From Poriferisphaera corsica (GTDB lineage: Bacteria; Planctomycetota; Phycisphaerae; Phycisphaerales; Phycisphaeraceae), in contig NZ_CP036425.1 of the NCBI RefSeq assembly GCF_007747445.1, forward strand, positions 2,712,175 through 2,776,174: a DNA stretch of 64,000 nucleotides, in the 5' to 3' direction. The notes beneath the pieces are model-generated. The model was given only the letters and a program-made list of their open reading frames with translations, did no database searches and had not been told where the DNA came from. Within the stretch, counting starts at the first letter, position 1, and every line of letters starts with the position of its first letter. Positions 1-64,000 of the stretch are shown one piece after another. The translations under genes and the position numbers were made by a program.

Positions 1-2
1 CA

Positions 3-1334
3 AAAGCATCCACACCAATCAAAGGTGGTGGGCTACCTGATGAGAATAGTATAGATCCTCGCGTTGGATTGCATGAATCAAATGTAAACAATAAAAAGAA
101 CAAGCCCAAAACCACTAAACCTGAGACTGCAACAGCTCAACCAGTCGGCAAGCCAAATCCAATAATATCAGCAACGCCCCACGTCCAAAGTACTGAAAAC
201 AAAGCCTCGATAACACCAATAAAACGGGACGCAACCAATATCCAAACCAAATACACGCCTGAAGGGCAGGAAGCGTTATCATTAGGCATTCGACTATTAG
301 ATGATGATTCAATTGCTCGAAATCGTGAGATTGACAACACGCTTGACCGTCTTTCATTGTCCAGTCAAATAGATAGAGGTGACGCAGTCGCTGCAAAGGA
401 TATATCTCCACTTACTACCCAGCAGTTACAAAAAATGGGTGTAAATGTGGATTATAGTAACACTCCAGCAGCGCACGCATTAACGAAGTACTACCGTAAC
501 GAAAATGAGAAGCAAGGCATCTATCCAACTACGGGTGATTTCTCAACTGATCGACAAGAATGGTCAGCAGATAAAGAAGCTCGAATCAGTGAAGCTGAAC
601 AGTGGGCTGCCAATTTAAAAGCAAGGGGCTTGCTTCGCACAACACCTGAACAGGATGCAGAAAATCAAAAGCTGATTGCAGCGAGACGAAACGAATATCA
701 TGAATCCGGTCAGGCTGAAGAAGATCGGCAGCGTAAGCAATTTGCAAGAGAACAAAAAACTAGAAGAGCTAATGAATATTTTGATCGCAGGCAAGATCGC
801 CTTGATCAGCGATACGCACAACTTGATGAGCAAAAGCATGTAGGGGCTTTAAAAGATACTATTGATAATGACCCGCTCATAGCATCATTAATCCAAAATC
901 GCACCTATAACGAACAACCCCAACGATCAGAAAACATTAGCCCAATACCTACTGGGCAAAGGCAATCTGTCCACTCCCCGCAGATGAAGGTTGAGGGGCC
1001 GATTTCATACACCCCCAAGAAACAAAAAATTACACTGCCAAAGCTCCCCAATAACGCCGCTGACCAGTACGGAAGCCGTATTAGCATTCGTCCGGACTAT
1101 CAGGTAGGCGGGGCGTACACGGATGAACAAGGCAATCCAATCACATCATTTACGCAATTGCCTCCAGAAGAACAACGGCGTGTTGGGCAATACTGGGCTG
1201 GATTTGCTGCGGATATGGGCGACATTGAAGTTGGTAAACACTTTGTTGAAAGTGAAAACGGCATTGTCCCTAATGATGATGGATGGGCACTAATAGGCCG
1301 CATTGCACAACATTATGGCGGATGGACATTGTAG
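3..1334 (+). CDS. Phage late protein, 5' end outside the window
   Basis: The frame stays open to the left edge, so the true start lies upstream and the first usable codon (TTG at 69) is probably not the start. About 444 residues are visible. The first third is rich in Pro, Thr, Lys and Asn and looks disordered. Residues near positions 600-850 of the DNA encode a charged, Arg/Gln/Glu-rich stretch likely to form a coiled coil. The C-terminus is compact and Gly/Trp rich, ending in HYGGWTL. It lies 50 bases before the giant polyvalent gene on the same strand, which suggests a virion or internal structural protein. I do not recognise the family. Confidence 0.6.
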   Translation, partial: KASTPIKGGGLPDENSIDPRVGLHESNVNNKKNKPKTTKPETATAQPVGKPNPIISATPHVQSTENKASITPIKRDATNIQTKYTPEGQEALSLGIRLLDDDSIARNREIDNTLDRLSLSSQIDRGDAVAAKDISPLTTQQLQKMGVNVDYSNTPAAHALTKYYRNENEKQGIYPTTGDFSTDRQEWSADKEARISEAEQWAANLKARGLLRTTPEQDAENQKLIAARRNEYHESGQAEEDRQRKQFAREQKTRRANEYFDRRQDRLDQRYAQLDEQKHVGALKDTIDNDPLIASLIQNRTYNEQPQRSENISPIPTGQRQSVHSPQMKVEGPISYTPKKQKITLPKLPNNAADQYGSRISIRPDYQVGGAYTDEQGNPITSFTQLPPEEQRRVGQYWAGFAADMGDIEVGKHFVESENGIVPNDDGWALIGRIAQHYGGWTL

Positions 1335-1384
1335 GTATTCTTGTTTTCAACATTAATCTATCTTTTGATTAGGCTTAAAAGAGC

Positions 1385-4300
1385 ATGAACAATACATTAT
1401 CCGAAGCTATGAAAGCAGCAACCCTCGCTGAATCATCCAATATTCAGGGCCATCGAGAAAAGGATGAATCTACACTTGCTGATGCAATGAAAAGCTCGGG
1501 TGTATCACAACCCAATATCGTTTCTGATAATGTGACTTCGGCACCTTTGCGCCGTCAGATGACGCAGCGCCAATACAACCAAGTACAGAAGTTGCAGCAA
1601 AAAATGGTTGCGGATGCCCAAGCTAGAGGCTCTGTAACTAAGGGTGCTGATGTCGCTAATTTCTATGCGCTTAAAAAACTCGGCCAGCAGAATAACCGCA
1701 TCGAAAAAAGACCAAACGGCGGCACGCGCATCGTAGCTGGGCATATTGGGAAACCGGAACTTAAAAAACAATATGAAGCTGAAACGCTCGTTCCTATTGA
1801 TGAACAGAGGTGGTCAAGCATTCAAAAGGCTATGGATGCAAGTAATCCTAGCAATTCACATAACCTTTTGCGTGACCAACTGCATCAGCACGCATCAAAA
1901 TACGACACCGCCTATAGAAACCTTGATACTATTGGAAAAGGCAAGCGAATCGATCAATACCTTGAACAGATGGGTATGCCTACTTCCGACAAGATCGCCG
2001 AATCAAACATTAGAAAAGATCAAATCCAAAAGAGAGGGATTTGGGGTGATGTTTCTTCCGGCTTTGTGCGCTCAGGTCATCAATTTGGCACTGGAGCATG
2101 GGGGCTTGTGTCACCTGATGAGGCTAACGCCAGATCTGAATGGTTACAGAAAAACTTAGGCCAAAGCAATACGTTTTCAGAGGGTGTTGGCAGCACTGCT
2201 TACAACCTCGCTAAAGCGACAGGGTACTTAAACCCAGCAACCGCTCTGCCTACGATCGCTGCCGATTCTTCGAGCGTCGCAGGTAGCAAACGTATGGAGG
2301 CCCAGAACCTACGCGAGCAAGGGTATGAAGTTAGTGGTTGGAATGAGCTTACTTCCGCGGCCGGTGGAGCTGCTACGGAATTTGTGGCCGGTCTTGTAAT
2401 GCGTGGTATTGTAAAAGGGTCTAGTGCGGTCACTAAACCGCTCGCGTCAAAGTTACCCGCAGCCATTGCGAGTAAGAATCCGAGAGTTGTTGCGGATGTA
2501 CTTAAAAAAGCCGTCCCCGCGTTTGCAACGAGAGCAGGCATCGTGGGTACATCTGAAGGCGCTGAAGAAGGTTTGACACAAATTGCTCAAAACATGATAG
2601 ACATGCACACAGGGTTAAAGCGCGAAGGGTCGATATATGACGGTGTTTCGGAATCTGCATGGGAAGGTTTTAAAATCGGCGGCGCACTAGGTGTACTTGG
2701 CGGAGCAGCAGATGCAAACTCACGAACAATCGTGAGTAAGGCACACGAATACACAGAGCCTATGCTGGTGCAGCGTATCAAAGAGATCAAAGGCGAGAAG
2801 GGTGGTATTAAGCTTACACCACAACTCCTTGAAGACGCGGCAGAAGAAATCCGCTATGAAGTCAATGCTGGGGGTAATGCGGGCGTGGTCATCGATAAGA
2901 CACTTAATAAGTACGCACAGATGGCAATAGAAGGCAAAACGCCTCTTACAAAAACCAGAGAGGCTCAGTCAACAGAATCCGAACTGACAGAAGTCAAAAC
3001 CTATCAAACGAACATCCAAAACGCAACCGGCGATAAATCGATCTCACTTAAACATGTTAAGCCTCAAGGCAGGCGTTTTAAGCTCGCCAATTTGGGCGCA
3101 CATAAGCTCGGCAAGAAGATCCTCTTCATTGAATCAAGCCTTGGTGCAGATAACCCCCTGCCCGCCTCAATGGGCACAGATAAAAATACCATACTTATCG
3201 ACGTTAACGCGAAATCACCGATGACCTCGCTGGTCAGCCACGAATACGTTCATAGCCTTAGAAAAAGCGATCCCAAGTCATATAACGAGATCGTTTCTAA
3301 TCTCAAGCAGGTTTCGCCAGATTTGTTAGATCAGAGCGCTCAGCAGTATCTGCGCGATTTGAATGCTGCGACGGATGGGCATCTCGATCTTTCAAAAGAT
3401 GCTCAAACCGAAGAAGGAGTTGCATATCTCTTTGAACACATGGCCGACAAGACTGAGTTCTGGCAAAACCTCAGAAGACAGAACGAAAGCGCGTTTCATA
3501 AGCTGGCAGCCAAGATTCGTGAACTGATTAGTAGACTTGCTAACAACGGTGTTGTGAACGATCGTCTGTCACTGATAGATCAAACTATCGCTGCGGCCGA
3601 ACAGCAGCAACGAGATGTAGAAACGCAGGCCAAAGATTTGTCTGAACAATCTCAAGCAAGAATACAAAACGGTCAGGGTTCTCTCGCAGATGAAGTTGTA
3701 GTTCAGGTCGTTGCAATGGATCAAAAGATTCGTGAATTAAGGGGCAAAGAATACGATGAAGCAATTAGTGGCAGTGAACGGTCTGAACTGGCCGAACTTG
3801 TAGCCGAGAGACAACGATTAGTTAAATTATCTGAGGGCACAGACGAAGCAACTGACGGAGTATTGCGGGATGCTACCTTTGGTGAAGATGATTTAGCACC
3901 TACACAAGGGGAGCTTGAGACAGAGCCTCAAGAAGGGGCTGGTGAAGGTGATGATGACGAAGTGTCGCAAAGTACGACAGTTTCGCCGAAAAAAGTCGCA
4001 GAACAAAGTACTAGAAGTGCTGATACGCAAGGAGTAGAAACGCCCGTAGAAAACAAAAAGAAACGAAAGAAAAATAAACAAAAAACCAAAAACAAGGGGC
4101 AAGCAACCAAGATCGAGGATTTTGGAGAAAAAATTGGTGGCGCGAGAAAAGACTATGCACAAACTCTTAAATCATACATTAATACAAACGTCGCAAGTAT
4201 GGACGATGAGCAGATTGTTAAACAAGCTAAACTTGCCAAAATATTTCCCGCCCCCGACTATCATAAGCTCAAGAAATCAGGTCTAAGTGATCAAAGCCTC

Positions 4301-7300
4301 ATAGCCGTTAAGGTTCTACGCGAATCTATTGGCAGTGCCCCGCAAAAATATCTAAGTCGTAAAAGGGATTGGTTAGAGGCAGCCCAACATAAACGCGACA
4401 TTGCTATACAAATACTTGACACCAACAATCCCGTTGAAGCGCTCAAATCATTAACGATGAGTGCGCACCACATTTTCAAGTTTACAGAACGGGTTAAGTA
4501 TCTCAGCGCAATGAATTTCCCTGATATGCCTACAGGTGCAGGCGGCTATCGCATTGGAGGGAGTGATGGGCGTTATTGGGTTGCAAAAGGGAAATCGTAC
4601 ATCGGAGGTGACCACAAAACATATCAAGAAGCTGTCGATGCTATAAAGACTACGCTGGCAGTAACCCCTACGTCGGTCAGGGGTACTAAATTCGATGTTT
4701 ATCGGCTAAGAAATCATCAGGATAAAAAATACATCGTTGGCAAAAAAATTAAGAGTCAGAATTACATTGATCTGGTTGATGGATTTGCAACAGCGAGCGA
4801 GGCTCGCACCTATATCAAAGAGAAACAAGCCGATCTTGAAGATGCATTAGCAAGTGCCAAATATATACCGCCACACCGAAACCAGAAGAATAGTGAACGA
4901 ATCGGGAGGGACTATAGAAAAGGTCAAGATGTTTCACCCACAAAATTCGCCGATACATTTGGGTTCAGAGGTGTAGAGTTTGGGAACTGGGTTGAGGGCG
5001 ATCGTAGGCAACAAGATTTAAATGAATCGTATGATGCACTGAGAGACATGGCTACGATTCTGAACATCCCAACCAAGGCAATATCACTGAACGGTGAACT
5101 TGGTTTAGCATTTGGATCGCGTGGCCGCAACACAAAAGCGAACGCTCATTATGAGGCAAGCAAGGTTGTTATTAACCTTACAAAAACACGAGGTGCTGGG
5201 TCGCTTGCACATGAATGGTTCCATGCTGTTGACAATTATTTTGCCCGAATGCGCAAAGATCCAGATTCGTTTATTACGGACGATCCTAAGCATAGGGCAA
5301 ATTATCAAACTGGCGAGCCCGATACATCAGTAAGATCAGAAGTTTTAGAAGCGTTTAACAATGTTCTGAAATCAATAAGATCGACAGAGATGGTTTCGCG
5401 TGCGAATTCTTTGGATGCAAAGCGCACCGTACCATATTGGAACACGCCGATTGAGCTAGGGGCAAGAGCTTTTGAAAGCTATGTGGTTTATAAAAACCAA
5501 CAGAATCAATCACATAATGATTATCTAGCAAATGTTATAAGTGAGGAGTTATATGAATCACCTAACAGTTACCCATATCTGAAAACAGATGAAGCAAAGC
5601 CTGTTATTGAAGCTTTTGACAATCTATTCAGTACGATCAAAACTAAGAAAACTGACAAAGGCGTGGCGATGTTCGCCGCGGCAAGGCAGCGCGATCCCAG
5701 CAAATCCAACCCGAAAGTTCCTCAGAATCTACTTCAACGCTTTGATGAAGATATTCCAGTTATCAAACTCAACAAGGCGCTGTTTTACAAAAAACGAATC
5801 TCTAAAGAATCCAAACCCAAACTTAAAAAATGGCTCATGCAGAGAGCTAAAAAACTAATACACGGCAATCACAAAAACAAGGATACCGGCTGGACAATCA
5901 ACGTATCCAGTGCAGGTATACGCCACGCAATTTCAAAAGGTCAAAAAGAATTATCATTTGAATTAGTACGCGCTATAGAGCCAATGATTCATAACGCTAT
6001 TCTCGTAGAATCAAATCATGACGCGAGCAACAGAGACACAATCAAAGCGTTCCACCATATGTATGTGCCTGTACAAATTGGGAATGATCTACATCGAGTC
6101 ACCCTGACCATACGCGAAACCAGAGATGGGCATAAATACTACGATCATGATGGGATAAAAATAGAGCCTGCACACACGAGCGGGATTCCGAAGACTCCAC
6201 GCTCTTCTAAGGCAGGCTCTAAGATAACTATCGGCCAGCTACTCGAAAAAGTCAAGCTTGACAACGGCAAAGCTGTCATAAACACCAACGAAAGACAGGA
6301 TAAGCCTAAATTTGCAGCAGCCTATCATGGTTCAGCACACGATTTTGATGCATTTACTACACAGCGCATCGGTACAGGTGAAGGTGCCCAAGCCTATGGG
6401 TGGGGCATGTATTTCGCAGGGAATAAGAAGGTCGCTGAGTGGTATAAGGAAAAACTGGCAAGAAAAAGTGAACGTCAGGTTGCGTGGGATTTAGAATCTA
6501 AGGCTAGTAAGCTTGGTGTTGTTATAAGCAAGATCAGCAACGGTCAATTCCCTAGGGAGTTGGAGCTTAGGGCAAAATCAGAGATGCGACGTATATTACG
6601 CCAAGCCAGCTTAGATTGGACGAGAGGGCAAAGCGACACACTTAACGCGTTAAAGAAACAATCGCGTGTTTCAAAAAACAAGATGCATCTTGCTGACTCT
6701 GCGTTGCTGGATGCTAACGAACACAGCCACACTCTCGCGGCTATTGAAGATTTGAAAATTGATGGCGATTTTGCGGCTATTGATTATTTAGCATCCAAAG
6801 CTGCAATACAAATACTGGAAGACGGCACCTTGAGTCTTTCGGGGCAAGGCAAACTCTACCAAGTAGACCTAAAGCCAGAAGAACACGAATACTTATCTTG
6901 GGATAAACCGCTCTCAGAACAAAACGAAACCGTTAAGAACGCTCTCGCTAATATACCACCGAAGATCAGAAAACAAATTAACGAATCACTTGAATACCAC
7001 GACACCCCTTCACTAGATGAAATGCTTGCAGACAATATCTATAGCGGGCGTGATTTATATCTGGCTCTAAAACACTACGATGTTCATGAAGCACTGCCGC
7101 CAGAGGTTAAGGGGTCTAGCTGGGCTGGCGGCGATACCACATACGCTAAACACACATCCCTCTATCTAAAGTCACTTGGTATACGCGGTATTAAGTTTTT
7201 AGATGGAGCAAGCCGTAAAAAAGGAGAGGGAGATTCTAACTATGTAATCTTCGATGATGCAGATGTAGAGGTAACCGCAAAATTTGCAGTCGCAGGCGAA

Positions 7301-9970
7301 ACTAATTATTCATCCAATGGATTCGATACCCCAACACCAGGCCGATTTGAACACTTCCTATACCTCACGCAAGATCACCTACGTCCACTCAAGAACTTGC
7401 AAGCACAGATCGTCAAACAAAAAGGCAAACTGGACGACACTTCCAATCCATATCAGAAAGAAGAACTACGTCGTAAAAAAACGCAAAATCACCTTCAGGC
7501 GATCCAGAACAAATACGTTGACCCGATACTCAAAGTAGCAAAACTATACAAGATCGCATTGCCACAAATCGACGAATACCTGCAAGCGCGTCACGCGCCT
7601 GAGCGTAACCGTGAGCTGTCTATCTCGCACCGTAAAAAAGACGTTTATGCCGGGAAACAACGCAGCACCGGCAAACTCTGGACAGATGAGTATGCACGGG
7701 AATATGTGCAGAAAATCGAATCCTCAAAGAAAGGCGCGGCCTACAAGAAAATCGCCCGTTTGCATGACCAGATGAACCGAGAAACCGTAGAACTTTGGCG
7801 AGAATCAGGTCTTGTCTCAGAAGATGTTTATGATGCGCTGAATACCAAGTACGAGTTCTATACGCCCCTGAAAACCGATCTTGAAGAATTAGCCGACAAG
7901 CCGTTCTCAGGTATCGGCATGGGGATTGATATTCGGGGTAACGAGTTTAAACGCGCCTTTGGCCGCAAATCTGCCGCAGGTTCATCACTCACCTTTGCAA
8001 TCACATCCGCGCAAACCGCGATCATACGAGCAGAAAAAGCGAAAGTCGGGCGCACCTTCTACAAACTCGTCAAAGAAAACCCCAACCCCAATCTTTGGTC
8101 AATTGATGAGAAACCATCCAAACTCGCTTTTGATGAACAGGGAATAATCACGCAAGTCGTGGACGAGTCTCACAAGTACAAAGACAACGTCTTTGCAGTT
8201 AAAGTTGATGGGAAAGTTCATCACATCACAATCAATAATCCCGAATATCACAGTGTAGCAAGAGCGCTCAAGAATCTTGATCTGGAAGGCCAGAATGAAT
8301 TTATCCGTGGGTTAGGTGTCGCAAACAGATTCCTAGCTTCAATGTCTACTAGATGGAACCCATTCTTCGCACCTGTCAATATGGTGCGCGATGTTGGTTC
8401 TGCTTCGCTTACATTAACAGGCGAAAAAGGCATACAGCAAACAGCCAAAGTTCTGGCTAAAACTCCATTTGCGATGGGTGCAGTTTGGCGAGGATTGCGT
8501 AAGGGATACACAGCCCAAAGAAACAAAAAGGGGTATCGTGACGGGAATCGGAAGTGGGATAAGATTTACAAAGAATACCGAGATAGCGGCGCTCCGGTCG
8601 CGTTCATTGATCTACAAAGTTATGAAACGACAAAGAAGGAAATTGATCGTGACCTTAAGGCACTAGATCAATCTAAACTATCTCCCAAAAAGGCACCATA
8701 TCTACTCTACAAGGTGTTTCAGAAATACGCGCACTTCACAGAGGACATCAATGAAGTGTTTGAGAACGCTGTACGTGTTGCAGCTTATCAACACGCTCGC
8801 GAATCTGGCATGACGCAGGATCAGTCCGCATCTTATGCGAAGAACCTGACCACCAATTTCGAGCGAAAAGGCGTTTATAGCCCAGTAATTTCTTCTTTGT
8901 ATATGTTCGCTAATGCGCAAGTGCAAGGTAACTACCGAGTGGTTAGCTCAGCCAAAAACCACAAGGGGACTCGTAAGGTTGTAGCGTCGCTCGTTGCTGC
9001 TGCAGCCCTACAAGATGTGATTAACCGAGCCGTCGCGGGTGAAGATGAAGATGGTGAGAACTACTACGATAAGATTCCTGAGTACACCAAACGAAACTAC
9101 ATCATTCTGATGCTTCCCTTTAGTGAAGGCCAGCACATAAAAATTCCATCGCCCTTCATCTATAACCTTGCAACAACAGTTGGGCGTAATCTCAACTCAT
9201 CGGTATACGGCACTACTTCACCGATTGAAGGGTCGGTCAATATGATCAACTCGGCCTTTGATACATTCAATCCGACGGGCACCGCAGAGAACACACTCGA
9301 CACAATCACCCCCACTGTATTCAGGCCGTGGCTACAAAGCGCACAGAACCGTAACTGGACGGGTAATCCGATTATGCCAGAAGGCTCGGCTTTTGCAGCT
9401 TACGACAACCCGGACTCCCAGAAGTATTGGCGTTCTGTAAGCCCTTCGCTGCGTAATATGATGGAGATGATTAACTATTGGACGGGAGGCGATGAGGATG
9501 AGAGTGGGTTGATTGACGTGTCGCCAGAAACTGTTGAACACTATCTTAAAAGCTGGTCAGGTGGTGCGGGTGCATCACTAATGCGTATCTGGAATGTTGG
9601 CGACAAGTGGTATCACGGAGAGCCAGTTGGCACATACGAGATGCCGCTTGTGCGCCGGTTCTATGGAGGAAACAATCCGAGATACTACCGCGATCGTTTC
9701 TATAAGTGGGGTGAGGAAATTGCACGCGAGAAGGAGCGTGTCGAGGGCAAAGACAAGAAGAAAAAGATTGGATGGAACCACCAACGAGCGACAGCGTTTG
9801 CAAGAATGCAGGCAGAATTCAATAACATCAAAAAGCGGGTACGTAAGCTTAAGAAAGATCGTGAGGGGATCACCGATTCTGAGAAGAAGAAAACTTTTGA
9901 TATGCGGATTGACAAGATGTATATCCTGTTCAATAAGAAGATGGTTGGTTTAGAAAAGCGTTTCAGTTAG
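1385..9970 (+). CDS. Giant phage polyvalent protein (proteases, ADP-ribosyltransferase-like, LPD domains)
   Basis: A 2,861-residue protein of the polyvalent class, in which phages pack several effector domains into one protein thought to enter the host with the DNA. Visible parts in order: an Ala/Gly-rich, partly hydrophobic region (about 210-450); a first zinc-protease motif HEYVH near 619; Lys/Glu-rich low complexity (about 850-910); an LPD5-like segment near 1050-1150; an LPD1-like metallopeptidase with HEWFH near 1275; an LPD3-like nuclease-fold segment near 1450-1600; and an ART-PolyVal-type domain from about 1644, with YHGS followed by GWGMYFA. An LPD38-like C-terminal region starts near 2315. 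Domain names come from remembered family patterns, not a search; the two HEXXH motifs are seen directly. The last 8 bases overlap the converging early operon. Confidence 0.8.
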   Translation: MNNTLSEAMKAATLAESSNIQGHREKDESTLADAMKSSGVSQPNIVSDNVTSAPLRRQMTQRQYNQVQKLQQKMVADAQARGSVTKGADVANFYALKKLGQQNNRIEKRPNGGTRIVAGHIGKPELKKQYEAETLVPIDEQRWSSIQKAMDASNPSNSHNLLRDQLHQHASKYDTAYRNLDTIGKGKRIDQYLEQMGMPTSDKIAESNIRKDQIQKRGIWGDVSSGFVRSGHQFGTGAWGLVSPDEANARSEWLQKNLGQSNTFSEGVGSTAYNLAKATGYLNPATALPTIAADSSSVAGSKRMEAQNLREQGYEVSGWNELTSAAGGAATEFVAGLVMRGIVKGSSAVTKPLASKLPAAIASKNPRVVADVLKKAVPAFATRAGIVGTSEGAEEGLTQIAQNMIDMHTGLKREGSIYDGVSESAWEGFKIGGALGVLGGAADANSRTIVSKAHEYTEPMLVQRIKEIKGEKGGIKLTPQLLEDAAEEIRYEVNAGGNAGVVIDKTLNKYAQMAIEGKTPLTKTREAQSTESELTEVKTYQTNIQNATGDKSISLKHVKPQGRRFKLANLGAHKLGKKILFIESSLGADNPLPASMGTDKNTILIDVNAKSPMTSLVSHEYVHSLRKSDPKSYNEIVSNLKQVSPDLLDQSAQQYLRDLNAATDGHLDLSKDAQTEEGVAYLFEHMADKTEFWQNLRRQNESAFHKLAAKIRELISRLANNGVVNDRLSLIDQTIAAAEQQQRDVETQAKDLSEQSQARIQNGQGSLADEVVVQVVAMDQKIRELRGKEYDEAISGSERSELAELVAERQRLVKLSEGTDEATDGVLRDATFGEDDLAPTQGELETEPQEGAGEGDDDEVSQSTTVSPKKVAEQSTRSADTQGVETPVENKKKRKKNKQKTKNKGQATKIEDFGEKIGGARKDYAQTLKSYINTNVASMDDEQIVKQAKLAKIFPAPDYHKLKKSGLSDQSLIAVKVLRESIGSAPQKYLSRKRDWLEAAQHKRDIAIQILDTNNPVEALKSLTMSAHHIFKFTERVKYLSAMNFPDMPTGAGGYRIGGSDGRYWVAKGKSYIGGDHKTYQEAVDAIKTTLAVTPTSVRGTKFDVYRLRNHQDKKYIVGKKIKSQNYIDLVDGFATASEARTYIKEKQADLEDALASAKYIPPHRNQKNSERIGRDYRKGQDVSPTKFADTFGFRGVEFGNWVEGDRRQQDLNESYDALRDMATILNIPTKAISLNGELGLAFGSRGRNTKANAHYEASKVVINLTKTRGAGSLAHEWFHAVDNYFARMRKDPDSFITDDPKHRANYQTGEPDTSVRSEVLEAFNNVLKSIRSTEMVSRANSLDAKRTVPYWNTPIELGARAFESYVVYKNQQNQSHNDYLANVISEELYESPNSYPYLKTDEAKPVIEAFDNLFSTIKTKKTDKGVAMFAAARQRDPSKSNPKVPQNLLQRFDEDIPVIKLNKALFYKKRISKESKPKLKKWLMQRAKKLIHGNHKNKDTGWTINVSSAGIRHAISKGQKELSFELVRAIEPMIHNAILVESNHDASNRDTIKAFHHMYVPVQIGNDLHRVTLTIRETRDGHKYYDHDGIKIEPAHTSGIPKTPRSSKAGSKITIGQLLEKVKLDNGKAVINTNERQDKPKFAAAYHGSAHDFDAFTTQRIGTGEGAQAYGWGMYFAGNKKVAEWYKEKLARKSERQVAWDLESKASKLGVVISKISNGQFPRELELRAKSEMRRILRQASLDWTRGQSDTLNALKKQSRVSKNKMHLADSALLDANEHSHTLAAIEDLKIDGDFAAIDYLASKAAIQILEDGTLSLSGQGKLYQVDLKPEEHEYLSWDKPLSEQNETVKNALANIPPKIRKQINESLEYHDTPSLDEMLADNIYSGRDLYLALKHYDVHEALPPEVKGSSWAGGDTTYAKHTSLYLKSLGIRGIKFLDGASRKKGEGDSNYVIFDDADVEVTAKFAVAGETNYSSNGFDTPTPGRFEHFLYLTQDHLRPLKNLQAQIVKQKGKLDDTSNPYQKEELRRKKTQNHLQAIQNKYVDPILKVAKLYKIALPQIDEYLQARHAPERNRELSISHRKKDVYAGKQRSTGKLWTDEYAREYVQKIESSKKGAAYKKIARLHDQMNRETVELWRESGLVSEDVYDALNTKYEFYTPLKTDLEELADKPFSGIGMGIDIRGNEFKRAFGRKSAAGSSLTFAITSAQTAIIRAEKAKVGRTFYKLVKENPNPNLWSIDEKPSKLAFDEQGIITQVVDESHKYKDNVFAVKVDGKVHHITINNPEYHSVARALKNLDLEGQNEFIRGLGVANRFLASMSTRWNPFFAPVNMVRDVGSASLTLTGEKGIQQTAKVLAKTPFAMGAVWRGLRKGYTAQRNKKGYRDGNRKWDKIYKEYRDSGAPVAFIDLQSYETTKKEIDRDLKALDQSKLSPKKAPYLLYKVFQKYAHFTEDINEVFENAVRVAAYQHARESGMTQDQSASYAKNLTTNFERKGVYSPVISSLYMFANAQVQGNYRVVSSAKNHKGTRKVVASLVAAAALQDVINRAVAGEDEDGENYYDKIPEYTKRNYIILMLPFSEGQHIKIPSPFIYNLATTVGRNLNSSVYGTTSPIEGSVNMINSAFDTFNPTGTAENTLDTITPTVFRPWLQSAQNRNWTGNPIMPEGSAFAAYDNPDSQKYWRSVSPSLRNMMEMINYWTGGDEDESGLIDVSPETVEHYLKSWSGGAGASLMRIWNVGDKWYHGEPVGTYEMPLVRRFYGGNNPRYYRDRFYKWGEEIAREKERVEGKDKKKKIGWNHQRATAFARMQAEFNNIKKRVRKLKKDREGITDSEKKKTFDMRIDKMYILFNKKMVGLEKRFS

Positions 9971-10268
9971 AAATAGTAAATCGTTTCTCGCTTGCCCACC
10001 TGTTATCTTGGGGATGGATTTCAGGTGGGTTCTTCCGTGTTGGCATCTTCGGCATCGCCATACGACGGGAGAGTAGCGTAAGCAGGTGATCTAGCTGATC
10101 GCGATGATAATAGAGTTTTCCCCCCTGCCCTACGTAGAACGGTTGTAATTCGTATTCATCACGAAGGCTATTAAATTTACGAACACCTACACAGATATAT
10201 GTAGCCGCTTCTTGTAGCGTCATGATGTCTTCATGCTTCTTGATGTGTTCTTTATTCAACCTCACCAT
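9963..10268 (-). CDS. Small helix-turn-helix protein, excisionase/AlpA-like
   Basis: A 101-residue basic protein. The central part, MTLQEAATYICVGVRKF followed by LQPFYVGQGGKLYYHRDQLD, matches the pattern of small winged-helix MerR/AlpA/excisionase proteins: a helix-turn-helix reading 'layer' then a wing and a 'R.DLD' type ending. I chose the ATG that follows the rusA stop by one base (TGA-A-ATG) rather than the GTG 12 bases upstream. It is the last gene of the leftward early operon and ends inside the last codons of the converging polyvalent gene. It could control excision or late transcription; the sequence does not say which. Confidence 0.6.
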   Translation of the reverse strand: MVRLNKEHIKKHEDIMTLQEAATYICVGVRKFNSLRDEYELQPFYVGQGGKLYYHRDQLDHLLTLLSRRMAMPKMPTRKNPPEIHPQDNRWASEKRFTISN

Positions 10269-10269
10269 T

Positions 10270-10614
10270 TCAAATCTCACTGATTCTAATAACTACTTTC
10301 CCGCCTTTATATTTCGACTTCCTAGAAACGCGAATCTCATCAAACTGTGAATCGTTTTCAATCACACCCGCTTTCTCAATCGCATCAAGTAACGCTTTAA
10401 GGATGTTGTCTAAGTCTCGTTTTCTTCCGTCTGGCGGGTACGCATCAATCTCCAAGCTTGCTTTTTCTGTAAAAGGTTCTTTAGTTTGTGAGTTAGCGAT
10501 CAGACCCACAGTGTTTCGATACGCCCGCCCCCGTTCATCTATTATCATCCCCCTGCGGGTTCGTTTGTAATAGTGATTGATTGTTGGCGGATAAGGCAAT
10601 TCCATCTCTAACAT
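10270..10614 (-). CDS. rusA: RusA-family Holliday junction resolvase
   Basis: A crossover-junction endonuclease that cuts four-way DNA junctions; phages use it to resolve recombination and replication intermediates before packaging. The protein of 114 residues has the family start ELPYPPTINHYY and the acidic active-site pattern RKRDLDN (Asp67, Asp69) followed by NDSQFDE (Asp88, Asp92). Upstream TTG and downstream ATG starts are possible; I used the ATG before LEMELPYPP. Its 5' end overlaps the preceding gene by 80 bases. It fits with the RecE/RecT recombination genes upstream in the same operon. Confidence 0.9.
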   Translation of the reverse strand: MLEMELPYPPTINHYYKRTRRGMIIDERGRAYRNTVGLIANSQTKEPFTEKASLEIDAYPPDGRKRDLDNILKALLDAIEKAGVIENDSQFDEIRVSRKSKYKGGKVVIRISEI

Positions 10615-11389
10615 TGGCTTGATCAAGATTATCTTCTTTCACAAACCACCCTGACCGTGGGTTTCTGTAAATTCCGATTCGGTTCATCTTCTCTTCAAAC
10701 TCTTTTGGCTTGCGTTTTCTTATCCCGCACCCTCTTGTGATATGTCCCTGCGTTACATCTGGATAGTCCCGCACGTATTGCCGGATGATTTCAACATCAA
10801 TATCGTCAATCTTCTTAATCTCACGCTTCACCACTGACTTACTTTTATCTGTCGTGCCTTGTGGCCAGAGTTTTAGAAGCAAACAATACTCAGCATAGAT
10901 ATCTCTAAACTCTGGCTTGAAACGCATGGGTTGCTTAAGCCATTTCCATGTTCCTTGCTCTGTTAGCACCACATAGCCCCAACCGTCATCGCAGTTGTGA
11001 AAGTTGTAGACGTAATCGATAAGTTTTTGCGCATCAAACGCGGATTCGTGGGATACCCGAACCCTGAATGACCCCATCGCCCTTACCCCCAGTTTTCGTA
11101 TGGGTTTCATTAAATCATTTTTACCATCGGATAAGCTGTCTTTAATTTCAAATATGCAGCTATCGGTATGCCATACACTCTCATCGCGGCCTTCGTCTTG
11201 TGGAAACACGCCTTCTATATATGAAGTCCAGCAAGCAAATACATCAGGCTTCTCAGAGTGCTGCGCTGAGTTAAGAACTGCTCGTAATAATTGCGGATCT
11301 GTCGCTATCCGCGAGCAACCTAAATCACGAGCTAAAATTGCGGTTTGCTTGATAACCGAAGCGTGATTGTGTTTAAGTGGGAGAATCAT
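10535..11389 (-). CDS. Hypothetical phage protein, possible nuclease-fold N-terminus and winged-helix C-terminus
   Basis: 284 residues, no family recognised with confidence. The N-terminal half carries KPDVFACWTSYIEG, then WHTDSCIFEIKDSLSDG, a spacing of acidic residue, then E-x-K, that recalls PD-(D/E)xK nuclease-fold proteins such as MmcB-type repair proteins. This is inference only. The C-terminal part, IIRQYVRDYPDVTQGHITRGCGI, looks like a helix-turn-helix. Its 3' end overlaps the rusA start by 80 bases in another frame, an unusually long overlap for this operon. It sits between small hypothetical genes and rusA, compatible with a DNA-processing role. Confidence 0.55.
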   Translation of the reverse strand: MILPLKHNHASVIKQTAILARDLGCSRIATDPQLLRAVLNSAQHSEKPDVFACWTSYIEGVFPQDEGRDESVWHTDSCIFEIKDSLSDGKNDLMKPIRKLGVRAMGSFRVRVSHESAFDAQKLIDYVYNFHNCDDGWGYVVLTEQGTWKWLKQPMRFKPEFRDIYAEYCLLLKLWPQGTTDKSKSVVKREIKKIDDIDVEIIRQYVRDYPDVTQGHITRGCGIRKRKPKEFEEKMNRIGIYRNPRSGWFVKEDNLDQANVRDGIALSANNQSLLQTNPQGDDNR

Positions 11390-11498
11390 GTTTTACCTCG
11401 TTATATCTATGCGTCACCAAACTTTCACCTAACATTTATTGTATCAATACTGAGATTTTGTTTGGGGCGATGGGATGTTTACACACTACTCAGCGGCT
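11390..11498 (-). other. Short intergenic gap holding a vestigial start module
   Basis: This 109-base gap follows the 3' end of the next gene upstream. Where that gene ends, a ribosome-binding sequence GGAGG and an ATGAGTAAA start are present, identical in style to working start modules elsewhere in the operon, but the frame opened there stops after six codons (MSKAAE). It looks like the front of a lost gene. Confidence 0.45.
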
Positions 11499-11822
11499 TT
11501 ACTCATTGCCTTCCTCCTGATTGGCTGGCTGATTTTGTCGTTTTCGGTAAACCCGTTGAAATGCCGCACATCCCGCATTTGTCCAACCAATGGCATGGGT
11601 TAGCTCTTCTCTGTATAACGCTCCTTTTTTAATCAATGCCTCAATGGTTTCCGCAACACCAATACGCTCTGTCTGACTGGGCATCAGCGATCGAAACACG
11701 CATTGATTAGGGTTGTCGTACATGCGACACACATTTACTGCGGCATCCTGCTGTTCTGGTGTCAGGCTATTTTCGATTTCAGCAGCAAGCTTTAACATCT
11801 TTTGATATTGCTCATTGGTCAT
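11499..11822 (-). CDS. Hypothetical phage early protein
   Basis: 107 residues, Glu/Gln rich at both ends, with Cys in CRMYDNP and CVFRS. No family recognised. The start ATGACCAATGAG overlaps the end of the preceding gene and is preceded by GGGGAGG, so translation is probably coupled. The last codons encode NQEEGNE and include the sequence GGAGGAAGGCAATGAG, a start-type module described in the findings. Confidence 0.6.
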   Translation of the reverse strand: MTNEQYQKMLKLAAEIENSLTPEQQDAAVNVCRMYDNPNQCVFRSLMPSQTERIGVAETIEALIKKGALYREELTHAIGWTNAGCAAFQRVYRKRQNQPANQEEGNE

Positions 11823-12036
11823 CCACCAGCCTCCCCTCCGTCTCTAGATATGAAATAAGGTGCTTTTGTACAATTTGACGGCATGGTTTGATTATTGTCT
11901 GCCAGTCATTAACTGTTTCAGAGTCTCCAAATAATCCTGTTGGAATTTCTGCGCCACTTAGTTCAACGGAACATGTCTCCGCGAGCGATTCGTCGCTCAT
12001 TTCCCTGATCCCGCGCTTTGTGTATTGCTCACCCAT
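11812..12036 (-). CDS. Small hypothetical phage protein
   Basis: 74 residues, acidic, beginning MGEQYTKRG. It ends in LETEGRLVDDQ, and the preceding gene ends in LQAEGRLVDG. In both cases the codons for EGRLVD contain the ribosome-binding sequence GGGGAGG and the start codon of the following gene, so the shared tail is explained by a shared translation-start module rather than by protein homology. Overlaps its upstream neighbour by 8 bases and its downstream neighbour by 11. Function unknown. Confidence 0.55.
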   Translation of the reverse strand: MGEQYTKRGIREMSDESLAETCSVELSGAEIPTGLFGDSETVNDWQTIIKPCRQIVQKHLISYLETEGRLVDDQ

Positions 12037-12433
12037 CTACCAGCCTCCCCTCTGCCTGTAGGTGGGTGAGGAGGGCGAAACGTGTCATGTGCAAAGGCTG
12101 ATTGAAGCACGCCCAAATCGCGTAGACTCCACGTTCCTTTTTCGTACCTGACAAGCAAGCCGATTGAATGCGATCAGCAAACCCAGCCTTTGCCGCATAT
12201 CCGTATCTACCAACAAGACGGGCAACGACTATTGCCAAATGATCTTGGTTGCCTGTTGGGTTCCATACGGTCTTTCTGCTGTAACCTTTCTTCCATTCGA
12301 ACAAATAGGATTCGTGGTCGGGGCTTAGCCATATGCCGTTGTAGAGCGTCCAATCCATCAACTCAGCAGCCACCGTATTAAGTTCTTCCTCCCCCATCCC
12401 CTCTATCTCTTGTACTGTGTATTTGGCTTTCAT
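12029..12433 (-). CDS. Hypothetical phage early protein
   Basis: 134 residues. The N-terminus MKAKYTVQEIEGMGEEELN followed by AAELMDW and later HLAIVVARLV resembles the small phage proteins often annotated as DUF2591-like or 'ABA sandwich' proteins that are common in early operons; this is a weak pattern match. The start overlaps the stop of the small membrane gene upstream (ATGA). The tail LQAEGRLVDG covers the start module of the next gene. Function unknown. Confidence 0.6.
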   Translation of the reverse strand: MKAKYTVQEIEGMGEEELNTVAAELMDWTLYNGIWLSPDHESYLFEWKKGYSRKTVWNPTGNQDHLAIVVARLVGRYGYAAKAGFADRIQSACLSGTKKERGVYAIWACFNQPLHMTRFALLTHLQAEGRLVDG

Positions 12434-12600
12434 TGCCTGCTCCCTCTATGTGTTGCTAGTGACGCAGCGAGTACGCCAGCCGAAACGAATATTCCTATGT
12501 AGATTGCCGTGATCCAATCTCTTGAATCAGTCGATTCATATATCAATCGAGCGATGCAGTACGCAATGCAGTAGATCGTGATCCTTTTGATGTACTTCAT
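12430..12600 (-). CDS. Small single-span membrane protein
   Basis: A 56-residue open frame filling the gap between the XRE regulator and the 134-residue gene: it starts 7 bases after the regulator's stop and its stop overlaps the next start as ATGA. It has a basic N-terminus MKYIKRITIYC and one hydrophobic segment, WITAIYIGIFVSAGVLAASL, followed by a short basic tail. Tight packing in the operon supports it as real. No family recognised; a membrane anchor or holin-like role cannot be told from sequence. Confidence 0.55.
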   Translation of the reverse strand: MKYIKRITIYCIAYCIARLIYESTDSRDWITAIYIGIFVSAGVLAASLATHRGSRQ

Positions 12601-12607
12601 GTGGCGA

Positions 12608-12907
12608 TCATTCCTCTATCCCTGTAGATGGAGTGCCCCAATCAACATCAACGGAAACTTTTATTTTTGGTATATCAGGAAGCACTTCATGCAACTTCAT
12701 ATCCAAAGCGGAAGCAATCGCATATAAAGTGGCAAGTGGCGGGCGCTGGCGACCAGCTTCAATATTCGCAATCGTTACACGCGTCACCCCTACATGCCCT
12801 GCCAATGCATCTTGACTCATACCGGTTTTCTGACGTTTACCCGCAAGAGCATTGCCCACTTTTCTATAAAGCTCATCAGAGAATATTTTCATATCTAGTA
12901 ATTGCAT
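12608..12907 (-). CDS. XRE-family helix-turn-helix regulator
   Basis: 99 residues with a classic Cro/CI-type helix-turn-helix: KRQKTGMSQDALAGHVGVT followed by RVTIANIEAGRQRPPLATL, the standard XRE signature. The C-terminus after VLPDIPKIKV is short, with no dimer or protease-sensitive domain. I chose the ATG one base after the upstream stop (TGA-G-ATG, with GGGAGTGAG in front) instead of a longer frame that begins 96 bases further upstream inside the preceding gene. It lies mid-operon rather than in the lysogeny control region, so it may tune early expression or be the antitoxin-like half of a lost pair. Confidence 0.8.
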   Translation of the reverse strand: MQLLDMKIFSDELYRKVGNALAGKRQKTGMSQDALAGHVGVTRVTIANIEAGRQRPPLATLYAIASALDMKLHEVLPDIPKIKVSVDVDWGTPSTGIEE

Positions 12908-12908
12908 C

Positions 12909-13355
12909 TCACTCCCCCCTCTCTTTGATAGCCAGGGCGAGGAGTACATCAGCCAATGCGCGGGCTTTGGTGGCGGTGGGGGCTGAAAATGTAGCAGCTT
13001 CACATATAATCATGTCCCTTGGCTTCATTTCTAACATCTCGAATATGGCTTGCTTGTATCCAAGCCACAAGCTGAATCTGCCTGCTGGCCAAAACTCATT
13101 AATTGAGAACACCTTCCTCTCCACCGCAAGCAGTGCGTTAGCGTCGGTGAGGGGGTCGCTACTGCGCCGGTGATATTCGATTCGATCCTCCCAAAACGAA
13201 TCCACATCACCTGACGAACATCCGCAGTCCTTACCATCAGGCGTGATCAAGATTGACCCTATACCGTTTGGCCCGGCCTCCACTCGCCATCCAAGCGCCT
13301 GAATAAGAGTCTTCCTCACCTCGTCGTCTGCCATTGTGTTGGATTTATCCGACAT
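12909..13355 (-). CDS. Hypothetical phage early protein (possible ABA-sandwich fold)
   Basis: 148 residues. The central SDPLTDANALLAVERKVF and the Trp-rich neighbouring segments are typical of small phage proteins that carry the 'phage ABA sandwich' domain; the match is by eye only. It has a strong ribosome-binding site, GGAGGTCAGT, directly before its ATG and overlaps the end of the gene upstream by 11 bases. Function unknown. Confidence 0.6.
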   Translation of the reverse strand: MSDKSNTMADDEVRKTLIQALGWRVEAGPNGIGSILITPDGKDCGCSSGDVDSFWEDRIEYHRRSSDPLTDANALLAVERKVFSINEFWPAGRFSLWLGYKQAIFEMLEMKPRDMIICEAATFSAPTATKARALADVLLALAIKERGE

Positions 13356-14049
13356 ACTGACCTCCTATCTGGGTCGTATCTTTCGCACGTTTATCTACTG
13401 GCATGACAAGTGCTTTTATATTGACAAGATAATTGTGGTATTCATGCGGGCTAAAGCATGAGCACGTATTAACTGTTGCGGTCAATAACACAGCGTCCGC
13501 ATCACCTCGCAGCGCCATGTCTACGTGCTGATCAATCTCGTCCATTGCTGTAATCTGTCGGCACATGCAGATTGCATTTAATACCTTACTGACAAGCACC
13601 GCCCCAAAACGTACTGACTCCGAGAAGTTGGCCGTTTTCTCATGAACACATCTAATCTCAAGTACCTGTTCAACAGGCGGGAACATCATCTCGCAACATG
13701 TTGAATTGAAGTGAATCTCTGCGAAATCAGTTTTAAAGAAATAACGGTTTTGGCCAGTTGCAACCAGTGATATGCTCACCCCCTCAATATCATCTACTGG
13801 CAGCATATCAATGACTGCAGGCGGTATCACACAGTCAAAATCATCACCAACGCTTTCCGGATCTTCATAATCAGCAATCAGGCAATGCGCACTGTCGGTG
13901 ATTTCCATTCGAATCTGTTGCCCGTTTTTTATTACATGAACACCGCTGTTCATGTATTTCGTGTCCTCAGCCGCGGCTATCTCCTTTAATGGTTTGATAA
14001 TTGTTAGAATTTCGCACTGTGTATTAGCTGTCGTCTGTTTAGTTGTCAT
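13345..14049 (-). CDS. Possible DNA sliding-clamp-like (beta-clamp) protein
   Basis: 234 residues made of two parts of similar size and all-beta character. The first half has the rhythm of a clamp domain, VISLVATGQNRYFFKTD-like strands and DDFDCVIPPAVIDMLP. The second ends in LVNIKALVMPVDK, recalling the conserved C-terminal 'ImPm' segment of bacterial DnaN. Known DnaN has three domains (about 370 residues), so this would be a two-domain phage version. The resemblance is weak and structural prediction would be needed to confirm it. Position in an operon with DnaB and SSB makes a replication role reasonable. Confidence 0.4.
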   Translation of the reverse strand: MTTKQTTANTQCEILTIIKPLKEIAAAEDTKYMNSGVHVIKNGQQIRMEITDSAHCLIADYEDPESVGDDFDCVIPPAVIDMLPVDDIEGVSISLVATGQNRYFFKTDFAEIHFNSTCCEMMFPPVEQVLEIRCVHEKTANFSESVRFGAVLVSKVLNAICMCRQITAMDEIDQHVDMALRGDADAVLLTATVNTCSCFSPHEYHNYLVNIKALVMPVDKRAKDTTQIGGQYVG

Positions 14050-14059
14050 CTATTGCCTC

Positions 14060-14485
14060 TTATTTTGCGTCAAAACGCTTTATGATTGCTTCTTTTGCTG
14101 CTTCACGTGTCGAATAACACCTACCAATTAAAACACGTTGCCCTTCGTACACACGCTCATCCTCACTGTTGTCGATGTGGTCCTCGTCCTTCCCAAAGTT
14201 CCGATCGCGTGTGCAATACCAGCAGTCATCAACAATGTACCTGCGGCCGGTGACAGAGCCATATACCGCGTTCGTTGGAGCAACCACGACACCGTCCGCC
14301 GTTTTTGGCAACTTCTCGACAAGTTCCTCCAGTTCATGAATATGCTTTAACAGTGCGTCATGCCTCTCTTTAGTCATCGAAATCATAATGACCGTTTGAT
14401 CGTCACCGGATGCGGGGTCTAACCCAGCCATTGCCTTGGCTTCCGCAATGTCATCTGCTAACAATTCGTTCTCTGATTTACTCAT
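14060..14485 (-). CDS. Hypothetical phage early protein
   Basis: 141 residues, acidic. Residues about 35-60 (RHDALLKHIHELEELVEKLP) form a likely coiled coil, and the rest contains DDCWYCTRDRNFG, which could hold a metal only if a partner supplied more ligands. I chose the ATGAGTAAA start (MSKSENELL) because GGGAGGCGTG precedes it and it overlaps the stop of the ASCH gene by 8 bases. No family recognised. Confidence 0.6.
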   Translation of the reverse strand: MSKSENELLADDIAEAKAMAGLDPASGDDQTVIMISMTKERHDALLKHIHELEELVEKLPKTADGVVVAPTNAVYGSVTGRRYIVDDCWYCTRDRNFGKDEDHIDNSEDERVYEGQRVLIGRCYSTREAAKEAIIKRFDAK

Positions 14486-15188
14486 CACGCCTCCCTTCTG
14501 TTGATATGACCTTGAATGTGATCGCCCAAACACAAGGGTCAACATCTATTCCCAAACCTTGCTTGGCATATATTGAATCCCATGTTTTCAAAAACCACTT
14601 TCTTGCTTCATCCATTGCCTCATAATGGCATTCGGATTCAAGCATTGGACAGCCTTCCTGTACCGCATCTACGGCCTTGATCTCCGACACCAGTTCTGCC
14701 TGCACATCTGTGATCTCCAAGATGATGCGTGCATGCTGTTTGAAACACCCATTGCTCACACACTTACCAACTACAGGCTTTTCTTTCGCATGGGATGGCC
14801 ACGTCGTCGTGTATTTCTTACCGTCGGCTGGATACTCAAGATCCACCTCTGTAGCTTTACACATGCTCATCCTGCCGCCGTAGACCTTCTCCTCCACACG
14901 CAGAACCCGCGTCGTCTCCCGCACCCACAGCCGATCGCCAACCTCACCGTATGGGCAATGGATGCGCAGTTCATCACCGTTAAATGTGGTTCCGCCCTGT
15001 TCGTGCATTTGCAACACAATTTGGTTGCCCAGTGCATCTTCAATTGGAGTGTAGCCACATGATTCCGGGTGTGGCTTGCGTGCCTTAATCGGCCTGCGCG
15101 TCTGCGTCTTCTGCCCGTTAAGAACCGCCCGCACCATCTCAGCGTTCATCAGTATCGGCCGCTCTCTTATCTCAGTTGCTACGCTCAT
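14478..15188 (-). CDS. ASCH-domain phage protein
   Basis: 236 residues of a widespread phage family with an ASCH (PUA-like) RNA-binding fold. The recognisable signature is RPILMNAEMVRAVLNGQKTQ followed by TRRPIK, then GDRLWVRETTRV, then ILEITDVQAELVSEIKAVDA. ASCH proteins are thought to bind RNA and affect translation or act as coactivators, but the phage version has no proven role. It lies in the middle of the early operon between the J-domain gene and a small hypothetical gene. Confidence 0.85.
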   Translation of the reverse strand: MSVATEIRERPILMNAEMVRAVLNGQKTQTRRPIKARKPHPESCGYTPIEDALGNQIVLQMHEQGGTTFNGDELRIHCPYGEVGDRLWVRETTRVLRVEEKVYGGRMSMCKATEVDLEYPADGKKYTTTWPSHAKEKPVVGKCVSNGCFKQHARIILEITDVQAELVSEIKAVDAVQEGCPMLESECHYEAMDEARKWFLKTWDSIYAKQGLGIDVDPCVWAITFKVISTEGRRDE

Positions 15189-15211
15189 GATTGCTCGCTT
15201 TCTTCACAGCC

Positions 15212-15844
15212 TTAGATGCCATGATGTTCATCAAGTATTGATTTCGCGTTTTGCAGACGCGCAAACTCATCAGCACATCCGCCTACGTCTGGGTGTACCT
15301 TCTTGGCAACTTCTCGATATGCCTTGCGGTACTCATCTGCGTCGTTAATGACCGAATTCCTGTCGCTGCTGCTAACCAGATTGGCCGCTTGTTCGAGGGT
15401 CATAGGCAACTCAATGGGCGATGGGAGTGCTGCCCAACCTCTGTACTGCTGATGCTGTCTTACAGCGCCGTACCGCTCCATAGCACGCTGTGCGCTGAGC
15501 GTTTTGACAATGCCGCGTAGGTTGTCTCTCCAATCGTTATAGGTGTCGCAGGGGTATTGAAGCGGCCCAGCAGCAGGATGGACAAAACTCAGACGTACTC
15601 TCTCACCGTTTATTCTTGCTGTTGAACGTAGCAACCCATCGTTACGGATTTGATTCTCTGTAACATCGGCTTCAATAATCGCGTCACGAACACCGATCAT
15701 TGCCAACTCGCTCCTTAATTCAGACAAGGTTGCCGAGTACTTGGATCTGAATCGGCAATTATCAAATTCACTTTTCCCATCACTTGGCCACATTCCTGAC
15801 AGTGGCCTAAAAGTAAATTGAACATCATTCGGACGAACTCTCAT
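15212..15844 (-). CDS. J-domain (DnaJ-type) phage protein
   Basis: 210 residues ending in a J domain. The diagnostic HPD is at residues 184-186, in REVAKKVHPDVGGCADEFA, preceded by DEYRKAYRE helix II. J domains stimulate the ATPase of Hsp70 (DnaK), so this protein probably recruits host DnaK to remodel a complex, as phage and host DnaJ do at replication origins. The first 130 residues are unrecognised and may choose the target. The start ATG overlaps the stop of the upstream gene (TGATG). Confidence 0.8.
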   Translation of the reverse strand: MRVRPNDVQFTFRPLSGMWPSDGKSEFDNCRFRSKYSATLSELRSELAMIGVRDAIIEADVTENQIRNDGLLRSTARINGERVRLSFVHPAAGPLQYPCDTYNDWRDNLRGIVKTLSAQRAMERYGAVRQHQQYRGWAALPSPIELPMTLEQAANLVSSSDRNSVINDADEYRKAYREVAKKVHPDVGGCADEFARLQNAKSILDEHHGI

Positions 15845-16065
15845 CACTCACTCGCTTTCTTTGCGTTCCTACGAAGCAACAACACACGATTTAGGCTGAA
15901 GAAGATGTGCAGGCGACTATCGTGATGTTCGCCATCCTTAACCCCGCCATGCTCTTCACATGCCAATGTGAGACAATCAAGCGCCTCTTCAAACTCGCCG
16001 TTATCTGCGTGTCTCTCGGCGTCGCATGTCTGTTTCCAAACATTCATGTATGACCTACTGCTCAT
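15844..16065 (-). CDS. Small hypothetical phage protein
   Basis: 73 residues, His/Glu rich: WKQTCDAERHADNGEFEEAL followed by a second helix-rich half. The pattern of two amphipathic helices suggests a single tetratricopeptide-like hairpin, but it is too short to be sure. Starts 17 bases after the methyltransferase stop and is coupled to the J-domain gene by a TGATG overlap. Confidence 0.5.
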   Translation of the reverse strand: MSSRSYMNVWKQTCDAERHADNGEFEEALDCLTLACEEHGGVKDGEHHDSRLHIFFSLNRVLLLRRNAKKASE

Positions 16066-16081
16066 CACTCACCGTCCTTTG

Positions 16082-17590
16082 TTATGCAGTTGCCAATAGT
16101 TCTGATTCAACTTCTGATTCAACACAATTTGCTCTCACCAACACCTCGGCCATCACGGGACAAACCGAGTTACCGCACATGCGCACCTGTGCCGATTTCG
16201 TCAACACCGATTCGCCATGCGACCCGTCGCCGATGATGTAGCTGTCAGGGAAACCTTGAGCCCTGTACAGCTCACGCGGGGTCAACATACGCATCGAAAT
16301 ATCCGTGATGTGGTATGGCTCACCGTTCACGAACACCATGCCGAATCGCTCATGTGTTGGGATCGTGTGCAGCGGTTCGTTGAAGCTTTGCCCGTGTTTA
16401 TCGTTGCCGTAATACTTCAGGAGAAACGCACGCACCTCGCCGATGTGCTGTCCGCCGGATGTGACGGTTTTCACCGGTTCACTCATACTTCCGGCCTTGC
16501 CTTGATCTGTACCGTAGAAGTGTGTGAGCTGCGACGTCACAAGCATGTTTTGTGTGCCGCGTGACGTGATGGTGGGGAACGGTTTATCTGCCCGCACTCC
16601 AACCACACCGCCGAAGTGCTTAGCTATGAATGCCGCGACTAAGGCGTGCTTGCATGTTCCTACGATCGTGCCAAGTGGCTTGTTAAGATCCAACGCTCGC
16701 GGCGCCTGTCCCTTACGTTCGCCGTATCCGCTCTGAACCATGGTGTAAGCGGCATCGTCAACAATGAATGGCTCAGGATCTTTGAATATGTGGCGATCAA
16801 TTCCCGCTGCAATCCTCGCGTGCGTCTTCTCGGCGAGCGGCCGCTTTGGTCTGTGTAATCCGTGATACTTCGCCCACGCGTTGGCTTCATCTTGATCAGC
16901 GAAGATTGAGCAGATCGGTTGTGTGAAGTCGATAATATCGGCGGCTGTGCGGTATGGGATCAGGCCCGGCCCATGCGTCGGCTCTGGCCAAACGATCGGC
17001 TTGCCGTCGCGTCGAGCGATCATGAAAAATCGTTTGCGTATTGTCGGGGCTCCGAAGTCGCACGCCTTTAGCACACGCCACTCAACTTCATAACCTCGAT
17101 CGCGGATCTTCTCGATGAATTTGTTGAAGATGTGGCCCTTACGTTTTGTGCATGGCTTGCCGGTTTTGTCGAGTGGCCCCCATCCCTCAAACTCTTCGAC
17201 GTTCTCTAAGAACACCACGTCGGGCTCCACGTGTGTCATCCACCGCAGCACGACCCACGCCAGCCCGCGTACTCGAGGACTGACAGGCTTTCCACCCTTG
17301 GCTTTGCTGAAGTGTTTGCAGTCTGGCGAGAACCACGCAAGGCCAACATCACGACCTTTCGCGACATCGCGGGGATCGACACCCCAAATGTCCTCACAAA
17401 AATGCGTTGTACCTGGGTGATTCCATTCATGCATTTTCACGGCTTCATCGTCGTGATTGATGCTGTAATCAACCGGACGGCCTAAAGCCGCTTCGATACC
17501 TGTTGACGCTCCGCCACCACCTGCGAATGAATCAATCACAAGCCCATCGAACAGGTCATCTCTGAATGTTGCTCCTGCCCTTGCGGTCAT
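16082..17590 (-). CDS. C5-type DNA cytosine methyltransferase (orphan)
   Basis: 502 residues. Adds a methyl group to carbon 5 of cytosine in DNA. Motif I is VIDSFAGGGGASTG near residue 13-28; the catalytic cysteine lies in SPDCKHFS near residue 89, where the usual Pro-Cys is Asp-Cys; motif VI is FLENVEEF near 128; motifs IX-X appear in the C-terminal third (GNSVCPVMAEVL). I chose the ATG overlapping the upstream stop (ATGA, with GAGGGAGAGG before it). No endonuclease gene is adjacent, so it probably protects phage DNA from host restriction or marks it, rather than forming a restriction pair. Confidence 0.9.
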   Translation of the reverse strand: MTARAGATFRDDLFDGLVIDSFAGGGGASTGIEAALGRPVDYSINHDDEAVKMHEWNHPGTTHFCEDIWGVDPRDVAKGRDVGLAWFSPDCKHFSKAKGGKPVSPRVRGLAWVVLRWMTHVEPDVVFLENVEEFEGWGPLDKTGKPCTKRKGHIFNKFIEKIRDRGYEVEWRVLKACDFGAPTIRKRFFMIARRDGKPIVWPEPTHGPGLIPYRTAADIIDFTQPICSIFADQDEANAWAKYHGLHRPKRPLAEKTHARIAAGIDRHIFKDPEPFIVDDAAYTMVQSGYGERKGQAPRALDLNKPLGTIVGTCKHALVAAFIAKHFGGVVGVRADKPFPTITSRGTQNMLVTSQLTHFYGTDQGKAGSMSEPVKTVTSGGQHIGEVRAFLLKYYGNDKHGQSFNEPLHTIPTHERFGMVFVNGEPYHITDISMRMLTPRELYRAQGFPDSYIIGDGSHGESVLTKSAQVRMCGNSVCPVMAEVLVRANCVESEVESELLATA

Positions 17591-18096
17591 CCCTCTCCCT
17601 CCTCTGATGGGTGGGAGGAGGTTTCCCACGACACAGGCATAAAGATTAGATCAGATCGAATTGCTTCTTTTACAAATACACGAACACCCTTGCCTAAATC
17701 TCTGAGCAAACCGTAAACCTTCCAATCACATCCATCGCAACTACACTCATAAGCATCTCTAGATACACCACTACATGCCGGACACCGAAAACCCTGTTTT
17801 TTATCAATGGCATTTAATAGATCACTCCATGTATCGAAAACCTTAATCGTTCCATCAAGCAAAGGCTGCTTGGCGTCTTGGTAGTAATTTACACACCAAT
17901 AATTGCGATCCTTTTCCCATGCATCCAAGATTTCACTTGCGGGGATGCCTGTACGCTCTGCATAATGCTTCGCTCTCTCAACCGCCCAATCAAGTGTCTT
18001 ATCAAATCCTCTGCTCGGGTCGTCGTCATACGATTTTTTAACGGCCGCCGCCAACTGTTTGTAGCCTTTGCATTGTTTAATATCACTCTCGCCCAT
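17587..18096 (-). CDS. Hypothetical phage protein with a four-cysteine zinc site
   Basis: 169 residues. The middle has CPACSG and, 12 residues on, CSCDGCDWK, a probable zinc ribbon. The rest is mixed helix, with no family recognised. The ATG follows the upstream stop as TGA-G-ATG with GGAGGTGG in front. The first residues MGESDIKQ resemble those of the upstream gene (MGESVKQ) although the rest of the two proteins is unrelated; see the finding on repeated start modules. Confidence 0.6.
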   Translation of the reverse strand: MGESDIKQCKGYKQLAAAVKKSYDDDPSRGFDKTLDWAVERAKHYAERTGIPASEILDAWEKDRNYWCVNYYQDAKQPLLDGTIKVFDTWSDLLNAIDKKQGFRCPACSGVSRDAYECSCDGCDWKVYGLLRDLGKGVRVFVKEAIRSDLIFMPVSWETSSHPSEEGEG

Positions 18097-18097
18097 C

Positions 18098-18787
18098 TCA
18101 CCCACCTCCTGATTGGCTAGTTTTTGCTTCATCGATATGCTTTTGCAACGCTTCCTCAAACCCCTCAACTGTCGCTGCCATAGAGGCCACTGTCTTAAAC
18201 ATTAATTCACGCAATGTGCCCTCGGTAAAAATAGCGCCATACGCTAACGCAACACCGAATCTAAAATCGCCATCCTCGGGTTCACTTGCAAAACGTGATG
18301 CGGTTTTTAATCCTGCAGCAATAAGTACACATGTATCTTCAAGATTTAGATGCTTGGCTTTATCCATCATCTCGAGATACATTTCCTCACCTTCACTCTC
18401 ACTCATCTCATCACCTCCCTCATGGGTGGATACTGGAGTAGCGTTCAACCTGTCCAACTCTGCAGCTAGTAACGCTCCGGCTTCAACTATCAGATGCTCA
18501 CGCTCTTTTGTGGATGCTTCCCAACTGTATTTGCTTCCAGATTGATTAATGTGTTTAGGTACACTAAAACCGAATTCGTTGATGATCTCGTTTACTGGAA
18601 TCATTCGGTTACCCCGTTTCACGTAGATGGGGTAGACCTGTAAACGAGCGATTGCCGCTAAAATTAGTTGGCAGTAAGTGCAATTAACCCGCTTGTCATG
18701 CTCAACCACCCACCCTTTCTTGATCTGCCGATCACGTTCCGCTGCTATTAACTCAACACCACTTAATTGTTTTACACTCTCACCCAT
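18098..18787 (-). CDS. Hypothetical phage protein, apparent fusion of two small genes
   Basis: 229 residues. The N-terminal half begins GVELIAAERDRQIKKGW, a motif of a common phage protein family, and continues to about residue 125. There the sequence STHEGGDEMSESEGEE follows, whose DNA is almost the same as the start module used at the beginnings of neighbouring genes, but without the stop codon. The second half (KHLNLEDTCVLIAAGLKTAS and onward) is helical and unrecognised. An internal start at the embedded ATG could give a separate short product. Function unknown. Confidence 0.6.
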   Translation of the reverse strand: MGESVKQLSGVELIAAERDRQIKKGWVVEHDKRVNCTYCQLILAAIARLQVYPIYVKRGNRMIPVNEIINEFGFSVPKHINQSGSKYSWEASTKEREHLIVEAGALLAAELDRLNATPVSTHEGGDEMSESEGEEMYLEMMDKAKHLNLEDTCVLIAAGLKTASRFASEPEDGDFRFGVALAYGAIFTEGTLRELMFKTVASMAATVEGFEEALQKHIDEAKTSQSGGG

Positions 18788-18788
18788 C

Positions 18789-19151
18789 TCACTCACCTCC
18801 CTCATGGGTGGAGAGTGTTTGCACAACATCTTCTGCCAAAGCAACACCCGGCTTGTCTTGTACCGATTTGTTGGTTTCGTATTCGTTCACGTAATCAACA
18901 GCTACTTTGTATGGGTCATTGGCGAAACTTCGCTGTCCGTGGGCAAAACCTATACTTGAGATTTCGTCGCTTGTCGCACCAGCCTCTGCTAATCTGTGAT
19001 TTAGCCAGCATCCTGCATTCCAAAGATTCACCATTACTGGCAAGCCAGATAAATGTTTACAATCTTTATTTTCTTTCATTGCTGCGAGTAGTTCGTTCTT
19101 ATGCAATTCAGTCCATTGCTTCGCTTCTTCGATTGTTCTTTTCTCACTCAT
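18789..19151 (-). CDS. Hypothetical phage early protein
   Basis: 120 residues beginning MSEKRTIEEAKQWTELHKNE, mostly helical. The chosen ATG has AAAGGTGATGA before it; a longer frame upstream lacks such a site. It ends in STHEGGE, whose codons contain GGGAGGTGAG, the ribosome-binding site of the next gene. No family recognised. Confidence 0.6.
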   Translation of the reverse strand: MSEKRTIEEAKQWTELHKNELLAAMKENKDCKHLSGLPVMVNLWNAGCWLNHRLAEAGATSDEISSIGFAHGQRSFANDPYKVAVDYVNEYETNKSVQDKPGVALAEDVVQTLSTHEGGE

Positions 19152-19241
19152 TTCATCACCTTTCTTATGTCGTTTTTGACAGTAAAGTGTCAATCTGTCG
19201 ATGTTTTGTTGTTTCCTCGTCACGTTGCGAGGATGTGTCGA

Positions 19242-19406
19242 TTAGGCTTCCCAACCCTTACAAATCCGTTTGGTTGGTGCGTTCTCAGGATCACGTTTAG
19301 CCAACATGCGAAACCATTTGTTGTACCCCCGTTTACGCCTTTTTCCCTCACCTCGTGGGCGGCAAATGATTCCCGCACCGTCAATCTTTTCTTTTGGAGT
19401 ACTCAT
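19242..19406 (-). CDS. Small basic phage protein
   Basis: 54 residues, very rich in Lys and Arg (PRGEGKRRKRGYNKWFRMLA), with two Cys. A good ribosome-binding site, GGAGATGAT, precedes the ATGAGTACTCC start. It fills an otherwise empty gap in the operon. The charge suggests nucleic-acid binding; no family recognised. Confidence 0.5.
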   Translation of the reverse strand: MSTPKEKIDGAGIICRPRGEGKRRKRGYNKWFRMLAKRDPENAPTKRICKGWEA

Positions 19407-19463
19407 ATCATCTCCTATCAATATCGTGTTAGTTAAGATTACAACTTTTTAATGGTAAAATAT

Positions 19464-19649
19464 TCACCGATTGTTTCTTCTCTTTCGCTCTTGCTTGTTT
19501 CTTCGCTTACGTCGATTCTCTTCCCACGCATCCTCAGTTCCGCTATTGGTTTTTACTTTGAACCTGCGTTTTCTCGTCATGAGGTTAGAAAACGCTCTGG
19601 CCTCCATAACCCGTCCCCTTTTGCGATCTCTGCCAATGGTTTTAGCCAT
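19464..19649 (-). CDS. Small basic phage protein
   Basis: 61 residues with extreme positive charge: MAKTIGRDRKRGRVMEARAF at the start and RRKRRNKQERKRRNNR at the end. The start overlaps the stop of the upstream gene (TGATG). Probably binds nucleic acid; no family recognised. The gene is in the same style as the 54-residue basic gene that follows, so the two may act together. Confidence 0.5.
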   Translation of the reverse strand: MAKTIGRDRKRGRVMEARAFSNLMTRKRRFKVKTNSGTEDAWEENRRKRRNKQERKRRNNR

Positions 19650-19945
19650 CACTCACCCCCTATCACAGAAAATAGCACTGAATCAATTTTCTCGATCGGG
19701 TGTTCCCCGCTAAATGTCACACCTGTACTTAACGAATCAATAATGTGAATTGCATCGATCAATTCCTTCCGGGCCATTACAAGCGTGTCGTACATTTCTG
19801 GAGCGGCTATTGCCATCTTTGCCCAATGGCTGTCGCGTGCGTATATCGTCGCTACATCTTTGTTTCGCTTGCTGTCTCGGATGCTGTACATGACGCTATC
19901 TGCCGGAGACATCCCTATGCTTGCTGTATACCTGCTCTTACTCAT
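19649..19945 (-). CDS. Hypothetical phage early protein
   Basis: 98 residues beginning MSKSRYTASIGMSPADSVMY. The chosen start overlaps the upstream stop by 8 bases and has GAGGAGGCAGGT in front. A longer frame upstream runs through the neighbouring gene and is not used. C-terminus FSVIGGE covers the ribosome-binding site of the next gene. No family recognised. Confidence 0.6.
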   Translation of the reverse strand: MSKSRYTASIGMSPADSVMYSIRDSKRNKDVATIYARDSHWAKMAIAAPEMYDTLVMARKELIDAIHIIDSLSTGVTFSGEHPIEKIDSVLFSVIGGE

Positions 19946-20216
19946 TACCTGCCTCCTCAGCTTTCCCGCCATGAACATGCTCGTAGAATGAAGCGCCACA
20001 CATAGGGCAGTAGTTGATACAAACACCACGTTTTGCATGATCGCCACTTCGTACGGCAACGAGAGTCCTGTCAACACAACCTTTGTTCACATCAATGATT
20101 TTTAGCAGCACAACTCCTTTTCGGTGGCTCTCCAGCTCTAAGATCGAGTCCATTCCCCAACATGGCAGTACCTTGCCATCTTCGATTTCGCACGTTGTTC
20201 GTTTTTCGTCATCCAT
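19938..20216 (-). CDS. Small zinc-ribbon phage protein
   Basis: 92 residues. CINYCPMCGASFYEH near the C-terminus has the CxxxCxxC form common in small phage proteins; a full zinc site may use Cys/His from the N-terminal half (TTCEIEDGKVLPCW). Ends with GKAEEAGNE, overlapping the next gene's start. Overlaps the upstream gene by 8 bases. Function unknown. Confidence 0.6.
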   Translation of the reverse strand: MDDEKRTTCEIEDGKVLPCWGMDSILELESHRKGVVLLKIIDVNKGCVDRTLVAVRSGDHAKRGVCINYCPMCGASFYEHVHGGKAEEAGNE

Positions 20217-20571
20217 TGCTTACCTCGCTCTCTCTGACCACTAACTGATATTCGTAAACGCCGCTAGCTATCCCCCGCCTACGGCTCACTTCATGCCCAC
20301 CAAATTTATCCTTCCTGAAATCTCTCAACCTCGCACTGATAGAAGCATCACTTCCATTCACACCCGCTTGCTTGATCTGATCGAACGTGCGCCACTCTCC
20401 ATCTTTCATCACCACCCACACGGCTTTAAGCTGCCCAGTTAATCTCACTCCATCTCGATCCACGTCATACGTCCTGCCATCAAATAGCGGGTATTCATTC
20501 CCATTCTTTGCTTTAACCCGTCGCGTACAGATCGGTTCTTCAACTGTCGCTAGCCTGCTGTTTCTTACCAC
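20209..20571 (-). CDS. Probable winged-helix phage protein
   Basis: 120 residues. QLKAVWVVMKDGEWRTFDQI followed by KQAGVNGSDASISARLRDFR is the pattern of a winged-helix domain with recognition helix in the SASISARLRDFR segment, as in many phage replication-associated proteins that follow DnaB. Ends in EYQLVV, a typical wing strand. It overlaps the dnaB stop by 7 bases. Role unknown. Confidence 0.6.
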   Translation of the reverse strand: MVRNSRLATVEEPICTRRVKAKNGNEYPLFDGRTYDVDRDGVRLTGQLKAVWVVMKDGEWRTFDQIKQAGVNGSDASISARLRDFRKDKFGGHEVSRRRGIASGVYEYQLVVRESEVSNG

Positions 20572-21998
20572 GGGCGACCTCCTTGCCTCTGTTGGTGATT
20601 TGTTGCCAAGTTGTTAAACCTTGTTGTTGAGCCATCAAAATGAAGCTTTACCGTCCCCGTTGGCCCGTTACGCTGTTTACAAATAATTAATTCTGCTGTG
20701 TTATCTGGGTCATAGCCTTCGTCCCCTCTGTGATAGTAATCTTCTCGGTGAAGCATCATCACCACATCTGCATCCTGTTCGATCGAACCTGATTCACGTA
20801 GATCGCTCATACGCGGCTTATGCCCCTCACGCCCTTCTGAACCACGGTTGAGTTGAGACAAGCAGATCACAGGTACATTTAGTTCGCGTGCCAATGCTTT
20901 AACACCTCGTGAAATTGCCGACACTTCTTCTTGCCTTGAGTTGTGACCCGGTGCCGTCATTAACTGCAGATAATCAATCATCACCAACTTGATCCCATGC
21001 CTTGCCTTTAAACGTCTGGCTTTACTTCTCATGCTTAAAAGTGTTAAGCCAGGCTCGTCATCGATATATATTGGGGCTTCCGAAATCTGCGCGGTAGCTT
21101 TTAGCAGGCTGTCGTAGTTATCATTTGAAAGTGTGTTTCGCCTGATCGCGTGACTGCACACGCCTGATTGTGATGAAAGCATACGTGTCGCTAATTGCCC
21201 TCGTCCCATCTCTAAACTAAATACAGCGCAAGGTGTTTTATCGGTTATACCAATGTTCTCGCACACGTTTATGGCAAACGCAGTTTTCCCCATCGATGGA
21301 CGAGCCGCTGCGATAATCATCTCGCCCGGTTGTAATCCATTGGTCATATCATCCAACTCGAAGTACCCAGTTTTTATACCTTGGTTTTCTAAGCCTCCTG
21401 ATGTGATACGGTCGTACTCACGCTGAATAACTTCAGAAACGCATTCAGTCGTTGTTACTGACTCATTAGATTCTGCAATTTTGTAAATACGAGATTCAGC
21501 GCGATCCAAAAGATTAATGTCGCCTTCATTGTTCGCGTATACATCTTCGATCGTTTGGTGCGATGCTTCGATGATGGCTCGATCAGTCGCCTTGGCCTTA
21601 ACAATCTCTGCGTAATACACTGCATTGACAGCACTGGGCACAGATTCGGCCAACTCCATCAGGTAATCCAACCCGCCCACACGTTCAAGCATCTCCGCAT
21701 CTACCAGCTTCTGATTGATCTGAACCATATCGATAGACTGGGTTTTGTCATAAAGTTCAATCAGTACTTTGAAAATAATTTGATGCGATTCTTTAAGGAA
21801 TTTCGCATGTGGTTCGGGGCTAAGCCGTTCAAGCACGTCACCACAAATACGATCATCTAAAATCATAGACCCTAAAACTGCGGCCTCAGCTTCAATCGCT
21901 TGCGGGAGCTTCCGTCCCAGTGGATCGTTCGTATTACGATTAGACCTTGCGTTATTAAAGCTTCGGTCTCTCTGATTGTCTTTTGTTGGTGCTATCAC
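20565..21998 (-). CDS. dnaB: Replicative DNA helicase DnaB
   Basis: 477 residues, full family length. Unwinds DNA ahead of the phage replication fork as a hexamer. The N-terminal domain starts LPQAIEAEAAVLGSMILDD; the RecA-like domain has the Walker A sequence ARPSMGKTAFA near residue 233 and Walker B LVMIDYLQLM near 344, followed by SLQLNRG-type and DLRESGSIEQDADVVMMLHR motifs. The start is GTG with GAGGCGATCA upstream; no better ATG is available. It belongs to the replication block with SSB, the DnaA-like protein and the initiator. The protein resembles host-type DnaB rather than a divergent phage helicase. Confidence 0.95.
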   Translation of the reverse strand: MIAPTKDNQRDRSFNNARSNRNTNDPLGRKLPQAIEAEAAVLGSMILDDRICGDVLERLSPEPHAKFLKESHQIIFKVLIELYDKTQSIDMVQINQKLVDAEMLERVGGLDYLMELAESVPSAVNAVYYAEIVKAKATDRAIIEASHQTIEDVYANNEGDINLLDRAESRIYKIAESNESVTTTECVSEVIQREYDRITSGGLENQGIKTGYFELDDMTNGLQPGEMIIAAARPSMGKTAFAINVCENIGITDKTPCAVFSLEMGRGQLATRMLSSQSGVCSHAIRRNTLSNDNYDSLLKATAQISEAPIYIDDEPGLTLLSMRSKARRLKARHGIKLVMIDYLQLMTAPGHNSRQEEVSAISRGVKALARELNVPVICLSQLNRGSEGREGHKPRMSDLRESGSIEQDADVVMMLHREDYYHRGDEGYDPDNTAELIICKQRNGPTGTVKLHFDGSTTRFNNLATNHQQRQGGRPW

Positions 21999-22016
21999 TG
22001 ATCGCCTCGTTTACGA

Positions 22017-22472
22017 CTAAAATGGGATATCATCGTCGTTTATTTTTACGTTTTCACTGCCTGTGTTGGAATGGTTGTTTGATGTTTGATTGCCATCGCA
22101 TCCATACCCGTTGCGGCCATTCCCATTACTGCCGTTACGACTACCCAAAAATTCAAATTTTTCCATGATAGTTTTGACCTTAGATCGGTTGTTACCGTTC
22201 TGGTCTTGCCACTGGTCAAGTTTCAAGCGGCCCTCGATAAAGATAGGGTTCCCTTTAGCAAAATACTGATTGACAACTTCTGCTGCTTTACCAAAGCCTT
22301 CAACATCAATAAAGGTCGTTTCTTCCTGCTTCTCATTCGTGTTTTTGTTGTACCAAGTGCGATTGATCGCCATCCCAAAATTTACAACTGGGACATTGTT
22401 ATTGGGTAGGTATCGCAATTCTGGATCACGGGTTATGTTTCCCATCAAAAATACTTTGTTGAGATTTGGCAT
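22017..22472 (-). CDS. ssb: Single-stranded DNA-binding protein
   Basis: 151 residues. Coats single-stranded DNA during replication and recombination. The OB-fold region runs from MPNLNKVFLMGNITRDPELR to about residue 108, followed by a Gly/Asn-rich linker and the acidic tip DDDIPF at 146-151, which recruits partner proteins. It lies between the DnaA-like gene and dnaB, 18 bases from the latter, and would also serve the RecT annealase upstream. Confidence 0.95.
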   Translation of the reverse strand: MPNLNKVFLMGNITRDPELRYLPNNNVPVVNFGMAINRTWYNKNTNEKQEETTFIDVEGFGKAAEVVNQYFAKGNPIFIEGRLKLDQWQDQNGNNRSKVKTIMEKFEFLGSRNGSNGNGRNGYGCDGNQTSNNHSNTGSENVKINDDDIPF

Positions 22473-22475
22473 TGT

Positions 22476-22817
22476 TTAATCCCTTTCACTTGTTGATTTA
22501 CAAACATTTCTCTTGTGTGCGTAGCCGAGAACACTTCTGACATGCTTTGTACATTTAGCATTGATCACAGGCATCTTCCTATCTCTTAAGTTGTGCCTGA
22601 TCAGGTGAATGTCATCTCGACCAATATTAATTTTTGCATCCTTGGGCGCGTATCCGAAAGCCTCGGTCATCAGCCAATACAGCGTAGTCGTTGCAATACG
22701 GACATCATCTCGCCTGTGTACCAAGCTGTCTGGCGACCGGAAGCATCGCGTAGGCAATGCAAACCAATCTGCTACTGCAGCCTTTAGTAGATATGGTGAT
22801 GGCCTCTTAGCTCTCAT
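22476..22817 (-). CDS. DnaA domain-IV-like DNA-binding protein
   Basis: 113 residues. LKAAVADWFALPTRCFRSPD followed by RRDDVRIATTTLYWLMTEAF and INIGRDDIHLIRHNL follows the layout of the DNA-binding domain IV of the replication initiator DnaA: helix, basic loop, Arg-rich helix, then the GRDHSTV-type signature, here GRDDIHL. No ATPase domain is present. It may bind DnaA-box-like sites at the phage or host origin. I chose the ATG that overlaps the end of the upstream initiator gene by 11 bases. The similarity is by eye, so moderate. Confidence 0.5.
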   Translation of the reverse strand: MRAKRPSPYLLKAAVADWFALPTRCFRSPDSLVHRRDDVRIATTTLYWLMTEAFGYAPKDAKINIGRDDIHLIRHNLRDRKMPVINAKCTKHVRSVLGYAHKRNVCKSTSERD

Positions 22818-23192
22818 GACCGCCCCCATACCTAAACTTTACATTCGAAAATTCTTCTGCATAAACGTACTGACCATTGATATTCACTCGTTTATTATTA
22901 GATTTATGATCAGCATCACGACAATCTATAACTTCCGAAGGCGTTTCAATGAATTGCACGTAACCGGCCTCGCACGCATCTCTAAGCTCCTTCGGGCTTG
23001 GCTGGCGGTTTGCCTCTTTCCCCTCGCTGCGAACGCCTCACAAGCAATCCTTGCGGCGATCCGATGCCTTCTCCCATCGTCATCCACAGGCGCAGTACAC
23101 CATCCTCGCTCATCTGATCGATAGGCAGCTTGGAGAAAACCGTTTGATCCAGACCCAACCTCAACAACAAACCACAAACATCATCACCATTC

Positions 23193-23250
23193 ATACATGT
23201 ATGATGTTGTATGTTATTATTTTTTATGTTTTGATATGTTATGTTGTGCT
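23193..23250. other. AT-rich segment beside iterons, candidate unwinding element
   Basis: A strongly AT-rich run containing ATTATTTTTTATGTTTTGATATG, directly next to the 9-base repeats inside the initiator gene. Iterons followed by an AT-rich stretch is the layout of the lambda origin inside gene O. Role inferred from layout only. Confidence 0.4.
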
Positions 23251-23259
23251 TGGAATTTT

Positions 23260-23313
23260 TTGGATTGTTTGGATTCTTTGGAATCTCTGGATTCCTTGGA
23301 TTGTTTGGATTCG
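23260..23313 (+). repeat. Six tandem 9-base repeats (candidate origin iterons)
   Basis: Six head-to-tail copies of a 9-base unit: TTGGATTGT, TTGGATTCT, TTGGAATCT, CTGGATTCC, TTGGATTGT, TTGGATTCG. A seventh weaker copy may sit just before. On the minus strand they encode Ser-Lys-Gln/Glu triplets within the initiator gene. Likely binding sites for the initiator. Confidence 0.6.
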
Positions 23314-23792
23314 CCACCACCAAGTGTTTTCCAGTGCCTGTTATATTCGTCCCATGCGAAACGATCGGTAGGCGGATGGGGAAACCCTTTGCGTGGGCCT
23401 TTGCCGTTAGCATGTGTCAGTGGTGGAGCTTGCAGGAATGCGCCTAGCTGCTCACCATCAACTTCATACCTTGCGATCAAACTTACTTTTTCTAGCTCAT
23501 TAAGCATCTCAACAACCCGCTCCATGCAGAGCGTTTTGTTCGCCATGCGGCGTATTGCTGCCTTGATAAGCACCTCATCAGGCTTTGCAGGAAAGATGTG
23601 GTAGTCATCAGCGATTAGCCAAAGCCGTGTCAGGAGCGCTTCAGCTTCCATGCAGACGCTGTTTACACGCTCTCCTGTCACGTAACCATCCCGAAAGATC
23701 GGCTTGTAAGGGCCGTATCTTGTGATTTTCGTCTTTGGTCATTGTTTTGCTCATCTCGTCCTCATCTGATCGGGTTAGGTTTAGTTTGAAAC

Positions 23793-23820
23793 TGTTGCGT
23801 TACCGCTTGATAACGCAACA
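23793..23820. other. Perfect 10-base-pair hairpin
   Basis: TGTTGCGTTA, an 8-base spacer, then TAACGCAACA: a perfect inverted repeat between the 57-residue gene and the initiator. No run of T follows on either strand, so it is more likely a regulatory or processing structure than a standard terminator. Confidence 0.5.
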
Positions 23821-23843
23821 GGAAGGGAGGAAAGGAGCTTGCA

Positions 23844-24017
23844 TCAGTGATCGTCCTTCAGTTCTTTTCTGGCTTCTCTGCGAAGCTTCTTAGCGTTCGT
23901 TGTCGTTTTGGCGTGTTTGGGTAAGTTGCTGTTGTACTTGTCGTATTCTCGATCGAGTGCGTCCAGCATGGGGCTGTGATCGTTTGATTGTTTAAGTTGT
24001 GCTTCAATACTTTTCAT
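23844..24017 (-). CDS. Small charged phage protein
   Basis: 57 residues: MKSIEAQLKQSNDHSPMLDA, then a basic middle and the tail KKLRREARKELKDDH. Good ribosome-binding site AGAGGAG nine bases before the ATG. It sits between tRNA-Trp and the initiator and is intact although neighbours on both sides are frameshifted. Probably helical; no family recognised. Confidence 0.55.
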   Translation of the reverse strand: MKSIEAQLKQSNDHSPMLDALDREYDKYNSNLPKHAKTTTNAKKLRREARKELKDDH

Positions 24018-24041
24018 CGTGACTCCTCTTAAGTTGCTTAA

Positions 24042-24114
24042 CAGAAGGGACAGGACTCGAACCTGCGACCGGCGAATTTGGAATTCGCTGCTCTACCAAC
24101 TGAGCTACCCTTCT
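24042..24114 (-). tRNA. trnW: tRNA-Trp (anticodon CCA)
   Basis: A complete 73-base cloverleaf: acceptor AGAAGGG/CCCTTCT with discriminator G, D arm GCTC...GAGC, anticodon loop TTCCAAA (CCA), T arm GCAGG-TTCGAGT-CCTGT with one imperfect pair. CCA is not encoded. It is transcribed with the early operon. Phage-borne tRNAs usually supplement or replace host tRNAs. Confidence 0.9.
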
Positions 24115-24116
24115 AT

Positions 24117-24137
24117 CTGCCAGTAACGCACTGGCAG
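24117..24137. other. Hairpin between tRNA-Trp and a tRNA-like element
   Basis: CTGCCAGT, 5-base loop, ACTGGCAG: a perfect 8-base-pair stem immediately upstream of tRNA-Trp. Perhaps an RNA-processing spacer. Confidence 0.45.
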
Positions 24138-24164
24138 GGTTCTGAAAATACTCAATCCTTTGAA

Positions 24165-24204
24165 TCCCACCGGCAAGGACTCGAACCTGCACACCTTGGT
24201 AAAA
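24165..24204 (-). other. tRNA-like 3' half (T arm and acceptor strand)
   Basis: On the minus strand GCAGG-TTCGAGT-CCTTGC-CGGTGGG has the form of a T arm followed by an acceptor 3' strand, with one extra T in the T stem. No matching D arm or anticodon arm could be built upstream. Either a tRNA relic or a tRNA damaged by the base insertions seen across this region. Confidence 0.35.
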
Positions 24205-24294
24205 TCAAGTATTTTTTGCATCAATCGCATGTTCCCTCGCTCGGTTTACCAGCCCGCTCGGTTTATCTACGATGTGTTTGCGGTGACTGCCTGT

Positions 24295-24608
24295 TCACAC
24301 GGTGGGTAATGATTTAGTCTTGTTGCTCTTTCCTGAAAACATTCGGGGCAGAGAGGCACGCCTTCGATGTCGTGGTCACAAACATGTGTCGCAAAAGAGG
24401 GGTATTGCATGCCTCACATTTCGTTGGGTTTTACTTCTCCACAATCGAAGCATTCTTTGTCTGTAGCTTGCCCCACCTCTCTCGCCTTCATCATTGCATC
24501 AGCGAGTTTGAATGAGTCGCTACTTAACCCGTCTTTGCAAGACCTCATATCACTTAACGTCTTTGCATCAATTCTTTTGAATAAGACTTTGCATTGCCGC
24601 CATTGCAT
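24295..24608 (-). pseudogene. Zinc-finger phage protein, frameshifted
   Basis: Removing one base from three short runs (AAA near 24,417, TTTT near 24,397, TTT near 24,384) gives one protein of about 100 residues. It starts MQWRQCKVLFKRIDAKTLSD, and its C-terminal half becomes dense in paired cysteines: CFDCGEVKPNECEAC, CDTCCDHDIEG and LCPECFQ. Such a cluster would bind two or more zinc ions. In the sequence as given it stops after 64 residues. No family recognised. Confidence 0.45.
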
Positions 24609-24614
24609 ACATGT

Positions 24615-24759
24615 CTAGAAGAGTAATCTGAAACCGGGAGGCGATTGGCGCAAATCTTCAAGTTGCTGGGTCAGTTCTTCTGCCAACTTTTCAGCCGATT
24701 GCGCACACTTCCTATATCTGATTGCCTCAAGCGAACTGGCACCACCTTCTCATGCTCAT
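24615..24759 (-). pseudogene. Small helical protein fragment, frameshifted
   Basis: The end of an open frame reads YRKCAQSAEKLAEELTQQLE and stops at TAG after FRLLF. The natural start seems to be the ATG at 24,759 (MSMRRW) in another frame, so one base too many lies between. Likely a small coiled-coil protein of about 45 residues. Confidence 0.35.
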
Positions 24760-24767
24760 CGTTCGGA

Positions 24768-24944
24768 TCAAAACGTAAGCGCCGTGAATGGTGTTGAACC
24801 TGTCGTTCCATCTTCAAACTCGATTGCTACAAAGGCCGTAACTGTCCTTGCTCAGGACCGAACCTTTACCGTCTGCCCATGCTTCGCATCGTTGTTCATG
24901 CCCTTCTGCGGCGTGAATAGTGCTTTTCTTCCTATCAAGCTCAT
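24768..24944 (-). pseudogene. Small hypothetical protein interrupted by a stop
   Basis: MSLIGRKALFTPQKGMNND runs for 30 codons to a TGA, and the same frame continues with coding character (ARTVTAFVAIEFEDGTTGS) to a second TGA. The interruption could be a nonsense change or a pair of indels. The second half looks like a small beta-rich domain. Function unknown. Confidence 0.35.
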
Positions 24945-25005
24945 CGGCTCTATCCCTTTCATTAAAATTCCCTGAGCGAGCGTTACACTGGCTCAGAGGT
25001 AGTTG

Positions 25006-25231
25006 TTATTCTGTTAAACCATGCTTAGCGTTGAGGTACGCTATCTGTGCGTTAATGCTTGCAATCACAAATTCAGGTAACTCAGGCAATGTTGGTTTTG
25101 CTCAAACACACCAAGCTTTTTTAAAATGCTCCTCATCATGCTCCGTCAATGTCATGGTTACTTTTTGTGCGTAGCCGCCCCGCATCCTTGCCTTTTTCTA
25201 TTCGCTCAGAGTGGTATTCTGATTTTGGCAT
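25006..25231 (-). pseudogene. Small hypothetical protein, multiply frameshifted
   Basis: Starts MPKSEYHSERIEKGKDAG after CAAAGGAAAACGAA. Dropping one G from GGGG near 25,178 restores GYAQKVTMTLTEHDEEHFKK; further single-base losses link this to PELPEFVIASINAQIAYLNA and a stop. The reconstructed protein has about 73 residues. Family unknown; the number of corrections makes the detail uncertain. Confidence 0.35.
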
Positions 25232-25379
25232 TTCGTTTTCCTTTGTAATATTTCGTTCATCCAATCCCCTCCCCCCGCCTCTCAGCGAAGGAGCAGAGCC
25301 TTGCGGCATTTAGTTATTTGCTGGAAGAACAAATAGTTGAATGCTTATGTATGTCGTACGGTGCATCCAAAACCGTTTA

Positions 25380-25626
25380 TCAGTCATTTACCGTGTAGTC
25401 ATGATCCGACCCTTTCGATTCGTGGTGTGTACTTGCGGTAGTCTGGCACAATGCCAGCTTTCTACCGTTCGGGGTTCGCCCCCTCCCTCTCAGACCCCAC
25501 TTCTTTCTGTACCGTCTAAACGGCCATGAACGGTTAACGGTGTGTTTTGCGATCATTGTGTAAACGAATCTAAGAGGGAGGAACACGATGAAGTACATCA
25601 AAACAAATGAAGATGAGTACTGCCAT
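25380..25626 (-). pseudogene. Small membrane protein, one frameshift
   Basis: A strong ribosome-binding site (AAAGGAG) precedes ATGGCAGTACTC. Removing one T from TTTT near 25,603 joins MAVLIFICL to MYFIVFLPLRFVYTMIAKHT and a basic tail ending DYTVND. This gives one N-terminal membrane span and a cytoplasmic basic region, about 81 residues. No family recognised. Confidence 0.4.
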
Positions 25627-25722
25627 CACGATCTCCTTTCTAAACCCGCTCATCACTTCTCAGTGACAAGCAGCGAATTATTACGCCGCCTCCCGTTGAT
25701 GGTGGGAGCTGGCCATTAACAT

Positions 25723-26779
25723 CTATTTGATCTCACCAGCTTCAATCGCGTCCTCGATCGCAATCAAATCACCTTGCTCAAGATCATTCACAGACTTCTT
25801 CAAATTCGTTAACGATGAACGCTTCTAGCTTTTGTGCGGCTTCTGATTTTTCAATTTGAAGTTTCTCGCAGAGCATAGAGGCGAGCCCGTCAACGAGTGA
25901 AGGAGTCTGATCGTTTGTTTGTGGTTCTTCTTGCTTGTCTACCACTTCACCTTCGATTACATCTTTTGGGGGATTCATAAGTGGATCTTCGTCGGCTTTG
26001 ACTGGCTGTGGTGTTGTGGTGTTAGATTCCTTTCCTCAGGTCGTAATCTTGGTTGTCCATTTCGATGGCTCGATCAAAGTTCTCAGAAGATAGAGGGAGC
26101 CACTTAGCCATACGACGAAAACACGGTTTTCTTGGCCATCTCATCCCAATGATATTTCCATGAATCCGAATCTTTAGACTTTGCCATATTGCGTATATGA
26201 TTGACTTCTTCATAGCTCATCACATCAGATTGAATACCACCTGATTTAAACTCTACCAGTGCGTACACGTGTTTGCGTTTACCTCTGGTTCCAAATTTAG
26301 GGACAAATCGAAGCACAGGCTCAGTTCCCTTGACATATACAAATTCATCATTTTCACAAACAACATCAGCATCAATACGTTTTAATCTCACCGCTTTGTC
26401 TGGCTAATTTGGCAAGCCCTTTGTAGCCGGGCAAGAGTTTTGCTTGTAACTGGTAATCACTCCCCACCCTGCAATTAAACGGGACTAGATACGCCTCTCC
26501 CTTAGTCCCCGAACAATCAAGGCCCAACTCTGCTGCGGTCATGGTTGCTTCAAGGATAGACAGTGCCGTGCATTTAAGAATCTTGGGCTGATGATTTGCG
26601 GCAAGCAAAACCATCTTTACTAAACGCTCTGGCGTAAAGTGTTTTGGCGCTACATCTGCAAGCCTGTCTACACTTTGGCCTAAAAAATCTTTTAACGTTG
26701 CGTGAGTTTGTACGGGGGCATGAATGCTGAACTTTACAACATCATTGTTCCCTTCTGCTGTCGCTGGTAAATTACTCAC
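25723..26779 (-). pseudogene. recT: RecT single-strand annealing protein, broken by four frameshifts
   Basis: RecT pairs complementary single strands during phage recombination, working with the exonuclease encoded just upstream. The N-terminal part is clear: FTPERLVKMVLLAANHQPKI, AELGLDCSGTKGEAYLVPF, LLPGYKGLAKLARQSGEI. The rest appears only after removing one base from AAAA (near 26,384), TTTT (near 26,117), GG (near 26,033) and one base near 25,813: IDADVVCENDEFVYV, WDEMAKKTVF, RRMAKWLPLS, then an acidic tail to a TAG stop. Length about 350 residues, normal for the family. Sequencing error or true decay cannot be separated here. Confidence 0.8.
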
Positions 26780-26790
26780 ATCAATTCTCC

Positions 26791-27687
26791 TTAAACTGCG
26801 TATTTTGCTTCTTCGTATTCTGGGATACGTATTTTTTTCGTTTCACAAACCCTGCCAACCCATTCACCTTTCTCGAAAAAGCTGAACCAGTCTTGGATAA
26901 GGCTGTCTTTAATTCTCAACGCTGAATCTAAATCCATGCCCTCGATTTCGTGCATACCGACCTCATAAAACCCTCCAACACCCTCAAGCGGAGACGTGTT
27001 AACAGGAACGATGACATAACGCCTGTTTTGACGGGATAAGGTTGCCGCACCATCTAGATAGAAAGCCGCTTGAATGTGATACCCCCACTTGAATATTTCT
27101 GAGTAGAACTTGTGAAAGTTGCTGGTAGTTTTCAGGTCGAAAATAGTTGAGTCGCCCTCAAAGTTGCCCCAATGGTCAATACGCGCCTTGCATCTAAGCC
27201 CTGTGTGAATGTCATCCCATACAAAGCAAGCTTGTGACTTGTCTTGACGATCTTTAAAGATAGGGCCGATGACAGGATGATCTGAAACACATTGGGCGAT
27301 TGCAGTTGCTTGGTTCAACACTTGCTCTGCGATAGGCTCTTTTTCATGATCTGCAAATTTTTTATACAAACTGTCGCACTGTGTTTTATAGGCATCCGAA
27401 ACAACGTACTTGTCCAGAACCTTATCGCGATTAAACACCAGATCATCGACCAGTGAGCCCAGACTGAAAGAAGCAGTTTGTTTGCGGTATATCATTCCTT
27501 CAAGCACCTGCTCTCTTGTATGCACTGTGCGAATCAGCTTGCCGAATTTCTTGAGGTCAGACTGGCAAACTGCATCCCATGCACGATATTCCTTTTCAGG
27601 CACGCCGAAATGTACACCTGTACTGGGACACGGAATCCGATTGATCCCATCAACGACTTTTAATTTGTTCTTTGCCGGTAAAATCAT
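26791..27687 (-). CDS. recE: RecE-like exonuclease (DUF3799/PDDEXK)
   Basis: 298 residues. Degrades one strand of linear duplex DNA to expose single strands for RecT. The nuclease core is seen in TGLRCKARIDHWGNFEGDS, IFDLKTTSNFHKF (the D-x-K active-site strand) and KWGYHIQAAFYLDG, the standard signature of the RecE C-terminal nuclease family. Only the nuclease domain is present, unlike E. coli RecE. I used the ATG at MILPAKNK rather than the TTG six bases before. It is followed 11 bases later by recT, the usual pair order. Confidence 0.9.
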   Translation of the reverse strand: MILPAKNKLKVVDGINRIPCPSTGVHFGVPEKEYRAWDAVCQSDLKKFGKLIRTVHTREQVLEGMIYRKQTASFSLGSLVDDLVFNRDKVLDKYVVSDAYKTQCDSLYKKFADHEKEPIAEQVLNQATAIAQCVSDHPVIGPIFKDRQDKSQACFVWDDIHTGLRCKARIDHWGNFEGDSTIFDLKTTSNFHKFYSEIFKWGYHIQAAFYLDGAATLSRQNRRYVIVPVNTSPLEGVGGFYEVGMHEIEGMDLDSALRIKDSLIQDWFSFFEKGEWVGRVCETKKIRIPEYEEAKYAV

Positions 27688-27689
27688 GT

Positions 27690-28004
27690 TCAACTCGTCT
27701 TAAAAAGTTCCATGTACTGTTTGTAATCAGCTTGCGTCGTTCGCTTAATACAAGCCTTTTCCCAATCGACTTCAATCAATTCGCCATCCCAGTGTTGAAT
27801 ATGCGTATGCTCAAGGCTGTCTCGTAGGTGATCGAACGCTATCTTCGGATCACGGTCATAGATCGGCCTCACTTCACGGTATCTGCCCTGCTCGATCGCA
27901 AAGAAATAATCCATGCGCGTCTCATTCGTTGGCATTGACCGCGGTACGGTGTCACGCTTTGCTATCAACCATGCTTGTCTTGATGCATCTGAATTAGGAC
28001 TCAT
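27690..28004 (-). CDS. Hypothetical phage early protein
   Basis: 104 residues from MSPNSDASRQAWL. Contains VRPIYDRDPKIAFDHLRDSL and a C-terminal KQYMELFKTS. The chosen ATG overlaps the upstream gene end by 11 bases and follows GGAGCTTGCA. No family recognised; lies directly upstream of the recombination pair and may be part of that unit. Confidence 0.55.
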   Translation of the reverse strand: MSPNSDASRQAWLIAKRDTVPRSMPTNETRMDYFFAIEQGRYREVRPIYDRDPKIAFDHLRDSLEHTHIQHWDGELIEVDWEKACIKRTTQADYKQYMELFKTS

Positions 28005-28443
28005 TGCAAGCTCCTTCAAGTACCTGAACAATGAAGCTGATTAATACGCGGTTATCGTCCTTAGACAACAACCCGTTGTGTTTGCTGTAGAAATTCACAG
28101 GAATCAAATGAAGTGGGAAAACCATACCGCCCAGCTTTACATAGCCACCACCAAAATCTTCAATCGCCCAAATGCCTTGGCTAGAAAGCCCCATGATTTG
28201 TGTCACGTCAACATATACAATGTTCTTCTTAATCACTGGGTTTTTAATGCCAAAATCATTCTCTACGATTTCACATGTTGCTTCTGCGATTCGTTCCATC
28301 ACAGACGGCCTCCGTGAACCCACGTACTGCCAGCTATCCATCATGTCCATGTGGACATCGGCAATACGAGCAGGCGGCGTAGACGCTAGGCGATCACCGT
28401 CCAGTATCGAAGGAGCTTCACGGTCGTTTGCTATCCGTATCAC
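27994..28443 (-). CDS. Hypothetical phage early protein
   Basis: 149 residues starting at GTG, which overlaps the upstream stop (GTGA). A mixed alpha/beta protein with segments IVYVDVTQIMGLSSQGI and GGYVKLGGMVFPLHLIPV. No known motif. Intact, tightly packed, so probably real. Confidence 0.55.
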   Translation of the reverse strand: MIRIANDREAPSILDGDRLASTPPARIADVHMDMMDSWQYVGSRRPSVMERIAEATCEIVENDFGIKNPVIKKNIVYVDVTQIMGLSSQGIWAIEDFGGGYVKLGGMVFPLHLIPVNFYSKHNGLLSKDDNRVLISFIVQVLEGACNES

Positions 28444-28739
28444 TGCATCACCCCCTTAGTACCGAGAACGATTACGCACAGTATTAAGACGATTGATATG
28501 ACAACGATCAGTCCTTTATAAAGATTAGCTGCTGTCATGTTTACCGGCTCTTTGATTTTTGGACGGTATGCACTTTGATACGCCCCCTGCCCTGTCATGA
28601 CAACGGGGCGATCCTTGGCCGGAATAATCGGTGCAGGCTGATAATCATTTGGAAAGGTCACGATACGGCTTCCTGTGAACCTGTCCCCATCCTTGTTGAC
28701 GTATTCAATACGCTTTAATTGTTCCGTTGCTCTAACCAT
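28440..28739 (-). CDS. Small membrane-anchored phage protein
   Basis: 99 residues. Soluble N-terminal part (MVRATEQLKRIEYVNKDGDR) and one C-terminal membrane span, LYKGLIVVISIVLILCVIVL, followed by a short tail. This tail-anchored form would face the cytoplasm. No family recognised; early-operon position may suggest a superinfection or host-takeover role, which is inference. Confidence 0.55.
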   Translation of the reverse strand: MVRATEQLKRIEYVNKDGDRFTGSRIVTFPNDYQPAPIIPAKDRPVVMTGQGAYQSAYRPKIKEPVNMTAANLYKGLIVVISIVLILCVIVLGTKGVMQ

Positions 28740-28752
28740 CCGTGTATCCTTA

Positions 28753-29136
28753 TCAGACTGTTTCGTAGTCTAGGTATCCGTTTTCGAGTTCGTATTTTTG
28801 TTCCAAGTCGGTATTGCTATAGCGTGGTTGACCTGCATACCGAACGTGCCGCATATGTTCGATGTCTTCTGAATAATCCGACATTTGAGCGAGATACGTC
28901 TTGCCTGCGTCACCCAAACACCTCACGACGCTCTCGCACCATTCCTTCGCAAGCCACGTCTCACTGAAAGATCGGTTCAGATAAACTTCATCCTGATCAG
29001 TACTAAAAATGCACTCTGCAAAGCTAGGGCAAAATACTTCGGCCTCACCATTTGAATAGACAACACCTCTAGCGTAATGGCTTTTGCACTTGTAAAGCTC
29101 TTTGCGTTCTGGTTTTGAAGCTTTTGCGACCATCAT
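28753..29136 (-). CDS. Hypothetical phage early protein
   Basis: 127 residues from MMVAKASKPERKELYKCK; GAGGTGC precedes the ATG. Cys-containing segments (KCKSHYARGVV, FCPSFAECIF) could hold a metal. C-terminus acidic and Tyr rich. No family recognised. Confidence 0.55.
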   Translation of the reverse strand: MMVAKASKPERKELYKCKSHYARGVVYSNGEAEVFCPSFAECIFSTDQDEVYLNRSFSETWLAKEWCESVVRCLGDAGKTYLAQMSDYSEDIEHMRHVRYAGQPRYSNTDLEQKYELENGYLDYETV

Positions 29137-29141
29137 GCACC

Positions 29142-29699
29142 TCAATTAATAGTTACGCTGTGTCCGTTACGTGGCTTCTGTGTGTTTTGTCGAGCTTTAC
29201 GGCGATTGACTGCGCACGTTTCTGCTGCCGTGACAACCTGTTTGCATGTTTCCATCAGGTCATTTGCCATACCCTTGATACGTTCAAGTTCTTTGTTGTC
29301 GATCTGGCCGTCACGCATGGATTCACGTGACTCATCAAGCATTTTCCGCACACCATCGACCGCACCGATTGACCCATCCAGCACATCGTCATGGTCAATC
29401 TTGCCATCACCATTCACATCACCGTCAATCCTGCGACCGCCTAAGATGCTTTGGAAACCGGTATCACGGATAATCGTTTGATCGATTGCGATGCGCGCTT
29501 TGTCGGGGAGCGAGCGGCAACCAAGAAGTAAGTTGACTTGCGTCGCCCACAAATCATCACCGTTCAACCAGCGGTCAACGGTAGACGTTGACGTTTTGGC
29601 TGCGGAAGCGATTTCCTTACGGGTTACGATGCGATCATCGATTAAATTTTGTAGTGTGTCCTTTAGCATTGACTCAACCTCGTATCCGGGAAAAGACAT
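29142..29699 (-). CDS. CII-like phage regulator with an EF-hand/dockerin-type loop
   Basis: 185 residues, first gene of the early operon. Residues about 25-50, IVTRKEIASAAKTSTSTVDR followed by WLNGDD, form a helix-turn-helix like phage CII and related regulators. Residues near 93-104 read DVNGDGKIDHDD, a textbook calcium-binding EF-hand/dockerin loop (Asp1, Asn3, Asp5, Gly6, Ile8, Asp12). The C-terminal helix region follows (MRDGQIDNKELERIKGMAND), which also has a partial loop DGQIDNKE. A DNA-binding protein with calcium-type loops is unusual. It probably controls early transcription. Confidence 0.6.
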   Translation of the reverse strand: MSFPGYEVESMLKDTLQNLIDDRIVTRKEIASAAKTSTSTVDRWLNGDDLWATQVNLLLGCRSLPDKARIAIDQTIIRDTGFQSILGGRRIDGDVNGDGKIDHDDVLDGSIGAVDGVRKMLDESRESMRDGQIDNKELERIKGMANDLMETCKQVVTAAETCAVNRRKARQNTQKPRNGHSVTIN

Positions 29700-29792
29700 C
29701 AATTGTTCCTCTCATCTGGCCACCCTGACCAGAATAAGATTTGAATCATGAATGATTTGCAAAAGCCAAAACAGAAAAGGGCGAAGGGGGAA

Positions 29793-30089
29793 CTAAGACT
29801 CTCCCTCGTCTTTCAGGGGGCAATCAGAATCAATCAGGCTTGGAGCGATCGAGTAGGTTCGCTTACCTTCCAAGCCCTGAACGACAACATCTTTGGTCTG
29901 CATACTGATGAGCAATTTACGTGTTTTGTTCACGTTGAAGCTTGAGGATGCAGAAAGTGATTCGAGTGTTGTTTTCAAATTGACCGATTTAAGCCGCCGC
30001 ATAACATCAAGCAGGAGGCTTTCATCAAGCGTCAATTTGTTTAGCACTTTGGCGTTCATGAATACAAGCATAAACACACTATCGTCCAA
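29793..30089 (-). CDS. Probable winged-helix lysogeny-control protein
   Basis: 98 residues, transcribed leftwards from the control region. LDESLLLDVMRRLKSVNLKT, then TLESLSASSSFNVNKTRKLL, then LEGKRTYSIAP has the helix-turn-helix-wing rhythm. The first codon could be TTG at 30,089 or one of two ATGs 15 and 27 bases downstream. Sits beside repeated operator-like sites, so it may be the repressor or Cro-like regulator. Assignment by position and pattern only. Confidence 0.5.
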   Translation of the reverse strand: MDDSVFMLVFMNAKVLNKLTLDESLLLDVMRRLKSVNLKTTLESLSASSSFNVNKTRKLLISMQTKDVVVQGLEGKRTYSIAPSLIDSDCPLKDEGES

Positions 30090-30097
30090 TTACAACA

Positions 30098-30157
30098 TAC
30101 TTAAGTACACATTTTTTATACTTGAATACTCAATTGCTTGCTAACAATATACTTATG
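30098..30157. promoter_or_regulatory. Divergent control region with repeated operator-like sites
   Basis: Three similar sites start TACTT: the perfect palindrome TACTTAAGTA at 30,098-30,107, TACTTGAATA at 30,119-30,128 and TATACTTATG at 30,148-30,157. Spacings of about 21 and 31 bases equal two and three helix turns. TATACT at 30,148 could also be the -10 box of the rightward gene, so repressor binding there would block it. Confidence 0.45.
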
Positions 30158-30190
30158 GCGATAAAAATATTTTTCTAGTAGAATTATGAC

Positions 30191-30502
30191 GTGGCGAAAA
30201 AATCAACAAAAAATGTAGACAGAGCGTCATTGAATGTGTCTTTGACTTCGAAAGACGCACTAGAAGCCGTATCTGGGAAATACAGAGTTTCACAGAAGAT
30301 GGTTATAGAGCGTTTGCTGGAATGGTTTAAGGATCAGCCAGAGGAAGTTCAAGCGCCAATCCTGATGCAGATCCCGCAAGCATATAAGAGCGATTTTGTC
30401 CGGATCATCCTCGATCGCATGGTCGAATCCGAGGGCAGAGAAGACGCTAGAGAAGTGATTAAGAGTATTGAACAAAAGGCTTTAGGTAAAAAGAAACGAT
30501 AA
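30191..30502 (+). CDS. Small phage regulator-like protein
   Basis: 103 residues starting at GTG. Basic N-terminus MAKKSTKNVDRASLNVSLTS then KDALEAVSGKYRVSQKMVIE, which looks like a ribbon-helix-helix or short helix-turn-helix unit (beta strand NVSLT followed by two helices). The C-terminal half is helical and charged, ending ALGKKKR. Divergent from the early operon across the operator-like region, so a lysogeny regulator is likely. Family not certain. Confidence 0.5.
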   Translation: MAKKSTKNVDRASLNVSLTSKDALEAVSGKYRVSQKMVIERLLEWFKDQPEEVQAPILMQIPQAYKSDFVRIILDRMVESEGREDAREVIKSIEQKALGKKKR

Positions 30503-30538
30503 AACAGGCCGAGCAGTATGGGTCTGGGGAGCAATCAG

Positions 30539-30739
30539 ATGCCGCGGCAATGCCCAAAATGTGGCCTGGAGCAAATATTTGAAGACAGCCATTGCATGAT
30601 GTGTGGGGCGAATGTCCCAGATTGCAACACCAAATCAAAGCCCAGAACAAAGCAAACATTGGAAGCCGTCATTGTCATCGCTATCGGTTTGGCGTTGACA
30701 GCTATTGCATACTTTGGGCACGACCTGATTTACGGGTAA
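30539..30739 (+). CDS. Zinc-ribbon plus one-span membrane protein
   Basis: 66 residues. A four-cysteine zinc ribbon at the start (MPRQCPKCGLEQIFEDSHCM, Cys5, 8, 19 and 22) and one membrane span near 42-60 (LEAVIVIAIGLALTAIAYFG). The ATG has GGGGAG eight bases before it; an upstream in-frame ATG is also possible. First of three neighbouring genes with the same combination. Role unknown. Confidence 0.6.
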   Translation: MPRQCPKCGLEQIFEDSHCMMCGANVPDCNTKSKPRTKQTLEAVIVIAIGLALTAIAYFGHDLIYG

Positions 30740-30754
30740 TCTGGAAGCAAAAAC

Positions 30755-31408
30755 ATGCCATACTGCACACAATGCGGCTACCAACTACAGAATGACCATG
30801 ATTCGTGTCCTAAATGCGTCACCGAGTCAAAAGCGATACCTGTCGCCACAGCTTCAGCACCATCCATCACGCACACGAATGACACGCCTCAAGCATCCCC
30901 CGCATCTACGGAATCTAAGTACATCGCCACCCATAAGCGGCGGCTAATCATCATCGCCATCTCATCGTTCTGTGTTTTGTTTGTAGCGTTATCAATGAAT
31001 GACTTTTTTTTGATATTTGAGATGATCCTCGCATTCGTCATTTTTTCACTTATAGATATGATCATCCTGCGGATTGGATGCCAAAGCATATTAAAACAGA
31101 AAATACATCTTGGCCCTTCATACACACTTGCTACTATTTTCGTTTGTGTATCACTCATCATGGTACACCTACTCTCAATTAACGATTCCACAACGCCATC
31201 TGATTTTCTCGTACTGTCATTCGTTCATGTTGCCATCGTGATCGCATTATTCATTTGGATATGTTCGGGCACCATGCGGGTCAACAGGCATAAACCACCA
31301 GCTGGCAGGATTGTCCGAATTGGGTTGCTTCTCTATGGCGTTAATTTTTGTTTTTTAGTATTGCCCACATCATTGCTAAATGTGATGATCCGTTTGTCTG
31401 AAATGTAA
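30755..31408 (+). CDS. Zinc-ribbon multi-span membrane protein
   Basis: 217 residues. Zinc ribbon at the N-terminus (Cys4, Cys7, Cys18, Cys21 in MPYCTQCGYQL...CPKC), a Thr/Ser/Pro-rich linker, then about five membrane spans starting near residue 62 (RRLIIIAISSFCVLFVALSM). Cytoplasmic zinc ribbon with membrane body. Starts 15 bases after the previous gene, so probably one transcript. Similar architectures are common among planctomycete membrane proteins with unknown function. Confidence 0.65.
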   Translation: MPYCTQCGYQLQNDHDSCPKCVTESKAIPVATASAPSITHTNDTPQASPASTESKYIATHKRRLIIIAISSFCVLFVALSMNDFFLIFEMILAFVIFSLIDMIILRIGCQSILKQKIHLGPSYTLATIFVCVSLIMVHLLSINDSTTPSDFLVLSFVHVAIVIALFIWICSGTMRVNRHKPPAGRIVRIGLLLYGVNFCFLVLPTSLLNVMIRLSEM

Positions 31409-31447
31409 CCCATACATGTGTATTGATATACGTCGAGGAAAAGTTAC

Positions 31448-33094
31448 ATGGGATCGGTAATCGTTTTTGTTTTTCTTGTTTTGCAGTGGACTGATGTTAT
31501 TGACTGGCCGTGGTATGGGATTGCTGCACCACTAATTCTTGATGCACTGGGTGTATTAGCGATCCTCACTTCTGGGAAGTGGGGTGACGCCGCGATTGTT
31601 GCGTGCATAGCGAGTGTCGCGCTCATTTTGTCGTGGATGGCAGGCAACGCCGAATACAGTATGTTTTGGTGGGGGATGCCTGTTTTATTGTTTGTCGTCT
31701 CTTCAAAGCTTCCTAATTCTGGCAGTGGCGGCGCTATCCTTCGTCGTATGCTTTTAGGAAAACCCGCAAAAAAGTGTTGCCCATCGTATATACCGACAGA
31801 AACAAGCTCAAATATTTGTGGACAATGCGAACATCCTGCAAAGCAAAACGATAAATTCTGCTACCAATGCGGTGCCGACATCAATGAGCCAAAACCACCA
31901 TCCGAAAGTGAAACCCAAGAGAGAATCTTAAGAGATATTGTTATCAATCAGGGCAAGACATTGGCGCAGATTAAAGCCAGCCTGAACATCCAAGAACAAC
32001 CGTACAGAGAAATTTTCGAACGATATTCAGAAATACAATCTACATCTGATTTGAAATGTATTGCCAACCATCAATGTGAAATTTTACAACAAATTAAAGA
32101 TGCCCAAAATTCCCAGAAACAATTAGAAGAAAACGTACCGAACAATACAACAACTCAACCCATCTCTGAACCAATAACCGATACGAATACAAACAACGCT
32201 AGCGATCAACCATCTGAGAGAATGCAATGCTGGCGGTGCAAGTATCAAGCGAAGGAAGGCGACAAATTTTGCCATAAGTGCGGGGCAGCGCTTAATCATC
32301 CACCAAAATCACACAAAAAACGATCTTCATTTGAGGTAATCATAAGCAGCAAGCAAGAAGCTGCGCTAGCATCGAACGACGATAGCACAAACCCGATTTT
32401 GATCGTGGGTTATATTCTCATGGCAATGTTCACAATATTCGGAATATTGATATGCGTTTCAATTTTTAACGATGTCCAGATCCCTCAATACACACAAAAT
32501 AAATCACAACCAGTCGCTTTCACCGAAGTTGCCCCGGATGATCAAATCAACGCAACAGAGATAAACAAGACAGATTCCTCAGCGCCAAGTGAAATTGTGG
32601 CCGCAAAAACGCCAGCCAAATCTATCTATATCCCTAGCCTGATTGGGCCCGACAGCTCATTCTGGGTCGATTACGCACAAACATATGGCATGCTAACCGT
32701 GGATGATGGCAAAGAACTAATCTTCGCAGCAGCAGAGCAAATAAAGGCTACACACAACATTAACAACTGGAGTGATGAGCGATACACCGATACCATACTG
32801 CAAAAACTAGACGCTCTTTCCGAACAGGAGAATGCGCACAGAACGCAAAAAGCGATAGAAACCTACTGGATTTCTTATCATGAGCAATACCCACGAATCT
32901 CAATAGCTGAAGGTAAAAAATTATGGGAAGAAAGCAAAAATGATGCCCGCGAAATGCTCAAATCTTACGATGTAACCACGGAGGATTTAGGTGAATTGGC
33001 GAGGAAGCTTTTGGGCATCAGATCGCGCAAAATATCTACTTTGCGTAAGATTGATGAACAATCCGATGAGCATCAGAAAACCATGCCTGATTGA
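31448..33094 (+). CDS. Large membrane protein with two zinc ribbons
   Basis: 548 residues. Three to four N-terminal membrane spans (residues about 1-85), zinc ribbon 1 near 124-143 (CGQCEHPAKQNDKFCYQCG), a helical region likely to form a coiled coil (about 150-230), zinc ribbon 2 near 261-280 (CWRCKYQAKEGDKFCHKCG), another span near 318-340 and a C-terminal soluble region of about 200 residues rich in Glu/Lys helices. The two ribbons resemble each other. Third gene of the cassette between the lysogeny control region and the integrase, a place where phages often carry accessory genes. Confidence 0.65.
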   Translation: MGSVIVFVFLVLQWTDVIDWPWYGIAAPLILDALGVLAILTSGKWGDAAIVACIASVALILSWMAGNAEYSMFWWGMPVLLFVVSSKLPNSGSGGAILRRMLLGKPAKKCCPSYIPTETSSNICGQCEHPAKQNDKFCYQCGADINEPKPPSESETQERILRDIVINQGKTLAQIKASLNIQEQPYREIFERYSEIQSTSDLKCIANHQCEILQQIKDAQNSQKQLEENVPNNTTTQPISEPITDTNTNNASDQPSERMQCWRCKYQAKEGDKFCHKCGAALNHPPKSHKKRSSFEVIISSKQEAALASNDDSTNPILIVGYILMAMFTIFGILICVSIFNDVQIPQYTQNKSQPVAFTEVAPDDQINATEINKTDSSAPSEIVAAKTPAKSIYIPSLIGPDSSFWVDYAQTYGMLTVDDGKELIFAAAEQIKATHNINNWSDERYTDTILQKLDALSEQENAHRTQKAIETYWISYHEQYPRISIAEGKKLWEESKNDAREMLKSYDVTTEDLGELARKLLGIRSRKISTLRKIDEQSDEHQKTMPD

Positions 33095-33127
33095 GATCGA
33101 CGGCGAAGAGCTTACACATACCGAAAT

Positions 33128-33316
33128 TTACTCTACATCCTCCCTAACCCTTACACTCAACCTTCTTAACTTCGCGAGTTCCAACTCATGCACAAAATCG
33201 CGGAACACTCGATCAGGTAAATCACTAAACGATTCAATCGCCCGAACCTCTAAACGCGCCCTCTCAACTGAAACCCCACCTTTAATACCTAAAGCTTTGC
33301 CCACGGGAACTATCAT
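33128..33316 (-). CDS. Small hypothetical phage protein
   Basis: 62 residues from MIVPVGKALGIKGGVSVERA. I chose this ATG because GTGAGG lies six bases before it. The tail is Arg/Glu rich. No family recognised; convergent with the membrane cassette. Confidence 0.4.
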   Translation of the reverse strand: MIVPVGKALGIKGGVSVERARLEVRAIESFSDLPDRVFRDFVHELELAKLRRLSVRVREDVE

Positions 33317-33544
33317 TTTAAACCTCACATTCTAATATACACGCTTGACCGTACAAAAACCTAACTTTTTACAGATTATACAACATGAATCCCCCATGAA
33401 AAGCCCTCCTATACAAACTAATGACAACATCCTGTCACCCCGAACACACCGTGACATGAAACCTGATTATAACCATGCATAACCAACTCATACAGAGCCA
33501 AAATGACCTTGCATGTGCCCTAGATGTAGAGAAAAAAGGTAATA
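33317..33544. other. Non-coding stretch between small convergent genes
   Basis: No convincing gene, hairpin or repeat was seen in these 228 bases. The sequence is AT-rich and may contain the promoter of the leftward 62-residue gene. Confidence 0.3.
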
Positions 33545-33766
33545 TTAACCCAGATAAGAGCGTAGTGTTTTTGGTGTAATACCAAGACTATCGGCAGCGT
33601 GGGTCATGTTGCCGTTGTATTGATCAACCCGCGATTCAGCAACCAGCTTACGAATTTCTGTGTAACTCAACCCCTCAATTACAGCGCCCATCACAGCGCG
33701 CCGATCAAATTCAACACAAGGCACAGCGCCCCGAACAGATTCGCTAAAAACTACTTTCAACTTCAT
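33545..33766 (-). CDS. Fis-type helix-turn-helix protein
   Basis: 73 residues. The C-terminal 25 residues, QYNGNMTHAADSLGITPKTL followed by RSYLG, are a clear Fis-family (HTH_8) helix-turn-helix, as found at the end of sigma54 activators and in Fis. The N-terminal 45 residues include MKLKVVFSESVRGAVPCVEF and are unrecognised. A small DNA-bending or regulatory protein close to the integrase could assist recombination, as Fis does for lambda; inferred from position. Confidence 0.7.
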   Translation of the reverse strand: MKLKVVFSESVRGAVPCVEFDRRAVMGAVIEGLSYTEIRKLVAESRVDQYNGNMTHAADSLGITPKTLRSYLG

Positions 33767-33785
33767 GGCAAGGAGAGTCTATCAT

Positions 33786-34034
33786 ATGGATGAGAACAAC
33801 AGCCCCAAAGCTGGATTGTATTCCATAATTGAGCCATTAATTAGCCTTCTGGGATGTTTAGGCGCATTTGTCTTTCTGTTAGTTGTGCTTGGGTTTGTGG
33901 GGTTTTTATTATCTTTAATGGGTTTGACGTTCAGCGATGACGAATATGACCCACATATTATGTCACCGGCAGAGCAAAGATTTAACGCGATAGATGATGC
34001 CAGAGATCAAGGCTTATATAGCGAAGACGAATAA
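33786..34034 (+). CDS. Small membrane protein
   Basis: 82 residues. One long hydrophobic stretch, LISLLGCLGAFVFLLVVLGF followed by VGFLLSLM, may span the membrane once or form a hairpin. The C-terminus is acidic (DARDQGLYSEDE). The chosen ATG has AAGGAGAG upstream; an earlier ATG at 33,765 overlaps the start of the divergent Fis-type gene. No family recognised. Confidence 0.5.
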   Translation: MDENNSPKAGLYSIIEPLISLLGCLGAFVFLLVVLGFVGFLLSLMGLTFSDDEYDPHIMSPAEQRFNAIDDARDQGLYSEDE

Positions 34035-34118
34035 TCTAAGACGCACAATCTTCTATTTGTTAGCCGCCATGTTGTTATGATATTCGTAAGGATTGTTAAG
34101 TTAGCTACGGGGTTAAGT

Positions 34119-35399
34119 ATGCCAATTCGACGCACAAAACCAACACCACCAAAACCGTCAACCCATCACAACAAACCTTGTTGGCAAACACGATGGCGTG
34201 AATCAAACCTCGATACTGGCAAGACCGTATCGAAAATCAAGAGATGGTACAACGCAACCCAAAGCCAAATTACCCACCTGTACTATGACTGGCTAAACAA
34301 CGAGTTTGCAAAGCTTTCAGATACTCCCAACTACAAACAGACGATGCTCACCGAAGAACTGTGCGAGCTGTATTTAAACCACAGCAAAAAGACTTACACT
34401 AAAAACGGTAAGCCTACATCCCACCTCTCAAACGTCATAACGGCAATCAATGAGCTTGTCGCAAGAGAAGGCAAGCGACCAATGAATATGATGGACGCGC
34501 CAGCACTAGCAAAATACCGCGATGCTGTGATCAAGAACCCCAAAGGCAGGGTAAGACACCGAAAAACGGTCAACGAATACCTCTCCATCATCAAAAGAAT
34601 GTACCAATGGGGTAGAGAGCAAGGGGTTGTTAACGCTCAGACAGCAAACGACCTACAGCTCGTCGCCAATCTCCAACCAAGAAGAACCAAAGCCAAAGAG
34701 CGTAAAGGGGTAAAGCCGGTTGCATGGCAAACAGTTGAAGCCACCCTGCCCCACATGCATAAACAGATACAGGACATGATACTTATCATGTGGTACACCG
34801 GGATGCGTCCCCAAGAAGTTTGTGTCATGAGAACTAAGGACATTGACACCACATCTTACAAAGGCATATGGGTTTACCGTCCCCACATCAGCAAACTCGA
34901 CCACCTGGACGACCACGAAGATGAGGACAACCGCAAGCGGGTAATTGCCATCGGTAAGACAGCACAAGAGATCATCACACCATACCTGCTACCACGACTC
35001 GAAAAGTACATCTTTGATCCGAGAGAAGCACCAAACGCAAACAACAAAGCAACAGGGAGATATACCAGTGATTCACTGGGCAAAGCTCTAAAGCGTGCGT
35101 GCGACAGGGCTTTCTTTCCCTCAGAACCTCCTTTGTGCAGGGAAGAAGGCGAGACGATAGGGAAGTGGAGATACAGGGTAGGACGCGACACGGGGCTTTC
35201 AGCGACCTACAAAGCACACAGAGATAAGCACCGATGGAATCTCAACCAGTTACGCCATTCAAGAGCAACAGAACTCAATAAACACTACAACATGGAAGCC
35301 GCCCAAGTGTCATTAGGGCATTCAAGCTTGAATACAGCCCAGATATATGCTGAGAAGAACTTGGAATTAGCCGTAGAGATTGCGAGAGATATGGGTTAA
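34119..35399 (+). CDS. int: Tyrosine-type site-specific integrase
   Basis: 426 residues. Catalyses insertion and excision of the prophage at tRNA-Ala. The N-terminal SAM-like core-binding part covers about 80-190; the catalytic domain has Arg230 (TGMRPQEV), Arg379 (NQLRHSRAT), His401 (LGHSS) and the nucleophile Tyr410 (IYAEKN). The box II histidine of the usual H-x-x-R is Asn376. The sequence resembles integrases frequent on planctomycete elements (YIFDPREA segment). Start chosen at MPIRRTKPT with ACGGGG upstream. The attachment site lies 555 bases downstream with one small gene between. Confidence 0.95.
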   Translation: MPIRRTKPTPPKPSTHHNKPCWQTRWRESNLDTGKTVSKIKRWYNATQSQITHLYYDWLNNEFAKLSDTPNYKQTMLTEELCELYLNHSKKTYTKNGKPTSHLSNVITAINELVAREGKRPMNMMDAPALAKYRDAVIKNPKGRVRHRKTVNEYLSIIKRMYQWGREQGVVNAQTANDLQLVANLQPRRTKAKERKGVKPVAWQTVEATLPHMHKQIQDMILIMWYTGMRPQEVCVMRTKDIDTTSYKGIWVYRPHISKLDHLDDHEDEDNRKRVIAIGKTAQEIITPYLLPRLEKYIFDPREAPNANNKATGRYTSDSLGKALKRACDRAFFPSEPPLCREEGETIGKWRYRVGRDTGLSATYKAHRDKHRWNLNQLRHSRATELNKHYNMEAAQVSLGHSSLNTAQIYAEKNLELAVEIARDMG

Positions 35400-35481
35400 T
35401 TGTGCAAAAGCGCTCAATCAAGTAAGACGAATCGCGGGGATATACACTGAATAACATGCAATAACGCTCATGGAGACAACT

Positions 35482-35763
35482 ATGGAAGAATTAGTAAAGA
35501 GAAGGGCCAAAGAAATTATATCTGATCTGTGCGAGGTTGAAGTAACAAAAGTCACCGACAATGATGCATGCTCGCTGAAATGCGCAGTTATAGTTGCCGA
35601 ATATGCCAAGTATTTGGAATCCGTAATCGAGGCAGAAAAAAACTGCGCGTCCCTAGAAGAAAAAGGGTACGTAAAATGTGTTATTAGAAATGGAGAGAGG
35701 GAGTATAAAATGACTGAGGCAGGCCGTATTGCAAACCCCAAAAGCCCTAACACGCAAAACTAA
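35482..35763 (+). CDS. Small hypothetical phage protein
   Basis: 93 residues from MEELVKRRAKEIISDLCEVE; GGAG lies seven bases before the ATG. Mostly helical with a C-terminal part KCVIRNGEREYKMTEAGRIA that looks like a short winged-helix end (the TEAGR motif is typical of such domains). Between the integrase and the attachment site, where excisionase or directionality factors are often found; inference only. Confidence 0.5.
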   Translation: MEELVKRRAKEIISDLCEVEVTKVTDNDACSLKCAVIVAEYAKYLESVIEAEKNCASLEEKGYVKCVIRNGEREYKMTEAGRIANPKSPNTQN

Positions 35764-35811
35764 GTACCTCTTGCACGAATCTCGTACAGGTGAGATAATA
35801 AGGGATAGCCG

Positions 35812-35828
35812 TGTGCGCCGGGCGCACA
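35812..35828. other. GC-rich perfect inverted repeat near the attachment site
   Basis: TGTGCGCC, one base, GGCGCACA: a perfect 8-base-pair palindrome 126 bases before the attachment core, in an otherwise AT-rich stretch. No T run follows. Could be a protein-binding site for integration or excision, or a stem ending the small gene. Confidence 0.4.
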
Positions 35829-35953
35829 AACGCTACATACTTTCGAGTGCAATTTGCACACATTAGTACTCAACTGTTTGGAAAGTATTGTAAACTAGGA
35901 GTTTATGGGGACTTACGAAACGGGTGAATAGCGAGTTTTCCACAAAAAATTCG

Positions 35954-35995
35954 TTTGCAACCAGTAGGTCAGCGGTTCGAGCCCGCTAGGCTCCA
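35954..35995 (+). other. attR: Prophage attachment site: 3' half of tRNA-Ala(TGC)
   Basis: The sequence starts exactly at a tRNA anticodon loop TTTGCAA (TGC, Ala) and continues through anticodon stem 3' strand CCAGT, variable loop, T arm AGCGG-TTCGAGC-CCGCT, acceptor strand AGGCTCC and discriminator A. The 5' half is absent. This is what remains at the far end after integration into a tRNA 3' half; the intact tRNA should lie left of the window. Confidence 0.85.
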
Positions 35996-36002
35996 TTAAC
36001 AT

Positions 36003-36036
36003 AAACCTCTGAATTTAATAGATTTAGAGGTTTTTT
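36003..36036 (+). terminator. Rho-independent terminator behind the tRNA-Ala fragment
   Basis: AAACCTCTGAAT, 7-base loop, ATTTAGAGGTTT followed by T6: a 12-base-pair stem with one wobble pair. Probably the original terminator of the tRNA-Ala gene carried into the attachment region. Confidence 0.75.
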
Positions 36037-36068
36037 CATGCGCGGAGATAGAAATAAAAACTAAGGCG

Positions 36069-36089
36069 GGGGAACAAGCTGGGGAACAA
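36069..36089 (+). repeat. Direct repeat GGGGAACAA beside the tRNA fragment
   Basis: Two copies of GGGGAACAA, 12 bases apart, 74 bases beyond the tRNA fragment. Short direct repeats in this position, just past a tRNA end, are typical arm-type integrase sites. No integrase gene follows, so they may be what is left of an older element. Confidence 0.35.
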
Positions 36090-36146
36090 ATGGTATACTA
36101 TGTTCGGTGATTATTCGGGTCACACTCTCAAATCCAGTGCAGATGA

Positions 36147-36218
36147 TTAGAAGGTAACTCTAACGCCAGCATAGACGTTGTTCACGATAAAGTCGTCCGG
36201 CGTGAACTCAACATTGTA
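36147..36218 (-). pseudogene. Detached last beta strand of the autotransporter
   Basis: Immediately after the amber codon the reading frame continues as YNVEFTPDDFIVNNVYAG and VRVTF, then TAA. It has the alternating hydrophobic pattern and terminal Phe of an outer-membrane targeting strand. A single change (for example CAG or TGG to TAG) would explain the split. Confidence 0.75.
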
Positions 36219-39200
36219 CTAAACTGTAAAGCTGATCGGCTGCTCGTGGCTAATCCCGATTAGGTTCACACCTATCAAACCCGAATCTCGTCCCGGGCCA
36301 ATGCCGCTGTACGCAAATGAGTCAGGTCCGGATGGGATGCCGACCTCAACGGTATCAATCGGACTTAGGTATTCATGCTCCCAGAAGCCGACGAGTTCGG
36401 GTATGAAGAGCATTGCTGATGTGTCATACTTATACGTAGTTCTAAAACCAAGACGTGTCACAAACGAGTTGCCATTAAACGCACCGACGTCTAGATTCAA
36501 ACTATCGGCACCGGTTTCACTGTGCGATTCGATTTGCAGGTTCACCCATTGCAATGCAAGCTGAGGCCCGAACCCCCAGTTACCTGATTTAAATTCATAG
36601 CCACCGGTTGCTAGTGCCTGCAAGTAAAAACCGGTTGGATCTGACTCAGCAACACGGTCAATCATACCAAACACGATGCGACGGTTGTTTTCATAAAAGT
36701 TCACGCCGCCACCAAACAGACCTGATGCGTAAAAACCTTCTTCATTGAACCAAGTCATGTACATCCCGGTATTGATACTGTTAAACGAACTGGTGCCTTG
36801 CCCGCTGTCTACGGTGATGCCAGTGTTGGAGTAGCCAAAGAAAGCGCCTGCGGCGAGTGAGTCGAGTACACGGTAGTCGAACCCAAACGTTACACCGGCG
36901 GTATTGAATTCGTAACCCGCTTGACTTGAGGTTGAATCAAAATCACCAAAGGTACCGAAGCCATTGATCCATGCGCCCCAGATATCTTTGCCTACACCAG
37001 AGAAACGATTGGTTTCCTGCTGCTGCTCCAATGTCTCCTGCGTCTGCATCGCAAAGAGTATGACGTACTCGGGATCGACTGATTCTTCAATACTAGCGCC
37101 CTGCGGTGTGTTGACGCTGAGGTTGTTAGACCAGAGCTTGGGTAGATCATAACGCAGCTCGTTGAGGCGCCCATTGAAGTTGTTATTTTGAACGTCAATG
37201 CCTTTAAATGTTGCTTCAGCCTGCGGCACAAGATAGTTCGGCACGATCTGCTCAAATGCAACAACCAAAGCTTGACCCGTCTGGTTTTCAAGCTGAGCAA
37301 TCACTGTTGCAATGTCACCGGTTGGCGAGTTTTGCGAAATACGCTCGAATGCATCAGCGGCAGAGAAAAGATTACGCTGTGTGATTGAGGAAAAATCCGC
37401 TAACGCCTCATTCAACGTAATCACAATATCAGTCGCATTGTAAGTTGCCGAGACTTCAAAGCCAGCGATGTCGTCACTAATTGTTGCGAACGTACCACTC
37501 ACGCCATCATCTGCTTCAAGAATCGTAAACGTATCACCATCCTCCGGCACGTAGCCGGGTAAACCAATCACATTCAATGTGCCGTCAATCGCAGCACTAC
37601 CAGTCACATCAATCAAATCATTGCCCGTGCCAGCACCTGCTGTTGATTCGATCTCCATGTCATAGATGCTTGAACTATTCAATGTCAGAGTGCCGCCAAC
37701 AACCATCGTCCCCGCACTGTTGCCCGGAGAGATCGTGCCGGAGCTGATGCAGTTACCAGCTATTGACATCGCACCACCAAGTGTTGCGCCATTGTAAACA
37801 AACATATTCGTATTGCCCATATTGGCGTTAACAATCAATGTCCCCGCTCTAACCGCTGTCTCACCGGTGTAAGTGTTGCTACCAGATAGCGTGAGTGTAC
37901 CTGAACCTTCTTTAGTCAAGCTGCCATTACCACTGATAACACCAGCCAACTCAAGATCATTGCTACCACCTACTGTCAACATCAAACTAACGCTAAAATC
38001 ATTATTCACAGTTCTCGCATCATCACTGGATTCAATTGTAGAACTACTTGCTACTGAGACACCGCCTGCCCCCAATGCATCATCATGACCAAGGATGACC
38101 GTCCCGCCGGATAATGTTGTTCCACCTGAATACGTATTCGCACCACCAAGCGTCAATGTGTTGGTAGCTGATTTTGTTAATGACCCCTCACCACTGATAA
38201 TACCAGACAGTGTAAGATCATTACTTCCATTAAACGTCAGCGAATTACTCTCTGAAGTAAATCCTATCGCATTACTGATAGAACGTGTATCATCATTTGA
38301 TTGAATCGTGACAGCACCATCCAGCGTAAGACTGCCTGTCCCCAGCGCATTATTATGACCAAGTATGAGACCCCCATCTTTACTTGATGTTCCACCAGTA
38401 TATGTATTGTTACCACTAATTGTGATAGTTTTACCAGACATCTCTAAAGCCAGCGATCCATCACCACTAATGATACCACTATAACTGAAGCTACTTTTAG
38501 AACCATCCAATAGTAATGAAACGCCATTACTGATACTGGTAGCATTTCTTATTGCGAAATCATCTGATGCAGCCAATCTCGAGTCACCTGTCACATTAAA
38601 CAAACCTCTTCCTAATGATTGGCTTGACTCAATGACAATCGCACCCTCCGAAAGAGTTGTACCCCCAGTGTGCGTGTTATCACTGCCAAGTGTTAATTCA
38701 CTGCCTCCGCTTTTTACTAAAGCACCATCACCACTGATAACACCAGAAATTTCCAGATTATTACTACTTTCTCCACTAACAGTCAGCGTATGACCAGAAC
38801 CAACACCAATGCTATTACTAATTGAACGTGAATCACTATTCCCCTCAAGCACTGCATCACCCTCCACCAACACACTGCCTGTCCCAAAAGCACTGTCATT
38901 ACCGACAATAATTTTTCCACTTGATAAAGTCGTGTCACCGGTATAGGTATTAACACCACTAAGTGTCAGTGCATCAGTGGGTTCATCCAAACTCACATTC
39001 AAACCACCACCGCCACTGATCACACCCGAAAGTTCCAGATCATTACTACCAGAAACTGTCAAAATTGCTGTAGACACCGTCGAAAACGTATTGCTAATTA
39101 ACCTCGCATCATCATTCGACGAGATTGTACTAGAGGCATTCAAACTCACATTACCAGTACCTAATGCATTATCATTGCCAACAATAATCGTACCACCCAA

Positions 39201-41147
39201 CATGAAGGTTGAACCGGTATATGTATTATTCCCTGTCAATAAAACCGAGCTACCGGCTTCTGAAGCGATACCACCACTACCGCTAATCGTTCCAGATAAT
39301 GTGAGCTGATTACTACCGACAATAAAAACATCGTTACCTGATGAAGTGATAAAGTTATTACTAATATTGCGTGCATCATCATCTGACTGAAGACGCCCAA
39401 AATTTGTTACAGTTACATTGCCCGTTCCAAATGCATTGTCATGCGCAACAATTACAGTACCAAGATCCAGCGTCGTGCCGCCACTGTATGTATTATTGCC
39501 ACTGAGTGTGAACGTTTCAGTATTCGATGACATATCCAACGCCAAAACACCATCACCACTAATCACACCGGACAGTTCTAGATTATTGCCACCCCCTACA
39601 GTTAGTGTTTGTTCCGAATTAATATTAATTGCATTGCCCACAGTTCTGGCATCATTATCTGATTCAAATACCGTGTCACCCGATATAACAACACTGCCTG
39701 TTCCTAAAGCATCATCATTGCCAAGAATTATCGTACTCCCAGATAAGGCAGTACCGCCGGTATAGGTGTTAGTGCCGCTAAGCGTGAATGTTCCGCTACC
39801 GCTTTGGTTTACTGAGCCATCGCCACTAATCACACCTGAAAGTGCAAGATTGCTATCACCACTCACAGTGAGCGTTTGATCAGATGCAATACGAATACCA
39901 TTGCCGACTGATCTTGCATCATCATTCGATTCAATCGAACTGCTAAAATTCACAAGCAAATCGGCAGTGCCTATTGCATTATCATTGCCAAAGATGATCG
40001 TATTCTCACTATTTGCTAAAAGAGTATTGCCAGTATATGTGTTGTTCCCTGTCAGTAATATCGTGGTATCGCCCAGTGCAGCTAAACCACTACTGCCACT
40101 TATGATTCCCGATAGTGTAAGTTTATTACTGCCGGTGACAGCGAGCGCATTACCAGGTGAAGTAATGAAATTGTTGCCAATGTTACGTGAATCATCATCT
40201 GATTGAATCCGTCCATTATTTGTTCCGGTTGTTACATCGCCTGTTCCCAAGGCATCGTCATTGCCAAGTATGAGTGTGCCGCTGGTTATGGTTGTTCCAC
40301 CTGTATACGTATTTGCGCCACTGAGTGTCAATGTGTCGCTGGATGCATCCATATTCAATGTCAACGCACCATCACCACTGATGACACCAGAAAGCACAAG
40401 ATTATTGTCGCCGTCCACAGTCAGCGTGTTACTGCCAAGATCGATTGCATTACTCACTGATCGTGCATCATTATCCGATTGGATCGCTTGGCCCAGATCA
40501 GTGTTTAAGGTTAGCGTACCTGTCCCTAAAGCATCATCATTGCCAAGAATTATCGTGCCACCAGAAAAGGTTGTTCCGTTGGTATAGGTGTTGGCACCAG
40601 TGAGTGTGACTATACTGCTACCACCACTTACGTTCACTGTACCATTGCCACTGATCACACCTGATGCATTGATTGCACTACTACCGGAAAAATTGCATTG
40701 AACCCCACCAGTCAGGCCAACATCACCAGTCAGCGAGATACCACCCACCAAGGCGCTTACGGTGAATGAAGAGCCCAGGCTTACAATATCTACACCGATC
40801 GTTGCGGTACCTGTTTTGCCATTGAAAATGCCCGTGCCGGTATTAAATGTCAGCGAGCCGGTGCCCTGAAGGGTGTAATCACCATCCGTGCCAGTTCCGT
40901 CGAATAACATCCCACCGATATTGGTGTAAGCGAGATCAATCCCGGTGAGTGTGAATGGCGACGCGCCATTGCCCGATTGTATGGTGATCTGCCCATCGAC
41001 ATCGGCTGCAAGCGCGCTACCTCCCGACCAATTGGCATCAAGCGTCCAGCTATTGCTTGTTCCACCTGTGAATGTCACATCTGCTGCGTGAAGCTGCACG
41101 ATACCGCACATGCATAAGCATGCTAAACCCGTTAGTTTGCGAGACAT
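36219..41147 (-). CDS. Giant autotransporter adhesin, truncated by an amber codon
   Basis: 1,642 residues before the stop. A signal peptide (MSRKLTGLACLCMCGIVQLH) leads into a long passenger of beta-helix type with 11 autotransporter-associated repeats of the form NTYTGGTTL...GNDDALGTG, then a linker and a C-terminal autotransporter barrel from about residue 1370 (WGAWINGFGTFGDFD). The known family inserts the barrel in the outer membrane and shows the passenger on the surface. The frame stops at TAG after ISFTV, but the same frame continues for 23 sense codons and ends in NNVYAGVRVTF, the classic last barrel strand with terminal Phe. As given, the barrel lacks its insertion signal. Confidence 0.85.
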   Translation of the reverse strand: MSRKLTGLACLCMCGIVQLHAADVTFTGGTSNSWTLDANWSGGSALAADVDGQITIQSGNGASPFTLTGIDLAYTNIGGMLFDGTGTDGDYTLQGTGSLTFNTGTGIFNGKTGTATIGVDIVSLGSSFTVSALVGGISLTGDVGLTGGVQCNFSGSSAINASGVISGNGTVNVSGGSSIVTLTGANTYTNGTTFSGGTIILGNDDALGTGTLTLNTDLGQAIQSDNDARSVSNAIDLGSNTLTVDGDNNLVLSGVISGDGALTLNMDASSDTLTLSGANTYTGGTTITSGTLILGNDDALGTGDVTTGTNNGRIQSDDDSRNIGNNFITSPGNALAVTGSNKLTLSGIISGSSGLAALGDTTILLTGNNTYTGNTLLANSENTIIFGNDNAIGTADLLVNFSSSIESNDDARSVGNGIRIASDQTLTVSGDSNLALSGVISGDGSVNQSGSGTFTLSGTNTYTGGTALSGSTIILGNDDALGTGSVVISGDTVFESDNDARTVGNAININSEQTLTVGGGNNLELSGVISGDGVLALDMSSNTETFTLSGNNTYSGGTTLDLGTVIVAHDNAFGTGNVTVTNFGRLQSDDDARNISNNFITSSGNDVFIVGSNQLTLSGTISGSGGIASEAGSSVLLTGNNTYTGSTFMLGGTIIVGNDNALGTGNVSLNASSTISSNDDARLISNTFSTVSTAILTVSGSNDLELSGVISGGGGLNVSLDEPTDALTLSGVNTYTGDTTLSSGKIIVGNDSAFGTGSVLVEGDAVLEGNSDSRSISNSIGVGSGHTLTVSGESSNNLEISGVISGDGALVKSGGSELTLGSDNTHTGGTTLSEGAIVIESSQSLGRGLFNVTGDSRLAASDDFAIRNATSISNGVSLLLDGSKSSFSYSGIISGDGSLALEMSGKTITISGNNTYTGGTSSKDGGLILGHNNALGTGSLTLDGAVTIQSNDDTRSISNAIGFTSESNSLTFNGSNDLTLSGIISGEGSLTKSATNTLTLGGANTYSGGTTLSGGTVILGHDDALGAGGVSVASSSTIESSDDARTVNNDFSVSLMLTVGGSNDLELAGVISGNGSLTKEGSGTLTLSGSNTYTGETAVRAGTLIVNANMGNTNMFVYNGATLGGAMSIAGNCISSGTISPGNSAGTMVVGGTLTLNSSSIYDMEIESTAGAGTGNDLIDVTGSAAIDGTLNVIGLPGYVPEDGDTFTILEADDGVSGTFATISDDIAGFEVSATYNATDIVITLNEALADFSSITQRNLFSAADAFERISQNSPTGDIATVIAQLENQTGQALVVAFEQIVPNYLVPQAEATFKGIDVQNNNFNGRLNELRYDLPKLWSNNLSVNTPQGASIEESVDPEYVILFAMQTQETLEQQQETNRFSGVGKDIWGAWINGFGTFGDFDSTSSQAGYEFNTAGVTFGFDYRVLDSLAAGAFFGYSNTGITVDSGQGTSSFNSINTGMYMTWFNEEGFYASGLFGGGVNFYENNRRIVFGMIDRVAESDPTGFYLQALATGGYEFKSGNWGFGPQLALQWVNLQIESHSETGADSLNLDVGAFNGNSFVTRLGFRTTYKYDTSAMLFIPELVGFWEHEYLSPIDTVEVGIPSGPDSFAYSGIGPGRDSGLIGVNLIGISHEQPISFTV

Positions 41148-41700
41148 AAGTCACCTGTATTTTTTAAAAACGCTATTCTGAAACGAATGGATAAAAAGAA
41201 ATCCAAACCACCAGCAGAAAGTGCTCAAAATGACATAACTCTTAACTTTACCACCGGAAACCGGCTCATCAGACTAATTACTATTCTAAAAGTTTCGACT
41301 AATCGATCTTTATATCTTAAAAATGATGTACGCATAATCATTTATCATTAACAATGCTATTATCTATATTGTTAAATCCATCTGATGGTATCCAGCAGGA
41401 TATTCAATATTTGGCACAGATTTGTCACTCAAAATGCATGTTTGCAATAAGTAGGCCTGCGGTTCGAGCCCGCTAGGCCCCATTAAATACAAACCTCTAA
41501 ACCATTACGAATAAATTCAAGCACGTAACGGTAGTCTCAATAGCGATGCGTGCTAATGGGATATTTTGAAAAGTTTGACCGGTGAATGTTGTCAATCGCG
41601 ACGGTTGCATGCGATCAGAATGTGAACAATTGGTCGATTTTGCTCATATGTAGTCCTATGATTAGTTCGTTAGCATTGGTTAATAAAGAGGTCAGTATCG
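41148..41700. other. Intergenic region holding a second tRNA-Ala remnant
   Basis: AT-rich non-coding stretch between the autotransporter and msrA. Besides the tRNA-Ala remnant described separately, a short inverted repeat around AACAATGCTATTATCTATATTGTT (41,349-41,372) is visible. No gene seen. Confidence 0.4.
41441..41482 (+). other. Second, diverged tRNA-Ala 3' half (old attachment site)
   Basis: Again starts at the anticodon loop TTTGCAA and runs to the discriminator base, with 36 of 42 positions shared with the copy 5.5 kb to the left by eye; the T stem now has one mismatch and the acceptor reads AGGCCCC. The following bases (ATTAAATACAAACCTCT) also match the first copy's flank. Marks the far end of an older insertion. 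Confidence 0.75.
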
Positions 41701-42444
41701 ATGAGGATGTGGTTCTTAAATCATGAGCGATCCGCTCTGATATTGGGAGTTTGTGTGATGTTGATGTTAGCATTCACTGGTTTTTCGTGTAGCCGTGGCG
41801 ATGGCGGACCACTAAAGGAAGCCCCCGAGCCAAAGGTTGATGAAGTTCAAAACTCGCCGGTCGAAAGTGTGCAGATCTCAGATACGGACGAGCGAAGTGA
41901 CGGGCTCAAGACAGCAGTACTAGCGGGCGGATGTTTTTGGTGTACAGAAGGTGTATTTGAACATCTAAATGGTGTTGAGAACGTTGTATCGGGTTATGCA
42001 GGCGGGGATAAGAGCACGGCTAACTACAAGTTAGTTGCGGCTGGGCGAACGAAGCATGCGGAAGCAATTCAAATTACCTATGACCCGAAGAAAATTACAT
42101 ATGGGCAGTTACTCAAAATTTTCTTTACAGTGGCACATGACCCGACGACACTAAACCGGCAGGGGAATGATGTTGGCCCACAATACCGGTCTGCAATCTT
42201 TTATGAAAATGAACAACAGAAAGAAATAGCTGAAAAATATATTAAGCAGTTAGAGGCAGACAAAGTGTATGGGGACAAGAGAATTGTAACAACACTTGAA
42301 CCACTATCGAAAGATGGTTTTTATGTCGCAGAAAGTTATCATCAGGATTATGCAGAAAACAATCCTGATGTTCCATATATCAGATATATGGCGTTGCCGA
42401 AAATTGAAAAATTAAAAATGAAGTATCCACAGAAAATGAAATAA
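41701..42444 (+). CDS. msrA: Peptide methionine sulfoxide reductase MsrA, lipoprotein form
   Basis: 247 residues. Reduces S-methionine sulfoxide in oxidised proteins. The catalytic Cys78 is in the family motif GGCFWCTEGVFEHLNGV; further signatures are SGYAGG, HAEAIQITYDP, GNDVGPQYRSAIFY and SYHQDYAENNP. The first 30 residues form a signal with a lipobox (LAFTGFSC), so the enzyme is probably anchored outside the cytoplasm. No MsrB domain or gene is adjacent. First chromosomal gene after the old attachment site. Confidence 0.95.
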   Translation: MRMWFLNHERSALILGVCVMLMLAFTGFSCSRGDGGPLKEAPEPKVDEVQNSPVESVQISDTDERSDGLKTAVLAGGCFWCTEGVFEHLNGVENVVSGYAGGDKSTANYKLVAAGRTKHAEAIQITYDPKKITYGQLLKIFFTVAHDPTTLNRQGNDVGPQYRSAIFYENEQQKEIAEKYIKQLEADKVYGDKRIVTTLEPLSKDGFYVAESYHQDYAENNPDVPYIRYMALPKIEKLKMKYPQKMK

Positions 42445-42465
42445 CCTCAAATGAACCACAGATTC

Positions 42466-42493
42466 AAGCGTGAGTTTTACTCACGCTTTTTTT
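42466..42493 (+). terminator. Terminator between msrA and a converging gene
   Basis: AAGCGTGAGT, loop TTT, ACTCACGCTT then a T run: a perfect 10-base-pair stem just after msrA. Confidence 0.9.
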
Positions 42494-43220
42494 ATAAACG
42501 GGTCCCAGCGTTACGGAGTTTGTGTATGAAATTTGCGAGGCCATGCTTGCCGAGGATGATGACAAGACCCAGGATGAATTGAAAGATGTAGGGGATGGCA
42601 TACATCAGATCACTGCCACCTGATGGGAAAAAATAGCTGAGTTGAGCGGTGTCGTCACCAATACCGAAGGATTGATAGGCGATACCGTAGAAAAGATAGA
42701 TGAGCTTGATGATGGCCGCGAATGTGATGTATGCGCCAATCAGAGTTAGACCAACAGTCATGAGTTTGGGAGCAGTAAGCCCGGGGCCAAGAATAAAACG
42801 GCCGCGGGGTTTAAAAATTTTATTGACAATCGCGGGGGCATAATAAAACAGCATGATAATAAAAACTGCGCTAGTAACGTGCATACCACCAAACATGATG
42901 AATTCTTGGAAGGAAACATCAATAGCTACTAACGCTGTGGATTGTTGAGGCAGAATAAAAGTGAGAAACGCAGCGAATATTTGCACAATCATTGGGAAAA
43001 TATACACGATAAAGCAGTAAACCATGAGTAAACGAAAAAGTGCGGTAATGACTGCGTGCTGTGTCGTGTTGTGATACTCAGCAAGTGATTCATTGATCGC
43101 GAGGCCACATTCGGGGCAATTGCTGTCGGTACTAAGATTAAGCAGATTGTAGTCGCAACTGGCGCATTGAATCGGCTCATGAATCATGAGAGGTGTAATG
43201 GGCATATCGTTTTTAGGCAT
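42492..43220 (-). CDS. Zinc-ribbon membrane protein
   Basis: 242 residues. N-terminal zinc ribbon CASCDYNLLNLSTDSNCPEC, then about five membrane spans (for example FRLLMVYCFIVYIFPMIVQI and PYIFQFILGLVIILGKHGLA). Start chosen at MPKNDMPI, with GGGGTG ten bases before; a longer frame adds 13 residues. This family layout is frequent in Phycisphaerae genomes with no known role. Ends against the msrA terminator. Confidence 0.65.
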   Translation of the reverse strand: MPKNDMPITPLMIHEPIQCASCDYNLLNLSTDSNCPECGLAINESLAEYHNTTQHAVITALFRLLMVYCFIVYIFPMIVQIFAAFLTFILPQQSTALVAIDVSFQEFIMFGGMHVTSAVFIIMLFYYAPAIVNKIFKPRGRFILGPGLTAPKLMTVGLTLIGAYITFAAIIKLIYLFYGIAYQSFGIGDDTAQLSYFFPSGGSDLMYAIPYIFQFILGLVIILGKHGLANFIHKLRNAGTRL

Positions 43221-43317
43221 AATGCACCCCGGTGATAAGGTAATCGTGACATCATGCATTTTAGTAAATGCTCATTATTTTGGATAGATATTGTCCAACA
43301 ATGTATTTGCCTATAAA

Positions 43318-45147
43318 TCAGACGCGGAAGATGGCGCCGAGTTTTTTACCCATGAGGACCGAAGCACCTACGAGAGTGATCGTGAGCAGAGCCATTCCCC
43401 AAACACCCATAGCAGAGGCGATATACTGGCCGTCACCGAGTCGAGAGTAGAACTCCCAGATTGCCTTGGTAATTGGGAAATCTTTGTCCTGTTGAGCGAG
43501 GATGAGTGAGTCAGAGACTTCTAGCATCGCGAAAGAAAAGACGAGGATGGAACCTGCGATGATGTTAGCCATGATGAGCGGAACAACGATGCGGCGAACG
43601 GAAGTCATGGTTGAGGCGCCGAGATTGAGGGCTGCTTCCTCGAGGAGACCGGAGGTCTGCTGAAGGCCTGCGGAGGTTGAACGGACAATGTAGGGCAGAC
43701 GCCGAATCGTGTATGCAATAATCAGAAGCGGCACGGGGTTTGGATTTTTACCGAGAACGGAGAAAAAACCACCAAAGATCGAGCCTTCTTGAAAAGGCCA
43801 TTCAAGAGTCATTGCGACGTAGCCGAAAGCCATGACGAGGCCGGGGACGGCAAGTGGTAGCATCGCAAGTGAGTCGAGAATAAAGCCGCCTTTGATTTTG
43901 ACCCTAACTGTTAGATAGGAAATTGCGATACCGATGATGGCACAAAAAATCATCGCGGCAAAGGCGTAATAGAGCGAGTTGTAGATGGAGCCGATAGCGA
44001 GATCGTGAGTGAGTGCGGAGTTGAAGTGCGAGATTGTGAACTCAGCAGGAACGATGGTGCGATACCATGTACCGTCGGCGGCGAATGATGAAAGAATGAC
44101 ACCGATATGCGGGAGGACAGCGAGGAGTGTAATGCCAACGAAAAGCAAAAGGGCAAGGAGCCCCTTGCCAAACGGAAGCTTTTCAACGGTTGAAGCAACA
44201 GAGGCTTTGGCCTGCATCTCATAAGCTTTACCGCCGAAGACAAACTTGCCGAGCATGTAGAGGGCGATAGCAACGAAGAGCATCACGACAACAAGCGCGT
44301 AGGGTCGTGGGTTGTCGCCGATCTCATTGATGCCCCAAAAAACTTGGACCGGGGTAACTTTGTAATAGTCGAACATCAGAGGCGTACCAAGCTCTGTGAA
44401 TGACCAGATGAAAACAATGGTTGCGCCAGCAAAGATGCCGGGGATGATGAGAGGGAATGTACATTTCCAAAAGCGTTTAAAACGAGAAGCGCCAAGGTTC
44501 AAAGCCGCTTCGTCGAGTGCAGGATCGAGATTTGCAAGAGCAGCCGTGATATTGAGATAGATTATGGGGTAGAGATGCAAAGCTTCCATGACCACGACCG
44601 ACCAGAACCGACCGCCAACAGCACCGCCAAGAAAGTCGATACCGGGGCCGTTGGGATCGAGGAAACCAATATCCATAAGGACGGTGTTGATCATGCCAAA
44701 GCGGCCGAGAAGTGCTCTAAGACCGATCGCACCAACAAAGGGCGGGAGGATGAGCGGTACGAGGATGAGAGATGAGACTGCGACCTTGCCGGGGAAATCA
44801 AACTTAGTGGCAATGATGGCAAGAGGAAGCGTAATCAAGAGGCATAGGACTGTGGTGCAAGTGGCAATCAGCAGTGAATTAAGCAGACCTTGCATATAGA
44901 GCGGGTCTTGGAAAATAGAAAGTAGATATGAGAGAGTGAAATGACCATCACTGTCGGTAAACCCGCCTGTGACGGTGAGGATAATGGGCCAAATGAGGAA
45001 TAGGCCAAGAATTGCAAAGAGCAGCGCGAGCAATGTGTAGCGGTAAACAAGGCGCGTATTGATGCGTGGCTTGCGGTATTTGCTGGCTGGAGCGGTAGTT
45101 GGGGGCGTTTGAATTGTGGACTGCATGCGAGCAGGATACAGGAGCAT
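43318..45147 (-). CDS. fbpB: Iron(III)-type ABC transporter permease, two fused domains
   Basis: 609 residues with about 12 membrane spans in two homologous halves. Each half has the EAA loop that docks on the ATPase: DEAALNLGASRFKRFWKCTF in the first and EEAALNLGASTMTSVRRIVV in the second. This fused layout is that of the ferric iron/thiamine family (FbpB/SfuB/ThiP). No ATPase or binding protein is next to it in the window on either side, so it may pair with subunits encoded elsewhere. Substrate is inferred. An in-frame ATG seven codons downstream is also a possible start. Confidence 0.85.
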   Translation of the reverse strand: MLLYPARMQSTIQTPPTTAPASKYRKPRINTRLVYRYTLLALLFAILGLFLIWPIILTVTGGFTDSDGHFTLSYLLSIFQDPLYMQGLLNSLLIATCTTVLCLLITLPLAIIATKFDFPGKVAVSSLILVPLILPPFVGAIGLRALLGRFGMINTVLMDIGFLDPNGPGIDFLGGAVGGRFWSVVVMEALHLYPIIYLNITAALANLDPALDEAALNLGASRFKRFWKCTFPLIIPGIFAGATIVFIWSFTELGTPLMFDYYKVTPVQVFWGINEIGDNPRPYALVVVMLFVAIALYMLGKFVFGGKAYEMQAKASVASTVEKLPFGKGLLALLLFVGITLLAVLPHIGVILSSFAADGTWYRTIVPAEFTISHFNSALTHDLAIGSIYNSLYYAFAAMIFCAIIGIAISYLTVRVKIKGGFILDSLAMLPLAVPGLVMAFGYVAMTLEWPFQEGSIFGGFFSVLGKNPNPVPLLIIAYTIRRLPYIVRSTSAGLQQTSGLLEEAALNLGASTMTSVRRIVVPLIMANIIAGSILVFSFAMLEVSDSLILAQQDKDFPITKAIWEFYSRLGDGQYIASAMGVWGMALLTITLVGASVLMGKKLGAIFRV

Positions 45148-45510
45148 TATGGGAGGTGGAAGCAGCGATTCTGTGAGTTTTCGGTTAACGACAAGTCATG
45201 CAATATACATGTTGCTTCTCTTCGAGATGGCAAACAGAAACCGTGACATGTAAGAATGTCAGCAGAAGCCTGCGAAGTGAGAAAACCGCGGAATCCCCTT
45301 GCCCTCTACTGCATGATCACAAGCGCATAAGTGTCATATATTTAGCATAATTCATGACCTCACTGATGTCATATTAACATTGTTAGACAGGTTATTTTTG
45401 CGTCAATTTTTTGTTTGGATTTTATGAGCAATTTACATTATCCTAGCAAGCTCGCGCTATGCGCAGCCGCCTGTTGATAATCCCCATAACCCTCTACGCA
45501 CAGGTCAATT
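45148..45510 (+). promoter_or_regulatory. Intergenic region upstream of the antiporter gene
   Basis: No gene seen in 363 bases. A sigma70-like promoter may be TTGTTT at 45,411 and TACATT at 45,434 (17-base spacer), about 70 bases before the antiporter start. It also carries the leader of the leftward permease. Confidence 0.3.
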
Positions 45511-46941
45511 ATGTCAGAGAACAACACTGCCCTTGATAGTCAGGTCACCACGAAAGACAGTGGTACTTTTATTATCAATCACACCCCCGGGTTTAGGTTC
45601 CGCCGTGGGATGAACTGGTTCGCACTTGGCCTGATGTATGCCACCTACTACATGTGCCGCTACAACTTCCGTTTTGCGACACCCGGCTTGCGTGATGAAT
45701 TCGGCTTCGACAAGACTGCTATTGGGGATTTATTCGGCGTTTGGGCACTTGCCTATGGGACCGGCCAACTCATCAACGGGCTCTTCTCTGACCGCATCGG
45801 CGGTAAACGCTGCATGCTCATCGGAGCCATCGGCACGATCATCATTAACTTCATGTTTGGCTTCTCACCTTGGGTCAGCTCATTCACCACATTCGGCATG
45901 CTCTCGCTCCTCAACGGTTACATGCAATCCTTTGGCGCTCCGGGCATGGTCAAAATCAATGCCGCATGGTTCCACCGCACTGAACGTGGAACCTTTGCGG
46001 GTATCTTCGGTATCATGATCCAACTTGGCCAAATTGCTATCTCAAATCTTGCCCCCTTCATCCTAAGCACCACTCTCATGCTAGGTAGCTTTTACCTCAT
46101 GAAAGAAGGTGAATGGCGATACCTTTTCATCATCCCACCACTCTTTACGGTTGCAGCCGCTTTATTCATGATCATCGTGGTTAAACAATCTCCTGATGAA
46201 GCAGGCTTCCCTGGTGAAATTGAAGACGAGGTCGATAATTCAGAAGGCACAACCGTTCCGCTGATACATTCACTAAAAACAATCTTCCTACATCCGCTCG
46301 TATGGTTCTATGCCTTGGCATATGCCTGTACCGGTGGTGTCCGTCACTCACTTGATAACATTTCAATCCTTTACTTCGAAGAGCAACTCGGTTTTGATAT
46401 GAAGGGCAACATCCCTTGGATTGTGGTCATCACACTTTCGCTCATGCCGATTGTCGCAATCATGGGATCTATCGGGTCGGGCTTCATCTCAGACAAATTC
46501 TTTAACGGCAAACGCGCGCCAGTAGCTGCGGTCCTTTACTTCGGTGAAGCGTGCATCATCGGACTCTCGGCGATCATCCTCTCCATGGGATGGGTCAGTC
46601 CTACTGCCTTTGGTATCGTCGTAGGCTGTACGATTCTCATCATGATTTCACTCTCTGTGAACTCAACGCACTCGCTAGTCGGTGCAGCAGCACCGATGGA
46701 CATAGGCGGTAAAAAGATGGCTGGCTTCGCTGCTGGTGTTATTGACTCATTCCAATACTACGGTGCTGCAATATCACTCTTCATTACAGGCCGCGTGCTT
46801 CAAGCAACCGAAGCTGATTACGGTTACCTCTTCTGGTACATCATCATGGCTGGCTTCGGCATCCTCGGTGGTTTCTGTATGGTCGCCCTCGTATTGCGAC
46901 AAAGACAACTTCGCGCTCAAGGCCGAGTCGTTTCTGGTTAA
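45511..46941 (+). CDS. Organophosphate:phosphate antiporter (OPA family, MFS)
   Basis: 476 residues, about 12 membrane spans. The OPA family (GlpT, UhpT) exchanges sugar- or glycerol-phosphates for phosphate. Signatures: YATYYMCRYNFRFATPGL in span 1, where the Arg binds the phosphate group, and GTGQLINGLFSDRIGGKRCM, the MFS loop. Substrate cannot be decided from sequence. Stand-alone gene closed by a strong terminator. Confidence 0.85.
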   Translation: MSENNTALDSQVTTKDSGTFIINHTPGFRFRRGMNWFALGLMYATYYMCRYNFRFATPGLRDEFGFDKTAIGDLFGVWALAYGTGQLINGLFSDRIGGKRCMLIGAIGTIIINFMFGFSPWVSSFTTFGMLSLLNGYMQSFGAPGMVKINAAWFHRTERGTFAGIFGIMIQLGQIAISNLAPFILSTTLMLGSFYLMKEGEWRYLFIIPPLFTVAAALFMIIVVKQSPDEAGFPGEIEDEVDNSEGTTVPLIHSLKTIFLHPLVWFYALAYACTGGVRHSLDNISILYFEEQLGFDMKGNIPWIVVITLSLMPIVAIMGSIGSGFISDKFFNGKRAPVAAVLYFGEACIIGLSAIILSMGWVSPTAFGIVVGCTILIMISLSVNSTHSLVGAAAPMDIGGKKMAGFAAGVIDSFQYYGAAISLFITGRVLQATEADYGYLFWYIIMAGFGILGGFCMVALVLRQRQLRAQGRVVSG

Positions 46942-46980
46942 TACCTTTATCAGCAATACCCCTGCCCTGTACAAATAACA

Positions 46981-47019
46981 AAGCGTCGCAGTCTATTAAG
47001 AGTGCGACGCTTTTCTTTT
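46981..47019 (+). terminator. Terminator behind the antiporter gene
   Basis: AAGCGTCGCA, 12-base loop, TGCGACGCTT then TTCTTTT: perfect 10-base-pair stem. Confidence 0.85.
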
Positions 47020-47040
47020 ACAATTCGAGCTAACAAACAG

Positions 47041-47790
47041 TTAGAAAATATTTTGAAAATAGTCAGGGAAGATCGTCGCCAAACCAAAGTACGCAGCCGC
47101 CCTTGGTATAAAAAGTAAAACAAGAAAAATAGATGCTTCATTGAGCTGCATTGCAAACATCAGCCCCACCGGCACACCACAAAGAAAAAGATATGGCGCA
47201 AGGCAAGCAACCAAATACCAATGATCGAAACCAGCAATCGCCATGATCTGCACAAGCAAGACGTCGCAGATCGCCGCGGGCAAGAATGTGAGCGCTGCAA
47301 TTTTCAGTAGCGTTGTTTTAAAATCGGAGAACGCCAAATCAAACCAGTCAGCCACAAACAACAAAGCCCATATCGCAGTCGGAATAAAAACGATCATTTG
47401 AATCATTATCACTTCGACAGCAATAAATGAACCTTTCGATGGATCACCCGTGAGGAAAATCATCAAGCCGATTGTGACCAGCCAACCGATGGGGATACAC
47501 ACCAAAGGTATATACCATGCTTTGACTTTAGATGGCGTTATATCATCGACACGCTCTTCGAGCGCCCTGGCCACCGCTGATTTACCACCACTTGCCTGTG
47601 CGTATAAGCCAAACTGTGTGCTGGTTTCTACGCCGCCAGTAGCTGCATGCGGATCAACAACTTGTGGCGTTACAGGACGAAAATCATGACCGCATTTGCA
47701 ACCCAGTTCTTTACCCATAAATTGCGGCTTCCACACATAAACCTTGCCGCAGGATGGGCAGGATACCGTCGGCCTCGCCTCTGATGACAT
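47041..47790 (-). CDS. Zinc-ribbon membrane protein
   Basis: 249 residues. The N-terminus has CPSCGKVYVWKPQFMGKELG followed by CKCG, a zinc ribbon, then a Pro/Gly linker and about five spans (VKAWYIPLVCIPIGWLVTIG and onward) in a Yip1-like arrangement. Function unknown; similar proteins recur in this genome segment. Confidence 0.6.
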   Translation of the reverse strand: MSSEARPTVSCPSCGKVYVWKPQFMGKELGCKCGHDFRPVTPQVVDPHAATGGVETSTQFGLYAQASGGKSAVARALEERVDDITPSKVKAWYIPLVCIPIGWLVTIGLMIFLTGDPSKGSFIAVEVIMIQMIVFIPTAIWALLFVADWFDLAFSDFKTTLLKIAALTFLPAAICDVLLVQIMAIAGFDHWYLVACLAPYLFLCGVPVGLMFAMQLNEASIFLVLLFIPRAAAYFGLATIFPDYFQNIF

Positions 47791-47837
47791 AAACCTGCTC
47801 CCATAATGCTAAAACAAATATGCTTCTCAGATTGGGT

Positions 47838-48242
47838 TTATTTATGAAAAGTACCCTGATACAGATCTGCCACAGTCTTAGGATGCTCGATATAACTGAT
47901 GTTCCCATTCATATCAAAAAACACCTCGGTCACATCTTTTGCAGAGAAATTGTAGATAAAGATAAAGCCTTCTTTATCACTGGTACGCCCAAGATAATCT
48001 TCGATTGTTTGCTGCTTGTATTTCACTTCATGCCCATAGCCAAGCTTGGCTTTTGGATTGATGATAATCATTTTCCGAGGCATGCGTGCATCCACAACAT
48101 CCTTCCAAGGCATCCCTACCTTGATGTTATTCTCGAATTGTTCCTGCTGAATCGCAGGGTCAAGTGTCGAAAAACCTGCGCCGTAGTAAATACCTACAAG
48201 TGCAATGACAACCAAGATAAAAACGACCGCTAAAGCTTTCAT
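47838..48242 (-). CDS. Membrane-anchored hypothetical protein
   Basis: 134 residues. One N-terminal anchor, MKALAVVFILVVIALVGIYY, then a soluble periplasmic-type domain with KVGMPWKDVVDARMPRKMI, a pattern seen in small SmpA/BamE-like or DUF proteins ('G.....V...G.P'). Start chosen at the inner ATG with GGGAG nine bases before. Role unknown. Confidence 0.5.
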   Translation of the reverse strand: MKALAVVFILVVIALVGIYYGAGFSTLDPAIQQEQFENNIKVGMPWKDVVDARMPRKMIIINPKAKLGYGHEVKYKQQTIEDYLGRTSDKEGFIFIYNFSAKDVTEVFFDMNGNISYIEHPKTVADLYQGTFHK

Positions 48243-48365
48243 AAAAAAAGGCTCCCAGTTCATAGTCTCGAAATGATCTTAGAATGATTGAATCACAACG
48301 CCACTTACAGCGTGACACAGATATCTGATCACCGATAGACAGGGATTACCCAATTCAGACATAGA

Positions 48366-48394
48366 AAAAGCTGGCTGCAGAACAGTCAGCTTTT
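48366..48394 (-). terminator. Terminator behind the PEP-CTERM metalloprotease
   Basis: AAAAGCTGACTG, 5-base loop, CAGCCAGCTTTTT on the minus strand: a 12-base-pair stem with one wobble pair, followed by T. Confidence 0.8.
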
Positions 48395-48418
48395 ATATGC
48401 ATTTTGTGATGCTTTAAT

Positions 48419-49387
48419 TTATGCCGTCTTACGACGAATCATAGCCGCAGCCCCGAGAGTCAGGAGCAATAGCGACGATGGCTCAGGAATATTGACCTGC
48501 CAGCCAATATCAGCGAAACCCGCGTAGTCCAAGTCGGTCAGCATTTTACGCTGATTATTTGCAATCGTCGGATCCATCGCGTGAATGCCGCCATCCAGAT
48601 CATCCAGCCAGTGACCACTTGCTGATTCGACAGGCACATTGCCACCATACTCAGCCACAGAATTCGCACCTGTAAACAAGTCCGTAGAAATCAGATTATC
48701 GAATGAGTCTGATGTTCCAAAACCAAGCACGTGGCCGATTTCATGAATCGCCACAGAAAGAAAATCGTATACGACTGAATCGGTATTGGCGGTCTGAACA
48801 GGCACGGACGAACTCGCATCACCCCAGAACCAATCTACAGCCAGATTACTCCCGTTGTAGTTCACAACGATATCTGTATCGAAAGTCAATGATCCACCCC
48901 AAGGTGCAAAATCTACCGCACTCGCGCCAGTAGTCTCTGCTTGACCGCGTTGTCCGATCGTATCAAACCACGAAGCATTTCCAGTGCCTCCCCAACCACC
49001 AGGCCCGCCACGCCCCAGCGCACTCATGTTGCGACCACCAGCATAAATCACGATCTGATCTTGACCAACCGCCGGATTATCAATCAATGTCGAACCACCG
49101 GTTGCTGGGTTTGAAAAGCTCTGACTCCACGTATTACCACCACCAGGCACAATCGCATCAAGTGAGTCTTCGAAATACATTTCAAAGTAAGTTGCAGCCT
49201 CTTCCAGACGCGCTCGGCGTGTCGCACCGTTGGATCCGTCTGCAAAGGTTGAACCCGTATTAAAAAAACCATTCGCATCGTATGTGTAATCAAACACAAT
49301 ATCGATGTTGGCTGTCGCTGATTGAGTCATCGCTACAGAAGCCGCTATACACAGCCCTGCACCGATCGATTTACATAAATTGTTCAT
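48419..49387 (-). CDS. PEP-CTERM zinc metalloprotease-like protein
   Basis: 322 residues. Signal peptide (LCIAASVAMTQSATA), a secreted domain with the zinc motif HEIGHVLGFGTSD near residue 211 (H-E-x-x-H-x-x-G-x-G), and a C-terminal PEP-CTERM tail: IPEPSSLLLLTLGAAAM followed by IRRKTA. The tail directs export and processing by an exosortase in bacteria that make an extracellular matrix. The motif lacks the third zinc His at its usual position after G-x-G, so activity is uncertain. Single gene with its own terminator. Confidence 0.85.
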   Translation of the reverse strand: MNNLCKSIGAGLCIAASVAMTQSATANIDIVFDYTYDANGFFNTGSTFADGSNGATRRARLEEAATYFEMYFEDSLDAIVPGGGNTWSQSFSNPATGGSTLIDNPAVGQDQIVIYAGGRNMSALGRGGPGGWGGTGNASWFDTIGQRGQAETTGASAVDFAPWGGSLTFDTDIVVNYNGSNLAVDWFWGDASSSVPVQTANTDSVVYDFLSVAIHEIGHVLGFGTSDSFDNLISTDLFTGANSVAEYGGNVPVESASGHWLDDLDGGIHAMDPTIANNQRKMLTDLDYAGFADIGWQVNIPEPSSLLLLTLGAAAMIRRKTA

Positions 49388-49608
49388 GCCTCTCTCCGTT
49401 TGATGATTTCCGCACCCTCTTACAACACAGAATGCTTCCCTAAAGATAATGAATCACAGATATTATGATCCACAAACATTAACCCGACAAGTCTAATCTT
49501 GTCGTTATTGGGATCAATACAAAACTCATATCGACCGAGCTACAAAAACCCCTGTAATACAAGCGGTTATCGGCTAATTTCATATAAAGCATTTCTGACC
49601 ATATATAA

Positions 49609-49640
49609 AAACGCAACAGTTTTAAAACCGTTGCGTATCA
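49609..49640 (-). terminator. Terminator behind ispG
   Basis: ATACGCAACGG, TTTTAAAA loop region, CTGTTGCGT then TTTTTA on the minus strand: stem of about nine pairs with one mismatch. Confidence 0.75.
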
Positions 49641-49678
49641 TTTGTTTCATATTTAAAATCATTGATTAATCTTAACGA

Positions 49679-50941
49679 TTATGATTCACCAATCGTCAGA
49701 TCTGACAATTTATCGACATCGCCCTGAGCGATCTTATCGAAACCGGAACCCAGATCACCGATTGGATCAGGTGGTGCGATCTCAACGACCTTCTCACCAA
49801 GCTTTGCTTCGCCAGCCAACACCTTGGCTTCAAACTTCTTACACTCAGCGAGCAATGCCTCAAGAATTTCTTCTTCCTTCACATTCGCAACACGCTGCCC
49901 TTGGACGTAAATAATACCGCGTCGATCGCCCGCAAAGATCGCCACATCTGCCCCCTCAGCTTCGCCCGGCCCGTTCACAATACAACCCATCACCGCCACC
50001 TTAATCGGCAACTGAATCTCTTCAGCAAGTACCTTCCGCACATCCTGAACAAGTGTAAACAGATCCACCTGTATGCGGCCGCACGTCGGGCATGCGATCA
50101 AGTCCACACCCTTGCGTTCACGCAACTCAAGGCAGTAAAGCATCTCAAGCGCATCCTCAACTTCAAAAATCGGATCGTTCGCATAACTAATTCGTACCGT
50201 ATCACCAATACCACTTGCCAGCAGATGCCCAAGCGGCACAACCGAACGAATACTCCCCGTCTCACGAGGTCCAGCATGCGTCACACCCAAATGCAGCGGA
50301 TGATCAAAGCGTTTAGAGATTTCCGTATAAGCCGCAATACACAAATTCGGGTCCGGCGACTTCGCACTGATCACAATGTCATAAAAATCTTTTTCGTAGA
50401 AAATATCCAAATACTCTTCAAGCTTCGCAATCATGATCGCAAGAAAGTGGCCATGCTTGTTGTTCGAAAACACACCACCTAATTCCTTCATGCGTTTTTG
50501 CTTGTCTCGACGCTCAATAATTGAGCCTTCATTCACCCCAATACGGATCGGCACGCCCTTGTCCTTGCAGGCCTCAATCACCGCTTCAACCTGCTTACGA
50601 TCCGAAATATTACCCGGATTCAAACGGATCTTATGAACGCCAGCTTCGATCGCATCCAAAGCTCTTTGGAAATGGAAATGCACATCCGCAACGATCGGCA
50701 CCTTCACCTGCGGAATAATCTCCTTCAGCGCATCCGTATCTTTCTTCTCCGGCACAGCCACGCGAACTAAGTCCGCACCGCCTGCTGCCAGTTTATTGAT
50801 CTCAGCAACACACGTATCAATGTCGTACGTATAACCAGAGGTCATCGTCTGTACGCTCACCGGCGCATCGCCACCGATCTTAACGTAACCATGATGATCC
50901 GAGCCGAGTGTTACCTGACGTGTTGGTCGTCGTTGAGCCAT
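49679..50941 (-). CDS. ispG: (E)-4-hydroxy-3-methylbut-2-enyl-diphosphate synthase
   Basis: 420 residues. Penultimate enzyme of the MEP isoprenoid pathway; reduces cyclic MEcPP to HMBPP with a 4Fe-4S cluster. Signatures: PVSVQTMTSGYTYDIDTCVA at the start, IVADVHFHFQRALDAIEAGV, HKIRLNPGN, and the cluster ligands in CPTCGR near 282 and GCIVNGPGE near 318. Start chosen at MAQRRPTR; an upstream in-frame ATG would add 19 residues. Single gene ended by a hairpin. Confidence 0.95.
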   Translation of the reverse strand: MAQRRPTRQVTLGSDHHGYVKIGGDAPVSVQTMTSGYTYDIDTCVAEINKLAAGGADLVRVAVPEKKDTDALKEIIPQVKVPIVADVHFHFQRALDAIEAGVHKIRLNPGNISDRKQVEAVIEACKDKGVPIRIGVNEGSIIERRDKQKRMKELGGVFSNNKHGHFLAIMIAKLEEYLDIFYEKDFYDIVISAKSPDPNLCIAAYTEISKRFDHPLHLGVTHAGPRETGSIRSVVPLGHLLASGIGDTVRISYANDPIFEVEDALEMLYCLELRERKGVDLIACPTCGRIQVDLFTLVQDVRKVLAEEIQLPIKVAVMGCIVNGPGEAEGADVAIFAGDRRGIIYVQGQRVANVKEEEILEALLAECKKFEAKVLAGEAKLGEKVVEIAPPDPIGDLGSGFDKIAQGDVDKLSDLTIGES

Positions 50942-51129
50942 ATGTCTGCGTACCCCTCTTGATTCTTGGATACCGTTCTTGGTGTTATTTACAGGCAAAT
51001 ATCTGCAAAGCGCACAAGCACTTTAAGTAAAAAGTATAGCTGATTCGCCGCCACCCCGTCAGCTTTCTTCACAAGCAGTCATATCGACCAATTCGTCATC
51101 CGTACAATATCACAAGACCTCAACCACCC

Positions 51130-51657
51130 CTATTCCGCTTCAATCATGTCCAATCGCAAATCCCGCTCCGGATATACACGCCTCTGGCTCGGCAATTCAG
51201 GCGACAATCCCAGCTCTTGTGGATAAGGTTGCCGTCCAAACCGCCACACATAGGTATACAGCGGCGAACGATATATCGAATAAAACCCAACCCCCAACAT
51301 CGCACGCGGCACATCATAAAACCTCCCCCATGGCGGAAAGACCGGATTGATCGGCACACCACCAAATTGATACAAAAACGTCTGATACCGCGCCCTCGCC
51401 CCTGCCGGCAAATACCTCAGCCCACCGTCATACGCATACCCCCGCTGGGCCGCTAAATACGGATTATTTCGAGCCTGATTCCCCGCAATCTCCCGTTCAC
51501 GCATCCGATCAGCATCATACCACAGCCGATCCAGCGTCCCCCCTCGCGTCCCATACGAATTTGGCCCATATCGCCGAATTAACTGTGCAGAAAGACTCTC
51601 CACACTGACCAGAAACACCGATAAACAGACAAGTAACACAACTCTGTAACAATACAT
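51130..51657 (-). CDS. Secreted hypothetical protein
   Basis: 175 residues. Signal peptide MYCYRVVLLVCLSVFLVSVE with cleavage near LSA-Q. The mature part is rich in Arg, Tyr and Pro (LRYLPAGARARYQTFLYQFG) and has no recognised domain. Possibly an extracellular matrix or envelope protein. Promoter and partner genes not evident. Confidence 0.55.
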   Translation of the reverse strand: MYCYRVVLLVCLSVFLVSVESLSAQLIRRYGPNSYGTRGGTLDRLWYDADRMREREIAGNQARNNPYLAAQRGYAYDGGLRYLPAGARARYQTFLYQFGGVPINPVFPPWGRFYDVPRAMLGVGFYSIYRSPLYTYVWRFGRQPYPQELGLSPELPSQRRVYPERDLRLDMIEAE

Positions 51658-51902
51658 ACAACCTCCAATTTACGGACCCCAACAACCTTGTAACAAAGCC
51701 ATGATTGATCATTTACGCAGAATCGCAATAATCCAGAAAAACACTGACAATTACATAAGTAATCCGTTTATTTTGATTTTATTTGTCTCTTTTTGGATAC
51801 ATTTGATCAAATCGTGTATGTTATACAAGGACCAGGGTGGAAACTGTCCAGTTGACGCATGCTTATATCTTTTTCACAACTTTACAGAAGTGAGTGGTTG
51901 AT

Positions 51903-52943
51903 ATGTACGCAAAGAAGCTTTACCCGCTGAAACTGAACCCCATTTACAAGGAAAAGGTCTGGGGTGGCCGCACGCTCGAACTCCTCGACCGAACCCTACC
52001 CGGCACATCCAACACCCATATTGGCGAATCCTGGGAACTCGCTGACCTGAATCAAACATCCGTCAGCGGCGGCGGCGGCTCTCCCGAGCACTCCCTCATC
52101 GCCAACGGTGAATTCTCAGGGCAAACCATCTCAGAGCTCATCCAATCCCTCGGCCCAGCCATCACCGGCTCCCTCCCCCTTACCGATTCAAACTCATTCC
52201 CCCTGCTCGTCAAATTCCTCGACGCGAAAACCAACCTTTCCGTCCAGGTACACCCATCCCAAAAATACGCCGACGCCCACGAGGACGCTTTCCTCAAAAG
52301 TGAGTGCTGGTATATCCTGCACGCAGAACCCGGCGCCGTCATATACAAAGGCGTTAAGGAAGGCACCACCGAAGGACTCTTCCGTCAAGCCATCAAAAGC
52401 AACACGGTCGAAGAACTGCTCATCAAAGTCCCCGTCAACATCGGCGACTGCCACTACGTCCCCAGCGGCACATGCCACGCCTTAGGCCAAGGCATCCTCG
52501 CTGCCGAAGTACAAACCCCCAGCGACACAACCTTCCGTGTCTACGACTGGGGCCGCACAGGCCGCGAACTCCACATCGATGCCGCCATGCAGTGCATGAC
52601 CCTCGGGCCCGCAGAAACCTCAAAATACGAACCCAACATCACCACCGACGGCCAATACGCCTCACGCACACAACTCATCACCTGTAAATTCTTCAACCTC
52701 GATCGCTACATCGCAAAATCAAACTTCACAGACCCGCTCACCAACAACGAGCCGATCGTCTGGATGTTCCTTGAAGGCTCCGGCCACTTCTCATGTGATG
52801 CATCGCCACATATCGCCTTCGAAAAAGGTCAAACCTTTCTCATCCCACCCAACATCTCCAACCTCACCGTTGAAATGTCAGAAGGCACAACCTGGCTCGA
52901 AACTACTTTCCCTCAAGCCGAACCTGACACACGCATCGCGTAA
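51903..52943 (+). CDS. manA: Mannose-6-phosphate isomerase (class I type)
   Basis: 346 residues. Interconverts fructose-6-phosphate and mannose-6-phosphate using zinc. Signatures: LYPLKLNPIYKEKVWGGRTL, GESWELAD, SVQVHPSQKYAD (zinc Gln/His), and YVPSGTCHALGQGILAAEVQ (zinc His). ATG start chosen over an upstream GTG. Its convergent neighbour is a GH130 mannoside phosphorylase, and the two would meet at mannose metabolism. Ended by a good terminator. Confidence 0.9.
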   Translation: MYAKKLYPLKLNPIYKEKVWGGRTLELLDRTLPGTSNTHIGESWELADLNQTSVSGGGGSPEHSLIANGEFSGQTISELIQSLGPAITGSLPLTDSNSFPLLVKFLDAKTNLSVQVHPSQKYADAHEDAFLKSECWYILHAEPGAVIYKGVKEGTTEGLFRQAIKSNTVEELLIKVPVNIGDCHYVPSGTCHALGQGILAAEVQTPSDTTFRVYDWGRTGRELHIDAAMQCMTLGPAETSKYEPNITTDGQYASRTQLITCKFFNLDRYIAKSNFTDPLTNNEPIVWMFLEGSGHFSCDASPHIAFEKGQTFLIPPNISNLTVEMSEGTTWLETTFPQAEPDTRIA

Positions 52944-52964
52944 AAATCAATCTAACGAACGAAT

Positions 52965-52990
52965 AGGCTCCCATTGTGGAGCCTTTTTTT
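52965..52990 (+). terminator. Terminator behind manA
   Basis: AGGCTCC, 6-base loop, GGAGCCT then T7. It reaches the stop codon of the converging gene. Confidence 0.85.
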
Positions 52991-54077
52991 ATACCAACTG
53001 AAGCGCCCGATGTAGATCCTCTTTCTTAAACGCAGTCACCCCCACATTCTCATCCGCAGCCCCGTAATAAATCAGATACATATCTCCCTCTTCAACAACC
53101 GCCGTTGGAAACACAACATTATTCACGAAACCCCTTAATTCATAGTCCTCCTCAGGCCTCATGATCGGCTTAGCTGTCCGCGCAACCACCCGCCGTGGAT
53201 CAACCTTATCCATCACAAACGCACCCGCGGTATAAACGCCCACGCCCTCCTCACCAGCTTGTTTGTCCGAACCGTGATACAAACTCAGATACCCCATCTC
53301 CATCCGCACCGGCGGCGTCCCCCCGCCAATCCGATCACGATACACCGATTCACGCGATCCCATCAGTTGCTCGTGCTCACCCCAATGCTTCAGGTCTTTC
53401 GAATGGCCCAACCATATCTCAGGCTTCGTCAGCCTCAACGACGGCATCGGCCGATGCATCGCCACATATTTCCCATCGATCAGTTCCGGAAACAAAATCA
53501 CATCCTTATTATCCGGCGGCAAAATCACTCCATGCCTTTCAAACGATCTAAAATCTTTCGTACTCATCAACGCCGTCGCAGCACCATGCTCAGATACCGC
53601 CACATACGTCATATAAAACCGCTCACCAATCCGCGTAATCCGTGGGTCTTCAATCCCATAAACCTCATACTGCCCCTCAGGATAAATCGTCCCGATCTGC
53701 TTATCGATCGTCCGCCCATCCTTCGACACATATACCCGCAAATGCGAGATAAATCGCAATCGAATCAGCCCTGTACTAATCACGTGATAGACCCGCGGAT
53801 CACTCAAATCCACATCCGCCTTATCAATCCAATCAATCTCAATCCCACCATCACCACCACCTTCATCTTCACCCACAATCCGTGGCGACGCCCACGCATC
53901 CTCTCGCACATCCAACGGCTCCTCCACAACCCTCACCACCAAATACGTCACACCATCATCCGTATCCTTCACCACACCCGGATTAAACGCACCGATAACC
54001 CGCGTCCCCTCATGCAAAGGCTTCAGATCACTCGGTCGCAACATACATTTCGAAAACACCCGCTTTAGCATCATCAT
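52989..54077 (-). CDS. GH130 beta-mannoside phosphorylase-like enzyme
   Basis: 362 residues, a five-bladed propeller glycosidase family member. GH130 enzymes split beta-1,2 or beta-1,4 mannosides with phosphate, releasing mannose-1-phosphate. Signatures: GAFNPGVVKDTDDGVTYLVV, EVYGIEDPRITRIGERFYMT, DNKDVILFPELIDGKYVAMH, and NNVVFPTAV near the end. The exact linkage cannot be read. Convergent with manA, which supports a mannose-related role. Confidence 0.85.
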   Translation of the reverse strand: MMMLKRVFSKCMLRPSDLKPLHEGTRVIGAFNPGVVKDTDDGVTYLVVRVVEEPLDVREDAWASPRIVGEDEGGGDGGIEIDWIDKADVDLSDPRVYHVISTGLIRLRFISHLRVYVSKDGRTIDKQIGTIYPEGQYEVYGIEDPRITRIGERFYMTYVAVSEHGAATALMSTKDFRSFERHGVILPPDNKDVILFPELIDGKYVAMHRPMPSLRLTKPEIWLGHSKDLKHWGEHEQLMGSRESVYRDRIGGGTPPVRMEMGYLSLYHGSDKQAGEEGVGVYTAGAFVMDKVDPRRVVARTAKPIMRPEEDYELRGFVNNVVFPTAVVEEGDMYLIYYGAADENVGVTAFKKEDLHRALQLV

Positions 54078-54185
54078 ATCCCCTTGAATTTCACAATATT
54101 TATCGACAAATCACGCCCCATTCCCTCACGCATAGGGAAATCATATCCATCATCATTTCCCAGATCTCTCTCCTCTAAAACAAAA

Positions 54186-54211
54186 AAACTGCCAGCAATC
54201 GCTGACAGTTT
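54186..54211 (-). terminator. Terminator behind the M19 dipeptidase
   Basis: AAACTGTCAGC, GATT loop, GCTGGCAGTTT then T4 on the minus strand: an 11-base-pair stem with one wobble pair. Confidence 0.8.
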
Positions 54212-54237
54212 CTTATATCTCTTCATTTCATGCACCA

Positions 54238-55338
54238 TCAGCCCGGCAAGTGCTTCAACCAGAACCGTGACCAGTTCTCGTGATAAAACTTCGCAATATC
54301 TTCATCGCTAAACCCGCGCCCACTCAAAACCTCCGCAAACTTCTGCAGATCACGATATGTATCCACCTCCGTTGGGATCCAGTCCGCACCAAACCCGCCA
54401 TCCATATCCGTTCCAAACCCAACATGATCCGTGTTTCCCGCCAGATCACACACCCTCACCACATGATCAGCTAACTCTCGGATAGACACGTCATGTGGCA
54501 TCTTGCGATCAAAATCCCCCCTGATCATCGACACACACAACACTGCACCAACCACGCCGCCGCGATCAATCACCTTCTTGATCTGCACATCCGTCATCTG
54601 TCTCGACGTATCCGCAATCCTTCTACAATTCGAGTGCGTCGCAATCAACGGCCCCTGATAAATCTCCGTTGCCTCCGCAATACTCATGTCAGATAAATGC
54701 GACAAATCCAGCACGATCCCAAGCCGATCCATCTCCACCAACAATTCCTTACCCAACTCAGTCAACGGCCCGTCCCCCTCCGATGCCGTCGTCGTCCCAC
54801 AACCAAACCGCGAATTCCCAAAGTGCGCCAACGAGATACACCGCAATCCCTGCTCGTACCACCCCGCCGTCTGATCCACACGATAAATCGGGTCCGCACC
54901 CTCCATCATCATAATCATCCCGATCGGCAACTTATCCTTCACCGGATCATCCGACTCTTCCCACAACTCCAAATGCGTCGCCAACTCACCCTTGCTCGTA
55001 ATAAACCGCAGCTCCCCCAATTCCTCCATCAACTTGTAATACGACACCTGCATCTGACCATTCGCATGAGCCATCGTCGGGCACGGATAATCCGCATCTT
55101 CCCGCAAGATCACACGGTTCGGATCAACCCCTGGCTTACACCTGATGAAGATCGTACTCACCACCACCCCTGCCCTCGCCGCACGTAACTCATCAAAACT
55201 CAGCGTACACCTCCCACGCTCCGACGGGTTATCCGCACGCTCACGCCCCCGAATCTCCGCAACCGTCAAACGCTGATCACGCTCATAAACCAAAGCCTGC
55301 ATCGCCAAATCAAGGTGGCCATCAAATATCAACTGCAT
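54238..55338 (-). CDS. Membrane dipeptidase family (peptidase M19)
   Basis: 366 residues. Zinc-dependent dipeptidase of the amidohydrolase fold. The metal site is visible: FDGHLDLAMQ (His-x-Asp, residues 8-10), the bridging acid segment near MMEGADPIYRV, DLSHLSDMSIAEA, and THSNCRRIADTSR. FGTDMDGGFG marks the C-terminal active-site loop. No signal peptide is seen, so it is probably cytoplasmic. Substrate unknown. Confidence 0.9.
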   Translation of the reverse strand: MQLIFDGHLDLAMQALVYERDQRLTVAEIRGRERADNPSERGRCTLSFDELRAARAGVVVSTIFIRCKPGVDPNRVILREDADYPCPTMAHANGQMQVSYYKLMEELGELRFITSKGELATHLELWEESDDPVKDKLPIGMIMMMEGADPIYRVDQTAGWYEQGLRCISLAHFGNSRFGCGTTTASEGDGPLTELGKELLVEMDRLGIVLDLSHLSDMSIAEATEIYQGPLIATHSNCRRIADTSRQMTDVQIKKVIDRGGVVGAVLCVSMIRGDFDRKMPHDVSIRELADHVVRVCDLAGNTDHVGFGTDMDGGFGADWIPTEVDTYRDLQKFAEVLSGRGFSDEDIAKFYHENWSRFWLKHLPG

Positions 55339-55494
55339 AACTAAAGACCTTTTCTTACTGATTATTTAATAACGCCACACCTCATCGCTTCAGCGATATC
55401 GCCATCAGGCCTTGCGCCAGCTTGAGACAATGACAATCCTACAATCACCATCATCAACCAATCTGCTCACATTCGCCTACATTGCCTCATCGAC

Positions 55495-55836
55495 CTACTT
55501 GCCAACGAGTACAACAAGAGAAAGACCTGCTAAATAGCATACAAACATCACCACGGTTGCTAAACCCATGGCCGGGTAAAAATCCATTTTCTTTAAAAAG
55601 ACAGGCAACATTAAGAAGAACGATAGCGACGGGATCACCAGCCAGAAAATATCCATCGATAACGCCGACACCTTCCCCTTGTTGCCTGTGTCCACATACA
55701 GCCAAATAATCGCCAAATAACTAATCAATGGCAAAGACGCCAACAATCCCCCCAACCACGAAAATCGCTTCGACACCTCCGCGATCACCACAATCAACAC
55801 CGCAGAAATCAAAACCTTAATCACTTGATAAAGCAT
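55495..55836 (-). CDS. DUF3147 membrane protein
   Basis: 113 residues with four membrane spans and the typical DUF3147 sequence KRFSWLGGLLASLPLISYLA followed by IIWLYVDTGN. Function unknown. Stand-alone gene. Confidence 0.85.
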   Translation of the reverse strand: MLYQVIKVLISAVLIVVIAEVSKRFSWLGGLLASLPLISYLAIIWLYVDTGNKGKVSALSMDIFWLVIPSLSFFLMLPVFLKKMDFYPAMGLATVVMFVCYLAGLSLVVLVGK

Positions 55837-56006
55837 ATCCCCTCCAGTTCATATCAAACATCTTCCAGAATAATTCGACTTGCAGCAACCGAATAATCAC
55901 CGTTTTTTCTCAAGCCCACGACCGGCGGTCGTGGTGTGTTCTACAAGCCACTTACGCTAGAACACAGACTTATCTTACGTAACAAATTACTTTAGGATAC
56001 ATAATC

Positions 56007-56168
56007 TCAACTTCCTGAGGCTAGGTGTTTTTCCAGGAACACCGCCGCCAGCTCAAACCATCTCGCCACACGATTTTCTTCTCCCTCAGCCAAACCAAGC
56101 CCATGCCGCCCTTCCTCATACAAATGTCCACCAGCCGATGAACCCATCACCGCCAACTTCTCCGCCAT
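56007..56168 (-). pseudogene. Esterase relic (nucleophile elbow joined to catalytic His region)
   Basis: A 53-residue frame reads KLAVMGSSAGGHLYEEGRHG and LGLAEGEENRVARWFELAAV, ending FLEKHLASGS. GSSAGGHL is the nucleophile elbow and YEEGRHGLGL the catalytic-His segment of acetylesterase-type alpha/beta hydrolases, normally about 150 residues apart. The middle and the N-terminus are gone. It overlaps the end of the PEP-CTERM gene by 22 bases. Confidence 0.6.
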
Positions 56169-56809
56169 AACATCATCCCCATCGCAGTCACCATCACCAT
56201 CCCGCTCGGCTCAGGTATCACTACAAAATTCGGCACATAGACCTCAAAGAACTGTTCCTCATCCATCCCATCCCCCGGCAAATCCCCATCCTTATCCCGA
56301 AACACAATCGCCAAATTCCCATCCTCACCCGCCATCGGCAACGATGCACCGTCAATCCCATAACTCGTCTGATAGTCATATCCAAACACAAACACACCAT
56401 CATTGTTCGGCGCCGCATTCGTCAAAAAATCATACTCCACCTCATTCCCCCAATCAGGTCCCGGCCACGCAACCTCTGACGCATACGGCGAGTACATCGT
56501 TCCATTCGAATAATCATACGACCCGCCAGTCCACACCGGTGCCGCAAACGGCTTATCGATCACACCCCACATCTTCAGCACATGATTAAGTACCACCTTC
56601 GCATGACTCTGCGACGAACTCACCGTATACCTCACTCGTCGCAGAGCAGTATCAACCACCGTCTTCGTCGTCACACGAATCGACTCACCCGTTTCAATAT
56701 CCTCACCAAACTGCTCGCCCGTTTCCCACGTTAATATCGCCCCTTGAATGCGATCAAAACTAACCAAACACAACACCATCATTAAAACAAGACTCAAACG
56801 CATCGACAT
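56147..56809 (-). CDS. PEP-CTERM protein of unknown function
   Basis: 220 residues. Signal peptide (MRLSLVLMMVLCLVSFDRIQ), a secreted beta-rich domain with GYDYQTSYGIDG and DKDGDLPGDGMDEE, and the tail VIPEPSGMVMVTAMGMM followed by LWRRSWR, a PEP-CTERM exosortase signal. Likely surface or matrix protein. Its last codons overlap the esterase relic in another frame, suggesting that this 3' end was created by a rearrangement. Confidence 0.75.
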   Translation of the reverse strand: MSMRLSLVLMMVLCLVSFDRIQGAILTWETGEQFGEDIETGESIRVTTKTVVDTALRRVRYTVSSSQSHAKVVLNHVLKMWGVIDKPFAAPVWTGGSYDYSNGTMYSPYASEVAWPGPDWGNEVEYDFLTNAAPNNDGVFVFGYDYQTSYGIDGASLPMAGEDGNLAIVFRDKDGDLPGDGMDEEQFFEVYVPNFVVIPEPSGMVMVTAMGMMLWRRSWR

Positions 56810-57076
56810 GATCTTTCCTCACACAAACGCTACAAAAATGACTCAGTAACAGAAATGACTTGATTCAAACCATGTTACAGCAACCCTCAAAAAATCTTCT
56901 GAGGGTATACCCAATTCTTCCAAAGTAGTTTGCGTGAATACCCATTGATCTCGCCAATGCGTAACAGCAGTGTGGGATCTATTAAATACCTTTGCTTCAC
57001 GTAACAAACCCACTGGTCAACACATCTATGACCACGTGAAACGCTCTAAAATACTATTTATCTCTTGTTTTGTAGA

Positions 57077-58681
57077 CTATTCACAAGTTTTGGCTACCTC
57101 AGCCAACTTCCCAAACAACGTCAGCGGCGCAGCCTTCTCAATCTCAACATCAATCGTTTGCCCGATCAGATCAGCAGACCCATCAAAACAAACAATCAAA
57201 TCGCCAGTCGTACGACCCGCCAACTGGGTGACTTCCTTCGCGACTTCCGGGGCCCATCCCAAAGTAACACTTGTATCCGCCAAATTCCCCGCCGCCTTCT
57301 TCGTCTTCATCGACACACTCTCAACAAACACCGGCACAGTCTTGCCCACATAACCATCATGAATCTCTTGGCTTATCTCAGCCTGAATCCCCAACAATTC
57401 GTTATTTCTAAACTTCTTCACATCATTCGCCACATCATCATCAAACCGTGTAATCGCCACCGTGTCTGGCCGCGGCGAATACTTAAAGATAAACGAATTC
57501 TTAAACCTGCAATACCGCAACAACTCCGCTGTCTCCGCCTGATCCTCATCCGTTTCAGTCGGAAACCCAACAATAATATCCGTCGCCAACTCCGCGTCCG
57601 GCAAGTACTCACGCACACGATCAATCAAATCCTTAAACTCTTCAACCGTATACCCACGGTTCATCAACTTCAAGAGCCGATTCGATCCCGATTGCACCGG
57701 CAAATGCAGGTAACGACAAATACGCGGACGATCCTTGATCACCTGCAAAATGTCATTCCCAAAATCCCGTGGCAAAGACGTGATAAAACGCAATCTCTCC
57801 AACTCAGGAATATCATCATGAATCCGCGCCAACAGATCCGCAAACGAAACAACCCCATCACTAAACACCGGTGACGGCCCGCCCGTCCCACGGTTCGGTG
57901 ACAAAATTTGACCAACCTGCGGCTGATGCACACCTTCAATCGTCACCGTCTCATTCACATCATAATGATAATGATTCACCGTCTGCCCAAGCAGCGTAAT
58001 CTCTCTCACACCCTGCTCAACCAATTTCTTACATTCTTCAAAAATATGATCGGGATGTCGATGCACTTCCCGCCCGCGCGTGTTCGGCACAACACAGTAC
58101 GTACAGAACTTATTACACCCACGCGTGATCCGCACGTACGCCGCACCACCATGATTGCTCGCACTAAACGACCGCGACAAATCCAAATTCTCAAGCGTAT
58201 CTGCAGCGGCTGAATAGGTCGCAGATCGACGATGCGTATTCCCCTGCAACGCGATCTTCGCATTCCGCACCCCGCCGCGATCTTCAAGGTTCGTTTTCAT
58301 CGCGTTGTCGATCAACAGCGGCACCTGATCCAACTCGCCCGGCCCACATAACAGATCGACCTGCGGGTGTTTACGCACCATGTCCTTGCCGTCACGCTCA
58401 GCCATGCAGCCAAGGATACCGAGGATCACATGCGGATTTTTCGTCTTATGACTTTTCAATTCGCCCACACGCGACCAGACCTTGTTTTCCGCATGCTCAC
58501 GCACCGAACAGGTGTTGTACAGAATCACGTCAGCAGTTTCCCATTCATCGACGAACCGGTAGCCCATCGCTTCGAGCTGACCTTGAACCAGGTCAGAGTC
58601 GAGGACATTCATCTGGCAACCAAAGGTCTTAAGGTAAACGGTCTTAGTGTCTGTCATTTCAGGCGTTGCGGTCATAGTCAT
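57077..58681 (-). CDS. miaB: tRNA-2-methylthio-N6-dimethylallyladenosine synthase MiaB
   Basis: 534 residues. Radical-SAM methylthiotransferase modifying A37 of tRNAs that read UNN codons. The N-terminal cluster Cys are in TFGCQMN (Cys22), YNTCSVRE and LGCMAERDG; the radical-SAM triad is CNKFCTYC near residue 190, in RITRGCNKFCTYCVVPNTRG. A C-terminal TRAM domain follows. The protein is about 60 residues longer than most; an insert before the SAM domain (RRSATYSAAADTLEN) and one after it account for much of this. Confidence 0.95.
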   Translation of the reverse strand: MTMTATPEMTDTKTVYLKTFGCQMNVLDSDLVQGQLEAMGYRFVDEWETADVILYNTCSVREHAENKVWSRVGELKSHKTKNPHVILGILGCMAERDGKDMVRKHPQVDLLCGPGELDQVPLLIDNAMKTNLEDRGGVRNAKIALQGNTHRRSATYSAAADTLENLDLSRSFSASNHGGAAYVRITRGCNKFCTYCVVPNTRGREVHRHPDHIFEECKKLVEQGVREITLLGQTVNHYHYDVNETVTIEGVHQPQVGQILSPNRGTGGPSPVFSDGVVSFADLLARIHDDIPELERLRFITSLPRDFGNDILQVIKDRPRICRYLHLPVQSGSNRLLKLMNRGYTVEEFKDLIDRVREYLPDAELATDIIVGFPTETDEDQAETAELLRYCRFKNSFIFKYSPRPDTVAITRFDDDVANDVKKFRNNELLGIQAEISQEIHDGYVGKTVPVFVESVSMKTKKAAGNLADTSVTLGWAPEVAKEVTQLAGRTTGDLIVCFDGSADLIGQTIDVEIEKAAPLTLFGKLAEVAKTCE

Positions 58682-58911
58682 CCTGTTCGTACTCCGCAGC
58701 AGCGCACTGCTGGGATTGAAAAAGGGATCATTGATTAAGGGGTGGATCGAATGGCGTATTGTAGCACAGAGCAGCTATTGCACGTAACCGCCAGGTGAAC
58801 GACCAGAACCGCCCGCTATCCCCCTGCATAACACCCGCGCTATCAAGAGGTTGCGAGTGGGGTGATAATATTGTTGCCCAGCACCTCAGACGGACGATAA
58901 ATGCCTTAACT

Positions 58912-59451
58912 ATGCTCAACTTGCGCGCTCTTAGCTTTGAACGAATGATGGCCGCCCTGCCCGGGTGGCTGTTTGTGTTTGCAGCGATGTCGCTATTGGG
59001 CATGACTTTATTGACACCTCAGTGGCTGAGTTGCCGGGAACTGATGTGGCAGGCCAAAGTGATGCAGGCGCAAACAGGCCGACTGGAGATGATGCAGGGC
59101 CGGTATGAAGCGTACCTGCAAGCGCTGGAGATGGGCGATCTGACGGTCTATGAACAGCTTGCCTATACGGAGTTGTCACTCAAACCGACAGGGAAAGATA
59201 TCTTCTTTGTTGCTCAAGAGTTGTATGATCAAGAGCGGCTCGATGATTCACAGATGATGAGTGCGATCGAGCGACAACTGGATGTGTCATTAGATGTGAT
59301 CGGGCATGAAGTGGCGCCGTATGAGCCGGTGAATAGTCGGCTGGTGCGGATGACGACGAAGCCAAAAAGTCGGTATCTGCTGATGGGTATGGGATTGATT
59401 TGCCTTTTCTTAGGTGTGTGGCCTCAAGGTGTGAAGCCCGAAGAGGATTAA
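58912..59451 (+). CDS. Hypothetical protein with two membrane spans
   Basis: 179 residues from MLNLRALSFERMMAALPGWL. A first span (LFVFAAMSLLGMTLLTP) and a last one (LLMGMGLICLFLGVW) flank a helical region with EMMQGRYEAYLQALEMGDLT. This resembles septum- or envelope-linked small proteins, but no family is recognised. Divergent from miaB. A longer frame starts at 58,795 without support. Confidence 0.55.
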   Translation: MLNLRALSFERMMAALPGWLFVFAAMSLLGMTLLTPQWLSCRELMWQAKVMQAQTGRLEMMQGRYEAYLQALEMGDLTVYEQLAYTELSLKPTGKDIFFVAQELYDQERLDDSQMMSAIERQLDVSLDVIGHEVAPYEPVNSRLVRMTTKPKSRYLLMGMGLICLFLGVWPQGVKPEED

Positions 59452-60060
59452 AACGATCTTAGATTGCGGCTACAAGCCTTACTGAATAACAATCAGAAAT
59501 CGATGAAAGTGTGCCTAAATGCACACTCTTTTTTTGCGCACAGATTTCTGATTCCTGGGGTTTTCATGTATCTAAAAATGGACCAATTTCATAAGAAACG
59601 ATCAAAGAATGAGAAACTTTGGCGCGTTTTTAATCAAAAACAAAAAGTTGGGGTATCGAAAAATAAGGACTTGCGCGTCTGTGAACATTTTGTGCGCACA
59701 GAACCAAAATCGCGTTTATTCTGAAAAATTCGTTTAGCCCTAAGCAACCGTGCGAGCACAAACACATATACCTATGCAAGTGAATATGTTTCACAGCATT
59801 CTTCAAACACATTCACTTGTTTTGTGATTTTAGTTTACCATCACGACTAATTCTCGATATCCAGACACGGTATACAGCGGATGATTAGATGTCATTGCTT
59901 TTTGTATTTCAGATTAATCTCGTGCGAAATAAAGTAAAAGTGTAGGCAAATTTTCTGGTTAACTGCTCGTTTGCGTAAAGCATCATGGTGGATTATCCGA
60001 TCACCTCATAACAAGATCTCATTAATTTATGATGCCTGTGCTGAGTACCGGAGTGAAGAA
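59452..60060. other. Intergenic region before the chemotaxis receptor
   Basis: No convincing gene in about 600 bases; an 86-codon frame at 59,464-59,724 contains a terminator and is dismissed. The stretch holds that terminator and probably the promoter of the receptor gene. Confidence 0.4.
59508..59535 (+). terminator. Terminator behind the two-span membrane protein gene
   Basis: AGTGTGC, 6-base loop, GCACACT followed by CTTTTTTT: seven perfect pairs and a T run. Confidence 0.75.
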
Positions 60061-61788
60061 TTGAATAAGTTCAGTTTCAATATTGGCAGGCGGATCGGGG
60101 TATTGATTTTGGTGGTGGCGGGATTAACAGTCGTAACAATCGGGATGTCGCTGCGAAGTGAGATGCAGATGGCAGAAAGCGCGATGGATACGATTGCGGA
60201 ACGGATGATGGACGCGCATCAATTGCGATTGCAAGCGGCAGTTGAAACGCAGGCGAATGCGTTGGGCAAAGCGCTTCATGGGATTGAAGATTCGGCTGCG
60301 AAACGAGCTTATGTATCGATGTCTCTGCGAGATAATTTCTTTAAGATCTCGAAAACCGATGAGAAGAAGTCGGGATACTTCTTTGTAAACGATACGACGT
60401 ATATTAATGTGGCGTTGCCGGTGAAGCCGGCGGCGGAAGGGAATTCGTTTGCGGATGTGAAGGATGGCGGGGGCGTGTACTTCGTGAAAGAGATGGTTGC
60501 AATTGCCCAGAAGGGTGGCGGGTTTGTGAACTACAGGTGGCCAAAGAAGGGGCTGGAGGGAGACTTTCCAAAATTGAGTTATGCAACGATGATCCCGGGC
60601 ACGGATATGGTGCTTGGTACGGGGGTGTTTGTGGACGATGTTGAGCAAGAAGCGTTGGCGGTGCAGGAACAGATGAAGGCAACGCAGCAGAAAAACCTGA
60701 TGATTACGGCGATTGGAATTATTGGTTATCTGGTTTTGGTTGTGGTGCCGCTGGCGTACTGGTTGATCAAGAAAACACTGCTTGAACCGATCCAAAGCAT
60801 GACGGGGCGATGCAAGGATATTGCGGAGGGTGAGGGCGATCTGACCAAGCGTTTAGAGACGAACTCTAATGATGAGTTAGGCGAGCTGGCTGGGTGGATG
60901 AACGAATTTATTCAGAAGACGCATGACATCATTCTGGATGTCAAAGAATCCACGAGTGAGGTGGCGGGGGCAGCGGTGCAGATCGCGGCATCAAGTGAAG
61001 AAATGGCCACGGGGATGCGCGAACAAAGCATGCAGGTGAATGAGGTCAGCACGGCTGTGACCGAGATGACTGCGAGTGCGGAAGAAGCATCGGCGCAGAT
61101 GGAGCTGGCGTCGCAGACGGCTCATGAGGCTGGGGAGGTTGCGGGATCGGGCGGCGAGATGGTGAATATGACGATTGATGAAATGAAGCTGATTCAGAGC
61201 TCGGTGATGGAAACCTCTAAAACGATTGGTGAGCTTGGCAAACGCGGCGAGCAGATCGGCGAGATCATCAACGTGATTAATGACATTGCGGACCAGACGA
61301 ATTTATTAGCGCTCAATGCAGCAATTGAAGCGGCAAGAGCGGGCGAGCATGGGCGCGGGTTTGCGGTCGTGGCGGATGAGGTTCGTAAATTGGCTGATCG
61401 TACGACTCACGCTACGCAGGAGATTGGTGAGTCGATCTCCGCGATTCAGGATGAAACGAAGCTTGCGGTCGAGCGGATGACTGAAGGCACGGAACAGGTC
61501 GGGCATGGGGTGAAGAAAGCTGAGAGCGCGGGCGAACAGCTTGAGATGATTATGAATAAGTCGGAAGAAGTGGTGGGGATGGTGAACCGGATCGCGGCGT
61601 CTGCGAAAGAACAGGCAAGCGCTTGCGAGCAGGCGACGATGAATGTAACGCAGATCAGCACGATGGTCGGGCAATCAACCGAGAGTTCTCAGCAGGCATC
61701 GCAGGCGGCAGCATTGCTGTCAGATCGTGCGGAACACTTGCAGGATCTGGTGAGCCGCTTCAGGTTGAACGAGGGGATGGCGGCTTAG
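60061..61788 (+). CDS. Methyl-accepting chemotaxis protein
   Basis: 575 residues. Two membrane spans (near 10-30 and 220-240) enclose a Cache-type sensor ([40 protein letters not shown]), followed by a HAMP linker and a cytoplasmic signalling domain. The hairpin tip is the conserved [20 protein letters not shown] followed by [20 protein letters not shown]. The ligand is unknown. I chose TTG at 60,061 after GGAGTGAAGAA because no ATG lies near the first span; a TTG 90 bases upstream opens the longer frame. No chemotaxis genes are adjacent. Confidence 0.9.
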
Positions 61789-61826
61789 CGTATCAAGGGA
61801 CAGAGGGGTTTAATCAACGTATAAAA

Positions 61827-61856
61827 AAAGGCAGGCTTCTAGAGAAGTCTGCCTTT
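61827..61856. terminator. Bidirectional terminator
   Basis: AAAGGCAGGCTTC, TAGA loop, GAAGTCTGCCTTT: 13 pairs with one wobble, flanked by A and T runs on both sides. Serves the chemotaxis receptor and the converging rhodanese gene. Confidence 0.85.
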
Positions 61857-61885
61857 GTAATTTGTTTGTGTTGCTAGGGGTGTTG

Positions 61886-62350
61886 TTATTCGGCGAGGTC
61901 AGCCATGACGGTGGTTGAGGTGGTGGCGCCTTCTTGCTTGAGCCAGTCTTTGAGTCCGCCGCGGTAGTCGTAGACGCTGCCGTAGCCGAGAGAGAGGAGG
62001 CGTTTGCATGCGGCGGTGGAGAGGTAATCACGGACTTCGCCGGAGGAGTAGACGATGATGATGGGGTCGCCGGTGAGGAGACGTTCACGTCGGCGGATTT
62101 GTGGCATGTAGATGTTGAAGGCACCGTCGATGTGCTCTTTTTGGAACCGGTCGGGGCGGCGGACATCAAGCATGACAATGCGTTGTTCTGGCATTGCGAG
62201 GAGTTCTTCAACTTTGGCGAAATCAGCAGGTTGAAGTGTTTTATCGCTGACTTTTTGATTCATCTTGCAGCCTGGAATGAGCAAGAGGATGAGCGCGAGG
62301 AAGAGGGTGAGCGTGGTGAGTGATGAAGATTTTCGAATCAAAGCGGTCAT
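61886..62350 (-). CDS. Rhodanese-like lipoprotein without the active-site cysteine
   Basis: 154 residues. Lipoprotein signal TLTLFLALILLLIPGC, then a rhodanese domain: VMLDVRRPDRFQKEHIDGAF and the catalytic loop IIIVYSSGEVRDYLS. The loop normally begins with a Cys after VY; here it is Ser, so sulfur transfer is unlikely and a binding or structural role is more likely. Chosen ATG has CGGAG seven bases before it. Convergent with the chemotaxis receptor. Confidence 0.8.
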   Translation of the reverse strand: MTALIRKSSSLTTLTLFLALILLLIPGCKMNQKVSDKTLQPADFAKVEELLAMPEQRIVMLDVRRPDRFQKEHIDGAFNIYMPQIRRRERLLTGDPIIIVYSSGEVRDYLSTAACKRLLSLGYGSVYDYRGGLKDWLKQEGATTSTTVMADLAE

Positions 62351-62498
62351 GAAAACACTCCGGTTAAAAGATGCCCCAGCTTGGTCGGTGTATCGGCCGA
62401 AGTGTGGGGTTGAGGTCATTTTTTACCCGATTATGGGGCGTGATGGAAATAAAGGGGGTAGAGAGGGAGGTTAGGGAAGAAATAGGGGAATGGGTTGT

Positions 62499-63620
62499 TT
62501 ATGTGAGATTGAGTTCTTCGTAGAGGGTTTTGAGGATGTTGAACATGCGGGTGCGGTGTGGGATGTCGCCGGGAGTGCCGTTGCAGACGATGGCGACGAC
62601 GAGGCCGTGATGGGGGTCGGCAAAAGCAGAGGAGGATTGATAGCCGGAGTGGCCGAAGGTGTCATCGGAAGCGAGCGGGCCGTAGCCGTAGTGAAGATTG
62701 GCTTCGCCGTAGCGTTTTGAATCGAGGAGGAAGCCGAGGCCCCAATCGATGGTTTGCTGGAAGGTTTTGTCGTGCAGGCCTTCACGGTGCCTGGCGGTGA
62801 AGAGGCCGACGGTTTCGGGTTCGATGATGCGGGCTCCGTTGTGGTCACCGCCGTGGAGAAGTGTTTCGTAGAAGATGCCGAGCTGCTTCATAGGGCCGTA
62901 GCCGTTGCCGCCGGGCCTGCCGCCTGAAACCCATGCTTTTTCGGATTCGGTGTCGGTGAGGTTGCCTTTTGTGCCGCCGTCATCGAAGTGGGACATGATG
63001 GCGATGCGGTCATGGAGTCGATCGTAGGTTTCGGGTTTCATGCCGATGTAGCAGTCGTTCATGCCGAGGGGCTTGAAGATGTGGTCGCGAACGTAGTGCC
63101 TGTAGGGTTGGCCGGTGATGGATTGAACAATGTAGGCGAGGAGGTACCAAGCGGTGTGGAGGTGATAGCCAGCGGTTTCGCCGGCGATCCAGCGGGGTTC
63201 GGGCCGCGCTTTGCAGATTTTTTGTACGACGCGTTCGATGGAATCTTTGGGATAGTGGTATGGGACGATGCGTATGCCGGCGGTGTGGGTGAGGAGGTGA
63301 CGGATGGTGATGTGCTCTTTGCCGTTTTGGGCGAATGCGGGGATGTGCTGCGCGACAGGGTCGTCGAGTTCGAGGTTGTGCTGTTCGAGTTGTTGTGCGA
63401 TGGCGATGGCGGTGACGGGCTTGGAAGATGAGAGCCAGAGGTTGAGGGTATCGGTTTGCATGGGGACGCCGGGGCGAGCTTCACCGATGGCGAAGTCAGC
63501 GACGGGGTCTTCGTTGATGGAGGCGTAGACTTGAGCGCCGGCGTGGAGGTCTTCGGCGATCCCGTCTTCGAGGAGTTTTTTGAGGCGGGGCAACACAATA
63601 TGAGGCGTTGTGGTGGTCAT
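62499..63620 (-). CDS. Beta-lactamase-family serine hydrolase
   Basis: 373 residues of the class C beta-lactamase/esterase EstB family. The nucleophile motif SSSK is at 64-67 in NLWLSSSKPVTAIAIAQQLE; the Tyr motif is in TAGYHLHTAWYLLA, and the HSG motif in FGHSGYQSSSAFADP. No signal peptide, so likely an intracellular esterase or peptidase rather than a drug-resistance enzyme. Substrate unknown. Confidence 0.85.
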   Translation of the reverse strand: MTTTTPHIVLPRLKKLLEDGIAEDLHAGAQVYASINEDPVADFAIGEARPGVPMQTDTLNLWLSSSKPVTAIAIAQQLEQHNLELDDPVAQHIPAFAQNGKEHITIRHLLTHTAGIRIVPYHYPKDSIERVVQKICKARPEPRWIAGETAGYHLHTAWYLLAYIVQSITGQPYRHYVRDHIFKPLGMNDCYIGMKPETYDRLHDRIAIMSHFDDGGTKGNLTDTESEKAWVSGGRPGGNGYGPMKQLGIFYETLLHGGDHNGARIIEPETVGLFTARHREGLHDKTFQQTIDWGLGFLLDSKRYGEANLHYGYGPLASDDTFGHSGYQSSSAFADPHHGLVVAIVCNGTPGDIPHRTRMFNILKTLYEELNLT

Positions 63621-63817
63621 ACATCTTTGTCCGGGTGACCGCTACGACAGGCAAGAGCGACCCCAGTTGAATCGAAAATACACCCAAATCAACACCTAAT
63701 TGTACCCATTAACAATGTAGAGAGTTTGAGGTGTTTTGGCGAGTATTTGTATAAGAAAGTGGGAAGCAGCGTGTGGCTTGAGGGGCTGGGGGATGTGGAG
63801 GAATGGGGATGAGGGAA

Positions 63818-63847
63818 TAAAAACGCCCCTCTAGTTGAGGGGCGTTT
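63818..63847 (-). terminator. Terminator behind nuoF
   Basis: AAACGCCCCTC, 5-base loop, GAGGGGCGTTT: a perfect 11-base-pair stem just after the nuoF stop on the minus strand. Confidence 0.8.
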
Positions 63848-63856
63848 GCGTGTTGT

Positions 63857-64000
63857 TTAGTTATTGGCGACTGAGAGTGAGACGAGTCTGTTTTTGGAGA
63901 CTGCTGCGTCGAACTCATCGAAGAATTTGTTGACGATGGTTCGTACGGCCCAGTTGGCGCCATCGGAGAGGCCGCAGATTGTGGTGCCGGGCATGATGCC
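63857..64000 (-). CDS. nuoF: NADH-quinone oxidoreductase subunit F, C-terminal end
   Basis: Only the last 47 residues are inside the window; the gene runs off the right edge. GIMPGTTICGLSDGANWAVR followed by TIVNKFFDEFDAAV matches the end of NuoF, where the Cys in TICGLSDGANW is one of the 4Fe-4S ligands. NuoF holds FMN and the first cluster of respiratory complex I. No further complex I gene is seen downstream, so it is the last gene of its operon. Confidence 0.8.
   Translation of the reverse strand, partial: GIMPGTTICGLSDGANWAVRTIVNKFFDEFDAAVSKNRLVSLSVANN

Follow-up and report, generated by a model that had tools for sequence, protein, structure and literature searches.

The cI-rexA-rexB operon of phage lambda, which runs divergently from the early genes, has a regulator gene at its head and membrane protein genes behind it. 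Proteins of the TcaA type are laid out as a zinc ribbon, a membrane span, and outer domains. The satellite capsid modifiers P4 Sid, SaPI Cpm, and PLE TcaP are soluble proteins that act on capsids in the cytoplasm. In phage P22, SieA is described as an inner-membrane protein proposed to interfere with the conduit of gp16 and gp20, ejected proteins that, in the same account, exit the virion at infection and build a conduit for the DNA (PMC10883804). As described for P22 assembly, the scaffold may be needed for the assembly of gp16 and gp20, its column is the proposed docking site of the ejection proteins, and the part of the scaffold tied to gp16 incorporation is an N-terminal loop (PMC12005531).

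The locus considered here is a run of genes in a prophage of Poriferisphaera corsica, the last of which encodes ORF3, a predicted membrane protein with zinc ribbons and a C-terminal domain resembling part of the phage’s own putative capsid scaffold. Like lambda cI-rexA-rexB, the run places a possible regulator ahead of membrane protein genes and is divergent from the early genes; unlike lambda Rex, it has no Pfam or PADLOC match that names Rex, and ORF3 has a scaffold domain. ORF1, ORF2, and ORF3 align weakly with the N-terminal part of the TcaA model NF053815, with scores of 15.6, 15.5, and 14.0 bits, where the cut-off for membership is 550. P4 Sid, SaPI Cpm, and PLE TcaP are scaffold-like or capsid-directed proteins turned against a phage, as ORF3 may be, whereas ORF3 is predicted to be membrane-held and is encoded by the phage itself. 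P22 SieA, as described, resembles ORF3 in being a prophage-encoded cytoplasmic-membrane protein of a short-tailed phage, the membrane placing of ORF3 being a prediction; ORF3 is set apart by its zinc ribbons and its copy of a domain of its own scaffold, neither of which appears in the SieA descriptions consulted. The P22 analogy is also loose because the gp16-linked part of the P22 scaffold, in the account cited above, is an N-terminal loop, while the domain found in the P. corsica prophage sits in the C-terminal half of its scaffold. In the open-licence literature searched, no phage membrane protein was described as carrying a scaffold domain.

Prophage ends and gene content

The window, i.e., the whole 64,000-nucleotide stretch of DNA that was analyzed, contains part of a ~60-kb prophage that extends from about 2688118 to 2748188 of the genome and continues 24 kb to the left of the window. 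It is flanked by an exact 62-bp repeat that corresponds to the 3′ end of a tRNA-Ala(TGC) gene. That gene is intact at the left boundary (genome 2688088-2688160), 60 kb from the right att core, which is an exact copy of the tRNA end on the + strand (window 35953-36014). A degenerate third tRNA-Ala 3′ end, with three mismatches in 29 positions (window 41454-41482), stands past a 1642-aa autotransporter-like gene (36219-41147), as if the same tRNA had formerly served another element as its integration site. The prophage also contains two tRNA genes, for tRNA-Trp (window 24041-24115, - strand) and tRNA-Ser (stretch L005, 1650-1740, + strand).

The left prophage arm encodes the terminase and the portal, a putative scaffold that is acidic (genome 2704214-2705194), and a probable capsid protein. 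The scaffold was named from gene order and composition, and the names “scaffold” and “capsid” in this prophage rest on gene order; none of the Pfam and PHROGs models names the putative scaffold. Among PHROGs, the portal has matches to portal families; its matches to the portal models of P22 and SU10 fall below cut-off. A 2861-aa phage protein (window 1385-9970) contains the polyvalent-protein domains LPD1, LPD3, LPD5, and LPD38, as well as a match to ADP-ribosyltransferase that stays below cut-off, and is a candidate for an ejected virion protein. To the left of the run, early-type genes on the minus strand encode DnaB, SSB, RecT, a PDDEXK-like protein, and a C-5 methylase, 6 of the 10 ORFs scanned having matches at E 0.01. 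To its right are a 73-aa Fis-type helix-turn-helix protein (33545-33766, - strand; PF02954, 23.5 bits, cut-off 22), an 89-aa protein with one span and no ribbon (33765-34034, + strand), and a tyrosine integrase (34077-35399, + strand; PF00589, E 9.6e-15). The starts of the first two of these genes, which stand ahead of the integrase gene, overlap by 2 bases. The promoter scan returned 7 sites, fewer than the 12.7 in shuffles, and the terminator scan returned 11, more than the 6.8 in shuffles; the sites from both scans were set aside.

The zinc-ribbon membrane proteins of the + strand run

The run (30191-33094, + strand) comprises four genes separated by gaps of 36, 15, and 39 bases. The first (30191-30502) encodes a 103-aa protein with a weak match to the N-terminal BfmA/BtgA model NF041200 (NCBIfam, E 1.3e-3; 18.9 bits, below the cut-off of 24), so that its likeness to this mobilization-protein family is weak; no Pfam model scores over its cut-off, and the protein is presumably ribbon-helix-helix-like. 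This gene extends the original prediction, as does the resemblance of the ORF3 end to the phage’s own scaffold. That prediction described three consecutive genes for products of 66, 217, and 548 residues, each combining zinc ribbon and membrane spans, and the ORFs, motifs, and hydropathy agree with it. Their placement between regulators and the integrase, on the strand opposite to early genes such as those for DnaB, SSB, and RecT, was likewise borne out, and so was the view that no known defence family is recognizable: PADLOC gave no convincing match, the best being at E 0.037 for ORF1, with none for ORF2 or ORF3 at E 0.1.

ORF1 (30539-30739; 66 aa) has one ribbon (CPKC/CMMC) and one C-terminal span, and is predicted by charge to have its N-terminus inside. 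An alternative frame from 30518 would encode 73 aa, yet GGGGAG precedes 30539. ORF2 (30755-31408; 217 aa), also N-in by charge, consists of an N-terminal ribbon (CTQC/CPKC), a linker, and five spans, and ORF3 (31448-33094; 548 aa) consists of three to four N-terminal spans, two ribbons, a further span at about residues 317-339, and C-terminal helical repeats, the spans of all three proteins being predicted from hydropathy. The ORF3 ribbons (CGQC/CYQC, residues 124-141, 31817-31870; CWRC/CHKC, residues 261-278, 32228-32281) exceed the curated cut-offs of PF13240 and PF12773, with 34.2 and 32.4 bits, and the second resembles the first (score 92 vs 27 ± 4.5 in 500 shuffles). The ribbons of ORF1 and ORF2 are below the Pfam cut-offs.

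The original prediction took this shared architecture as an argument for a joint membrane complex. A ribbon pattern with a span occurs in 5 of 124 ORFs, three of them ORF1-ORF3, in a set that covers the window and stretches L005, L010, and L006, was chosen greedily (at least 60 aa, overlaps under 45 bases), and contains non-genes. The argument loses its force because ribbon-plus-span proteins are ordinary in the host, which makes the combination the least informative feature of the run. Host zinc-ribbon proteins with three to five predicted spans are encoded at window 42492-43259 (- strand) and at 3186-4244 of stretch L031 (- strand), and two adjacent zinc-ribbon multi-span genes lie at 6467-7363 and 7385-8326 of stretch L028. 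ORF2 was rejected as a copy of the host ribbon proteins, its score falling under the best of 500 shuffles in all four comparisons.

A scaffold-type domain in ORF3 and in a second phage

Residues 465-531 of ORF3 (32840-33040, + strand) match residues 202-268 of the putative scaffold, with 17 of 65 aligned residues identical, so a scaffold module is present in ORF3 as well. The scaffold gene lies ~38 kb from ORF3 in the same prophage, ORF3 itself standing beside the integrase gene and not in the portal-to-capsid interval, and the two proteins have this one domain in common. A search of the 4.29-Mb genome with ORF3 returned the scaffold as the sole match besides ORF3 itself (E 8e-4, limit 0.001), and the reverse search returned only the scaffold and ORF3 (E 1.2e-4, limit 10). 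Pairwise BLASTP of the two gave E 4e-6, and their alignment score of 95 was reached by none of 2000 shuffles (37 ± 6; maximum 70). A profile built from two scaffold copies alone detected ORF3 among 1215 ORFs at 23.6 bits (E 3.8e-6), and profiles from which ORF3 was left out recovered it at 23.6 and 24.7 bits; among controls, the best of 24,300 shuffled ORFs scored 15.5 bits and none of the 1215 reversed ORFs was reported. A possible degenerate first copy occupies residues 402-450 (32651-32797, + strand; 5.5 bits), and its score against the second repeat is 50, the best of 2000 shuffles reaching 49. This segment alone scores no better than shuffles against the scaffold (462 of 2000 reach its score) or against the 337-aa protein of the second phage described below (913 of 2000), and on its sequence it may be a decayed domain copy.

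The sole TerL relative at E 1e-10 among 396 class genomes is in G183, a metagenome-assembled Phycisphaerales genome from another planctomycete family than P. corsica (contig WQYP01000078.1). The two phages are distant, with TerL 28% and portal 26% identical (portal E 3e-37) and capsid proteins related at a pairwise E of 4e-6, and they have the same order of portal, scaffold, and capsid genes. The P. corsica phage is isolated, its capsid protein having no match at E 0.001 in the 396 other class genomes. The G183 scaffold contains one copy of the domain. A 337-aa protein contains two tandem copies, 69 residues apart, behind an N-terminal anchor or signal, and the corresponding tryptophan-to-tryptophan spacing in ORF3 is 68 residues. 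Its gene is preceded, with a 4-bp overlap, by one for a 168-aa protein with two spans and two ribbon-like CxxC...CxxC motifs, the only ribbon-plus-span ORF among 25 on the contig; none of the Pfam ribbon models scores over cut-off on this protein, and it was rejected as an ORF2 homologue (14 bits, no sequence similarity). On the same strand, the pair comes directly before sigma-like, terminase, and head genes. The sigma-70 region 2-like protein (PF04542; stretch L029, 10784-11539) is encoded between the pair and the terminase genes. In sequence layout, ORF3 looks like the G183 pair joined in one chain, with ribbons, a span, and two domains; the one-chain and two-gene forms may reflect fusion, splitting, or parallel origin, all of which fit the two cases.

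Co-inheritance in relatives, the point on which the original prediction could be refuted, is therefore borne out in part: a two-gene core of ribbons with spans and anchored scaffold-type domains recurs in G183, while the triplet does not, nor was its exact form found anywhere else in the searches. A “lysogenic cassette” is not established, because the G183 pair lies upstream of the terminase genes and no integrase was found among the 20 ORFs scanned on that incomplete 20-kb contig.

The predicted topology was derived from hydropathy and charge, with zinc ribbons assumed to lie in the cytoplasm. The last ORF3 span (residues 317-339; 32396-32464, + strand) separates the ribbons from the C-terminal domain, which is therefore predicted to be outside the cytoplasm. 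Net charge just ahead of this span is negative, with a positive cluster further upstream. We infer an outside location from the order of ribbons, span, and domain, from the charges, and from the signal-like N-terminus of the 337-aa protein, which was judged from the sequence by eye. AlphaFold models of ORF3 and the 337-aa protein, each built on a two-row alignment, contain tandem helical units in a similar layout but are weak overall, with mean pLDDT of 57 and 59; the repeats of the G183 protein (74-91) are the sole part with good local confidence. At E ≤ 10, a fold search with the G183 model gave 113 viral matches and 27 from the PDB, none of which reached E ≤ 0.001, and sequence searches of solved structures gave chance-level matches or none.

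In G183, the two membrane copies are identical to the scaffold copy at 51 and 48 of 67 residues (72-76%), while identity at third codon positions is 0.49 and 0.48; dN is 0.17 and 0.23, and dS is undefined or 4.5, i.e., saturated. Since synonymous sites are saturated and the proteins remain alike, these copies are old and have been kept alike by selection, as is expected when both must bind one partner. Between the two phages, domain identity is 13-16 of 65-67 residues. ORF3 is identical to its own scaffold at 17 of 65 residues and to the G183 copies at 13-15 of 65, barely a difference, and tracking of the phage’s own scaffold is thus clear in the G183 phage and marginal in the P. corsica prophage.

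Searches for further carriers and relatives covered several collections. Of 396 other class genomes, 7 had a match to ORF3, with at most three candidates per genome scored; the matches were confined to residues 115-388 and never covered the C-terminal domain. A search of 100 other genomes with ORF2 found one match, a 39-residue ribbon in G058, and ORF1 was compared only with family libraries. No relative of ORF3 was found in viral contigs, phages (E 0.01), or plasmids, and none of five stretches matched in genome contigs was confirmed. Viral contigs held no relatives of ORF2, the capsid protein, TerL, the 337-aa protein, or the G183 TerL, and phages no matches to the scaffold, portal, or 337-aa protein. 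Collection scans, which like the contig scans are sensitive to close relatives only, matched 29 stretches with the domain alignment A3 and 44 with a TerL alignment, none confirmed. A3, which includes ORF3, detected no domain beyond the two phages in 397 class genomes and no further one in 28 genomes of the G183 order or 140 of the P. corsica order, sets that overlap. A match in G248 (E 0.0045) was rejected as a third carrier because it is antisense inside a larger ORF and hence spurious, and the TerL relatives G227, G192, and G158 had no domain match in fetched stretches or genomes. By these sequence searches, the scaffold-type domain is known from two phages only.

Possible roles of a membrane-held scaffold domain

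By analogy with SieA, we tentatively propose that ORF3 is a membrane-held mimic of a domain of its own scaffold and serves to catch virion proteins of related phages as they come in. Exclusion of other phages, one of the roles suggested in the original prediction, is accordingly the preferred functional reading, possible but held with more doubt than confidence. ORF3 would expose one clear and one degenerate helical module of the scaffold type at the outer surface of the cytoplasmic membrane, its two zinc ribbons facing the cytoplasm, and ORF1 and ORF2 would be small partner membrane proteins. When a related phage attempts injection into the lysogen, these exposed modules would bind the virion protein with which the scaffold module pairs; the likeliest partner would be one that leaves the virion before the DNA, and its capture would block entry of that phage. 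The outside location, the likeness to the phage’s own scaffold, and the constraint would fit together because a membrane-held outer docking module would capture its partner directly. As a counterpoint, it is odd for the domain of a cytoplasmic scaffold to be placed outside. It is doubtful, though conceivable, that such display of the phage’s own docking module as a decoy constitutes a new kind of superinfection exclusion, one that co-evolves with the scaffold and would be specific to relatives because it reuses the phage’s own assembly interface.

The main mechanistic rival starts from the same shared domain. T4 prohead assembly takes place on the membrane, with gp20 and gp40, and the domain could similarly recruit coat, portal, or scaffold so that procapsids start at the membrane. 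The G183 pair directly ahead of the sigma-like, terminase, and head genes is consistent with such a role, as is the circularized prophage map inferred from the att sites, on which the run would read toward the late arm. The domain is nevertheless predicted outside the cytoplasm, on the opposite side from the ribbons and behind a signal-like N-terminus in the G183 protein, and assembly at the membrane is judged unlikely; it would be preferred if the domain proved to lie in the cytoplasm. Unlikely, too, is that shuffling placed a generic helical module in a membrane sensor or moron of unrelated origin, with a host partner and an effect on host physiology and not on other phages. The abundance of ribbon-plus-span proteins in the host, the contact of ORF1-ORF3 with the TcaA model (14.0-15.6 vs 550 bits), and the marginal degree to which the ORF3 copy follows its scaffold are in keeping with that idea, against which stand the occurrence of the domain in just two phages among 397 class genomes and the closeness at which the G183 copies have been held to their own scaffold.

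A role in lysis, with the protein acting in the inner membrane like a spanin and carrying a helical outer domain, would account for the single N-terminal span and helical outer part of the 337-aa protein, and the G183 scaffold has a weak match to an Rz-like PHROG (E 0.0045), probably via its coiled coil. Such a role is very improbable, since it leaves the scaffold-like sequence and the zinc ribbons unexplained, and neither ORF3 nor the 337-aa protein has a PHROG lysis match. Least credible of all is that the ORF3-scaffold match reflects coincidental similarity of helices or composition. The identity of 17/65 is low enough to raise the question, and repeat 1 alone stays at shuffle level against both the scaffold and the 337-aa protein; the leave-one-out profiles, the reversed and shuffled controls, and the recurrence in a second phage all speak against coincidence.

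If the capture of incoming virion proteins by ORF3 is real, a phage would be using part of its own assembly apparatus to determine the phages that may enter after it, and procapsid assembly would be linked with superinfection exclusion. Membrane proteins bearing a scaffold domain would then provide a sequence handle for exclusion genes in phages that lack recognizable defence families, and the binding partner of the module would be directly testable. Even apart from exclusion, an explanation is called for: constrained copies of a scaffold domain are carried by membrane proteins of two distant phages.
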